Positions 1 to 64,000 of a stretch of 64,000 bases of DNA are shown in pieces. Under the pieces are notes generated by a model. That model did not search any database, had not been told where the DNA came from, and saw only the letters and a list, made by a program, of their open reading frames with translations. The position numbers and the translations under genes were made by a program. Position 1 is the stretch's first letter. The number at the start of each line of letters is the position of its first letter. Origin of the DNA: Xestospongia bergquistia (taxonomy: Eukaryota > Porifera > Demospongiae > Haplosclerida > Petrosiidae); NCBI GenBank assembly GCA_963965975.1, contig OZ014416.1, forward strand, positions 4,092,001 through 4,156,000. Reading direction: 5' to 3'.

Positions 1-3000
1 CTGTTCAATCTAAAGGACTTTATGGCACTAACTAAATAAACAGCTATAAAGAGTTTAGTAAGATTGTTTGCATTAACGCTCTAAACTCTTTATGTTAAAG
101 CCTTTTGAAGGTTTAGACTATTTAAAGGAGTTTATAAAGGACACTGCTCAGTCTAAAGGACTTTCTGGCACTATCTAAATAAACAGCTATTAACAGTTTA
201 GTAAGTTAGTTTGCATTAACGCTCTAAATTCTTTAATTTAAAGACTTCAGAAGATTTAGACTATTGAGAGGAGTTTATAAAGTAAACTGCTCAGTGTAAA
301 GGATTTTATGGCACTTACTAAATAAACAGCTATTAACAGTTTAGTAAGATTGTTTGCATTAACGCTCTAAAGTCTTTAAGTTAAAGACTTTTGAAGGTTT
401 AGACTATTTAAAGGAGTTTATAAAGTAAACTGCTCAGTCTAAAGGGCTTTATGGCACTAACTAAATAAACAGCTATTAACAGTTTAGTAAGTTAGTTTGC
501 TTTAACGCTCTAAATTCTTTAATTTAAAGACTTCAAAAGATTTAGTCTATTGAGAGTAGTTTATAAAGTAAACTGCTCAGTCTAAAGGACTTTATGGCAC
601 TAACTAAATAAGCAGCTATTAACAGTTTAGTTAGTTAGTTTGCATTAACGCTCTAAAGTCTTTAAGTTAAAGACTTTAGAAGGTTTAGACTATTGAGAGA
701 AGTTTATAAAGTAAACTGCTCAGTCTAAAGGACTTTATGGCACTAACTCAATAAACAGCTATTAACAGTTAAGTAAGTTAGCTTGCGTTAACGCTATAAA
801 GTCTTTGAGTTAAAGACTTTAGAATGTTTAGACTATTGAGAGAAGTTTATAAAGTAAACTGCTCAGTCTAAAGGACTTTATGGCACTAACTAAATAAACA
901 GCTATTAACAGTTTAGTAAGTTAGTTTGCATTAACGCTCTAAAGTCTTTAAGTTAAAGACTTTAGAATGTTTAGACTATTCAGAGAGGTTTATAAAGTAA
1001 ACTGCTCAGTCTAAAAAACTCTATGGCACTAACTAAGTGAACAGCTATTAACAGTTTAGTAAGTTAGTTTGCATTAACGCTCTAAAGTCTTTAAAATAAA
1101 GACTTTAGAAGGTTTAGACTATTCAGAGAAGTTTATAAAGTAAACTGCTCAGTCTAAAGGACTTTATGGCACTAACTAAATAAACAGCTATTAACAGTTT
1201 AGTAAGTTAGTTTGCATTAACGCTCAAAAGTCTTTAAGTTAAAGACTTTAGAAGATTAAGACTATTGAGAGAAGTTTATAAAGTAAACTGTTTAGTCTAA
1301 AGGACTTTATGGCACTAACTAAGTAAACAGCTATTAACAGTTTAGTAAGGTAGTTTGCATTAACGCTATAAAGTCTTTATGTTAAAGACTTCAGAATGTT
1401 TAGACTATTGAGAGAAGTTTATAAAGTAAACTGCTCAGTCTAAAGGACTTTATGGCACTAACTAAATAAACAGCTATTAACAGTTTAGGAAGTTATTTTG
1501 CGTTAGCGCTCTAAAGTCTTTAAGTTAAAGACTTTAGAAGGTTTAGACTATTGAGAGTGTTTATAAAGTAAACTGCTTAGTCTAAAGGACTTTATGGCAC
1601 TAACTAAATAAACAGCTATTAACAGTTCAGAAAGTTAGTTTGCATTAACGCTCTAAACTCTTTAAGTTAAAGACTTTAGAAGGTTTAGACAATTGAGAGA
1701 AGTTTAAAAAGTAAACTGCTTAGTTTAAAGGACTTTATGGCACTAATTAAATAAACAGCTATTAACAGTTTAGTAAGTTAGTTTGCATTAACGCTATAAA
1801 GTCATTAAGTTAAAGACTTTAGAAGGTTTAGACTATTGAGAGAAGTTTATAAAGTAAACTGCTCAGTCTAAAGGACTTTATGGCACTAACTAAGTAAACA
1901 GCTATTAACAGTTTAGTAAGTTAGTTTGCATTAACGCTCTAAAGTCTTTAAGATAAAGACTTTAGAAGGTTTAGACTATTGAGAGAAGTTTATAAAGTAA
2001 ACTGCTCAGTCTAAAGGACTTTATGGCACTAATTAAATAAACGGCTATTAACAGTTTAGTAAGTTAGTTTGCATTAACTCTCTAAAGTCTTTAAGCTAAA
2101 GACTTTAGAAGCTTCAGACAAGTTTATAAAGTAAACTGCTTAGTCTAAATGACTTTATGGCACTAACTAAATAAACAGCTATTAACAGTTTAGTAAGTTT
2201 GTTTGCATTAACGCTCTAAAGTCTTTTAGTTAAACACTTTAGAAGGTTTAGACTATTAAGAGAAGTTTATAAAGTAAACTGCTTAGACTAAAGGACACTA
2301 TAGCACTAATTAAGTAAACAGCTATTAACAGTTTAGTAAGTTAGTTTGCATTAACGATCTAAAGTCTTTAAGATAAAGACTTTAGAAGGTTTAGACTATT
2401 GAGAGAAGTTTATAAAGTAAACTGCTAAGTCTAAAGGACTTTATGGCACTAACTAAGTAAACAGCTATTAACAGTTTATTAAGTTAGTTTGCACTAACGC
2501 TCTAAAGTCTTTAAGTTAAAGACTTTAGAAGGTTTAGACTATTGAGAGAAGTTTATAAAGTAAACTGCTCAGTCTAAAGGACTTTATGGCACTAACTAAG
2601 TAAACAGCTATTAACAGTTTAGTAAGTTAGTTTGCATTAACGCTCTAAAATCTTTAAGTTAAAGACTTTAGAAGGGTTAGACTATTAAGAGAAGTTTATA
2701 AAGTAAACTGCGAAGTCTAAAGGACTTTATGGCACTAACTAAATAAGCAGCTATTAACAGTTTAGTAAGTTAGTTTGCATTAACGCTCTAATGTCTTTAA
2801 GAAAAAGACTTTAGAATATTTAGGCTATTGAGAGAAGTTTATAAAGTAAACTGTTCAGTCTAAAGGACTTTATGGCACTAACTAAATAAACAGCTATTAA
2901 CAGTTTAGTAAGTTAGTTTGCATTAACGCTCTAAAGTCTTTAAGTTAAAGACTTTAGAAGGTTTAGACTATTGAGAAAAGGTTATAAAGTAAACTGCTCA

Positions 3001-6000
3001 GTCTAAAGGACTTTATGGCACTAACTAAATAAACAGCTATTAACAGTTTAGTAAGTTGGTTTGCATTAACGCAATACGGTCTTTAAGTTAAAGACTTTAG
3101 TAGGTATAGACTATTAAAAGAAGTTTATAAAGTAAACTGCTCAGTCTAAAGGACTTTTTGCTACGAACTAAATAAACAGCTATAAACAGTTTAGTAAGTT
3201 AGTTTGCATTAACGCTCTAAAGTCTTTAAGAAAAGACTTTAGAAGGTTTAGGCTATTGAGAGAAGTTTATAAAGTAAACTGTTCAGTCTAAAGGACTTTA
3301 TGGCACTAACAAAATAAACAGGTATTAACAGTTTAGTAAGTTAGTTTGCATTAACGCTCTAAAGTCTTTAAGTTAAAGACTTTAGAAGGTTTAGACTATT
3401 GAGAGAAGTTTATAAAGTAAACTGCTCAGTCTAAAGGACTTTATAGCACTAACTAAATAAACAGCTATGAACAGTTTAGTAAGTTAGTTTGCATTAACGC
3501 TCTAAAGTCTTTCAGTTAAAGACTTTAGAAGGTTTAGACTATTGAGAGAAGTGTATAAAGTAAACTGCTAAGTCTAAAGGACTTTATGGCACTAACTAAA
3601 TAAACAGCTATTAACAGTTTAGTAAGTTAGTTTGCATTAACGCTCTAAAGTCTTTAAGTTAAAGACTTTAGAAGGTTTAGACTATTGAGAAAAGTTTATA
3701 AAGTAAACTGCTCAGTCTAAAGGACTTTATGGCATTAACTAAATAAACAGCTATTAACAGTTTAGTAAGTTAGTTTGCATTAACGCAATAAGGTCTTTAA
3801 GTTAAAGACTTTAGTAGGTATAGACTATTGAGAGAACTTTATAAAGTAAACTGCTCAGTCTAAAGGACTTTTTGCTACTAACTAAATAAACAGCTATAAA
3901 CAGTTTAGTGAGTTAGTTTGCATTAACGCTCTAAAGTCTTTAAGTGAAAGACTTCAGAAGGTTTAGACTATTGACAGAAGTTTATAAAGTAAACCGCTTA
4001 GTCTAAAGGACTTTATGGCACTAACTAAATAAACAGCTATTAACAGTTTAGTAAGTTAGTTTGCATTAACGCTCTAAAGTCTTTAAGTTAAAGACTTTAG
4101 AAGGTTTAGACTATTCAGAGAAGTTTATAAAGTAAACTGCTCAGTCTAAAGGACTCTATGGCACTAACTAAGTGAACAGCTATTAACAGTTTAGTAAGTT
4201 AGTTTGCATTAACGCTCTAAAGTCTTTAAAATAAAGACTTTAGAAGGTTTAGAGTATTCAGAGAAGTTTATAAAGTAAAATGCTAAGTCTAAAGGACTTT
4301 ATGGCTCTAACTAAATAAACAGCTATTAACAGTTTAGTAAGTTTGCATTAACGCTCTAAAGTCTTTAAGTTAAAGACTTTAGAAGATTAAGACTATTGAG
4401 AGAAGTTTATAAAGTAAACTGTTTAGTCTAAAGGACTTTATGGCACTAACTAAGTAAACAGCTATTAACAGTTTAGTAAGTTAGTTTGCATTAACGCTAT
4501 AAAGTCTTTATGTTAAAGACTTCAGAAGGTTTAGACTATTGAGAGAAGTTTATAAAGTAAACTGCTCAGTCTAAAGGACTTTATCGCACTAACTAAATAA
4601 ACAGCTATTAACAGTTTAGTAAGTTAGTTTGCATTAGCGCTCTAAAGTCTTTAAGTTAAAGACTTTAGAAGGTTTAGACTATTGAGAGACTTTATAAAGT
4701 AAACGGCTTAGTCTAAAGGACTTTAAGGCTCTAACTAAATAAAAAGCTATTAACAGTTCAGAAAGTTAGTTTGCATTAACGCTCTAAACTCTTTAAGTTA
4801 AAGACTTTAGAAGGTTTAGACAATTGAGAGAAGTTTAAAAAGTAAACTGCTTAGTCTAAAAAACTTTATGGCACTAATTAAAGAAACAGCTATTAACAGT
4901 TTAGTAAGTTTGTTGGCATTAACGCTCTAAAGTCTTTAAGTTAAAGACTTTAGAAGGTTTAGACTATTCAGACAACTTTATAAAGTAAACTGCTTAGTCT
5001 AAAGGACTTTATGGCACTAACTAAATAAACAGCTATTAACAGTTTAGTAAGTTAGTTTGCATTAACGCAATAAAGTCTTTAAGATAAAGACTTTAGAAGG
5101 TTTAGACTATTGAGAGAAGTTTATAAAGTAAACAGCTCAGTCTAAAGGACTTTATGGCACTAACTAAATAAACAGCTATTAACAGTTTAGTAAGCTAGTT
5201 TGCATTAACGATCTAAAGTCTTTAAGATAAAGACTTTAAAAGGTTTAGAATATTCAGAGGAGTTTTCAAAGTAAACTGCTTAGTCTAAAGGACACTATGG
5301 CACTAACTAAATAAACAGCTATTAACAGTTTAGTAAGTTAGTTTGCATTAACGCTCTAAAGTCTTTAAGTTAAAGACTTTAGAAGGTTTAGACTATTAAG
5401 AGAAGTTTATAAAGTAGACTGCTCAGTCTAAAGGACTTTATGGCACTAACTAAATAAACAGCTATTAACAGTTTAGTAAGTTAGTTTGCATTAACGCTCT
5501 AAAGTCTTTAAGTTAAAGACGTTAGAAGGATTAGACTATTGAGAAAATTTTATAAAGTAAACAGCTCAGTCTAAAGGACTTTATGGCACTAACTAAATAT
5601 ACAGCTATTAACAGTTTAGTAAGTTAGTTTGCATTAACGCTCTAAAGTCTTTAAGTTAAAGACTTTAGAAGGTTTAGACTATTCAGAGAAGTTTATAAAG
5701 TAAATTGCTTAGTCTAAGGGACTTTATTGCACTAACTAAATAAACAGCTATTAACAGTTTAGTAAGTTAGTTTGCATTAACGCTCTAAAGTCTTTAAGAT
5801 AAAGACTTTAGAAAGTTTAGACTATTAATAGAAGTTTATAAAGTAAACTGCTAAGTCTAAAGGACTTTATGGCACTAACTAAATAAGCAGCTATTAACAG
5901 TTTAGTAAGTTCGTTTCCATTAACGCTCTAAAGTCTTTAAGTTAAAGACTTTAGAAGGTTTAGACTATTGAGAAAAGTTTATAAAGTAAACTGCTCAGTC

Positions 6001-9000
6001 TAAAGGACTTTATGGCACTAACTAAATAAACAGCTATTAACAGTTTAGTAAGTTAGTTTGCATTAACGCAATAAAGTCTTTAAGTTAAAGACTTTAGTAG
6101 GTATAGACTATTGAGAGAAGTTTATAAAGTAAACTGCTTAGTCTAAAGGACTTTATGGCACTAATTAAGTAAACAGCTATTAACAGTTTAGTAAGTTAGT
6201 TTGCATTAACGCTCTAAAGTCTTTAAGATAAAGAGTTTAGAAGGTTTAGATTATTGAGAGAAGTTTATAAAGTAAACTGCTTAGTCTAAAGGACTTTATG
6301 GCGCTAACGAAGTAAACAGCTATTAATAGTTTAGTAAGTTAGTTTGCAATAACGCTCTAAAGTCTTTAAGATAAAGACTTTAGAAAGTTTAGACTATTAA
6401 TAGAAGTTTATAAAGTAAACTGCTAAGTCTAAAGGACTTTATGGCACTAACTAAATAAGCAGCTATTAACAGTTTAGTAAGTTCGCTTCCATTAACGCTC
6501 TAAAGTCTTTAAGTTAAAGACTTTAGAAGGTTTAGACTATTGAGAAAAGTTTATAAAGTAAACTGCTCAGTCTAAAGGAATTTATGGCACTAACTAATTA
6601 AACAGCTATTAACAGTTTAGTAAGTTAGTTTGCATTAACGCAATAAAGTCTTTAAGTTAAAGACCTTAGTAGGTATAGACTATTGAGAGAAGTTTATAAA
6701 GTAAACTGCTAAGTCTAAAGGACTTTTTGCTACTAACTACATAAAGAGCTATTAACAGTTTAGTAAGTTAGTTTGCATTAACGCTCTAAAGTCTTTAAGT
6801 TAAAGACTTCAGAAGGTTTAGACAATTCAGAAAAGTTTATAAAGTAAACTGCTCAGTCTAAAGGACTTTATGGCACTAACTAAGTAAACAGCTATTAACA
6901 GTTTAGTAAGTTAGTTTGCATTAACGCTCTAATGTCTTTAAGATAAAGACTTTAGAATGTTTAGGCTATTGAGAGAAGTTTATAAAGTAAACTGTTCAGT
7001 GTAAAGGACTTTATGGCACTAACTAAATAAACAGCTATTAACAGTTTAGTAAGTTAGTTTGCATTAACGCTCTAAAGTCTTTAAGTTAAAGACTTTAGAA
7101 GGTTTAGACTATTAAGAGAAGTTTATTAAGTAAACTGCTTAGTCTAAAGGACTTTATGGCACTAACTAAATAAACAGCTATTAACAGTTTAGTAAGTTAG
7201 TTTGCATTAACGCTCTAAAGTCTTTATGTTAAAGACTTTAGAAGGTTTAGACTATTGAGAGAAGTTTATAAAGTAAACTGCTCACTCTAAAGGACTTTAT
7301 GGCACTAACTAAGTAAACAGCTATTAACAGTTTAGTAAGTTAGTTTGCATTAACGCTCTAAAGTCTTTAAGATAAAGACTTTAGAAGGTTTAGACTATTG
7401 AGAGAATTTTATAAAGTAAACTGCTCAGTCTAAAGGACTTTATGGCACTAACTAAATAAACAGCTATTAACAGTTTAGTAAGTTCGTTTGCATTAACGCT
7501 CTAAAGTCTTTAAGATAAAGACTTTAAAAGGTTTAGAATATTCAGAGGAGTTTACAAAGTAAACTGCTTAGTCTAAAGGACACTATGGCACTAACTAAAT
7601 AAACAGCTATTAACAGTTTAGTAAGTTAGTTTGCATTAACGCTCTAAACTCTTTAAGTTGAAGACTTTAGAAGGTTTAGAGTATTCAGAGAAGTTTATGA
7701 AGTAAACTGCTCAGTCTAAAGGACTTTATGGCACTAACTAAATAAACAGCTATTAACAGTTGAGTAAGTTAGTTTGCATTAACGCAATAAAGTCTTTAAG
7801 TTAAAGACTTTAGAAGGTTTAGACTATTGAGAGAAGTTTGTAAAGTAAAATGCTCAGTCTAAAGGACTTTATGGCAGTAACTAAATTAACAGCTATTAAC
7901 AGTTTAGTAAGTTAGTTTGTATTAACGCTCTAAAGTCTTTAAGTTCAATACTTTAGAAGATTAAGACTATTGAGAGAAGTTTATAAAATAAACTGTTTAG
8001 TCTAAAGGACTTTATGGCACTAACTAAGTAAGCAGCTATTAACAGTTTAGTAAGTTAGTTTGCATTAACGCTATAAAGTGTTTATGTTAAAGACTTCAGA
8101 AGGTTTAGACTATTGAGAGAAGTTTATAAATTAAACTGCTCAGTCTAAAGGACTTTATGGCACTAACTTAATAAACAGCTATTAAGAGTTTAGTAAGTTA
8201 GTTTGCATTAGTGCTCTAAAGTCTTTAAGTTAAAGACTTTAGAAGGCTTAGACTATTGAGAGAGTTTATAAAGTAAACGGCTTAGTCTAAAGGACCTTAA
8301 AGCTCTAACTAAATAAACAGCTATTAACAGTTGGGAAAGTTAGTTTGCATTAACGCTCTAAACTCTTTAAGTTAAAGCCTTTAGAAGGTTTAGACAATTG
8401 CGTGAAGTTTAAAAAGTAAACTGCTTAGTCTAAAGGACTTTATGGCACTAATTAAATAAACAGCTATTAACAGTTTAGTAAGTTTGTTTCCATTAATGCT
8501 CTAAAGTCTTTAAGTTAAAGACTTTAGAAGGTTTAGACTATTCAGAGAAGTTTATAAAGTAAACTGCTTAGTCTAAAGGACTTTATGGCACTAACTAAAT
8601 AAACAGCTATTAACAGTTTAGTAAGTTAGTTTGCATTAACGCTATAAAGTCTTTATGTTAAAGACTTTAGAAGGTTTAGACTATTGAGAGAAGTTTATAA
8701 AGTAAACTGCTCAGTCTAAAGGACTTTATGGCACTAACTAAGTAAACAGCAATTAACAGTTTAGTAAGTTAGTTTGCATTAACGCTCTAAAGTCTTTAAG
8801 ATAAAGACTTTAGAAGGTTTAGACTATTGACAGAAGTTTATAAAGTAAACTGCTCAGTCTAAAGGACTTTATGGCACTAACTAAATAAACAGCTATTAAC
8901 AGTTTAGTAAGTTAGTTTGCATTATCGCAATAAAGGCTTTAAGTTAAAGACTTTAGTAGGTATAGACTATTGAGAGAAGTTTATAAAGTAAACTGCTAAG

Positions 9001-12000
9001 TCTAAAGGACTTTTTGCTACTAACTACATAAAGAGCTATTAACAGTTTAGTAAGTTAGTTTGCATTAACGCTCTAAAGTCTTTAAGTTAAAGACTTCAGA
9101 AGGCTTAGACTATTCAGAAAAGTTTATAAAGTAAACTGCTCAGTCTAAAGGACTTTATGGCACTAACTAATTAAACAGCTATTAACCGTTTAGTAAGTTA
9201 GTTTGCATTAACGCTCTAATGTCTTTAAGATAAAGACTTTAGAATGTTTAGGCTATTGAGAAAAGTTTATAAAGTAAACTGTTCAGTGTAAAGGACTTTA
9301 TGGCACTAACTAAATAAACAGCTATTAACAGTTTAGTAAGTTAGTTTGCATTAACGCTCTAAAGTCTTTAAGTTAAAGACTTTAGAAGGTTTAGACTATT
9401 AAGAGAAGTTTATAAAGTAAACTGCTCAGTCTAAAGGACTTTATGGCACTAACTAAATAAACAGCTATTAACAGTTTAGTAAGTTTGTTTCCATTAACGC
9501 TCTAAAGTCTTTAAGTTAAAGACTTTAGAAGGTTTAGACTATTCAGAGAAGTTTATAAAGTAAACTGCTTAGTCTAAAGGACTTTATGGCACTAACTAAA
9601 TAAACAGCTATTAACAGTTTAGTAAGTTAGTTTGCATTAACGCTATAAAGTCTTTATGTTAAAGACTTTAGAAGGTTTAGACTATTGAGAAAAGTTTATA
9701 AAGTAAACTGCTCAGTCTAAAGGACTTTATGGCACTAACTAACTAAACAGCTATTAACAGTTTAGTAAGTTAGTTTGCATTAACGCAATAATGTCTTTAA
9801 GATAAAGACTTTAGAATGTTTAGGCTATTGAGAGATGTTTATAAAGTAAACTGTTCAGTGTAAAGGACTTTATGGCACTAACTAAATAAACAGCTATTAA
9901 CAGTCTAGTAAATTAGTTTGCATTAACGCTCTAAAGTCTTTAAGTTAAAGACTTTAGAAGGTTTAGACTATTAAGAGAAGTTTATAAAGTAAACTGCTCA
10001 GTCTAAGGGACTTTATGGCACTAACTAAATAAACAGCTATTAACAGTTTAGTATGTTAGTTTGCATTAACGCTCTAAAGTCTTTAAGTTAAAGACGTTAG
10101 AAGGTTTAGACTATTGAGAAAAGTTTATAAAGTAAACTGCTCAGTCTAAAGGACTTTATGGCACTAACTAAATAAACAGCTATTAACAGTTTAGTAAGTT
10201 AGTTTTTATTAATGCTCTAAAGTCTTTAAGTTAAAGACTTTAGAAGGTTTAGACTATTCAGAGAAGTTTATAAAGTAAATTGCTTAGTCTAAGGGACTTT
10301 ATTGCACTAACTAAATAAACAGCTATTAACAGTTTAGTAAGTTAGTTTGCATTAACGCTATAAAGTCTTTAAGTTAAAGACTTTAGAAGGTTTAGACTAT
10401 TGAGAAAAGTTTATAAAGTAAACTGCTCAGTCTAAAGGACTTTATGGCACTAACTAAAAAAACAGCTATTAACAGTTTAGTAAGTTAGTTTGCATTAACC
10501 CAATAAGGTCTTTAAGTTAAAGACTTTAGTAGGTATAGACTATTGAGAGAAGTTTATAAAGTAAACTGCTCAGTCTAAAGGACTTTTTGCTACGAACTAA
10601 ATAAACAGCTATAAACAGTTTAGTAAGTTAGTTTGCATTAATGCTCTAAAGTCTTTAAGTTAAAGACTTTGGAAGGTTTAGACTATTGACAGAAGTTTAT
10701 AAAGTAAACTGCTTAGTCTAAAGGACTTTATGGCACTAACTAAATAAACAGCTATTAACAGTTTAGTAAGTTTGTTTGCATTAACGCTCTAAAGTCTTCA
10801 AGTTAAAGACTTTAGAAGGTTTAGACTATTGAGAGAAGTTTATAAAGTAAACTGCTCAGTCTAAAGGAATTTATGGCACTAACTAAATAAACAGCTATTA
10901 ACAGTTTAGTAAGTTAGTTTGCATTAACGCTCTAAAGTCTTTAAGTTAAAGACTTTAGAAGGTTTATACTGTTGAGAGAAGTTTATAAAGTAAACTGCTC
11001 AGTCTAAAGGACTTTATGGCACTAACTAAGTAAACAGCTATTAACAGTTTAGTAAGTTAGTTTGCATTAACGCTCTAATGTCTTTAAGATAAAGACTTTA
11101 GAAATTTTAGGCTATTGAGTGAAGTTTGTAAAGTAAACTGTTCAGTCTAAAGGACTTTATGGCACTAACTAAATAAACAGCTATTAAAAGTTTAGTAAGT
11201 TAGTTGGCATTAACGCTCTAAAGTCTTTAAGTTAAAGACTTTAGAACGTTTAGACTATTAAGAGAAGTTTAAAAAGTAAACTGCTCAGTCTAAAGGACTT
11301 TATGGCACTAACTAAATAAACAGCTATTAACAGTTTAGTAAGGTAGTTTGCATTAACGCTTTAAAGTCTTTAAGTTAAAGATTTTAGAAGGTTTAGACTA
11401 TTGAGAGAAGATTATAAACTAAACTGCAAAGTATAAAGGACTTTATGGCACTAACTAAATAAACAGCTATTAACAGTTTAGTAAGTTAGTTTGCATTAAC
11501 GCTCTAAAGTCTTTAAGTTAAAGACTTTAGAAGGTTTAGACAATCGAGAGAAGTTTATAAAGTAAACTCCTCAGTCTAAAGGACTTTATGGGACTAACTA
11601 AATAAACAGCTATTAAGAGTTTAGTAAGTTAGTTTGCATTAACGCAATAAGGTCTTTAAGTTTAAGACTTTAGTAGGTATAGACTATTGAGAGAAGTTTA
11701 TAAAGTAAACTGCTCAGTCTAAAGGACTTTTTGCTACTAACTAAATGAACAGCTATAAACAGTTTAGTAAGTTAGTTTGCATTAACGCTCTAAAGTCTTT
11801 AAGTTAAAGACTTTAGAAGGTTTAGACTATTCAGAGAAGTTTATAAAGTAAATTGCTTAGTCTAAAGGACTTCATTGCACTAAGTAAATAAACAGCTATT
11901 AACAGTTTAGTAAGTTAGTTTGCATTAACGCTATAAAGTCTTTATGCTAAAGACTTTAGAAGGTTTAGACTATTGAGAAAAGTTTATAAAGTAAACTGCT

Positions 12001-15000
12001 CAGTCTAAAGGTCTTTATGGCACTAACTAAATAAACAGCTATTAACAGTTTAGTTAGTTTGCATTAACGCAATAAGGTCTTTAAGTTAAAGACTTTAGTA
12101 GGTATAGACTATTGAGAGAAGTTTATAAAGTAAACTGCTCAGTCTAAAGGACTTTTTGCTACGAACTAAATAAACAGCTATAAACAGTTTAGTAAATTAG
12201 TTTGCATTAACGCTCTAAAGTCTTTAAGTTAAAGACTTTAGAAGGTTTAGACTATTGACAGAAGTTTATAAAGTAAACTGCTTAGTCTAAAGGACTTTAT
12301 GGCACTAACTAAATAAACAGCTATTAACAGTTTAGTAAGTTTGTTTGCATTAACGCTCTAAATTCTTCAAGTTAAAGACTTTAGAAGATTTAGACTATTC
12401 AGAGAAGTTTATAAAGTAAGTGCTTAGTCTAAAGGACATTATGGCACTAACTAAATAAACAGCTATTAACAGTTTAGTAAGTTAGTTTGCATTAACGCTC
12501 TAAAGTCTTTAAGTTAAAGACTTTAGAAGGTTTAGACTATTGAGAGAAGTTTATAAAGTAAACTGCTAAGTCTAAAGGACTTTATGGCTCTAACTAAATA
12601 AACAGCCATTAACAGTTTAGTAAGTTAGTTTGCATTAACGCTCTAAAGTCTTTAAGTTAAAGAGTTTAGAAGGTTTAGACTATTGAGAAAAGTTTATAAA
12701 GTAAACTGCTCAGTCTAAAGGACTTTATGGCACTAACTAAATAAACAGCTATTAACAGTTTAGTAAGTTAGTTTGCATTAACGCTCTAAAGTCATCAAGA
12801 TAAAGACTTTAGAAGGTTTAGACTATTGAGAGAAGTTTATAAAGTAAACTGCTCTGTCTAAAGGACTTTATGGCACTAACTAAATAAACAGCTATAAACA
12901 GTTTAGTAAGTTAGTTTGCATTAACGCTCTAAAGTCTTTAAGTTAAAGACTTTAGTAGGTTTAGACAATCGAGAGAAGTTTATAAAGTAAACTGCTCAGT
13001 CTAAAGGACTTTATGGCACTAACTAAGTAAACAGCTATTAACAGTTTAGTAAGTTAGTTTGCATTAACGCTCTAAAGTCTTTAAGTTAAAGACTTTAGAA
13101 GGTTTAGACTATTGAGAGAATTTTATAAAGTAAACTGCTCAGTCTAAAGGACTTTGTGGCACTAACTAAGTAAACAGCTATTAACAGTTTAGTAAGTTAG
13201 TTTGCATTAACGCTCTAAAGTCTTTAAGTTAAAGACTTTAGAAGGTTTAGACTATTGAGAGAAGTTTATAAAGTAAACTGCTCAGTCTAAAGGACTTTAT
13301 GGCACTAACTAAATAAACAGCTATTAACAGTTTAGTAAGTTAGTTTGCATTAACGCTCTAAAGTCTTTAAGTTAAAGACTTTAGAAGGTTTAGACTATTG
13401 AGAGAAGTTTATAAAGTAAACTGCTCAGTCTAAAGGACTTTATGGCACTAACTAAATAAACAGCTATTAACAGTTTAGTAAGTTAGTTTGCATTAACGCT
13501 CTAAAGTCTTTAAGTTAAAGACTGTAGAAGGTTTAGACTATTGAGAGAAGTTTATAAAGTAAACTGCTCAGTCTAAAGGACTTTATGGCACTAACTAAAT
13601 AAACAGCTATTAAAAGTTCGGTAAGTTAGTTTGCATTAACTCAGTCTAAAGGACTTAATGGGATAACTAAGCAAACTTCTATTAACAGTTTAGTAACTTT
13701 GTTTGCATGATGCTCTAAAGTCTTTAAGTTAAAGACTTTAGAAAGTTTAGACTTTTGAGTGAATTTTATAAAGTAAACTGCTCAGTCTAAACAACCTCAT
13801 GCCACTAACTAAATAAACAACTATTAACAGTTCAGTAAGTTAGTTTGGATTAACGATCGAAAGACTTTAAGTTAAAGACTTTAGAAGGTTTAGACTGTTT
13901 AGTGAAGTGTATAAAGTAAACTGCTCAGCCTAAAGGACTTAATGCGACTAACTAAAAATAATGCTACTAACATTTTAGTAAGTTATTTTGCATTAACACA
14001 CTAAAGTCTTTAAGTTAAAGACCTTAGAAGGTTTAGACTGTTGAGTGAATTTTATAAAGTAAACTGCTCAGTATAAAGGTCTTTATGGCACTAACTAAGT
14101 AGACAGCTGTTAAAAGTTTAGTAAGTTAGTTTGCATTAACACTCTAAAGTCTTTAAGTTAAAGACTTTAGAAGGTTTAGACAATTGAGTGAAGATTATAA
14201 AGTAAACTGCTAAGTCTAAAGGACTTTATGGCATAACTAAATAAGCTTCTATTAACATTTTAGTAAGTTAGTTTGTATTAACAGTCTGAAGTCTTTAAGT
14301 TAAGACTTTAGAAGGTTTAGACGATTGAGTTAAGTGTATAAAGTAAGGTGCTCAGTTTAAAGGACTTAATGGGACTAACTAGAGAAACTGCTACTAAAAG
14401 TTTCGTAAGTTTGTTTGCATTAACACTCTAGAGTCTTTAAGTTAAAGAGTTTAGAAGGTTTACACTATTTATTGATGTTGATAGAGTAAACTGCACAGTC
14501 AAAGGGACTTTATGGCACTAATTAAATAAACAGCTATAAACAGTTTAGTAAGTTTTTTTGCATTAACGCTCTAAAGATTTAAATTAAAGACTTTAGAAGG
14601 TTTAGACTATTGAGTGAATTTTATAAAGTACACACTCAATCTAAAGAATTTAATGGGACTAAGTAAGTACACTGCTATTAACAGTTTAGAAAATTTGTTT
14701 GCATTAACGCTCTAAAGTCTTTAAGTTAAAGACTTTAGAAAGTTTAGACTATTGAGTGAATTTTATAAAGTAAACTGCTCAGTCTGAAGGACTTAATGGG
14801 ACTAACTAAACAAACTGCTACTAACAGTTTAGTAAGTGTTTTTGCATTAACGCTCTAAAGTCTTTAAGTTAAACACTTTATAAGGTTTTGGCTATTGACT
14901 GAAGTTTATAAAGTAAAATGTTCACTATAAAGGTCTTGATGGCACTAACTAAATAAACAGCTATTAACAGTTTAGTAAGTTGGTTTGCATTAATGCTCTA

Positions 15001-16363
15001 AAGTCTTTAAGTTAAAGACTTTAGAAGGTTTAGACTATTGAGTGAAGTTTATAAAGTAAACTGCTCGGTATAAAGGTCTTTATGGCACTAACTAAATAAA
15101 CAGCTATTAAATTTTTGGCAAGTTTGTTTGCATTAACGGTCTAAAGTCTTTAAGTTAAAGACTTTAGAAGGTTTAGACTATTGAGTGAAGTTTATAAAGA
15201 AAACTGCTCAGTCTAAAGGACTTAATGGGACTAACTAAATAAACTGCTACTAACATTTTAGTAAGTTTGTTTGCATTAATGCTCTAAAGTGTTTAAGTTA
15301 AAACGTAAAAAGGTTTAGACTATTGAGAGAAGTTTCTAAAGTAAACTGCTGAGTATAAAGGTCTTTATAGCACTAACTAAATAAACAGCTATTAAATGTT
15401 TAGTAAGTTTTTTGCATTAACGCTTTAAAGTCTTTAAGTTAAAGACTTTAAAAGTTTTAGACTTTTGAGTGAAGTTTATAAAAAAAAATGCTCAGTCTAA
15501 AGGACTTAATGGGACTAACTAAACAAACTGCTACTAACAGTTTAGTAAGTTGGTTAACATTAACTGTCGAAAGTCTTTAATTGAAAGACTTTAAAGGTTT
15601 AGACTATTGAGTGAATTTTATAAAGTAATTTGCTAAGTCTAACGGACTTAGTGCAACTAACTAAATAACCTGCAATTAACAGTTTAGTAAGGTTGCTTGC
15701 ATTAAGTGTCTAAAGTCTTTAATTTAAAGACTTTAGAAGGTTTAGAGTATTGAGTGAATTTTATGAAGTAAGTTGCTCCGTCAAAAGGACTAATAGGACT
15801 ATCTCATCAAGCTGCTACTAACAGTTTAGTAAGTTGTTTTGCATTAACGCTCTAAAGTCTTTAATTTAAAGAGTTTAGAAGGTTTAGACTATTGAGGGAA
15901 TTTTATAAAGTAAACTGTTCAGTCTTAAGGACTTAATGGCACTAAATAAATAAACTGCAATGAACAGTTTAGTAAATTGGTTTGCATTAACGCTCTAAAG
16001 CCTTTAATTTAAAGACCTTAGAAGGTGTAGACTATTGAGTGAAGTTTATAAAGTAAACTGCTAGGTCTAATGGTGTTAATGGGACTAACTCAACAAGCTG
16101 CTACTAACAGTTCAGTAAGTTGGTTTGTATTAACGCTTTAAAGTCTTTAATTTAAAGACTTTAGAATGTTTACACTATTGAGTGAAGTTTATAAAGTAAA
16201 CTGCTCAGTCCATAGGACTTAATGGGACTAACTAAATAATCTGCAATTAACAGTTTAGTAAGTTTGTGTGCATTAACTCTCTAAAGTCTTTAATTTAAAA
16301 CTTTATAAGGTTTAGACTATTGAGTGAAATTTATAAAGTAAACTGCTCAGTCTAAAGGACTTA
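1..16363 (+). repeat. Satellite array, 143-bp monomer, direct orientation
   Basis: About 114 head-to-tail monomers. Successive copies of CTGCTCAGTCTAAAGGAC start 143 bp apart (for example 13135 and 13278). Every monomer contains a dyad: CTAAAGTCTTTAA, a central G or T, then its reverse complement, 27 bp in all. Units from 1 to about 13640 are very alike (GAGAGAAG form). Units from about 13640 to 16363 are more divergent (GAGTGAA form, TTAATGGGACTAAC). Higher-order structure is visible: a block with GACAATTGAG followed by AGTTTAAAAAG recurs at 1691, 4822 and 8396. No coding potential. The array continues past the left window edge. The edge-decayed, core-homogenised pattern is typical of satellites; a centromeric or heterochromatic location is inference. 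Confidence 0.97.
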
Positions 16364-17660
16364 GAGTCGAAAATCAATGGACGGAAAAAATCTATTTTCA
16401 GACACTTTTTCTTCTAAAAATTTGAAGATAGCTTATTGCTTCCATACAATGTGGCTCTTTGTTATGCTCAATGAATACACTTTCCTTGCACAGTTTCCTA
16501 ACTAAACTCCGTGTTGTGAACGAGCTCCGTTTTTGGTGCTTTTACAGACTTGAATGTATTCGCGGGGAACGTGGTATGATTTGGCGGAGAACACAACCTT
16601 AAGTCTAAACGTTAGCTAGGAGTTTTCTGTCAGTTTCTGAGTCTTTCTCTTTCTATCAACTAAATCTACCTCAACTTAAACCTTAGGCAGGACTCTCTTG
16701 TATTAACTATCGTGGAAAGAATCAAACAAGGTAATTTGTGATAATGTATAGATGTCAATGTGGAAGACTTGATGGCTTGAGCTATGTGTTTGTAATACCT
16801 TAGTCAACCCTGGCCATTTTAGTGATTAGTAAATATGTCTGTAATAACAGAGTCAGTTCACTTTTTAATAATAAGAGTGTTGTACTAGGGCTTAATAGCT
16901 GCTTGACTTTATGACTAACTTTACTGTAAGTAGGTAAACATGTGATAGATATTTGATTTATAATAATCTGAGTGAAATAAATTTTTAAATGATAATCAAT
17001 TAACTATATGACAATATTATTGTTTTTAATACCTTTGAGAAAAAAAGATAAAGTCATCACATAAACTAAAATATGTCATAGACCATTTATTATACTATAG
17101 GTATGATGTCATAGTCACAAAAATAGGAGGAAGGGTAGGCAGATAACATGTTAAAGTCACTAGTCATTATTTTGATAGAGAAATGAGTTCTAATGAGTTG
17201 CTTATTCAAAATTCATGATATGATCAAAGGCTCTAAATAATTGCAGTATATAGTTATATCACATGTAGTCATTGGTACAATGTATAGTCTTTGTTATGAA
17301 GTAGAGAAGAGATGTATACCTTCAAGCATACTAGTAGACATATCTGCCTTACTTATTTGTTTTCATCTGGTCTTATTGAATCTTCAGAATGCAATAGTCC
17401 ACTACAATGAGCTAGAGTCTTTCTATGTTTTATACATAACTAGGAGTCTCTCTACAAAGCTATGACAATTAGTATAAGATTGTGAAAAACCTTTGTACAA
17501 ATGACTTATTGCAAACCATAAAGTTTATGTGCTTAATTGGGTGCTGAGACAATTAATTGTTTGAAAACATGCAAGTCCTTTTTTAAGTGCCTCTGACATG
17601 ACTCTATTTTTCTTTGTTTATATATGATTTATTATGTTATAGTTACATCTTCTTTAATAG

Positions 17661-20329
17661 CCTAGGTTATCCTCTGGAGGAAAAAAGCCAAGGAATAGGC
17701 ACTACAAGCGGTGGAGTGAGACCCAGTTACGTATAGCAGCAAAGGACGTGGCTAAAGGACGATTTACTCTTAGAAAAGCTGCTGAAATGTATAATGTGCC
17801 AAAGTCAAGATTATGGGACAGAGTGTCTGGTAATGTCTCTTTTGGTGCTCACTGTGGACCCCCTCGATACTTAAATGACATTGAAGAAGAAGAACTAGTA
17901 ACATTTTTGGTAGGTTCAGCTAAAATTGGCTTCGCTCGGACAAAGGAACAAGTTCTTTGTATTGTTAGAGCAGCACTAGCAAAGAAACGTCAATGTGAAG
18001 TTGAAGATGTCAATGTCATTACTGGTTGGTGGGGCTCATTTGTGAAGCGGCATCCAAAACTACGATTAAGATATGGATCCAAATTAGCATATCGTAGAGC
18101 TATTGCAGCTAACCCAGATGTCATAAATCGATATTTTGACTTGCTTGAAGAAACATTGAAGTCTAATAATTTGCTTGAATGACCAATGCTGATTTTTAAC
18201 TGTGATGAGAGCGGGTTCCCATTGGAACATAAACCTGGCAAAATAATTGGAGTACAAGGTCAGAGAGATATTTCCTGTATTACTAGTGGTGATAAAGCCC
18301 AAATTACTGTTTTGTCAGCATGCAGTGCTTCTGGTTACCTTTTGCCTCCGATGATAATTTTTGATCGGAAAAAACTTAAGCCCAATTTCACAAAAGGAGA
18401 AATCTCAGGTACTGCATAAGGGGTGTCTAAAAATGGATGGATAGATTCCGAATTGTTTCAGGAATGGTTTACTAATCACTTCTTACTTCACATCCCTCCA
18501 CAGCGACCCATCTTGTTACTCCTGGATGGACATTCTTCACATTACCAACCTCAATTGATCAGGACAGCTGCTGCAAATCAGATCATCTTATTTTGCTTGC
18601 CACCTCATACAACTCATTTGTGTCAACCATTGGACAGGTCATGTTTTAGCCCCTTTAAAAGGGAATACAATAATGAGTGTCATCTCTACATGTCCTGTAA
18701 TCCTGGGAAAGCTGTTACTAGATTTAATTTCACCGAAACGTTTAGTCGAGCCTGGACAAAGGCGATGACACCAGCTAATATTGTTGCTGGGTTTAGATCC
18801 ACTGGTATATACCCCCTCAACTGGTATGCAGTATTACGTTACTTGCAACTTGAAGAGGATGGGAAAATGGATATGATAACCTCCAAGATGAGACTGTTTC
18901 TTCCTCTGTATAGCCCAGCTAAATCTCATCCTCATACCTGTATTACTTCCGATAGTGAAAGCATTGATTATTATGAGAAAGACACTTGTAGTGAAGACAG
19001 TACCTGTGGTTACTATGGTAACTTTTCTGAAGACGAAGATTACATTACAAAAGTTCAGCCATCTACTCTTCATGATTTTCTTACTTTACCTCAGCTACCA
19101 AGTAATGAGAAAAAGACAAACCACAGTGCTCGTGTTTTAACAAGTTCTGAAAATCTTCAGTTGATAAGAGAAAAAGAAATGAAGAAAGCAGATGAATTAA
19201 AAGCTAAAGATCTTAGAAAGCAACAGCGAGAAAAGAAGGCAATGGAACGAGAACTGAAAAAGAAGGAGGTAGAGGAGAGAAAGCTTAAAAGAGCAGTTGA
19301 AAAAGCCGAGAAAGAGAGACAAAAGAAAGAAAAAAAACAAAGTGAACAGAGTACATCAAAATTTGATTTTACAGAAGAAAGCACAGTCGGTTTTCTAGGA
19401 AGTATGAGAATGGTTATGATCTACCTGACATCAGATATGAAAAATGGAAAAAAATATTTCATCCTGAAGAATTATCTTTAGATGCTACAGCATGTAAATC
19501 CAGTGATGGAGACATCAGTCTCAGTGAAGTAGATGAGAATAGTAAGTGATACAGCCTGAGGTTAATTATACTTTGAATTTATGGCTTGCTATTTTAGAAA
19601 GTGCACTAGAACAGTCACCAAAAGTTCTCAAATTTCCAGTATGTGTAATGTATATATATATTTTAGTATTTTTGAGTTAATTATCCTTGTTACAGGGAGG
19701 AAGAGATGTACCAGAAGTACTAGCAAGAGAAGTGAAGAAGAGATAGGACTCTATGAATATGACAAGAATGGACTCAGTGATAATGGTATGTGACATTATA
19801 TTATAATTAACCCTTTAATAGTGGCTTGCCATTTTAGAAACTACACTAGAGCAGTCAAAGACATTACCTAAAAATTCTCAAATTTCCAGTATGTGTAATG
19901 TATATATATTGAAGTATTTTAAAGTTAATTATCTTTGTTACAGGGAGGAAGAGATGTACCAAAAGTACTAGCAAGAGAAGTTAAAAAAAGATAAGACTCA
20001 GTGAATATGACAAGAATGGACTCAGTGATAATGGTATGTGACATTATACTATAATTAACCCTTTAATAGTGGCTTGCCATTTTAGAAACTACACTAGAGC
20101 AGTCAAAGAATAACCTGACAACCAGTATGAAAATATTCACAATATAATAATACAATTCATGTATTTCATTACAGAAAAACTATCAGCATGTTCTAATAAT
20201 TTATGTTTTCACACTAAAGCGACTAATTGGGTGGAATGTGAAAAATGTTTCCAGTGGTACCACATGGTATGTGTTGGGATCAAGAAAGAAAAATCTCTAA
20301 ATTTTGTTTGTTTTATGTGTGACATATAA
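17661..20329 (+). pseudogene. pogo/Tigger-like transposase with C-terminal PHD-type finger (degenerate)
   Basis: DDE-superfamily transposase of the pogo/Tigger/Jerky type. A likely exon starts after a splice acceptor (TTTAATAG, ends 17660) and encodes a Psq-like helix-turn-helix (FTLRKAAEMYNVPKSRLWDR), a CENP-B-type second HTH region (about 17880-18060), then the catalytic core: first Asp in FNCDESGFPL (about 18200), second in LLLLDGHSSHY (about 18520), third probably in QPLDRSCFSPFKREY (about 18630). A basic Lys/Glu/Arg coiled coil follows (about 19170-19350). Damage: in-frame stops at 18180-18182 (TGA) and 18417-18419 (TAA, replacing a probable Tyr), and a frameshift near 19395, after which YDLPDIRYEKW continues in another frame. 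A donor after 19541, a 90-nt exon 19696-19785 and a last exon 20175-20329 join in consistent phase 1. The last exon has a Cys4-His-Cys3 pattern (VECEKCFQWYH, then VCFMC) and a stop at 20327-20329. Inactive as it stands. Confidence 0.88.
19575..20100 (+). repeat. Tandem duplication of intron-exon-intron segment inside the transposase gene
   Basis: A segment of about 248 bp is duplicated in tandem, with a partial third copy from about 20065. Each full copy contains a 90-nt exon with the same acceptor (TTACAG) and donor (GGTATGTG): 19696-19785 and 19944-20033. The first copy is open and encodes a basic stretch (RRKRCTRSTSKRSEEEIG). The second has a TAA in the same frame (AGA AGT TAA), so a message that includes it would be truncated before the PHD-type finger. 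Confidence 0.85.
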
Positions 20330-20860
20330 TAATTAACTACTAGACTTTTTGTAGTAAAATTATTTTTTCATGCACAGTGAATTTGAATAATTAATAAACA
20401 GTATTTGTGATTGTCAAATTTGAGTTAATAAATATCAAGAACTTATCACCTACTTTAGAAAAGAACTTCTCTTAAATGTCCGTTTATTCGTCCATGAGTT
20501 CATGTTTTCATAGAGATGTATATTTAGAACTGTACGTAGAAATTTCTCCAAATTTTGACAGTTAATTCTTTACATATTATATACTGTTCAAAAGCAGAGA
20601 TAACGTTCAAGCTATAATTGTTATCAAGATATGGTCATCGTTCAAATCTACATAAGAATGTCCGTTTTATCATGATCTCAAGTGTACAGGATATATGCTT
20701 GTAAATTGTGCAAAAAGATTTCTTTTTCAGTATATTCTTTGCAATAACTATATGATGGATTGGGGCACTCGAAGCTGGTGTCGAAAGTCAGCTTCGAATG
20801 CTCTGTTTATTTAAAAACAGTAAAAACACCAGAGTGTCCGATCATTGAGCCACGCCTCTA

Positions 20861-21445
20861 ATGGGACTAACTAAATAAACTGCAATTAACAGTTTAGTAA
20901 GTTGGTTTGCATTAATGCTCTAAAGTCTTTAAGTTGAAGACTTTAGAAGGTTTAGACTATTGAGTGAAGTTTATAAAGTAAACTGCACATTCTAAAGGAC
21001 TTAATGTGACTAACTAAATAAAGTGCAATTTACAGTTTAGTAAGTTGGTTTGCTTTAACGCTTTAAAGTCTTTACTTTTAAGACTTTAGAAGGTTTAGAC
21101 TATTGCGTGAAGATTATAAAGTAAATTGTTCAGTCTAAAGGACTTAATGGGACTAACTAAAGAAACTGCTATTAACAGTTTAGTAAGTTGGTTTGCATTA
21201 AGGGTCTAAAGTCTTTAATTTAAAGACTTTAGAAGGTTTAGACTATTGAGTGAAGTTTATAAAGTAAACTGCTCAGTCTAAAAGAGTTAACGTTACTAAC
21301 TAAATAAACTGCAATTAACATTTTAGTAAGTTGGTTTGAATTAACGCTCTAAAGTCTTTAATTTAAAGACTTTAGAAGGTTTAGACTATTGAGTGAAGTT
21401 TATAAAGTAAACTGCTCAGTCTAAAGGATTTAATGGTACTAACTA
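20861..21445 (+). repeat. Satellite array continues, direct orientation
   Basis: About four monomers of the divergent (GAGTGAAG, TTAATGGGACTAAC) subfamily, directly continuing the array after the pogo-like insertion. The dyad is kept with an A/T centre (CTAAAGTCTTTAA, T, reverse complement). Confidence 0.95.
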
Positions 21446-22239
21446 TACTCTGTCTGAGTTGAGAAAAGCCCTTTATTAAAAAAAAGGTGTTTTATGCATG
21501 GAATGTAACTTGAGGTATTTCCTCGCCTGTTAGCGCTGAAGTACGTGTTAAGTGTTTTCATTATTTGTTCACGTGGATGTCATGCGAACTCACCACGTTT
21601 TTTCTCATGCTTGTAAGTGGATAAAGATTGCGATCACACACAAAGGAGGTTGCTGTGAATGTCTATGAATATTTCGAGGAACTTGGCAGGCGCAAACGGA
21701 CTGAAGGATCTCTGAAACAAACCTGTGATGCCCCAGGACTTTCACGTTCCAGTATCAATCTGACAGTTCTGATGACGAATGATTTTAGACATTTTCAGTT
21801 TTCCTTATTTGTCAAAAGGTTTTTTTCAAAACAATGTTGGCTTTATAGCTGCCCAAAATTGCAAAAGACGATACCTGGTTATCATTTTAATAGTATAATT
21901 TATACAAAGGCATTTATTTTTATAATTAGAATTGTAATTTTGACTTGCCACGTGATAGTCGGCTGGCTTCTCGGTGATAGTTGGCTGACTTTTCGAGGTG
22001 AAAATCGATTTTTGTTATCTGCTCGAAGGTGTGCAATTTAAAGTATGCAAAAGGGATGCCATTCAAAATGTATGGAGTTTTATAGTTTGATACTTTATCG
22101 TAGCACTAGAGAGCCAAATTTTATATATAAAATGCGCGTTTGCAAGCTGAATCGATTGGTGCAAGTCCCATGTGGATAGCACGTAAAACGGCAAAGTTAT
22201 TCACACGTCTGGGTGGCTTTTCTCAACTCGGACAGAGTA
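21446..22239 (+). mobile_element. Non-autonomous IS630-Tc1-mariner element
   Basis: A 794-bp insertion in a satellite monomer. The ends are inverted repeats of about 25 bp: left TACTCTGTCTGAGTTGAGAA, right end reverse complement TACTCTGTCCGAGTTGAGAA. Satellite consensus ACTAACTAAATAAACT is split at TA, giving a TA duplication (21444-21445 and 22240-22241). TA target and inverted ends fit the IS630-Tc1-mariner superfamily. A second, inverted copy of its right half lies at 37809-38131. Confidence 0.9.
21628..22041 (+). pseudogene. Transposase N-terminal fragment (HTH) in the IS630-Tc1-mariner element
   Basis: Open for 137 codons inside the 794-bp element, starting from a GTG-type codon; there is no convincing ATG. 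The first 50 residues (KEVAVNVYEYFEELGRRKRT, then a short linker and SLKQTCDAPGLSRSSI) look like the N-terminal helix-turn-helix of animal IS630-Tc1-mariner transposases, in which a region of this shape precedes a sequence such as TGISxRTVxRI. The rest is not recognisable and no DDE catalytic domain remains, so the element cannot be autonomous. The family call rests on this motif plus the TA duplication. A translated search of the element would test it. Confidence 0.55.
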
Positions 22240-22241
22240 TA

Positions 22242-22390
22242 AATAAACTGCTATTAACAGTTTAGTAAGTTTGTTTGTGTTAACGCTCTGAAGTCTTTAA
22301 TTTAAAGACTTTAGAAGGTTTAGACTGTTGATTGAAGTTTATAAAGTAAATTGCTCAGTCTAAAAGACTTAAAGGGACTAAATATATAAA
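22242..22390 (+). repeat. Satellite, direct, up to the orientation switch
   Basis: About one monomer in direct orientation follows the IS630-Tc1-mariner insertion and decays into CTAAATATATAAAGGGAC just before the array reverses. Confidence 0.9.
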
Positions 22391-22404
22391 GGGACTATTG
22401 GGTG

Positions 22405-24175
22405 TACTTTTTAAAGTAGTCTAAACCTTCTAAAGTCTTTAAATTAAAGACTTTAGAGCGTTAATGGAAAGAAACTTAATAAACTGTTAATGGCAGTTTA
22501 TTTAGTCAGTCCCTTTAAGTCCTTTAGTCTGAGCAGTTTACTTTATAAAGTTAACTCTACAGTCTCAACCTTCTAAAGTCATTGAATTAAAAACTTTAGA
22601 AGGTTAATGAAACAAAGTTAATAAGCTTTTAATGGCAGTTTATTTACTTAGTCCCTTTAAGTCCCTTAGTCTATGCAGTTTATTTTATAAACTAAACTCA
22701 ATAGTCGAAACCTTATAAAGTCTTTAAATTAAAGACTTTAGAGCGTTAATGCAAACAAACTTAATAAACTGTTACACACCAACTTAGTAAACTGTTAAAT
22801 GCAGCTTATTTAGTTGGTCCCTTTAAGTCCTTTAGTCTGAACAGATTACTTTTGAAAGTTCACTCAATAGTCTAAACCTTCTAAAGTTTTTAAATTAAAG
22901 ACTTTAGTGCTTAAATACAAACCAACTTAATAAACCGTTAATTGATGTTTATTTAGTTAGTCCCTTTCAGTCCTTTAGTCTGAGCAGTTTCCTTTTTAAA
23001 GTACACCCAATAGTCTAAACCTTCTAAAGTCTTTAAATTAAAGACTTTAAAGCGTTAATGCAAACAAACTTAATAAACTGTTAATGGTAGTTTATTTAGT
23101 TAGTCGTTTTAAGGCCTTTAGTCTCAGCAGTTTATTTTATAACCTTAAGTCAATAGTCTAAACTTCTAAAGTATTTAAATTAAAGACATTAGAGCGTTAT
23201 TGGAAACAAACTTGATAAAATGTTAATTCCAGTTTATTTAGTTAGTCCCTTTAAGTCTTTTATTTTGAGCAGTTTACTTTATAAAATTCACTCTATAATC
23301 TAAACCTTCTAAAGTCTTTAAATTAAAGACTTTAGAGCATTAATGCAAACAAACTTAATAAACTGTTAATGGCAGTTTATTTAGTTAGTCGGTTTAAGTC
23401 CTTTAGTCTTTGCAGTTTACTTAATAAACTGAAATCAATAGCCTAACCCTCTTAAAGTCTTTAAATTAAAGACTTGAATGTTTTAATACACACCAACTTA
23501 GTAAACAATTAATTGCAGCTTATTTGGTTGGTCCCTTTAACTCCTTTAGTCTGAACAGATTACTTTAGAAAGTTCACTCAATAGTCTAAACCTTCTAAAG
23601 TCTTTAAATTAAAGACTTTAGAGCATTAATGCAAACAAACTCGACAAACTGTTAATGGCAGTTTACTTAGTTAGTCCCTTTAAGTCCTTCAGTCTGAGCA
23701 GTTTACTTTTTAAAATTTACTCAACAGTCTAAACCTTCTAAAGTCTTTAATTTAAAGATTTAAAATTGTTATTGCAAACAAACTTAATAAACTGTTAATG
23801 GCAGTTTACTTAGTTAGTCCCTTTAAGTCCTTTAGTCTGAGCAGTTTACTATTTGAAATTTACTCAACAGTCTAAGCCTTCTGAAGTCTTTAAATTAAAG
23901 ACTTAGACTGTTAATGCAAACAAAGTTAATAAGCTGTTAATGGCAGTTTATTTACTTAGTCCCTTTAAGTCCCTTAGTCTCAGCAGTTTATTTTATAAAC
24001 TAAACTCAATAGTCTAAACCTTCTAAAGTCTTTAAAATAAAGACTTTAGAGCATTAATGCGAAGAAACTAAATATATTGTTAATGGCAGTTTATTTATTT
24101 AGTCCCTTTAAGTCCTTTAGTCCTAGCAATTTACTTTATAAAGTTAACTCAATAAAATGCAAAGTGCTTAGACTA
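22405..24175 (-). repeat. Satellite array, inverted orientation
   Basis: About 12 monomers of the same satellite in reverse complement (AGTCTAAACCTTCTAAAGTC, GCGTTAATGCAAACAAAC, GTCCCTTTAAGTCCTTTAG). Spacing is mostly 143 bp (dyads centred near 22893 and 23036). One unit is lengthened near 22760-22815 by a local duplication of AACTTAATAAACTGTTA. All dyads have an A/T centre. The CCCTTTAAG form differs slightly from the direct array. Confidence 0.95.
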
Positions 24176-24770
24176 AAGGACTTAAAGAAACTAACTAAAT
24201 GAACAGCAGTGAACATTTTTTAATTAAACTGCCTAGGTTAAAGGACTCAGAGAGTATAACTCAATAAACTGCAATTGACAGTTTATTAAGTTCATTTCCA
24301 TTAAATCTTGAAACTCTTTAATTTAAAGGATTGTTAGGGTTTACAGTATTTTGGTAAACTTAACAATGCGAACTACTTACAATAATGGGTTTATACTTAC
24401 CACTGCAAACTATTTGCAATAAAGGCTTAAAGACATTTAGTCTATCAACTGGAATAGAGTCTTCTATTGCTAAAATGTATATTTTAATGTGTATATTTTT
24501 TGTGGAAATTGCAGTTTTTTAAAAACTTTTTTCTATGTTTTTGGTGCCAAAATATACAAGTCCTAATTTTTTTTGTGCCAAAAATATGTGTTTTAACCCT
24601 TGTTTAAAACTTTTTTGGCAGCAAAATGTGTCAGTTGTCACAGCCTCTTTAAAAAGCATTTTAGTGCGAAAATTGCACATGTTTTAAATCCTTTTGCTAA
24701 TTTTTTTAGGTGCCCAAAATGCCGATATTTGAAAACCCATTTCGCTAAAAAAAGGAACAGGTATTTATGT
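24176..24770. other. Degenerate satellite then AT-rich low-complexity DNA
   Basis: Up to about 24420 fragments of the satellite are still recognisable in both orientations (for example ACTTAAAGAAACTAACTAAA). From about 24430 to 24770 the sequence is T-rich with repeated TTTTTGTGCCAAAA-type motifs, resembling 30000-30360. No gene is visible. Confidence 0.6.
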
Positions 24771-24947
24771 GAACCCTTTAACGGGTGGTTGCGTAATTAT
24801 GAGCAGGCGGATGCAATTATTGAGTAGGTGGAATCGCAATTTTGCACAGTAACTATTACCGAGGCACCTGGACTGTTTTTCGAAAGCAAGAACGTGAATA
24901 TGATTGCAATCACTGGTTTGTAAAGCTATCAACATGGCTAAAGCGTC

Positions 24948-27080
24948 ATGGCATTGACAAGCAGAAGGTTTATACAGTTGCCTTCTGACCCAGACCTCCT
25001 TTTACAGTGTATTGATGGTGCTGAAAGTGACTATTCAGACAGTGATTTCTACAGCTACATTGATGAAGAAGAAGCACTGACAGATCTTTTGCAAAGCCAT
25101 TTACTAGCAAGGCTGACTTCTGAAACCTTTGTACTAAAATGTAACTCTTCAGCTCCACCTTTACCAACAAGAAGCAGTTTCCTAGCTCCACGTACACCCA
25201 CGGATAAGATGATTTTACACACATGTACAAAATAATAATAATTATTGTAGTTCATCCATTGGTTGCCACCTCTCCAGCAACAGCTTTGCCCAGTACTAGC
25301 ACTACTGCTACAGCTAGCCTACCTATAGTTAACTAAAGACTACCAATAATAGCAAAGTAACTTTATAGTTCATCCATTTACTGCATCACCTGGGATTACT
25401 CTTGATATAACCAACAAACCACCACTTGCTTTCTTCAATCTATACTTTTCATCAGCAGTAAAAGATTTGATCTTTGTGGAAACAGCTACCTATCCTGTGT
25501 CAAATTGAATCTTACATGCATAATCATCCCAACGCTCTTGGTCATGACTGGAGTAGAAATCTGATAAAGCATGAGGAAGTTGACCCATTACTAGCCATAA
25601 TAATTACAAAGTGGCTAGTTAGATATCTGTCTGTGAGGTATTCATTATAACCAAGGAAATAGATTGATATGAATTGCAAGTTTTATTTATTACACTTACT
25701 TGTAATTGTAATTTTATTAGGAAGCCCTAAAAATTTGTGAATTTCCTGTACAACTTACTTATTTGTAGATCATACTGGAGCAGCAAATGGTCATTTCATA
25801 GTGATATAGTCAGTCATATCATGCAGAAGGTTTGAATTATTGATGAAATCTTGATCAGCTTAACGAGTCATTCTAGTTGGTTTATATTCCCAATAGAGAA
25901 ATTGCTGTTGATGAGAGTATCATTGGACACAAAGGAAGACTCTCGTGGTTCTAGTACATGCTCAAGAAGCCCACTAAATGGGATATTATACTTACTATAA
26001 TGGTTGTTAACGAGTCATACAGGAAAAGAGAAGATGGTGTCCCTGAGCAAGGGCTACCGTACAAAGTGATCTCATGTCTCCTTTATCAATAAGTGGATAT
26101 CATGTGTGTACCAATATACACTTTTCGCTGAATCAGAAGGGATTGAGTAGAGAATTTCAATTAGCAAAATTAACAAATGGTAAAAAGTAACAATCAACTG
26201 TACTTACGTTAGCCTAAAATGTAAGATATAGGTTAAGTCTATTCTTATTATGCAACAGATGGATTTTCGTGTCCGAAGTGGTCTGACAAGCTAGTGGTAC
26301 ACATGTTATCAACCTTGCATAATGAAAATATGATAGATAAGCGGAGGAGAACCAGAGCAGTAGATGGAGGAGTAGACGTGGCAAAAGTAGTTGAAGAATA
26401 CAATACGATATGGGCGGAGTCGACAAGTGCAATCAACTCCTACTATATTATGGATATGTACGCAGGTCAGGCAAGTAGTGGAAGAAAGTATTATTTCACT
26501 TATTTGATGTATCCATTGTTAACACCAATATTTTGCACAATATAGTTGCTGAAAACCTTTACCACACATTGGCAGCCGGATACTAGACGATCATAAATAA
26601 CCAGTTGACAGAAGGCACATTGCCTCAACAACAGTACTTCCAATGAGATTGAGCGAACATGGATTTCCAGAACCTGTTCAAAAAGATGCACCTTATGGAG
26701 TACGTCCCAGTCTAAAGTATGCAAGGCCCGAGGAAAAAAAGATCACAAAAACAGTACCAATGTAACATTTGTAAAACTCATTTGTATGTACTCCCATTTT
26801 TTAAAGATTACCATACCATACCAAATTACATTATGAATACTAAGAATCATCCTCATATACATCAATAACAATCTTTGTGTCTAGACTTTATGTACGCTTG
26901 TGTAATAATATGTATAGACATTGTCATGAATCGTTCCAAATGGCCTTACGATAGTCCAATTTGATCATAGAAATCATAGAAAAATACAAGACTTCACACT
27001 GGTGTTGAAGAAATCATTAAACCTGTGATGATAGAGGACTACAATCAATACATGGGTGGGGTCAATCTAAGTTAAGTCTA
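24948..27080 (+). pseudogene. piggyBac transposase remnants (copy 1)
   Basis: Successive pieces of a piggyBac-type transposase in different frames. An acidic N-terminus (24948-25235, GAESDYSDSDFYSYIDEEEA) is followed by an acceptor-like TATTGTAG and PGITLDITNKPPLAFFNLYF (about 25390). Next comes the segment around KWSFHSD (about 25780), then the first catalytic Asp in IAVDESIIGHKGRLSW (about 25900), then MGGVDKCNQLLLYYGYVRRS with the third catalytic Asp (about 26410), and a damaged C-terminal Cys-rich finger, QYQCNICKTHLYV (about 26750). A second partial MGGV segment (about 27050, Asp replaced by Asn) lies after the finger, out of normal order. This suggests a rearrangement or a second decayed copy. 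Many stops; inactive. Confidence 0.75.
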
Positions 27081-27122
27081 AGTTAATCTACTAGATTACA
27101 TATATTTAATTATAATTACATA

Positions 27123-27147
27123 ATATATATATATATATATATATATA
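27123..27147. repeat. (TA)n microsatellite
   Basis: A run of TA dinucleotides inside the piggyBac copy-1 spacer; the equivalent position in copy 3 has a shorter TA run near 56980. Confidence 0.9.
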
Positions 27148-27460
27148 CATATTATCTATTCCTGATAACAAGAAAACACACACACTTACATTATACTTAC
27201 ATCAGCAATCAATTATAATGTATTGTTTCACTTTGCCATACTGTGTGTTGTGTCTATGTACACGCTTCTCTAACTGTCTCTGTGTATGTGTATTATAATA
27301 TATTGCTCCACTTTGCCTGACTGTGTATTGTATCTATACATACATGCTTCTTTTCCTCTCTGTGTGTATATGCACTTACATTATACATACACTACCAATC
27401 AGTTTTAATATATTCCCTGACTGTAAGTTGTCTCTACATGGACATACGTCTCTTCCTTTC

Positions 27461-27497
<37 letters not shown>

Positions 27498-27502
27498 GTG
27501 TG
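27461..27502. repeat. (TG)n microsatellite
   Basis: A near-perfect TG/GT dinucleotide run in the right part of piggyBac copy 1. Confidence 0.9.
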
Positions 27503-28205
27503 CGTTAGTGGTGTGTTTAGCAATGGGTCTTTATAGAAGATACTATATTCACCTAGTTTTAAATCATCCAAAAGGAAGATTACAAGTTTCACTTTAAGTT
27601 TATAATACTATCAGCAAAGAAATGGCAGGCAAAACAGTAATATTATTACAAGAAAGAAAACTTACCTTGCTTTCTTTCCCAATTGAAAGTTAACTCCACC
27701 CAAATAAATTGACAGGAAGTGATAGTGAGGTGTGTCAAAGAAACCCTTTGTTGTGCACTAGTTTACATTGTTTGGCTTAGAACAAAGTATCAACAGACTC
27801 CCCACACAACAAAGAGATCAACTTTATGTTGATCATTAAGTGTTCGTAGCATACTACAGAGTTGAGCATCCATTTTATGGCTTTTATGGCTTTTCTTGTT
27901 GTTATGTAGCAACATCAACCTACCTACCCTGTCACACTAGTAACTTACCTGAAAGCATCATCTTGTTGCTAGAGTAAGCTTTTAAATCGTTGCTATAGTT
28001 GAAAAAGCATTATTGGAAAAGTAGCCGCCCATGGGCGTGATTACAGTTAATTTGCCACGCCTGTCAACTAAGAAAAGAAGTATGTCAGATAATGAACTTA
28101 TTAGGACTAAAAAGCAACGACTTTGAAATGTGACAAACTTCCAAAGGTACTTCCAAAGATGCGAACTTAATCCTTTTTGAACAGGTAATTCCTGACACAA
28201 TGAAA

Positions 28206-28840
28206 GCATGACTAGTTGTAAAAATTGATCAGGAAGAGCATGGAAAGGATAACACTTAGTAGAGCATCACTTTCATCTAATGGTTTCATGTTCTTGTTAT
28301 TATTCACCAGCAACTGTACTAATTTAGTGTGCAAATTCTTCAAGGGTTGATGCTTGGGAGACAGACCTATAAAGAAGAATTCACAACCATCAAATAGTCT
28401 ATTGACTGTTGGGCACAAGTTAAGTTGACTAATCAATATTGAAAATAATTGATGGAGATACAAAGTTATTTGTGGCTCTATCTGTTTTATGATAACTTTT
28501 AAAATACAATGCAATAGCTTCTAAACTAAACATCAACCTTTTTTCACTTAATGGATATTATTGTTTAATATTGATATAATATGTCCAAAGTTCAGTTTCA
28601 ATGTACAATTACTGGAAAAATCATCAGGACTGAATTCATCTGACAGTTTGGTTGTATCTATGAAAAGTAGAAGTGTGTTTCATTGTGACTATTGTTAAAC
28701 CTACCAATTATTGTTAAACTCACCAATTAGTTTAAGTTCCTGATATACATGAGCAACAAGTTCAGTACAAATTAATGAACTGAAGTTATGTTTGTAGTTT
28801 TTGAGAAATTCCAAGTATTCATCATTAACATTTACATTTA
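28206..28840 (-). pseudogene. Unrecognised spliced gene fragment, minus strand
   Basis: Reading leftwards on the minus strand, an exon at 28840-28724 is preceded by TCTGCAG and ends with a strong donor (GTGAGT). It encodes VNDEYLEFLKNYKHNFSSLI and onward. A 66-nt intron (28723-28658, ending TTTCATAG) leads to a second exon encoding DTTKLSDEFSPDDFSSNCTL and onward, with the phase conserved. From about 28556 the frame must change to stay open (YPLSEKRLMFSLEAIALYF). It changes again near 28440 into a frame open to 28206 (LFDGCEFFFIGLSPKHQPLK). Protein-like composition, a good intron and conserved phase argue for a once-real gene. The two frame changes suggest decay or small introns I cannot place. 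I do not recognise the family. Confidence 0.45.
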
Positions 28841-28844
28841 CTGC

Positions 28845-29790
28845 AGACAATCAAATCTATTTGTCTCTTTCATACGGTCTTCCTTGAAGCTTCTTACCTA
28901 CTTAAAATGTAAATAAAAATTTTAATTAATTATTTCGGTAGCTAACCTTCAACATATCTCACACATTACTTGTCGTTGCTCCTGTTAATTGATAAATTGC
29001 AACACGATCATACCAGCCAGAGAAAATTTTGTTCTTTAGAGGGAAAACTTCCACTCATTTATGGACTGTTCCCATATCAACATTAAGAAGCCCCACCTTA
29101 TTAGTACTGGACTCCCAACCCAAGTGGAATATGGAGGTCGTAATATATATATATATATATATTTCAAATATTTACACAACTAAACATATTTACTTACCAA
29201 TCCAACGTGTGAAAAAACAGCTCCAACAAATATTTAATAATTGCTCCAGAACTTGTCGTCCCTGAAACAAATTATCTCCAGTTACAAATTTCATTATATG
29301 CCTTTGTGGAAAAATCAGGTGAAGGTCTAATGTAACGAATGATCATGTGAATTATATTACTGAGGACTAACGCTATCTGAGATATTAAAGGTGGAGCACC
29401 AGTAGCTACTGGAGGTAATAAGTGGCAAAGCATGATGAAATGTATCAGGATGTAAATGAATTGGATTTGCTAGCAAAACTCCTAACTCTTTTTTCAGACA
29501 TGATCCAATGTAAATGTATACATTGTTAAACTATGTTGCTCTAGTGTCTCTGCTTCGTAATCATTCTATGTTGCTCTGTTGTCTCTGCTTCTGTAATCAT
29601 TCTAACTTCTCGAGATGAATACTTGATGACTGCTTCAACTTTCTCTGCAAATTTCAGTGCTTGCAAACATTCTGGACTGTATGAAACCTTCATACAGCAA
29701 CACATTCATTATCTTCATAAAATATTCTGGTAACATCTGAAATGATATGAACATCTGAATGAGTGTCATTAAATCGAGCTACATCTAGTT
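28845..29790. other. Intergenic, no confident gene
   Basis: Contains a (TA)n run at 29142-29162 and a short tandem duplication of about 34 bp (TATGTTGCTCTAGTGTCTCT-type) at about 29532-29605. No convincing exon chain is visible. Confidence 0.5.
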
Positions 29791-29976
29791 GTAGGTTTTG
29801 GGTTTAGAGTTTAGTTTTTAAAATTTAGTGTTTACCATTTTGGTTTTAGGATTTAAGGTTTAGGGTTTAGGTTTTCAAGTTTAGGGTTTAGAAGTTAGGG
29901 TTTAGTGATTTAGAAATTCTCGTTTCAGGTTTGGGTTTATGTTTTAATGTTAGTATTTAGGGTTCGTGGTTTAGGT
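29791..29976 (+). repeat. Degenerate telomere-like TTTAGGG/TTAGGG repeats
   Basis: Repeated GGGTTTAG, AGGGTTTAGG and TTAGGGTTTAG motifs with many substitutions, all in the same orientation, over about 185 bp. They resemble the TTTAGGG or TTAGGG telomere repeat families. An internal decayed telomere-like block or a simple-repeat coincidence are both possible. Confidence 0.6.
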
Positions 29977-30300
29977 GTATTTTACGTCTATTTTATCCCC
30001 TTTGTGGTGCGAAAAATACGCAAATTTTAATCCGATATTACCACAAAAATTCATGAATTTTGAAGACATCTTTTAAAATTTTTTTGAGAAAAAATACATG
30101 CATTTTAACCTCTAAAAATACTCATAATTTAAAAGACTTTTTGAAAACCTTTTGGGCCAAACTTGCATCTTTTCTCTTTTTCTATGTGTTTGGGTGACCA
30201 AAGTATAGATATTTAGACACCTTTGTGCCAAAAAAGTAAGGGCACACTTTTAAAATTGTGTATTTTATGCACAAGATGTTCAATTTTCACATATATTTTT
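29977..30300. other. AT-rich low-complexity sequence
   Basis: T/A-rich, with repeated short motifs such as GTGCCAAAAA and AAATACATGCATTTTAACC, similar in style to 24430-24770. No gene seen. Confidence 0.5.
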
Positions 30301-30839
30301 GCAAAATTAAATTAGAAAAAAACATTAAAAATTCCTTTATTTGGGTGACAAATTTAGGGAGATAGGGGTTAAAATTTCGTTGCATTTTTGGAGTCGAAAA
30401 TAGTTAAAAAGTGCTTAAATAATTGCGGATTTTGGTTGCTTTTCAGTAACATATAGTTTGGTATAATTTTGGTGCCAATAATACTTGCAAAAAGTCAAAA
30501 TTCACTTGTTTTCTGTAACAAATTTAGAGAAATAGGATTTATAATTTCACGGATTATATTACTACCCAATATTATCATATTACAACATAACGTACCTCAT
30601 TTTATGTTGTTATCTATATAACGTTTTATTATAATATAATTTTGCCAATTAACTACCTCAGATTACGCCCTAACGAACATGCCACTTTTCTGTAAATATA
30701 CTTCCAAATACCAGTGTATGTGTTGTAACCTAGCCGAGACAGATTCAACATACAACAACAAATATAAAAGAAAAAACTACTGAACATGTGCTTACACAAT
30801 ATATACATGCGCTCATCTGGAATATTCATAGTTATCACA
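30300..30839 (-). repeat. LTR-like sequence, copy A (minus strand)
   Basis: Matches 30905-31681 over most of its length, with about 240 bp missing. On the minus strand it begins TGTGATAACTATGAATATTC, immediately after a purine-rich tract (GAGAGGGGAAA). This is the layout expected of a polypurine tract and 3' LTR. A remnant of the same coding end (30840-30905, with deletion) lies on its 5' side. Confidence 0.6.
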
Positions 30840-30904
30840 TTTCCCCTCTCAAGCAAAATGATCAACTGGTTGAGGTATCAGCTCGAACTGCAGGGGGATC
30901 TTGA

Positions 30905-31681
30905 ACAAAAGGAAATTAGATAAAATCGGTAAAAATTCCTTTTCGGTGTCAAATTTAGGGAGGTAGGGGTTAAAATTTTGTTGTATTTTTGGAGTTGAAA
31001 ATAGTTACAAAAAGGACTTACATTTAAAAGGAAGTGCTTAAATACTTGTGCATTTTGATTGCAAACTATACTTCTAAAAAATACTTAAAAATTGATAGTG
31101 GCAAAATTTTGACAAAAAGGGCTTAAAATTCACTGAATTTGTTAAGATTTTGCATATTTTCAGTAACAAAAATTATAAGAAAAAAGAGATTAATTAGGCA
31201 TATTTTTGGCCCCAATAATAATTGGAAAAAGGCATCAAAATTTCAGTAGCAAATTTAGAGAAATAGGGTTTACAATTTCATGTATTACATTACTATCCAA
31301 TATTATAATGTTACAAAGTAACGTACCTCATATTATGTTATCTATATAACGTTTTATTATGATATAATTTTACCATGTAAATAGCTCATATTATGCCCTA
31401 ACGAACATGACAACACTATATATGTATACAGTACTTATCTTATAAAGCATTTCTAGTAATACTTACATGTTATGCCACTTTTCATTTTTAAGCATTATTA
31501 CCTGCTTAACAAGGAGCTATCACTTTCCTGTAAATATACTTCCTTTTGTTTTCTCCAATACCAGTATCTGGGTTGTAACCTGGCCGAGATAGATTCAACA
31601 TAAAACAACAAATATAAACTACTGAAAATGTGCTCACACAATATATACATGTGCTCATCTGGAATATCCCTAGTTATCACA
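30905..31681 (-). repeat. LTR-like sequence, copy B (minus strand)
   Basis: Second copy of the repeat, starting TGTGATAACTAGGGATATTC on the minus strand, directly downstream of GAGAGGGTAGAA (a polypurine-like tract) and of the pol-like ORF end at 31692. Together with copy A this indicates two tandem 3' ends of one LTR-retrotransposon family, by duplication or nested insertion. The far end of the LTR is not defined. Confidence 0.6.
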
Positions 31682-31691
31682 TTCTACCCTC

Positions 31692-32027
31692 TCAAGCTTG
31701 ATGCAGGGGTGCAAAACAATCAACAGGTCGAGGTACATAAGTAGAATGGCGAACAGCAACAGGACGAATTTGTGCAAGTGGTGGTATATCAATTTGAACT
31801 GCAGGAGGATCTGGATTTGGAGTGAACTCGTCTGATATATACCAATCTTCGACTGGTTCCTGTGGAACGTGATCAGAGTAGTTACATCTAAGATGGTCAA
31901 CATAACCATACTGTATTAAAAATAATGTAGGCGAATGTGGATTAGGCGAAACCTGCATGAATCCTACAATCAGTAAACAATATTCACAAACCTGTACATG
32001 GCTGCAAGCACCACACCCACTCATCAA
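31692..32027 (-). pseudogene. Ty3/gypsy-like integrase C-terminal remnant
   Basis: An open stretch of 111 codons on the minus strand whose last 70 residues resemble the end of a Ty3/gypsy Pol polyprotein. YGYVDHLRCN looks like the GPY/F-module motif (usually xxHVDQLR), followed by a Pro-rich acidic linker and a closing RHSTYVPRPVDCFAP, comparable to the RRSTRxxRPPxR ends common in gypsy integrases. It stops 10 bp before a polypurine-like tract and the LTR-like sequence. The first 40 or so residues are probably not coding. No protease, reverse transcriptase or integrase core is visible upstream, so this is a truncated relic. Confidence 0.55.
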
Positions 32028-32190
32028 ACTTCGATAGCCACACCCATTAAATATTTTGGATGTGGTTTATTTTGACCACACCTCATATTTTAATTAATGC
32101 TCCAGGTAGTCTAGGAAATTAATGCATAGCTGCAAGCACCACACCCAATTATCAAGCCACGATAGCCACACCCATTAATGCTCTACATAA
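31996..32190. repeat. Tandem duplication with GCCACACCCA motifs
   Basis: Two copies, about 130 bp apart, of GGCTGCAAGCACCACACCCA-type sequence followed by CGATAGCCACACCCATTAA. GCCACACCC-type words also occur near 38385-38430. Confidence 0.8.
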
Positions 32191-32374
32191 TCTCATTTCC
32201 CTCACAAAAGCAGACTAACTAATCTCTTGTGGCTTCCTCGGCTTTCTCTCTGGAAGATATACTCACCTTTATAGTTGTATTCTCGATACTTACCTTTACT
32301 GACTACTACAAATTGTATAATTGGGTACAATATATAGAGTAGTATAGATACAGACACACCATTTTATCATAAAT

Positions 32375-32425
32375 ATGTAATACTACCAAATGTAACACTG
32401 CCAAATGTAATACTACCACTCATTA
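32375..32425 (-). repeat. Left member of an inverted repeat flanking tandem array 1
   Basis: AATACTACCAAATGTAACAC followed by TGCCAAATGTAATACTACCA; it is the reverse complement, with few differences, of a block at about 36412-36475. Confidence 0.7.
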
Positions 32426-33544
32426 GATTACTTGTCAAAATTTACTGTATGTTGTTAACTTACTGCCAGGGCTCTTTGAGATAGAGGAATGTCTGTCTTG
32501 AGTCTTGATCCAGATGTCTTGAGCTTTGATCCACAAGTCCAGCGAAGCTACATTAATAGATGCATTATGAATTAATGTACTCTAGTACTGTATTCTGTTA
32601 ACATACTGCCCAGCGTCTTTGAGATCGTGGAAAATCTTGACTCTTGATCCCGATATCCAGCGAAGCTATAGTAATAAAACAGAAATTGAGAGTAATGTGT
32701 ATTATGAGTAATGAGTATTATGAATTATGTACACTAGTACTGTAAGCTGTTAACTTACTCCACAGACTCTTTGTGATAGAGGAATGTCTTGACCTTGATC
32801 CTGAAGTCCAGTGAAGCTACAGTAATAAAAGAGAAATTAAGAGTAATATGCAGTAATAAAAGAGAAAGTAAGAGTAATGATGTACACTACTACTGTATTC
32901 TGTGAACTTACTCCCCAGCGTCTTTGACAGATAGCAGAATGTCTTTGATTCTTGATCCCAATATCCAGTGAAGCTATAGCAATAAAAGAGATATATTTAA
33001 GGTTATGATGCATTATGAATTACTTTATACTAGTACTGTATGATCTTACTCCATAGACTCTTCGAGATACATAAATGCCTTGAGCCTTACTCCCTAGACT
33101 CTTCAGATGAATTTCTTGAGCCTTGAGCTTGATGTCGAGCAAAGCTATAGTAATGAAAAAGAGATTAGGAGTATTATGAATTAATGTATTATGAATTAAG
33201 ACTTATTAATTAATGCACACCAGTACTGTGTGCTGTTAACTTACTCCACAGTCTCTTTGTGGTAGAGGAATGTCTTGAGTCTTCATCATGATGTCCAGTG
33301 AAACTATGGTAATAAAAGGAAAATCAAGAGTAATGATGTCTTTTTTAAGTAATGTACACCAGTACTATATGCTGCTAACTTACTTCCCAGAATCTTCAGA
33401 TAGAGGAATGTCTTGAGCCTTGATCTTGACTTCAAGCGAAGCTACAGTTATACAAGAGAAATTAAGAGCAATGAATTACTTCATACTAGTACTGACTACT
33501 GAATGCTGTTGACTTACTGCCAAAAGTCTTTATAGAGAATTGTC

Positions 33545-34103
33545 TAGCCTCGTACCCAAGCTTTCGCGATAGAAAAGAAAGCTTGGTAACTACTGCTTGT
33601 GTATGCGCTTAATTATTGTAAATTATGTTATATGTTCATATCATAATGACAACATTTTAAATTAAATGACAAGTAAATGGGTCAGGTTTATATTGATGAC
33701 GTTTCATTCACTACTGAGTTTGGGCATGTCTAGCTGAGTTTGTCGGTTCTGCAGAGATTTAATGAAAGCAAAAAGAACGACAAATTTGTTCAGTGCTGTT
33801 GGAATACAAAACCACACGAAAATATCTTTTCCATCATATATAGCTTCAATGAACAAGAGTTTCTCCTTTTAAGAAATAGATTTGGCATTGCTAGCAGCTT
33901 TAGAACATACAGTAGAGCAGAAGAAAACTTTATATCAGTGATACAAATAGTCTCATATTACGGGTAAAGGAATTTTGTCGTCATAGTTGATGGAGGATTC
34001 ATAGAGTATACTAGTTTCAAAGAAATCTGTGGAAATTAAATGCATGCACAAACTGTAGTTACCAGGCTTTCTTTTCTATCGTGAAAGCCTGGGTATGAGG
34101 CTA
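33545..34103. mobile_element. Mutator-like MITE, 559 bp
   Basis: Terminal inverted repeats of about 45 bp: TAGCCTCGTACCCAAGCTTT at the left and GGGTATGAGGCTA at the right, flanked by 10-bp near-duplicates GAGAATTGTC and GAGAAATATC. The interior holds only a 75-codon ORF (33740-33967) that is not maintained in the sister copy, so it is probably not a gene. Long inverted ends plus 9-10-bp duplications point to the Mutator (MULE) superfamily. Confidence 0.75.
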
Positions 34104-35582
34104 GAGAAATATCTTGATCCTTGATCCTGACATCCAGCAAAGCTATTGTAATAAAACACAAATTAAGAGTATGCTATATTATGAATTAATGTACAGTAGT
34201 ATCGTATTTAGTTAACTTACTCTTCAGACTCTTCGAGGTATAGGAATGTCTTGAGACTTGAGCCAGACATCAAATGAAGCTACAGTGATAAGATGCATTA
34301 TCAATTAATTTATACCAGTACTGTATTCTGTTAACTTACTCCCAAGCGTCTTGAGATAGCAGAATGTCTTGATTCTTGATCGCAATATCCAGTGAAGCTA
34401 TAGTAATAAAATAGAAATTGAGAGTAATGTGTATTATGAGTAATGGGTATTATGAATTAATGTACACTAGTACTGTATGCTGTTAACTTACTCCACAGAC
34501 TCTTTGTGATAGAGGAATGTCTTGAGCCTTGACCCTGAAGTCCAGTGAAGCTACAGTAATATAAGAGAAATTAAGAGTAATATGCAGTAATAAAAGATAA
34601 AGTAAGAGTAATGATGTATTATGACTTAATGTACACTACTACTGTATTCTGTGAACTTACTCCCCAGTGTCTTTGAGATAGCAGAATGTCTTGATTCTTG
34701 ATACTGATATCCAGCGAAGCTATAGTAATAATAATGTGTATTATGAGTAATGGGTATTATGAATTAATGTACACTAGTACTGTATGCTGTTAACTTACTC
34801 CACAGAGTGAGACTCTTTGTGATAGAGGAATGTCTCAAGCCTTGATCCTGAAGTCCAGTGAAGCTACAGTAATAAAAGAAAAATTAAGAGTAATATGCAG
34901 TAATAAAAGAGAAAGTAAGAGTAATGATGTATTATGACTTAATGTACACTACTACTGTATTCTGTGAACTTACTCCCCAGTGTCTTTAAGATAGCAGAAT
35001 GTCTTGATTCTTGATCCCAATATCCAGCGAAGCCATAGCAATAAAAGAGATATTAAAGGTAATGATGCATTATGAATTACTTTATACTAGTACTGTATGA
35101 TCTTACTCCCTATCGAGATACATGAATGCCTTGAGCCTTACTCACTAGACTCTTCAGATGAATTTCTTGAGCCCTGAGCCTGACGTCGAACAAAGCTATA
35201 GTAATGAAAAAGAGATTAAGAGTATTATGAATTAATGTATTATGAATTAAGACTTATGAATTAATGTATACTATGATTGTATTCAGTTAACTTACTCTTC
35301 AGACTCTTTGAGATATAGGAATGTCTTGAGCCTTGAGACTGACATCAAGTCAAGCTATAGTAATAAAAGAAGTTAAGAGTAATCGTGTTTCATGAATCAA
35401 TGTAACCTAGTATTGTATTCTGTTAACTTACTTAACAAACTCATCGAGATAGAGGAATGTCTTCATCCTTGACCTCTGACAACCAGCGAATCTATTGTAA
35501 TAAAAGAGATTAATAATGCATCATGAATAAATTTATACTAGCACTGACTTACTCCCAAGAGTCCTTGAGATGGAGAAATGTC

Positions 35583-36072
35583 TAGCCTTGTACCCAGGTT
35601 TTCGCAATAGAAAAGAAAGCCTTGTAACTACTGCTTGTGCATGCGTTTATTGTAATTTACGCAATATACTGACATCATAATGGCAAGATTTAGAATTAAA
35701 TGACAAGTAAATGGCTGGGTTTCTATTGATGACGTTTATTTTACTACTGAGTTTAGCCATGGCTAGTTGAGTTTGTTGGTTCTGTAGATACTTAATGAAA
35801 GCAAAAAGAGCGACAAACATGTTCAGTGTTGTTGGAATAGAAAACCACACGAAAACATCTTTTCCATCATTAGCATAGAGTAGAGCAGAAGAATACTTTC
35901 TATCAGTACTACAAATAGTCTCACATTGTGATTAAAGGAATTTTGACATCAATAGTTGACGGAGGATTCCTAGAGTATACTACTTTCAAAGGAATCTGTG
36001 GAAATTAAATGCATGCGCTAATAGTAGTTACCAGGCTTTCTTTCCTATTGCAAAAGCCTGGGTACGAGGCTA
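35583..36072. mobile_element. Mutator-like MITE, 490 bp (sister copy)
   Basis: Same family and internal sequence as 33545-34103, with internal deletions. Exact 10-bp duplication GAGAAATGTC at 35573-35582 and 36073-36082. It sits at the same position of the array-1 unit as its sister, so it probably spread by array duplication rather than by a second insertion. Confidence 0.8.
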
Positions 36073-36411
36073 GAGAAATGTCTTGATCCTTGATCCTGAT
36101 GTCCAGTGAAGCTATTGTAATAGAAAACAAATTAACAGAAATAATTAATTATGAATTAATGTACACTAGTATTGTATTCAGTTAACTTACTCTTCAGACT
36201 CTTCGAAGTATAGAAATGTCTTGAGTCTTGAGCCTGAAGTATTATGAATCAATGTACACTAGTAGTCTAGTACTGTATGGTCTTAACTTACTCCCTAGAC
36301 TCTTTTGAGACAGAGGATGTCTTGAGCCTAGTCCTGGTGTACAGCGAATCTAGGGTAATAAAAGAGAAACGAGAAGGAATAATATATTTTACACTGACGT
36401 TAAAATATGTT

Positions 36412-36475
36412 AATGACAATATTACATTTGCAGTATTACATTTGGCAGTATTACATTTGGTAGTATTATATTTGT
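36412..36475 (+). repeat. Right member of the inverted repeat flanking array 1, with short tandem repeat
   Basis: About four copies of GTATTACATTTGGCA-type 16-mers. It corresponds in inverted orientation to 32375-32425, so the 4-kb array 1 lies between inverted repeats. Confidence 0.65.
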
Positions 36476-36689
36476 AGTATTAGTTTATGTCAAAATACCA
36501 GTTAATGTTTATACATTTTTATTGTTAATATACTTACCAATTGTTATTTCCTTCATCTGCATGTATGTGTGTGTGTGTATGTTTAAAATAAGGTAATATT
36601 GTTAAGTTATACAATATGAATGTAACATTACACTGATATCCGTATACCTAGAAGGACAACAAATCATGTTACTTGAGTCTATCACGATG

Positions 36690-37808
36690 TAATACATTAC
36701 TTTACCATGTACCGAGGAACATCATTCGCTCAGAAATACTGCAGGGAAGACTGCCAAATGACTTGGCTAAATGGAATGCAACATACTTTATTAACCAGCA
36801 TATTTACTTAATGAATATTACTCAGACTTGCAACATAGTACTAAATATACTTCTTACTAAAGTCAATATATCACAGAGAAAAGGACTAGTTTAAAAGTCA
36901 AGCTTGATATACTAACAGACGTGGAGTACTGCTTCTCTGACCATATTTGTTACTATTGTCTTTCCCTTTTGTTGTAGTCAAGAACATCATTATCTGAGAT
37001 TTACTACAGAGGACACTGTCAAATGGTTTGGCTGTATGGAATCCAGTTCCTTATTCTGTCTTGCTTAACAGCCCTGCAAAGGTAAAGTACTTACAAGTAC
37101 AAAAACATAACAAGCTGACACTCATACAAAAATACACGATATACTAATACACATGGAGTACCGCTACTCTGACCGTATTTATTTGCCCTTGGGCTGTAGC
37201 AAGTAACATCATTGTCTTGGATTGACTTGGCTGAAAGGATATAAAGTCTGGTTGCTAAAATGAAGTAATGCACAAAATATACTGATTACTAAAGCCTATA
37301 CCTTACAGAGAAAAGGACTAGTGAGATATTATGTTTTAAAATGACTAGTTAATAACTTGTATAAACACATTCACATATGATACAGCACACAACTCAAGAC
37401 TAAATAACACAATATTCATATTTTATAAAGTATGTTGCATAGATAACTTATGGTACACATATGATAATAATATTCATAACTATATGCAACACAATAACCA
37501 AATAATAATACAGTACCCATTGGTTGCTAAAATGAAGTAATGCTGTCTAAGATTTCTAGTACAAACCTCTAGTACCAACCATTACAAGCTCATACTGAAA
37601 CAAAAGTTGAGACAATGGAGGTAAATAGGCTTGTACTAAATAGAAAAACTTGACTAATGTTATTCAGACATTGTATTAAATATACTGGTTACTAAATTCT
37701 ATATACTATGGAGAAAAGGAACACTCAGATATGTTTGCAAATGACTTACGACAGACTTAGTACAGACAACAGATGCACTAAAACTAAGAGATAAAGCTCA
37801 ATGAACTA
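36690..37808. repeat. Array 2, left segment (diverged units)
   Basis: Units of the array-2 family, recognised by CGAGGAACATCATT, GAGGACACTGTCAAATGG and TTGCTAAAATGAAGTAATGC, but more diverged than those after 40905. The array is split here by the nested transposons at 37809-40904. Confidence 0.75.
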
Positions 37809-38131
37809 TAGGCTGTCCAAGTTGAGTAGAGCCACACAGATGTGTGAATAATTTTGCCTTTTTACGTGCTATCAACATGAAACTTGCACTATCGATTTAG
37901 CTCACAAATGCACATTTTATATATAAAATTTGGCTCTCTAGCACTACGAGAAAGTACCAAACTAGAAAACTCCTTACATTTTCAATGGCATACATTTCAC
38001 AAACTTCAAATTGCACACCTTCGAGGGTTTAATAAAAAACAATTTTTGCTTTAAGTCACCCATCTATCACTTGGAAATTAAAAATTACAATTCTAATTAT
38101 ATGAACAAATGGTATATTATAACAATTATTA
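37809..38131 (-). mobile_element. IS630-Tc1-mariner element fragment, inverted relative to 21446-22239
   Basis: The sequence begins with TAGGCTGTCCAAGTTGAG and matches, in reverse complement, the right half of the 21446-22239 element. Matches include CCAAATTTTATATATAAAAT, CGAAGGTGTGCAATTT and AATTAGAATTGTAATTTT. It is cut at TTAA by the piggyBac element that follows. The other half is not found on the far side of the piggyBac copy. Confidence 0.85.
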
Positions 38132-38135
38132 TTAA

Positions 38136-40392
38136 CCCTTTACCGACCAAGGTTGCAGATTTGCAACTTTTTGGAACATGCACGAAACGACCAAGGTTGC
38201 ATATTTGCAACTTTAATACCAAGCGCTGAAGAAGGAATGCACTCAGTCCGAAATCCTCATTAATGTCTATGGAACGAAAATAAGATTTATCAATAAAATG
38301 ACCTTAGTTTTATTAAGAATTGCAATCAACCTCGTCGTAATTGAGCGCAATATTTATACGCATATAATTTCATCAAACAGCTGGCACACCCAGCCATAAA
38401 TTAGTTCTCAGCTGCCACACCCAGCCATAAATTTAGCTCTCAGCAGTAATTAGCCATGAATTACAGAGCAGAAGATATTGTTGAAATGATTGAAAACGAA
38501 TGGGAAATTGGTGGTGAGGTTATTTGTGAGTATAGTGACGATGATTTTGACGTAGAAGAGGAAGAAGAGGTTGTTGTTATATAGTATAATATATAATAGT
38601 TATTATTGTATATATAATATGTATAATAATGTGTAAGCAGTAACAATATTATTGCATTATAATTAGAAAAACAAACTAAACACTAAGTACCTTTCATTCC
38701 ATTTTCTTTTACACAGAATGGACACCAACGAAAATCTGGAAAGGTAAGATCAAAAGAAAGAATTATTATAACCATGTCTACTGCTTCTGTTATTATACCA
38801 ACACTCCAAATAATTCTTTGATGCTTGTCTTTTCTAATTCTATAGTTGTGATGCTATGGAGATTGATGAACCATTTGAATTTGAGTCAGGTGAATCCTTT
38901 TTGAGTCAACTAAAACTGCCCTTACTACTGACAGGCCTACTACTGTCCTTCCCTGTACTGTTCCTTGTGAACCTACAGTTCCCCTCTCTCATACCCTACT
39001 TGGTATCTTCCATTTACTTTTTACTCCTGCTCTAATCAATATGATTGCTGAGCAAACTAATGTATACGCTCGAGAAGTGCTATCAACTGATGCCTATGAG
39101 AGATTTGACCAAGTAACACCGCTTGAAATTCAAGCGTATTTTGGATTCATGATTCTAATGGGAATCAATCAATTACCATGCCTTTATCATTACTGGAAAT
39201 TAGATCCAACTTACTATTACTCCCCAGTAGCAGACAGGATATCTCTGAGACGATTCTAGGAAATCTCTCGGTTTCTCCATTTCACGCAGAATGAATCCTA
39301 TTCAGTTCAGCGAACAGATCCTAGCTATGATCGTCTTTGGAAAATCCGACCGGTGATAACTTCCATATCAGAGAGGTTTTTGGAGATATATAATCCTCAC
39401 AGTGCCAGCTCAATTGATGAGGCCATGATCCCCTTCAATTGAAGATCCTCTCTCAAGCAATATCTTCCCAAAAAACCTACAAAGAGAGGGATAAAAGTCT
39501 GGATGAGAGCATATGCTATAAATGGCTATGTTTCTCAATTTCAGGTGTACCTTGGCAAAGTGGGAGGCAGGTCGGAAACACATATACATGAACGGGTTGT
39601 GAAAGATCTAACCAGGAATCATGTTGGCAAACACTATACAGTGTACTGCGATAACTTTTTCACCAGTGTACAGCTCTTCAATGACCTTCTAAAGGACTCG
39701 ATCTATGCATGCGGCAGCATTTGATGAAATCGAGTAGGCTATCCTGAAGAATTTAAGCCTTTTCTTAAGAAGGGACTACCAGAGAGGGGAGATTACAAGA
39801 CAATTGAAAAAGAAAATTGCATTTTCTCATTGTGGCAAGACAACAAAACAGTAAGTGTTCTCTCTACCAACTGCAGAAATGAAGAAGGCACAGTAACCAG
39901 AAAACAAAAGGATGGCACAAGAAAAACTTTCACCTGCCCCTTGAATGTTATTGACTACAACAAGTATATGGGAGGGGTTGATTGCAATGACCAGCTACGA
40001 CACTACTACTGTGTACGACTGAAAAGCCATAAATTCTACAAATACATCTTTTGGTTTTTATTTGAACTCACTTTGGCATCCTTCACAGGTATGTACCATC
40101 AACAGGGCATGTATACCATCAATACGTTGACTTCAGGTCAGAGTTGGCAAAACAGCTAATTGGGAATTATAACGGTCGAAAAGTTAGAGGTCGCCCTTCC
40201 TCTGCTATTCATCCCTCAGTACCAACTCTACACTTCCCAATGAAGGCAGCAAAGCGAAGCAAATGCTCTCATTGCTACAGGAAGGGAAAACAATTGAAGT
40301 GGACACAGTGGGAATGCCAAATGTGCAAAAAAAACCTATGCCACACAGGAAAACCAGATAGTGACTGTTTCCTAGCATTTCACAATTATTAG
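38136..40392 (+). mobile_element. piggyBac-family transposon (copy 2), left end defined
   Basis: The left end is TTAA (38132-38135) followed by CCCTTTACCGACCAAGG. Two palindromic subterminal motifs follow: GGTTGCAGATTTGCAACTTT and AGGTTGCATATTTGCAACTT. A nearly complete transposase lies inside. I cannot find the right terminal repeat; the element probably extends into 40393-40904. Confidence 0.85.
38456..40392 (+). pseudogene. piggyBac transposase, nearly full length, with stops and a frameshift
   Basis: A likely start ATG at 38456 opens an acidic N-terminus (MNYRAEDIVEMIENEWEIGG, ending EEEEE). Small exons are likely at about 38717-38743 and 38846-38889. The main body begins near 38935 (PTTVLPCTVPCEPTVPLSHT) and continues through ALINMIAEQTNVYAREVL and YFGFMILMGINQLP. 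The DDD catalytic triad is visible: SIDEAMIPF (about 39415), YCDNFFTS (about 39650) and YMGGVDCNDQLRHYY (about 39970). A C-terminal Cys-rich finger (CSHCYRKGK, then WECQMCKKNLC, then a final C) ends at TAG 40390-40392. Breaks: TAG at 39257-39259, TGA near 39440, tandem TGA TGA at 39722-39727, and a frameshift near 40140-40160. Conservation is high, so inactivation looks fairly recent. The stops could also be checked for assembly error. Confidence 0.92.
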
Positions 40393-40904
40393 TATTATGT
40401 AGTCTACACACACACACACTCATAGTATCATATCCTCATGCTATTTACGTACTAAATTATGTTATACACATTTTACTCTACAAATGCACTTCAAAGCGTT
40501 TCTTTGTTCTATACAAATACAAGTAATATATGAAACTAACTTTCAATCATAAAGTAGCCCTAGAATAGAACACAATCAAACGCTGTCAGTAAACAAAGAA
40601 ATGTAAACGTAGCCCTTGATCGCGAATTTTGCTACCAACTTCCCTTTATGATGACAAGATCTTGGACAACGTTTCACTATCCTTTTGACTCTTCGTAGAA
40701 CACAACATGCTAACTTTACTTCGAGCAAAGGCAAAAGCGTTCACATCACTAACCTTACATTTCTTTCCCTCTACAAACCACAGAAATAATTTGGTCACGG
40801 TGTGCGTTTGCGCATGCCAAACCACCTAGTAATAAAGATAAAATATGTAATGATAATTATTGCTGTGTCACTCACAAATATCACAGTTTTAGCACCTTCA
40901 TTTA
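40393..40904. other. Probable right flank of piggyBac copy 2, no gene seen
   Basis: Moderate GC for this window, with palindromic words (TTGCGCATGCC). No TTAA-GGG terminal motif was found. The host array resumes with TAAAGCTCATTGAATTTAAA at about 40907. Confidence 0.45.
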
Positions 40905-43900
40905 GTAAAGCTCATTGAATTTAAAGTCAAGCTATATATACTAACACACTTCACTGTATTTACTTACCCTTGGGCTATAGCGAGTAACATTATTGTCTTG
41001 GATTTACTGCAGAGAACACTGTCAAATGATTTGGCTGAATGGAATCTGGTTCCTTTTTCTATCTTGCTAAACAGCCCTGTAGAAATAAAGTCATGAATCT
41101 TTGGCTGCTAAAACGAAGTAACGATGAACTAAACAAAGGGCTAAAGCTCATTGAATTTAAAGTCAAGCTATATATACTAATATGCTTGACTGTATTTACT
41201 TGCCCTTGGGCTATAGCAAGGAACATTATTGTCTTGGATTTACTGCAGAGAACACTGTCAAATGACCTGGCTGAATGAAATCCAGTTCCTTCTTGTGTCT
41301 TGCTAAACAACCCTGCTAAAATAAAGTCATGACTCCATGTTTGCTAAAACAAAGTAATACTGTCTAAGATTTCTAGCACAAAATATTAAAACGTGATTAC
41401 AAATGCACTAAACTAAGGGCTAAAGCTCATTGAATTTAAACTCAAGCTATATATACTAACACACTTGACTGTATTTACTTGCCCATGGGCTATAGCGAGG
41501 GACATTATTGTCTTGGATTTACTGCAGAGAACACTGTCAAATGATTTGGCTGAATGCATCTGGTTCCTTCCTCTGTCTTGCTAAACAGCCCTGTAGAAAT
41601 AAAACAGTGAATGATTGGGTGCCAAAAAGAAGTTATGCTGTCTAACATTTCTAGTACAAACCATTGCAAGCTGATACTACAAATCCACTAAACTTAGGGC
41701 TAAAATTCATTGAATTTAAACTCAAGCTATATATACTAACACTCTTCACTGTATTTACTTGCCCTTGCGTTATAGTGAGGAACATTATTGTCTTGGATTT
41801 ACTGCAGAGAACACTGTCAAATGATTTGGCTGAATGGAATCTGGTTCCTTCTTCTATCTTGCTAAACAGCCCTGTAGAAATAAAGTCATGAATCTTTAGT
41901 TGCTAAAACGAAGTAACGATGCACTAAACTAAGGGCTAAAGCTCATTTATTTAAAGTCAAGCTATATATACTAATACACTTCACTGTATTTACTTCCCCT
42001 TAGGCTATAGCGAGAAACATTATTGTCTTGGATTTACTGCAGAGAACACAGTCAAATGTTTTGGCTGAATGGAATCCAGTTCCTTCTTCTGTCTTGCTAA
42101 ACAGCCCTGTAGAAACAAAGTCGTGACTCATTGGTTGCTACTGAAGACGTAATGCTGTATGAGATTTCTAGTACAAACCTTTACAAGCTGATACTGTTAC
42201 GAAAGAAGACACAATGGGGGTAAAAACCCTTTTATACTGGTTATTAAAGTGTATATATTACAGAGACAAGGAAACGTGACATATGTTTTAAAATGACTTA
42301 TTACAGGCTTAGTTAAGATAACAAATGCACTAAACTAAGGGCTAAAGCTCATTGAATTTAATGTCAAGCTAGATATACTAACACAAATGAAGTATTGATA
42401 CACTGACTGTATTTATTTGCCCATGGGCTGTAGCGAGGAACATTAGTGTCTTGGATTTACTGCAGAGACCACTGTCAAATGATTTGGCTGAATGGAATCT
42501 GGTTCCTTCTTCTATCTTGCTAAACAGCTCTGTAGAAAGAAAGTCATGAATCTTTGGTGGCTAAAACGAAGTAAAGATGCACTAAACTAAAGGCTAAAGC
42601 TCATTGAATTTAAAGTCAAGCTATATATACTAACACACTTGACTGTATTTACTTGCCCTTGGGCTATAGCGAGGAACATTATTGCTAAAATGAAGTAATG
42701 CAGTCTAAGATTTCTAGTATAACCATTACAAACACATTCACATATGATATCGGACAATACTCAAAACTCAATAAAATCTCTACAATATGCACATTTTATA
42801 ATATAAAGTGCATAGATAACTTATGGGACAGGAAGTCTACACATGATAATCATATTCACAAGTATACACAATACAATAACCAACCAATAATACAGCACAA
42901 GCTGATACTGACACAAACGTAGAGACAGTGAGGGTAAACAGCCCTGCAGAAATAAAGTTGTGACAAAACATTACAAGCTAATACTGATACAAAAGTAGAC
43001 ACAATAGGTTTAAAAGGGCTTGTACTAAATAAAAACACTTGACTAACTACTCATATAATGGTAGACATAATGGGGCTAAATAGGCTTGTAGTGATAAATG
43101 ACTTGGCTGAATGGAATCCTGTTCCTTCTTCTGTCTTGCTAAACAACCCTGCAGAAATAAAGTCATGACTCATTGCTTGCTAAAACAAAGTAATACTGTC
43201 TAAGATTTCTAGCACAAATTATTACAACGTGATACTAGAAATGCACTAAACTAAGGGCTAAAGCTCATTGAATTTAAACTCAAGCTATATACACTAACAC
43301 ACTTGACTGCATTTACTTGCCCATGGGCTATAGCGAGGAACATTATTGTCTTGGATTTACTGCAGAGAAGAATGGCAAATGATTTGGCTGAATGGAATCT
43401 AGTTCCTTTTAAAAACACTTGACTAGTATTATTCAGACTTGCTACATTGTACTAAATATACCGGTTATTAAAGTGTATATATTACAGAGACAAGAAAAGG
43501 TGATATAGTGTTTTAAAATGACTTATTACAGGCTTAGTTAAGATAACAACTGCACTAAAACAAAGGGCTAAAGCTCATTGAATTTAAAGTCAAGGTAAAT
43601 ATACTAACACAAATGAAGTATTGATACACTGACTATATTTATTTGCCCACGGTCTGTAGCAAGGAACATTAGTGTCTCGGATTTACTGCAGAGAACACTG
43701 TCAAATGACTTGGCTGAATGGAATCCAGTTCCTTCTTCTGTCTTGCTAAACAACCCTGCAGAAATAAAGTTATGACTCATTGGTTGCTAAAACGAAGTAA
43801 TACTGTCTAAGATTTTTAGCACAAACTATTACAACGTGATACTACAAATGCAATAAACTAAGGGCTAAAGCTCATTGAATTTAAAGTCAATCTACATATA

Positions 43901-46900
43901 CTAACACACTTGACTGTATTTACTTGCCCTTGGGCTAGAGCAAGGAACATTGTCTTGGATTTATTGCAGAGAACACTGTCAAATGATTTGGCTGAATCGA
44001 ATCTGGTTTCTTCTTCTATCTTGCTAAACAGCCCTGTAGAAATAAAGTTATGAATCTTAGGTTGCTAAAACGAAGTAACAATGCACTAAACTAAGGGCTA
44101 AAGCTCATTTATTTAAAGTCAAGCTATATATACTAATACACTTTACAGTATTTACTTGCCCTTAGGCTATAGTGAAAAACATTATTGTCTTGGATTCACT
44201 GCAGAGAACACCGTCAAATGTTTTTGCTGAATGGAATCCAGTTTCTTCTTCTGTCTTGCTAAACAACCCTGCAGAAATAAAGTCATGACTCATTGGTTGC
44301 TAAAACAAAGTAATACTGTCTAAGATTTCTAGCACAAACTATTACAACGTGATACTACAAATGCAATAAACTAAAGGCTAAAGCTCATTAAATTTAAACT
44401 CAAGCTATATATATAACACACTTCACTGTATTTACTTGCCCTTGGGCTATAGCGAGGAACATTATTGTCTTGGATTTACTACAGAGAACACTGTCAAATG
44501 ATTTGGCTGAATGGAATCTGGTTCCTTCTTCTATCTTGCTAAAAGCCCTGTAGAAATAAAGTCATGAATCTTTGGTTGCTAAAACAAAGTAATGCTGTCT
44601 AAGATTTCTAGTACAAACCTTTACAAGCTGATACTGATACAAAAGCAGACACAATGGGGGTAAAAAGCCTTTTAAAAACACTTGACTAATATTATTCAGA
44701 CTTGCTACATTGTACTAAATGTACTGGTTATCAAAGTGTATATATTACACAGACAAGGAAAGGTGAGATATATATTTTAAAATGACTTATTACAGGCTTA
44801 GTTAGAGATAACAAATGCACTAAAACTAAGGGCTAAAGCTCATTGAATTTAAAGTCAAGCTAGATATACTAACACAAACGAAGTATTGATACTCTGACTG
44901 TATTTATTGGCCCATGGGCTGTAGCAAGAAAAATTAGTGTCTTGGATTTACTGCAGAGAACACTGTCAAATGACTTCCCAGCATGGAATACAGTTCCTTC
45001 TTCAGTCTTGCTCCACAGCCCTGCAGAAGTAAAGTCCTCACACATTGATTGCTAAAATGAAATAAACCAATGCAGTCTAAGATTTCTAGTAGAAACCATT
45101 ACAAGCTGATACTGATACAAAAGTAGACACAATAAGTTTAAAGTCAAGCTAGATATACTAACGCACATGAAGTATTGACACTTGACTGTATTTATTTATT
45201 TACCCTTGGGCTGTACCGAGGAACATTATTGTCTCGGATTTATTGCAGAGAACACTGTCAAATGATTTGGCTGAATGAAATCCAGTTCCTTCTTCTGTCT
45301 TGCTAAATAAAGTCATGATTCATTGCTTGCTAAAACGAAGTAATGCTGTCTAGCACAAACTATTACAAGCTGATACTACAAAAGCACTAAACTAAGGGCT
45401 AAAGCTCATTGAATTTAAAGTCAAGGTAGATAAGACTAAAGCTTATTGAATTTTAAGTCAAGGTAGATAGGGCTAAAGCTCATTGAATTTAAAGTCAAGG
45501 TAGATAGGGCTAAAGCTCATTGAATTTAAAGTGAAGGTAAATATACTAATGCACATGAAGTATTGACACTATTTATTTGCCTTTGGGTTGTAGCAAGGAA
45601 CATTATTGTCTCGGATTTACTGCAGAGAACACTGTCAAATGATTTTGCTGAATGGAATCCAGTTCCTTCTTCTGTCTTGTTAAACAGCCCTGCAGAAATA
45701 AAGTCGTGATTCATTGTATTTATTTGCCTTAGGGCTGTAGAGAGGAACGTTATTTACTGCAGAACACTGTTAAATGACTTGGCCAAATGGAATCCAGTTC
45801 CTTCTTCTGTCTTGCTCCACAGCCCTGTAGATGTAAAGTCCTAACACATTAGTTGTTAAAATGAAGTAATGCATTTCTAATGATTTGTAGTACAACGATT
45901 ACAAACACATGATATAGGACAATACTCAAGACTCAAAAAGATCTCCACAATATGCACATTTTATAATACATAGTGCATAGATAACTTACGGGACAGGAAG
46001 TCTACACATCATAATCATATTCATAAGTATACACAATACAACAACCAACCAATAATACAGCACAAGTAGAGACAGTGAGGGTAAATAGCCCTGCAGAAAT
46101 AAAGTTGTGACAAACCATTACAAGCTGATACTGATACAAAAGTAGACACAATAGGTTTAAATGGGCTTGTACTAAATAAAGGTAGACATAATGGGGCTAA
46201 ATAGGCTTGTAGTGATAAAACATTTGACAAATATTATTCAGACTTCCTACATTGTACTAAATATATTGGTTACTGAAGTTTATATATTAGAGAAAAGGAA
46301 GTCAGATATGTTTCCATATGACTTATTACAGGCTTAGTTTGCATAAAAGATGCACTAAAACTAAGGGCTAAATCTGACTCAATTTCTTTTGTTCTAGCTA
46401 ATAACATCATCGTCTAAGATTTATTGCAGACAAGACTGTCAAATCACTTGGCTGCATGGAATACAGTTCTTTCTTTTGTCTTGTTAAACAGCCCTGCAGA
46501 AATAAAGTCCTGACACATTCATTGCTAAAATGAAGTAATGCAGCCCATAATTTCTAGTACAAACCATTACAAGCTGATACTGATGCAAAAGTAGACACAA
46601 TAGGTTTAAATGGGCTACATTGTACTAAATATACTGGAAAAGGACTAGTCAGATATGTTTCCAAATGACTTATGACAGGCTTAGTTCAGATAACAGATGC
46701 GCTAAACCTGAGGGCTAAAGATCACTGAATATACTAACACACATGGAGTACTGCTACTCTGACCATATTTATTTGCCCTTGGGCAGTAGCGAGGAACTGC
46801 AAGAACGCTGTCAAATGACTTGGTTGAATGAAATCCAGTTCCTTCTTCCGTCTTGCTAAACAGCCCTGCAGAAGTAAAGTCCTGAAACGTTGGCTGCTAA

Positions 46901-49900
46901 AGTAATGTTGCCTAAGATTTCTAGTACAAACCTTTTCAAGGTGATACTGATACCAAAGCAGACACAATGGTGGTAAAAAGCCTTTTAAAAACACTTGACT
47001 AATATTATTCAGGCTTACTATATTGTACTAAACATACTGGTTATTAAAGTGTATATATTATAGAGACAAGGAAAGGTGAGATATTATGTTTTATAATGAC
47101 TTAATACAGGCTTTAACAAATGCACTAAAGTAAGGGCTAAAGCTCATTAAAGTCAAGCTAGTCATACCAACACACATGAAGTATTGATACTCTGACTGTA
47201 TTTACTTGCCCATGAGCTGTAGCAAGGAACATTATTTACTGCAGAACACTGTCAACTGACTTGGCAGAATGGAATCCAATTCCTTCTTCTGTCTTGCTAA
47301 ACAGCCCTGCAGAAATAAAGTCGTCACTCATTGGTTGCTAACGAAGTAATGCTGTCTAAGATTTCTACTACAAACCATTACAAGCTGATACTACAAATGC
47401 ACTAAACTAAGGGCTAAAGCTCATTCAATTTGAAGTCAAGCTAGATATACTAACGCACATGAAGTATTGACACTTGACTGAATTTATTTGCCCATGGGCT
47501 GTAGCAAGGAACATTAGTGTCTCGGATTTACTGCAGAGAACACTGACAAATGATTTGGCTGAATGGAATCCAGTTCATTCTTCTGTCTTGCTAAACAGCC
47601 CTGCAGAAATAAAGTCGTGACTCGTTGGTTGTTAAAACGAAGTAATGCTGTCTAAGATTTCTAGTACAAACCATTACAAGCTGATACTGATACAAAAACA
47701 ATGGGGTTACATAGGCTTGTAGTAAATAAAAACACTTTACTAATATTGTTCAAACTTTCTACATTGTACTAAATATACTGGTTACTAAAGTCTATATATT
47801 AGAGAGGAAAGGAATAGTCATATGTTTCCAAATGACTTATGACAGGCTTAGTTTTAGTGCATCTGACTGAATTTCAAAGTCAAGCTACATATACTAACAC
47901 ACATGGACTACTGTTTACGTGAACGTATTTGTTACTACTGTCTTTCCCTTTTTTGTAGCGTTTACTGCAGAGAAGATTGCAAATGACTTGGGTGCATGGA
48001 ATCCAGTTCCTTCTTCAGTCTTGACATTTGCTACTAAAGAAGTAATGCTGTCTAAGATTTCTAATACAAACCTTTACAAGCTCATTGAATTTAATGTCAA
48101 GCTAGATATACTAACACAAATGAAGTATTGATACTCTGACTCTATTTATTTGCCCATGGGCTGTAGTGAGGAACATTAGTGTCTCGGATTTACTGCAGGG
48201 AACACTGTCAAATGACTTAGGCGAATGGAATCCAGTTCATTCTTCTGTCTTGCTAAAAAGCCCTGCAGAATTAAAGTCGTGACTCATTGCTTGCTAAAAG
48301 GAAGTATTGCTGTCTAAGATTTCTAGTACAAACTATTACATGCTCATACTGATACAAAAGTAAAGACAATGGGGTAAAATGGCTTGTACTAAATTAGCCT
48401 TGTAGCCAAGCTTTCGCAATAGAAAAGAGCCTGGTAACTACTGTTTGCGTGTCATTGTGATGTCAATAATTACGCGAATGTGCAAGCAGTAATGACCAGG
48501 ATTTCTTTTCTATCGCAAAAGTCTGGGTATGAGGCTAGTACTAAATAAAAACAATCGTCCAATTTATTGAGACTTGCTACAAAATATACCGGTTACTAAA
48601 TTTCAAGAAGACTTACGATAGGTTAGTTAAGATAACAAATGCACTAAAACTAAGGCCTAAAGCTCACTGAATTTAAAAGTTATGTTAGATATACTACAGC
48701 ACATGGAGTACTACTTCTCTGACTGTATTTGTTACTACTGTCTTTCCCTTTTGTTGTAACGAGGAATTTCATTGTCTTGGAATTACTGCAGAGAACACTG
48801 TCAAATGACTTCCCTCATGGAATACAGTTCCTTCTTCAGTTTTGATCCACAGCCCTGCAGAAGTAAAGTCCTTACACATTGATTGCTAAAAGCAATGCAG
48901 TCTAAGGTTTCTAGTACAAACCATTACAAGCTGATACTCGTACAAAAGTAGACAGAATAAGTTTAAAGTCAAGCTAGATATAATAACGCAAATGAAGTAT
49001 TGAGACTTGACTGTATTTATTTACCCTTGGGCTGTAGCGAGGAACATTATTGTCTTGGATTTACTGCAGAGAACACTGTCAAATGACTTTACTGCATGGA
49101 ATACAGTTACTTCTTCTGTCTTGCTCCACAGCCCTGCAGAAGTAAAGTCCTGACACATTGATTGCTAAAATGAAATGAAGCAATGCAGTCTAAGATTTCT
49201 AGTACAAACCATTACAAGCTGATACTGATACAAAAGTAGAGTTTAAAGTCAAACTAGATATACTAACGCACATGAAGTATTGACACTTGACTGTATTTAT
49301 TTACCCTTGGGCTGTAGCGAGGAATATTATTGTCTTGGATTTACTGCAGAGAACACTGTCAAATGACTTCCCTGTATGGAATACAGTTCTATATTCTGTC
49401 TTGCTCCACAGCCCTGCAAAAGTAAAGTCCTCACACATTGATTGCTAAAATGAAATGAAGCAATGCAGTCTAAGGTTTCTAGTACAAACCTTTACAAGCT
49501 GATACTGGTACAAAAGTACACACAATAGTTTAAAGTCAAGCTAGATATACTAACAAACATGAAGTATTGACACTTGACTGTATTTATTTACCCTTGGGCT
49601 GTAGTGAGGAACATTATTGTCTCGGATTTATTGCAGAGAACACTGTCAAATGATTTGGCTGGATGAAATCCAGTTCCTTCTTCTGTCTTGCTAAATAAAG
49701 TCATGATTCATTGCTTGCTAAAATGAAGTAATGCTGTCTAGCACAAACTATTACAAGCTGATACTACAAAAGCACTAAACTAAGGGCTAAAGCTCATTGA
49801 ATTTTTAAGTCAAGGTAGATAAGGCTAAAGCTCATTGAATTGAAAGTCAATGTAGATAGGGCTAAAGCTCATTATTGATACTGATACAAAAGTAGACACA

Positions 49901-52320
49901 ATAGTTTAAACTCAAGCTAGAGATACTAATGCACATGAAGTATTGACACTTGACTGTATTTATTTACCCTTGGTCTGTACCAAGGAACATTATTGTCTCG
50001 GATTTACTGCAGAGAACACTGTCGAATGATTTGGCTGAATGAAATCCAGTTCCTTCTTCTGTCTTGCTAAATAAAGTCATGATTCATTGCTTGCTAAAAC
50101 GAAGTAATGCTGTCTAGCACAAACTATTACAAGCTGATACTACAAAAGCACTAAACTAAGGACTAAAGCTCATTGAATTTAAAGTCAAGGTAGACAAGAC
50201 TAAAGCTCATTGAATTTTAAGTCAAGGTAGATAGGGATAAAGCTCATTGAATTTAAAGTCAAGGTAGAGAGGGATAAAGCTCATTGAATTTAAAGTCAAG
50301 GTAGATAGGGCTAAAGCTCATTGAATTTAATGTGAAGGTAGATATACTAATGCACATGAAGTATTGACACTATTTATTTGCCTTAGGTCTGTAGCGAGGA
50401 ACGTTATTTACTGCAGAACACTGTTAAATGACTTGGCAAAACGGAATTCAGTTCCTTCTTCTTTCTTGCTAAATGGCCCTGCAGAAGTAATGTCCTAAGT
50501 TTTCTAGTATAAACCATTACAAAGTCATACTCATACAAAAGTAAACACTATGGGGGTAAAAAGGCTTGTACTAAATAAAAACGCTCGACTAATTTTATTG
50601 AGACTCGCTATATATATATTGTACAAAATATACCAGTTACTGAAGTCTTTATATTACGGACTAGTGAGATATTATATTTCAAAAAGACTTACGATAAGCT
50701 TAGTTAAGATAACAAAACACCAAAACTAAGGGTTAAAGCTCACTGAATTTAAAAGTCATATACTACAGCACATGGAGTACTGCTTCTCTGACCGTGTTTG
50801 TTACTACTGTCTTTCCCTTTCTTGTAGCGAGGAATTGCCTTCATGGAATACAGTTCCTTCTTCTGTCTTGCTCCACAGCCCTGTAGAAGTGAAGTCCTAA
50901 CACATTAGTTGCTAAAATGAAGTAATGCATTTCTAATGATTTGTAGTACAACCATTACAAACACATTCACGTATGATATAGGACAATACTCAAGACTCAA
51001 AAAAATCTCCACAATATGCACATTTTATAATACATAGTGCATAGATAACTTACGGGACAGGAAGTCTACACATGATAATCATATTCATAAGTATACACAA
51101 TACAACAACCAACCAATAATAATGCAGCACAAGCTGATACTGACACAAACGTAGAGACAGTGAGGGTAAATAGCGCTGCAAAAAAAATTGTGACAAACCA
51201 TTACAAGCTGATACTGATACAAAAGTAGACACAATAGATTTAAATGGGCTACATTGTACTAAATATACTGGAAAAGGACTAGTCAGATATGTTTCCAAAT
51301 GACTTACGACAGGCTTAGTTCAGATAACAGATGCGCTAAACCTAGGGGCTAAAGATCACTGAATATACTAACACACATGGAACTGCATGGAATACAGTTC
51401 CTTCTTATGTCTTGTTAAACAGCCCTGCAGAAATAAAGTCCTGACACATTGATTGCTAAAATGAAGTAATGCAGTCCATGATTTCTAGTACAAACCATTA
51501 CAAGCTGATACTGATACCACAGCAGACACAATGGTGGTAAGAAGCCTGTAAAAACACGTGACTTGCTACATTATACTAAATATACTGGTTACCAAAGTGT
51601 ATATATTATATAGACAAGGACAGGTAAGATATTATGTTTTAAAATGACTTATTACAGGCTTAGTTAAGGTAATAAATGCACTAAAACTAAGAGCTAAATC
51701 TCACTGAATTTAAAAGTCAAGCTAGATATACTAACATACATGAGTACTGCTACTCTGACCATATTTGTTACTACTGTCTTTCCCTTTTGTTGCAGTGAGG
51801 AACATCATTATCAAACAAGCTGATACTGATACAAAAGTAGTCGCAATGGGGGTAAATAGGCTTGTAGTAAATAAAACACGTGACTAATATTATTCAGACT
51901 TGCTACATTGTGCTAAATATACTGATTACTAAAGTCTATATATTACAGAGAAAAGACTAGTGAGATATTTTTGACTTATCACAGGGTTAGTTCAGATAAC
52001 AGATGCACTAAAAGTACTGAATTTAAAACTTAAGTTGGGCAAGCTAGATATACACACACACGTGGAGTACTGCTACTCTGACCGTATTTGACTACTGTCT
52101 TTCCCTTTTGTTGTAGCGAGGAACATCACTGTCAAATGACTCGTCTGTATGGAATCCAGTTCCTTCTTCTGTCTTGCTAAACAGCCCTGCAGAAGTAAAG
52201 TCGAGACACACGGTTGCTAAAATGAAGGAATGGCATCTAAATTTATTAATTTCTAGTACAAATTTGGTGCCAGTAGTCTTGCTAAACAGCCCTGCAGAAG
52301 TAAAATGCTGACACACTGTA
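40905..52320. repeat. Array 2, about 30 units of 240-560 bp
   Basis: Irregular tandem array. Short units contain TAAAGCTCATTGAATTTAAA, TTTACTTGCCCTTGGGCTAT, AGCGAGGAACATTATTGTCT, a core GCAGAGAACACTGTCAAATG to TCTTGCTAAACAGCC, and AGATTTCTAGTACAAACC. Long units add TTGTACTAAATATACTGG and TTTTAAAATGACTTATTACA. The core is usually 69 bp. On the minus strand it is bounded by an acceptor-like TTTATTTCTGCAG and a donor-like GTAAATCC and is open in two frames. Smaller runs (TAGGGCTAAAGCTCATTGAA, about 55 bp) are repeated at 45420-45540 and 49780-50340. Short ORFs called across these units are repeat translations, not recognised genes. Confidence 0.9.
48395..48537. mobile_element. Short Mutator-like MITE
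   Basis: A 143-bp element of the same family as 33545-34103, almost only terminal inverted repeats (TAGCCTTGTAGCCAAGCTTT at the left, GGGTATGAGGCTA at the right). Exact 9-bp duplication GTACTAAAT at 48386-48394 and 48538-48546, inserted in an array-2 unit. Confidence 0.85.
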
Positions 52321-52475
52321 GAAATGTGGCACCACTATTGTGAACTGAGAATGTTCAGTTGATGATGGATATTGCGCCATGATAATAACAACTATATACC
52401 TCCGTATATCTTATCTATAGTACACAATGAACATTGTCTGTCTGAATATACGTTTATTAATCAGTTGTAGAGAAC

Positions 52476-52540
52476 TAGGGGGCAGGGGGATGGAGCCCCC
52501 CACTTTTGAAATTGGGGGGGGGGCTCTGCCCCTTACTGTT
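52476..52540. repeat. G-rich imperfect inverted repeat
   Basis: GGGGGCAGGGGGATGGAGCC facing GGGGGGGGGGCTCTGCCCC, with a short spacer. It could form a hairpin or G-quadruplex and may be the end of an unrecognised repeat. Confidence 0.6.
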
Positions 52541-54249
52541 TGATTTTTGACTGTGTGATATACAAGTATGCATGATGAATTCCACTCCTCACTAACAAAC
52601 TGGGTGAAAAATAATTTGATTATTCAAACAATCAACCACCTGTATATGAATCAATGACATTCACCAATTGGTATGCTAAAGTTAATTGCTCAAAGAAGCT
52701 AAGTGTGAAAATAATCGTTTCACCAAAGTGTCTGGAGTGATCAAAGCTTTTGGTACAAATATGAGTACTTATAGAGGAGAGGTCAACTGTGTTGTCACTA
52801 CTGCTAAGGTATAATAATATTATTAAAGGTGCATATTGTCACATTTGAATGCAGCTTAACAACAAATTATACTATTATGAAATCGCGAATGCCAAGGTTT
52901 AGTTGGAGTCCATATAAATGGAGACAATGATTTAACTGACATATTAGACAAGATGAGAAAAAGAGTGAGTGAGCTAGAGTGAGTGCATGAGAGAGGAGGA
53001 AAGAGCTTTAGTATGTAAGATACTGTCTTATAAAGTCTCAGTATATTGAATTAAAGAATACTTAATAGAGCAGTTTACAACAAATACTATCGAATCAGCC
53101 ACAGTCCCATTCTAGTAAACAACAACAGCACAACGTCTTGTAATGGTGGCTTTCAAAAAGCCATTTAGTAGAGCAGAGCAGGAGTAATTTTGCTGCAATC
53201 GCAGTTAACATTAAGGGTGTCTGTTGTTTCCTTTACAGGAAACACATTAAAAGAGGTAAAACAAATTTTAATTTCTCTGATATAAAGTACATTATATGCG
53301 TTATCTAATATAAAGTGCTGATGATGAGTGATTTGGTATGGTAGTCCTCCTCCCAGTAGGTCAAGGCACTGCAATTCTTTGGGTACTTGTTCTTCCTAGC
53401 ATAGTTGAGTACAATCAAACTTGATAAAATTCATGAGAGGAGTAGTTTCGAAAACCAGCTACAGTACAAGATATGCAAGTGCATATATTACAAAAAATAA
53501 TGGATTATTAGGGCAATAAGCTGATAATAAAACACACACCAGAAGTGTCCAAGAAAAAAAGCACAAGAAGATGCCAGTAACAAAGATCTTATAATATCCT
53601 GTCCACACATTAACTATCTGTCTAGATAATGAGAACAAAGAAAACTCATAAAATATTCATTATTTAAAAGTAGTATTACTGGCACTATTTGATGTCTGAC
53701 TTTGCTGTACATAGTATATCCAAAATATCTTTATAATATAATGTAGTGATACATTAGAACATCCCACACAATTACAAAAATAGATGACTGTGAAGACAAA
53801 TGACAGAAATGACTAAAGAATCTTGACTTATGACTTGTTATTTCTCAAATGTTATACTTGAAAACAGAGAAACCTAAAAATATAACATTCTATTTATCAA
53901 CTCTTATAATTCCCAATTGTAACAATGACCTGATATGAACATAACAGACTATACACTTTAGATATATGAAGTACTTCACAGCAATACTTGGGATAAATCT
54001 GATATTCAACAGTATAATTACCACTAGTTATATGTACAGATTGCCATTGCAAATTTATTTTTACTGAAAATAAGCGTAACCTATTGCTTTTACTAATTCT
54101 AGCTATATCACCTTCACTTTCGTAATACATTAGTAATTAATAGTATTATATGTAGATATTTTTCATAACTATGCAACCTGTATACACTGTATTTAAAATT
54201 AAATCAATTTGCAATGAATTATCTTTTACAGTTTTGTTACATAATTTAT
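52541..54249. other. Non-repetitive AT-rich region, no supported gene
   Basis: No convincing exons, terminal repeats or tandem repeats. Short ORFs at 53165-53374 and 53897-54130 (minus strand) show no recognisable domain. Confidence 0.5.
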
Positions 54250-54257
54250 ATGTATAG

Positions 54258-54739
54258 CAGGCATGGGGTCAAATACATTGAATAGTATTTAAATACAAAT
54301 ACAAATACTCTCAAAACATGAAATACAATATACAAATACAAATACTTCTAGCAGGAATGTATTTCAAATACAAATACAAATACTTTGAAAAGTATTTAAA
54401 TGCTTTCCAAATACTTCTTTATACTATCCCAGCAGGAAAATCCCCATTATTTGCTTTACATATAATGAACTAATCATTACAAATTATTGATAATCTCTTC
54501 AAATGTTTTGTCAGTTAGGCAACATTGATCAGGGCAGGAAAAACTTTTCCTACTATGCTGAATAGTCTTTCCACAGAAACAAACAATTTAAAAAGGAGTA
54601 TTTAAAGATTTCATGAAGTATTTCAAATACAAATACAAATACTTCCTGTTTCAAAATTTCAAAATACAAATACAAATACTCAAAAAAAGTATTTAAATAC
54701 AGCTAAATACAAATACTCATATATTTGACCCCAAGCCTG
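54258..54739. mobile_element. hAT-type MITE, 482 bp
   Basis: Terminal inverted repeats CAGGCATGGGGTCAAATA and, as reverse complement of the right end, CAGGCTTGGGGTCAAATA. Exact 8-bp target duplication ATGTATAG at 54250-54257 and 54740-54747. The interior is built of repeated AAATACAAATACAAATAC in several blocks, and no coding sequence is present. The CAGG-type ends and 8-bp duplication are diagnostic of hAT. Confidence 0.92.
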
Positions 54740-54747
54740 ATGTATAG

Positions 54748-55294
54748 TATATAATAATGGATCACATATGATCTGTTTTGTAATAATGAACCGCTTCTGT
54801 CAACCTGTTTCTATATGTGATACAACTATTTGAGACTCATGCAAGATATTTGTGTGTAATTTAGTCTATCTTTAAATCTATAACCACATTTTCTTTGAAT
54901 CATTTAAGTGTTAATTAAGTGTGTGTAAGCCTGCCTCATTCCTGATTTCTGTAATAGTTCTTATCTTTGTTCATTGTCCTTCCATTTAGTTTGATCTTTG
55001 TTCTTTATTCAATTTCAGATAAATACCTGATTTTGTTTGTTCCTGACTGTATCAATTTCGTTTAAATACAACTTCTACTTAAACTTAGTTGTGACGAGAA
55101 CAGAGCTGCATATTCAACTGCAGTCTTGCCATAGAACTATACAAAAACTTTCAACAGTTACTAGTGACACTGATAGTCTAAAAGGCTATATAGAAAAGAT
55201 TCTCCATATTTTCAAATGTAATGTCAAAGTTTATGTCACAAAGAGTGTGACATAATTCTTTTACAACTTACTAAAGTGTATTGTATAGGCTTAT
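54748..55294. other. Intergenic, no supported gene
   Basis: AT-rich single-copy-looking sequence between the hAT MITE and piggyBac copy 3; only short ORFs without recognisable motifs. Confidence 0.5.
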
Positions 55295-55448
55295 TTAACC
55301 CTTTGACGCACGCGGATGCAAAATTGCATCCACCCGGGCAGTTCGAACTCGGGCGCGGATGCAAATTTGCATCCATCACTGTGAACACCTTTCAAGCAAC
55401 TTATTCTTTTGTAAAACGCGAACTAATCTTGTCAAAGCATCATTACTG

Positions 55449-56935
55449 TATTCTATCTAACTGGCAATGGCTCAATCTAACAGAAGAAGCGAGCGCTTAC
55501 CCCCTCATTCCGAGTTTTTTGATCGAGTACATTGATGGTATTCCTAGCGAGAATTAGGATGATGATTTGATGGCTGCGTGGACAATCCTTTAATCCTCAA
55601 TGATGGAGAAGCAGAAGCAACCAGTTCTTTTCAGAGCTATTCCACCAGACATAGCCCCACCCAATTAAGATAATGAGCATTCCATCAGCTACAATATTAG
55701 TGATACTGATGGAGGCAACACCAGCTCCCTCCATTCCATTCGTCTATCCCATGCACTCACTTTCTACTAAGCCTACACCTACTTTAGCTCAAATGTTCTC
55801 AGCAACTACACCTATCAGTACTGTTACTCCTGAGCAACTACTTATAAGTCCTATCAATCCTTGTCATCGACAACAAGACCAAACACCTCTTACTTGTAAA
55901 CCTGATAGGTACTTATATAATACATGGTTATTACACAGAAATTGTAAATAATAATAATCTTTTACAGTACATGCATTTACTGCTGCACCAGGCATCACTG
56001 ATAACACCATGCGCACACCATTGGCGTTTTTCAATCAGTTCTTTACTTCTAAAGTGAAAGATCTCATTTATACTGCGACAGTCCAATTTGCTGACAAGAG
56101 CTTGCATCATCCGAGGAATACCTGGATATGCATCGTCATGCACGTGGTAATGAGTGGAGAAGAAACCCTATGGACAGAAGTGAAGTCAATCCTTTCTTGG
56201 CAATCATTATAACAATGGGTGTTGTTGGTTATCCAACTTTGAGGTAATTATATAAAAAGGCTAATTTAATTGTATTCATTCTCTGGTAATTAATTCATTG
56301 TCTGGTAATAATGTTCATTGTATTTTAATAATATTATAAATCATCACCAATCATTATCAGAGAAGGAATATTGTTACCAAAGAATATGAATATGAAAGCT
56401 TTATTATAAAGTACAGGTTATTAGCTTTATTAGCTAAACAACTATGAATTTTATTAGCTCTTTTCTAATAAATTTTAGGCATTTGTAATTAGAAGTACAT
56501 ATAGTATACATAATTAGATCTTACTGGAGTATGAAGTGGTCATTTTACAACGAGTCATTCACAGCAATTATGTCTGGTAGAAGATTCGAGTTATTAATGA
56601 AGTACTTTCATTTAAATGATTCAACTAAAATGCCAGAACGAGGTAGCACCAACTATGATAAGTTGTACAAGATCCATCCTCTACTTGACCTTATCGTTAC
56701 AGCGTTTAAATGAGCCTACACACCAGAAAAAAATATATCAGTGGACGAGAGTATTATAGGATTCATAGGGAGGCTTAGTTGGATTCAATATATGGCAAAA
56801 AGGCCTACTACGTAGGGGATCAAAGTCTGGGTAGCTGCACGATGTAAGATATGCAAAACATCTTTACATGTACATGAATGTTTTGAGATTTACCATACTA
56901 AAATTCACTACGATCAACCCTTACTCAATATTCAG
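55449..56935 (+). pseudogene. piggyBac transposase with internal deletion (copy 3)
   Basis: Pieces in order: a possible start (MAQSNRRSERLPPHSEFF, near 55467) followed by a frameshift; a Thr/Pro-rich segment (55673-55940); and, after an acceptor-like TTTTACAG, FTAAPGITDNTMRTPLAFFN (about 55977) and VKDLIYTATVQFADKS. Then a probable intron (from about 56245), KWSFYNESFTAIMSGRRFEL (about 56531), the first catalytic Asp in ISVDESIIGFIGRLSW (about 56740), a stop (TAG, near 56815), GIKVWVAARCKICKTSLHVH and CFEIYHT. The C-terminal Cys finger directly follows the first-Asp region, so the segment with the second and third catalytic Asp is deleted. Non-autonomous, although its ends look mobilisable. 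Confidence 0.85.
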
Positions 56936-57016
56936 ACTTCAAATCTTTCTTCATGTACTATATCATGTACTATATATTTATATATATATATCATCTACTC
57001 CTGATAATAAGAAACC

Positions 57017-57047
57017 ACAAACACACACACACACACACACACACACA
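57017..57047. repeat. (CA)n microsatellite
   Basis: A CA dinucleotide run within piggyBac copy 3. Confidence 0.9.
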
Positions 57048-57919
57048 AAGTTATCTACTGATAACAAGAAACCACAAATACACACCTTACATTATACATA
57101 CACTAGCAAACATTTATAATATTGCCACTCTTTGCCTGACTATATGTTGTGTCTATATGTAGATACTTCTCTCTTGGCTGTGTGTATGTGCACACACACA
57201 CATACACTTACATTATACATACACTAGTAAACAGTTACAATATATTACCACACTTTGCCTGACTGTATGTTGTGTCTATACATACATGCTTTTCTTCCTG
57301 CCTGTGTCTTTGTGTGTGTGCGTTAGTGCTGTGTAAGATACTATACTCACCTAGTTATAAATCATCCAAAACGAAGATTAGAAGACCCATTTTAAGTTTA
57401 TAATACTATAAGTGAAGAAACGGCAGGGAGAATACTACAAGAAACAAAAAAGTACTTCAGTCAATTTGCTTTCTTCTCCGATCGAAAGCTCCACCCAAAT
57501 AAATTGACAGGATGTGATTGTGTCATTATGAGATGTGTCCAAGAAGACTTTCGTTGTGCACTTAGTTTACATCGTTTGGCTTAGAACAGTGTCAACAGAC
57601 TCCCCACACAATGAATAAATCAACTGTATGTTCATAAAGATGATCACTCGAGTTCTACTGCTTCAGAACTGGCTTCGAAATGTAAGCGTTTTTTGTCGTA
57701 GTATACTGCAGAGTTTAGATTTCATTTTATGGCTTTTCTTGTTGTTAAGGTAACAACAACAGCCTACCTACACCCTCACACTAGCTACTAACGTGAAAGC
57801 GTCGTCTTGTTGCTACAGTAAGCTTTTAAAGCGTTGCTATTGTTGAAAAAAACATTATTTAAAAGTAGCCGCCCATGGGCGTGATTACAATTAATTTGCC
57901 CCGCCCGTCAAAGGGTTAA

Positions 57920-58410
57920 CTAAACTCACCATTGCCACTTTCTTATTTGTAGAATTTATTTTTTCAAGAGATTAGAAGTATTTGATAAGGTGCTATTTTT
58001 GCACATTACGAACGTTTTAGCGCTATATTCAATATTGTCCAGTAAAAATGGTACTTTTATTTGGCTAATGGTTGATTAAGGCATTACAAACATTTGTTGA
58101 TCATTTGTCTTTTGTGCATATTGCTAAAAATAGAGAAAAGGGAGCTTCATTACTGCATTGTCAAAATAACTTAAATCCCAACTTATGTATTGTTAGTACT
58201 CATCAATAGACCTGATTTAATAACATTATTTAATATATTTGGGTTGATGTAGCCAGCACTTTACCATGACTGTTTGATTTTATAGAGATAAGGTGAGCTT
58301 GTATTCACTTCTTAACTTTTTTCTGGAGCAGAAGAAATTCCTCCCATGGGATTTCCATGTGATCCTGTAATGTATTTTAATGCTTAGTGATTTTTTTGTT
58401 AGTAGGTATA
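57920..58410. other. Intergenic, no supported gene
   Basis: AT-rich; no terminal repeats, tandem repeats or exon-like chains recognised. Confidence 0.5.
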
Positions 58411-58411
58411 T

Positions 58412-58731
58412 TGTGTAGTGGTTGCTAGTCGATAAACTGTAGACGTTGTTAGTAGATAGACTATAGAGGTTGCTAGTAAGTAGGCTACATTGTAGAGGTT
58501 GCTAGTAGATAGACTGTATAGGCTGCTAGTGGTTATGTATACATTGCCTGCAGAAGTCTCTTGTAAGTAGATTGTAGTGGTTGCTAGTAGAAAATTTGTT
58601 GAGGCTTTTAGTAGAAAGACTGTAGAAGTTGCTAGTAGGTAGGTTTATAAAGGCAAGTAGTAGATAGACTTTAGAAACTGCTATAGTAGATGGACTGTAG
58701 AGGTTGCCAGTAGATAGATTGTAAATGTAGA
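58412..58731. repeat. Minisatellite, about 26-33-bp unit
   Basis: About ten diverged copies of GGTTGCTAGTAGATAGACTG-type units. A 117-codon minus-strand ORF across it (58526-58879) translates the repeat (NLSTxNLYSxST-type) and is probably fortuitous. Confidence 0.85.
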
Positions 58732-59932
58732 GGAACCATAAGCTTAGACGTTGATTCAGGAAAGTTAGAAAGAAATGTGGTTGTAAAATCCACAGTGGCC
58801 ATAATATTTGTGCCAATAGCGGCAACACTGTGTTCATGATATTTGATATACACATACAATACAGGTAGAAGGTACACATATCTTATTGTCTTGTAATTTT
58901 TATGTTTTACTGAAGAATGAAGTGTTCTGATATAATTACATTTTCTTAACTACAGTAATTGATCAATAAATGTATAGGGTTGATTTTGCTAAAGATAAAT
59001 GTCTTCATGATTTTGGTATAAAATTAAATCAGGAGATAACATAAATTGTCGGAGTCCTGGTTGCAGTAGTATAGAGACAAAAAATGTTACTCCAGAAAAA
59101 AAATTTGAGAGAGAATCAATTCTTTGAAGGAATTAAGAATGTTGAGTGTTGGGGAATTATGAAATAGATATTTTTTGAAAGTGTAGTCTAGTAAGAATAA
59201 TACTATAATATATATCATTCCACCTGGCATGTTTGCATCTTATAACTAGGTAGTACTAAATTTGCTTTGAATTATTTTTATGTACATACACATGTATTGC
59301 ATATGTTAGCTTCGCATCATATTCTGCAACAATTTGTAATCTTGTGAAGACTTTGACAAGTACTATCTAGAAAGGCCATCTTCAATTGTAAAGATTATTT
59401 GGGATGGTGCTATTGGAATTGGGTAATTGACTTTGAACACACAAAGACCATAGCTGATCAAATATACATGAAAAGCACATACTTCTGCTATGAAAAACTT
59501 TCAAAATTAACTTAAATTAGGTGGCACAAATTCATTCATTTTAAAGGACTTTAAGATAAATTTTAAAATAATATATTTATGTACATAAAGATTCCAGGAG
59601 CTACACGAGTGACATCTCAACTTCAATTATATGTATAGCTTTCTTAGAAATAGGCACATTAAAGAGATGTTTACATGGAGATAAAATAAATTTGTCTATA
59701 CCAGCTGTAAGACAAATGCTCTATATTAAGGGTACTACCCTCTCCTCTTGCTAGATTTGTTAAGATGAAAATAAAATATAAAGAACGGGTCAAATCATGA
59801 AAAAGAAATAAATAAAATTCAAATTTAACTTTTCTAAATTCCTTTTAAATTTTAACAAAATCCCAAACAACGTTGTTGCCTTAAACACAGATTTGACAAG
59901 AAAACGATATTTATTAATTGCTATCCTTGGGC
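58732..59932. other. Intergenic, no supported gene
   Basis: AT-rich sequence without recognised exons, repeats or element ends. Confidence 0.5.
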
Positions 59933-59940
59933 CTTGGCTG

Positions 59941-60795
59941 CATAGGCGTATTTAGACCCGGGCCAGCACGGGCTTTGCCCGGGTAACCAGACCAAAATTA
60001 ATTACATTTTTTCAAAGATAAATTTATTGCTTTTATTTACACGAAAAGATTAACCACTAACACATGCCATGTATGACTTCACAGTTAGCAATTAGCACCT
60101 CTTTTATGAACTGTGATCTGAGTCAGACTGAGTGCCAATATGAAAAGACTCTTGTAGACTTGGGCCTCTAGTAATAGTAGCAGTAGTGGTGTAGGCTGGT
60201 CCATCAAAAAAATCATACAATGTTCCAGAGAGTGAGGAATATGACAGTGGAAATGACAGCAATGAAGAAATTGACAGAGAAATTAGAGGATTAAATGATC
60301 AAGATGGCTAGCTGTAAATTTAATAACGAAGTAGTTTGAAATTATTCTTTCTACTTTTCTTGTACTCTGCAGACACAGATGGTGATGGTATTGATCTACA
60401 GATTCATAGGGTATAGGTAATGATATATCCACAATACCAGGAGTTAACGTACATGTACATGTTGGTGATGTAGCATCAACCTCAAGCCGAGAGTAGATGG
60501 TCCTGCAGACATAGCTAAAGATAAATCCGAAAAGCCTATTCAACCAGTCGGCATTGATTTTCCACTTTCTGTTTTAGTCGATTGTTTAAACCTAGATGGT
60601 ACCAAGCAACAGTAGGTTTTCTAGTATAGCAATCCAAATGATGCATTCATTCAGAACGGGTTCAGGGACAGGAAACATACCATGTTTTTGGTTGAGTAAA
60701 AGTTTAAAATTGTTAATAACTATTAATAACTACTAATTCATAATGATGAATAATTAATAAGCCCTAGTACTTTTAGAGACCTAGATACGCCTATG
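59941..60795 (+). mobile_element. hAT element remnant, 855 bp
   Basis: Exact 8-bp target duplication CTTGGCTG at 59933-59940 and 60796-60803. Ends: CATAGGCGTATTTAGACCC at the left and, as reverse complement of the right end, CATAGGCGTATCTAGGTC. The interior keeps traces of a hAT transposase N-terminus with its TTF-type zinc-finger region: an acidic stretch (NVPESEEYDSGNDSNEEIDR, about 60220) and, near 60595-60700, YSNPNDAF and NGFRDRKHTMF. These resemble WLEYSxxxDAxFC and GFxxWKxA of animal hAT proteins. No catalytic or dimerisation domain remains. Confidence 0.88.
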
Positions 60796-60911
60796 CTTGG
60801 CTGATTTTGTACTGTCCAGGAGTTTGTCCCTGCTCACCCACTCTATTGACATTCCTCAGGTACTAGAAAACCACGCCTTATTAAATATTTGTGGTTTCAA
60901 GTGTTTTGATA

Positions 60912-61015
60912 GGGTGGAGCTGCAGTTGCTGTATACGGAAAACTTACAACAACATTGTATATAGGGTGGAGCTGCAGATACGGAAAACTTACAACATTGT
61001 GTGTAGACAGAACAT
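60912..61015. repeat. Short tandem duplication
   Basis: Two copies, about 50 bp apart, of AGGGTGGAGCTGCAG followed by ATACGGAAAACTTACAAC. Confidence 0.8.
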
Positions 61016-61431
61016 TCTTTCGATTTAGCTAATATAATTATTATAAATGATAGCTAATTAAATCCTTTCTAAACAGTTTGTTTACTAATTTTTTTAAAAA
61101 TCACTTTTCATATTTTCTTTAAAAAAATTTTTTTAGCATAACCTTGTTAGTATAAACAATAATCAAGAAACTAGCACTGCAGTTACTGGTCTCCAGGAAC
61201 GTTTGTCCTTAATTTCTTACACTAGATTGTTTTGCATACAAATTTAAAAAACATTAGGTTATTATAAACATTTACATGAATTTTATTACCGAGTTAAAAA
61301 TAGTGACAAGCTTCACATTCTTATTTGCAAATATAAAATCATAATGACTTGTAATATACAAGGTGACAACATCATTCAATGTGACTTCTTAATATACATC
61401 ATTACAATGGTTCACAAAAAATGGACTCAAT

Positions 61432-61735
61432 AGCCAGCAATAAGGGGAAATGTACTAAAATGAACAAATGGCCTTGTTGCTGGGTGGGAAAGACACACCC
61501 ATATCAAAACAACTGACGATAGTATTTGTACTAACCTGACACACTTGAATATCATATCGTCGTTCACATTCAAAGTCTCAAAAGCCAGCAATAAGAGGAA
61601 ATGTACTAAAAAATGAACAAATGGCCTTATTGCTGGGTGGGAAAGACACACCCATATCAAAACAACTGACGATAGTATTTGTACTAACCTGACACACTTG
61701 AATATCATATCGTCGTTCACATTCATAGCACTGGA
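61432..61735 (-). repeat. 151-bp tandem duplication with exon-like block on the minus strand
   Basis: AGCCAGCAATAAG starts at 61432 and again at 61583, with almost identical copies. On the minus strand each copy ends a block TGAACGACGATATGATATTC, then AAGTGTGTCAG, with a donor-like GTTAGT. The rightmost copy continues upstream into an open segment encoding SLVRSKAQLQCYECERRYDI. It may be a duplicated small exon of an unrecognised minus-strand gene, but no wider gene model could be built. Confidence 0.75.
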
Positions 61736-61817
61736 GTTGTGCTTTAGACCTAACAAGGCTTTTGAAAATCAAACCAGCAACCTATGTAGGATAAACTGTG
61801 TCCTCCAGTTATTGCAT

Positions 61818-62330
61818 GTAACACCCCTGGCAAAACATCTGTGTGGAAATTAGAAACCCCAAACTTTGTTGAAGCATTGATGAATTATTTTAATAGGTAT
61901 ACCACAAGCAAAATTAACACCAGTACAGAAAGAATACTTAAACATTGAGTGTGCAGTAGAAGATAACGTTGTTAATTCACAGATGATAACAGTACTCATT
62001 TATTTCTAGGCAATATGATATAATATATGTAATTTAATAGACATTGATGACATCAACACACATAGATTTTGGTGGCCAGAATGATGTAATAGAAGGAATA
62101 GAATTACTTGATGATCCCTTACTGTTCAATCAATGGAGGTAATAGAGATTTAAGAAATATACAACTGTAATCAAGTAAGACGTTTGTCTAATTAACAGAA
62201 ACTGTTTAATATGTATACAATCACTGAGAAACAATGTCCTATCTGCAAGGAGGTCTGTTATAGTGTGTGTCGTTTATATTAACAATTAGATAGATGTTGG
62301 AGAAGAGTACACAAAAATACTACTAATTTC
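61818..62330 (+). other. Possible upstream exons of the USP-Ulp1 gene
   Basis: Candidate exons bounded by splice-like signals: 62041-62138 (acceptor TTTAATAG, donor GTAATA; encodes HIDFGGQNDVIEGIELLDDP) and 62199-62252 (acceptor TTAACAG; encodes KLFNMYTITEKQCPICKE). The CPIC knuckle in the second resembles the first Cys pair of the USP finger region. The phases of the two candidates do not agree (98 nt then 54 nt), so at least one boundary is wrong. No USP Cys box (N-x-G-x-T-C) was recognised upstream. Low confidence. Confidence 0.3.
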
Positions 62331-62559
62331 AGTAGTGGACATAAAGAAGACCGCATATCAGAATTGTGGTGGAAGAAAATATCTTGTTAATCAGATGAAT
62401 CATCCCATCATTTGTAAGCTGTTTATTGTGGACAATAATGTCATAATAAAGCCTACAATGCATACCTTGCAATAAACGTCTAATGACTGTTAGCACAAAA
62501 GTTGCTTCATTACCTGACGTACAGATAATAGGCATTTCTCGAAACACACATTCAAGTAA

Positions 62560-63366
62560 AAAATCAAACAAGCCATTGTTGCTACAAGAGTAAGATGCAG
62601 GCAATGTAATCCATCTGATATTATATCTGATAGGTCAATTACAATTGAAAGTACTACCAGACATGATTACACCTCAAGAACTTACAGATTACTTGGAAAA
62701 GCTGTTAGTACTGATGACAATGAAAGTATCCTTTTAATCTTCCTTCCATTTAGGTTCATCATGGACATCCATCCAACATCTGTAGATACAGGTCACTGTA
62801 AGTTATTATACAGCTATAAGATACCTACATTAAAACAAACACAATAGACACTGCATTAGTGAAAACACCAGGTGGAGAATGGATTGAATATGATGACAAT
62901 AATGTAAATACTAACTACGATTACAACAGAAATATAGATTACATTTCAGTGAGTAAAGATAATGAAAACAATGCATCATTATGATTACCTCTTAGAGAAA
63001 TGTATGTCTAGCTATATACAAGTCTGATGAGTCTGAGGTTAGCATGCAATTATTGTATATCACATAATACATATTGTAATTCATTTTGCTAACTATAGAC
63101 TGTATTAAAAGTGATTGATTGTCCACCAATTTTAACATGGAGCGAAGTCAGTCTGTTATTAAAAATGTGCATACTTTACTGTTATAATATTTCTATCAGA
63201 GTCCACTTGCTGTTGTTAATGAAGACAAGGAAATAGTAAGTGCATTGCTAGCAAAGAATTTATTCTATATATTTGAATAAAGGACTGGAAAGAGATTAAG
63301 GCACCATACAATACTTTACAGCCAGGAGTGTGGCTAACTGCAAAAGCAAACAGTGTATATATTATG

Positions 63367-63412
<46 letters not shown>

Positions 63413-63999
63413 CAGTATATATAATAGTATATACTTGTGTAGGTGATAATGAATTACTTAATATTGTTAGCAAAAGATGTAAGTCAAATCATTTTACATG
63501 CACGTCACAGAAATTGTTAAAACAAGAGAAACATAGCCATTGTCAACTCCACATTCCTTCCATTATTAAGAGCAAGAGGCTTTAGTGGTGTTATAAAATA
63601 TGTAAGGCTTTTACAATTTTAACAAAGTATGAAAAGTAATAAATTATAGGGCAAAAATCTGTTAGAGAAAGACATGATCATATTTCCTATTCATTGTCCG
63701 CAACATTGGATTCTCATCGTCAGTGCCTTAATCAACACAATATATGTTTGGGATACATTACATAGGTTGTTGATGTAAATGATAAGGTCATATATGAAGT
63801 TGATTCATATCATAATAGTCGGCCTCATTTAATAAATAGCATATGGTAAGAAATTATTACATAAGATAACATTTAAAAAAAAACATAGGCTATATTTGTG
63901 TACATTGTCAAAGTTTAAACTATCCGTTAGTAAGTGGAGATACTATCATTCCAAAGTACATTACACATCCGCAAATGTACTTTTATGGTACTTATATAC
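62560..63999 (+). CDS. USP-type deubiquitinase end fused to Ulp1/SENP-like protease domain (partial)
   Basis: Multi-exon model with short introns, running off the right edge. Segments: before 62560 unknown; up to 62703 (TYRLLGKA); 62754-62797 (VHHGHP, then VDTGH); 62848-62948 (TALVKTPGGEWIEYDDNNV); 62996-63037 (NVCLAIYKSDESE); 63099-63146; 63200-63235; 63283-63354 (LQPGVWLTAKANS); 63443-63478 (VIMNYLILLAKD); 63527-63601 (IAIVNSTFLPLLRARGFSGV); 63650-63718 (MIIFPIHCPQHWILI); 63766-63845 (VVDVNDKVIYEVDSYHNSRP); 63889 onward (KWRYYHSK). The third to fifth blocks match the USP (peptidase C19) His box YRLxGxxxHxG...GHYTAxVK..GxWxxxDD and the closing strand. From 63283 the pattern matches Ulp1 (C48): LxPGxWLT, IxxYLxLL, SFFxxxL, IFIPIHxxxHWxL and IYxxDS, giving catalytic His (QHW) and Asp (VDS); the Cys box lies beyond the window. 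Seven consecutive exons (62996-63718) are exact multiples of three in phase 0. Odd: an extra 4 bp (CATCCATCC) in 62754-62797 breaks the frame, so this may be a pseudogene or carry a sequence error. Confidence 0.7.
63371..63410. repeat. (TA)n microsatellite within a predicted intron
   Basis: A TA run within the 88-nt intron 63355-63442 of the Ulp1-like gene. It explains why this intron is longer than its neighbours. Confidence 0.85.
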
Positions 64000-64000
64000 A

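Follow-up and report, generated by a model that had tools for sequence, protein, structure and literature searches.

A probable decayed DNA transposon with USP-like and Ulp1-like peptidase domains in the genome of the sponge Xestospongia bergquistia

The occurrence of a USP-like (C19) peptidase domain followed, on the same strand and exon by exon, by an Ulp1/SENP-like (C48) peptidase domain raises the question of whether a single sponge gene encodes a protein that cleaves two ubiquitin-like modifiers, or whether both domains belong to a large transposon. Both possibilities had been put forward in a preliminary description of the locus, which lies at the right edge of the window, that is, the whole stretch of 64,000 nucleotides that was analysed (C6:4092001-4156000). 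We undertook the analysis on a genome of 146.5 Mb in 21 contigs and included the 19 kb of contig adjoining the window. The results make it very probable that the USP/Ulp1 stretch belonged to a DNA transposon and is now a decayed copy with internal deletions. In fuller copies of the element, a USP and an Ulp1 peptidase are encoded together with a PHD finger and a transposase-like ORF of DDE type. The locus has the appearance of a mobile element rather than that of a host gene.

All motifs quoted in the preliminary description are present in the window, with TYRLLGKA beginning at 62680, VHHGHP at 62754, DTGHY at 62785 and TALVKTPGGEWIEYD at 62850 in the USP part, and LQPGVWLT at 63316, IFPIHCPQHWILI at 63680 and IYEVDS at 63790 in the Ulp1 part. 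The USP part comprises nine probable exons on the forward strand, which together hold a Cys-box exon, a QQDA-like box, two CxxC pairs, the His box and a WIEYDD strand. Exon U1 (61749-61842, with a GT donor) bears the putative Cys box (NLCRINCVLQLL), which the preliminary description had proposed to look for upstream. Its letters are PNKAFENQTSNLCRINCVLQLLHVTPLAKHL in the window, where NLCRINC is readable, and NLCWINCVLQLL in the C12, C10 and C2b copies of the element found elsewhere in the genome. The identity of this box is suggested by its likeness to the motif, as by profile it is weak: the C12 peptide scored 14.4 bits (E 0.029) with UCH (PF00443), below the cut-off, and the window U1 peptide had no Pfam match. 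The remaining exons are U2 (61897-61991, with AG/GT borders in all four copies compared), U3 (62041-62138, QQDA-like box, IDFGGQNDVIEGIELL), U4 (62199-62252, the first CxxC of the finger, CPIC), U5 (62290-62331), the probable exon U6 (62453-62555, second CxxC, CIPCNKRLMTVSTKVASLPDVQIIGISRN), U7 (62629-62702, TYRLLGK), U8 (62754-62797, His box, VHHG...DTGH) and U9 (62848-62948, TALVKTPGGEWIEYDDNNV..., bordered by caatag and gtgagt). The left borders of U6 and U7 are uncertain, and U6 alone gave no Pfam match.

Assignment of these exons to the ubiquitin-specific proteases is based on the exon chain of the C10 copy, U9 included, which scored 36.1 bits with UCH (gathering cut-off 23.9), the match covering the His-box half only (profile positions 186-236 of 254). 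The same model gave 19.7 bits on the window letters, which is below the cut-off and was obtained with a query that bridged a frame break. In a comparison with PDB at E values up to 1, 20 of the 21 chains matched by the USP chain were ubiquitin hydrolases, the remaining one being named SAKe6FR. The continuous exon chain that had been described is not what the window contains: U3 is out of frame relative to its own donor, and VHHGHP and DTGHY of U8 lie in different frames, so that the Cys box and His box are not both readable in frame in this copy. U8 is in a single frame in the C12, C10 and C2b copies. Nor are the exons all in phase 0, as had been claimed, the His-box intron being in phase 1 and the successive Ulp1 introns in phases 1, 1, 0 and 0.

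Between the two domains lie linking exons on the forward strand (63099-63235), one of which starts at 63099 (TVLKVIDCPPILTWSEV) and has an uncertain right end with no certain donor, and another spans 63200-63235 (SPLAVVNEDKEI); an uninterrupted reading frame through both domains is consequently unsupported. The Ulp1 part is better preserved in the window. Its five forward-strand exons, a (63283-63352, DWKEIKAPYNTLQPGVWLT), b (63443-63478, DNELLNIVSKR), c (63537-63601, SIVNSTFLPLLRARGFSGVIKY), d (63650-63718, GKNLLEKDMIIFPIHCPQHWILI, catalytic His region) and e (63766-63846, VVDVNDKVIYEVDSYHNSRPHLINSIW, catalytic Asp region), have AG/GT borders and join in one frame (63283-63846) to give 107 residues that include the His and Asp regions. 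This chain scored 33.7 bits with Peptidase_C48 (PF02902; gathering cut-off 20.7; matched residues 39-100), and all 14 of its PDB matches at E values up to 1 were SENP1, SENP2, SENP3, SENP5 or Ulp1. These values place the reported succession of USP-like and Ulp1-like domains beyond chance, and of the two profile searches that had been proposed, that with C48 gave a match on the window's own exons and that with UCH on the exons of the C10 copy. An earlier join that took VSALINTIYVWDTLH as coding was rejected, as these letters are intronic in the GT-AG chain and the score was 22.1 rather than 33.7 bits. A scan of IMG/VR with the Ulp1 chain returned six pattern matches, of which none is a relative.

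The catalytic cysteine of the Ulp1 domain (Q...DCG box), which had been suggested as something to look for beyond the window's end, is absent from this copy and from all of the 20 window-type copies compared. It does occur in the family, as five of nine other copies checked retain the box, which reads SNACDCGVF in L037, L038, L039 and L053 and is altered in L052; it is absent in L040-L043. The Cys-box exon of another copy scored 22.2 bits with Peptidase_C48 against the cut-off of 20.7. The suggestion that one polypeptide cleaves two modifiers therefore fails for the window copy, for which dual cleavage is impossible because the Ulp1 cysteine is missing and the USP frames are broken.

Comparison with copies elsewhere showed that both domains lie within a repeated unit with defined ends. 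In the window copy the unit runs on the forward strand from 60840 to the window's end at 64000 and on to approximately 65702 (C6:4152840-4157702), a size of 4.86 kb, both ends having been placed by a script that compared dispersed copies. The terminal repeats that had been suggested around the gene were found: the sequence ACTCT(A/G)TTGAAGTTAGCAGCACATTC is on both ends of the element in inverted orientation. The left repeat of the window copy (60840-60855, forward strand) is a shortened remnant in which ACTCTATTG is followed directly by ACATTCCTCAGG, versus the longer ACTCTATTGAAGTTAGCAGCACATTC of other copies. A shared flank of at least 9 bp, corresponding to a target-site duplication, was present at the ends of five of 12 copies examined, the window copy being among the 12. 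Four of these (C4a, C4d, C2c and C2a) were identified by script, the left flank of C4a being offset by two bases and the right repeat of C2c being shortened, and the fifth, C1a, was read by eye because the script had misplaced its shortened left end. An exact 9-bp duplication is absent from the other seven, which include the window copy with its shortened left repeat; the flanks of C12 match by eye at seven of nine positions, and six copies have no duplication at their ends. None of 132 mismatched end pairs used as a control had a common 9-mer. Terminal inverted repeats together with a duplication of fixed length are characters of a DNA transposon, and duplications of 9 bp are known for Mutator elements in general. 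Near the left end, and thus upstream of the genes, is a minisatellite (61426-61725, forward strand) with a 153-bp unit in two copies (TRF 153 bp x 2.0, 96%), of which the C5 and C12 copies have more units.

The content of the ancestral element is indicated by the C10 (~11.5 kb by end matches), C12 (~8.25 kb) and C2b copies, which retain what the window copy has lost at 61728/61729 and 64017/64018. At the first junction (61728-61729) the coding region for the PHD finger and the transposase is gone, C12 having ~2 kb and C10 ~4.3 kb more at this point. In C10 and C2b a PHD finger, a transposase-like ORF, the USP and the Ulp1 follow one another on one strand, and C12, which has no PHD finger, has the other three in the same strand and order; beyond the Ulp1 the fuller copies have a further stretch to which no domain could be assigned. 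In the C10 copy the PHD finger, which immediately precedes the transposase ORF, scored 32.9 bits (PF00628; cut-off 24), its nearest PDB chains are PHF2, CXXC1 and PHF8, and the genome has three close sites and one diverged site of this finger. None of the three copies compared is intact, as lesions in the USP exons are found in C12 at U3 and U9, in C10 at U1 and in C2b at U9.

The transposase-like ORF has 245 residues in C12 and contains LDATG, IIIDRS 77 residues on and later GTIEAWN, which we take by analogy to provide the D, D and E of a DDE-type enzyme, the E being a candidate. It had no match in Pfam, the MULE model included, its places are absent among the PF10551 matches listed for the genome, and hhalign comparison with six MULE loci of the same genome was insignificant and about as poor as with pogo and piggyBac controls. 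The weak matches of its profile in PDB were aminopeptidases (E 0.28 or worse). As there is no profile match, the label of putative transposase derives from the location of the ORF in an element with terminal repeats and target-site duplications and from its DDE-like pattern. Relatives of the ORF at L047 and L048 in this genome are degraded. Elsewhere, partial relatives of it occur at C2:4443238-4477863, mostly 7.2 kb apart, and MULE-model matches form a run at C11:2746697-2768474 with a spacing of ~7 kb. Taken together, the terminal repeats, the 9-bp duplications, the recurrence at no fewer than 40 places and the PHD finger and transposase-like ORF of the fuller copies bear out the large-transposon reading of the locus.

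The window copy is a dead element. Most of both protease domains is retained. The transposase, the PHD finger and the exon for the Ulp1 cysteine are deleted, the frame is broken at U3 and U8 of the USP part, and the U8 letters of the window are common to 19 of 20 window-type copies. Among ten copies of the family, variable sites numbered 50 of 286, 48 of 286 and 49 of 285 at the first, second and third codon positions, respectively, and introns varied at nearly the same frequency (270 of 1422). This even spread over codon positions indicates that decay has been mostly unconstrained. Sites common to at least two copies numbered 7, 4 and 11 at codon positions 1, 2 and 3 and 57 in introns, and the lean to the third position could be, at most, a faint trace of older constraint.

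Decayed as it is, the window-type element is abundant. A 2001-base query matched at least 40 places with identities of 94-100%, and 33 of these matches span the full query; the count is a lower bound as 40 of 86 candidates were scored, and more diverged copies exist beyond this set. The surroundings of these copies account for their number. Arrays of a 143-bp satellite occupy window positions 1-16363, 20859-21445 and 22418-24154 and resume from 71444 on (L009 8444-10000), flanking an island of roughly 47-55 kb. A query taken from this island ~30 kb before the element matched at least 40 places at 95-100% identity when 40 of 75 candidates were scored. These places are distributed over eight contigs, with one block per contig and a spacing mostly of 110-185 kb (extremes 65 and 220 kb). 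Among the matches listed on C5, C6, C7, C11 and C15, the element query identified 27 places, 26 of which are inside these blocks, also spaced mostly 110-185 kb apart except for a pair on C6 separated by 4 kb and two gaps of 316 kb. The blocks on C13, C4 and C10 each hold several island copies and one listed full or partial match to the window-type element, and thus some units are without the element. When 19 other copies were compared with the window copy, 16 remained identical or nearly so past the element's edge into the adjoining sequence, which is different or absent in L013, L016 and L017; the near-identity is therefore a result of array expansion, not selection. The window-type copies were thus multiplied by expansion of large tandem units built on the 143-bp satellite, inside which they recur at no fewer than 26 places. 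The satellite arrays look centromeric, and the recurrence of the island suggests very long higher-order centromeric units. An element expanded in this way could pass for a conserved gene family.

Other mobile sequences are present in the element and elsewhere in the window. Nine of 20 copies (L018, L020, L021, L023-L026, L029 and L030) have a piggyBac-like end (CCCTTTGACGC; CCCTTTGACGCACGCGG) at a TTAA inside the element, at about window coordinate 64853 and so past the window's end, and the other 11 have an uninterrupted site; a similar end is at window position 55299. DDE_Tnp_1_7 transposase fragments, presumably of piggyBac type, are at 38894-40156 and 56489-56713. Between satellite blocks, window positions 17661-19478 contain Psq HTH and DDE_1 ORFs of pogo/Tigger type, the family to which CENP-B belongs.

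It is unlikely that the proteases represent a USP-Ulp1 fusion gene of the host that was captured by a transposon or a satellite array and whose mobile parts are unrelated neighbours. The domains are intron-rich as in host genes, and there are 117 UCH matches in this genome, many of them elsewhere. However, among the matches listed all places with both domains are members of this one repeat family, with no donor gene apart from it, and PHD finger, transposase, USP and Ulp1 have a common strand and order in C10 and C2b, as do the last three in C12. The five other Peptidase_C48 matches are on C9 (two), C12, C3 and C14, those on C3 and C14 appearing Ginger-like. Capture of a host gene by a Helitron or other element was raised by the shared boundaries of the copies and dropped on the evidence of the inverted repeats and 9-bp duplications.

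A working dual-specificity protease gene, expressed from satellite-array copies as a centromere-linked family, is highly improbable. While the copies are many and near-identical and Ulp1 exons a-e are in frame, the loss of the Ulp1 Cys box from every window-type copy, the broken His box that nearly all of them share, the about equal variability of the codon positions and the identity that passes the edge of the element all argue against it, and the multicopy element with its terminal repeats and duplications, together with the broken window copies, led us to discard a dual-protease host gene. A juxtaposition of unrelated protease fragments by chance or misassembly has as little to recommend it, for despite the repetitive and rearranged nature of the region, USP and Ulp1 occur in the same order on C2, C5, C10 and C12, where flanks and lesions differ from copy to copy. 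The decayed transposon thus remains the preferred reading, and the locus serves as a warning that a pair of motifs in an exon chain may stem from a transposon.

What the two proteases contributed to the element can be considered for its autonomous ancestor. By analogy with other DNA transposons, the element would have been moved in cut-and-paste fashion by its own transposase, with the PHD finger helping to tether it to marked chromatin; PHF2, CXXC1 and PHF8 are readers of methylated H3K4, and kinship to them leads us to guess at active chromatin as the target. The two proteases would have removed ubiquitin and SUMO from the transposase, or from proteins of host silencing or repair, letting insertion and expression proceed. 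The present copy does none of these things, and any movement of it would depend on proteins from elsewhere. Somewhat short of an even chance, in our estimation, is the broader proposal that a MULE/Rehavkus-like lineage combined a PHD reader, a DDE transposase, a USP and a SUMO protease in a four-part protein, or set of proteins, armed against ubiquitin- and SUMO-dependent host control. If true, the presence of both proteases beside a PHD reader would strengthen the case that modifier removal acts against host silencing or repair, and would offer a natural two-enzyme system for testing modifier removal by transposons.

The components of this element each have precedents. Transposons with an Ulp1, a PHD or a C19 domain have been described, and some combine Ulp1 with PHD (PMC2836005), and the accessible parts of two studies show that transposons of several classes acquired ubiquitin- or SUMO-removing proteases (PMC2836005, PMC9741609). 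Transposon-borne Ulp1, OTU and VTD domains have been proposed to serve in repair, in protection of transposition proteins or in overcoming limits on transposition (PMC2836005; discussed in PMC9741609), and the role suggested above for USP and Ulp1 may be an extension of these ideas. USP and Ulp1 in one element were not found in the literature covered, most subscription papers and Repbase reports lying outside its scope. When the transposase was scanned with Pfam in two pieces, neither gave an integrase match, whereas Ginger1 would have a Gypsy-type integrase with GPY/F. Open ORFs in which a PHD-like finger comes after Ulp1, the opposite order from the present element, are found at L033 (C3:5485093) and L034 (C14:4716446), and L033, which adjoins an integrase-like ORF, is presumably a Ginger1-like element, its C48 domain having been assigned by profile and the others by eye and by analogy. 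Published Ginger1 elements carry Ulp1 or OTU, and one of them carries PHD; they likewise have Ulp1 and PHD within a single DNA transposon, but have a Gypsy-integrase-type transposase, and USP is not mentioned in the part of the source available (PMC2836005). A Trichomonas protein joins peptidase C19 to a transposase, as here, but the transposase is of another type (transposase_11) and the same part of the source does not mention Ulp1 for it (PMC2836005). Helitrons with VTD and OTU deubiquitinases parallel our element in having two modifier proteases per mobile element, but they are rolling-circle elements and the proteases are of other families (PMC9741609, in the sections available). The Mutator-like elements with Ulp1 of hydra, lancelet and plants also combine a DDE transposon with C48, and some of them have PHD in the published alignment; the available text does not mention USP for them (PMC2836005). 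The transposase described here is unmatched by the Pfam MULE model. Rehavkus, the sister group of MULE, shares the 9-bp target-site duplication (tabulated for several groups), a PHD finger, found beside the transposase in our C10 copy, a minisatellite close to one of the ends and terminal inverted repeats that are short (PMC6446971). In Rehavkus, for which arthropods and annelids are given as hosts, the minisatellite precedes the 3' repeat, whereas here it is 5' of the genes, and the Rehavkus table row names neither USP nor Ulp1 (PMC6446971). As target-site duplication length, PHD finger and minisatellite resemble those of Rehavkus while kinship of the transposase is unproven, we describe the element as MULE/Rehavkus-like rather than as a member of either group.
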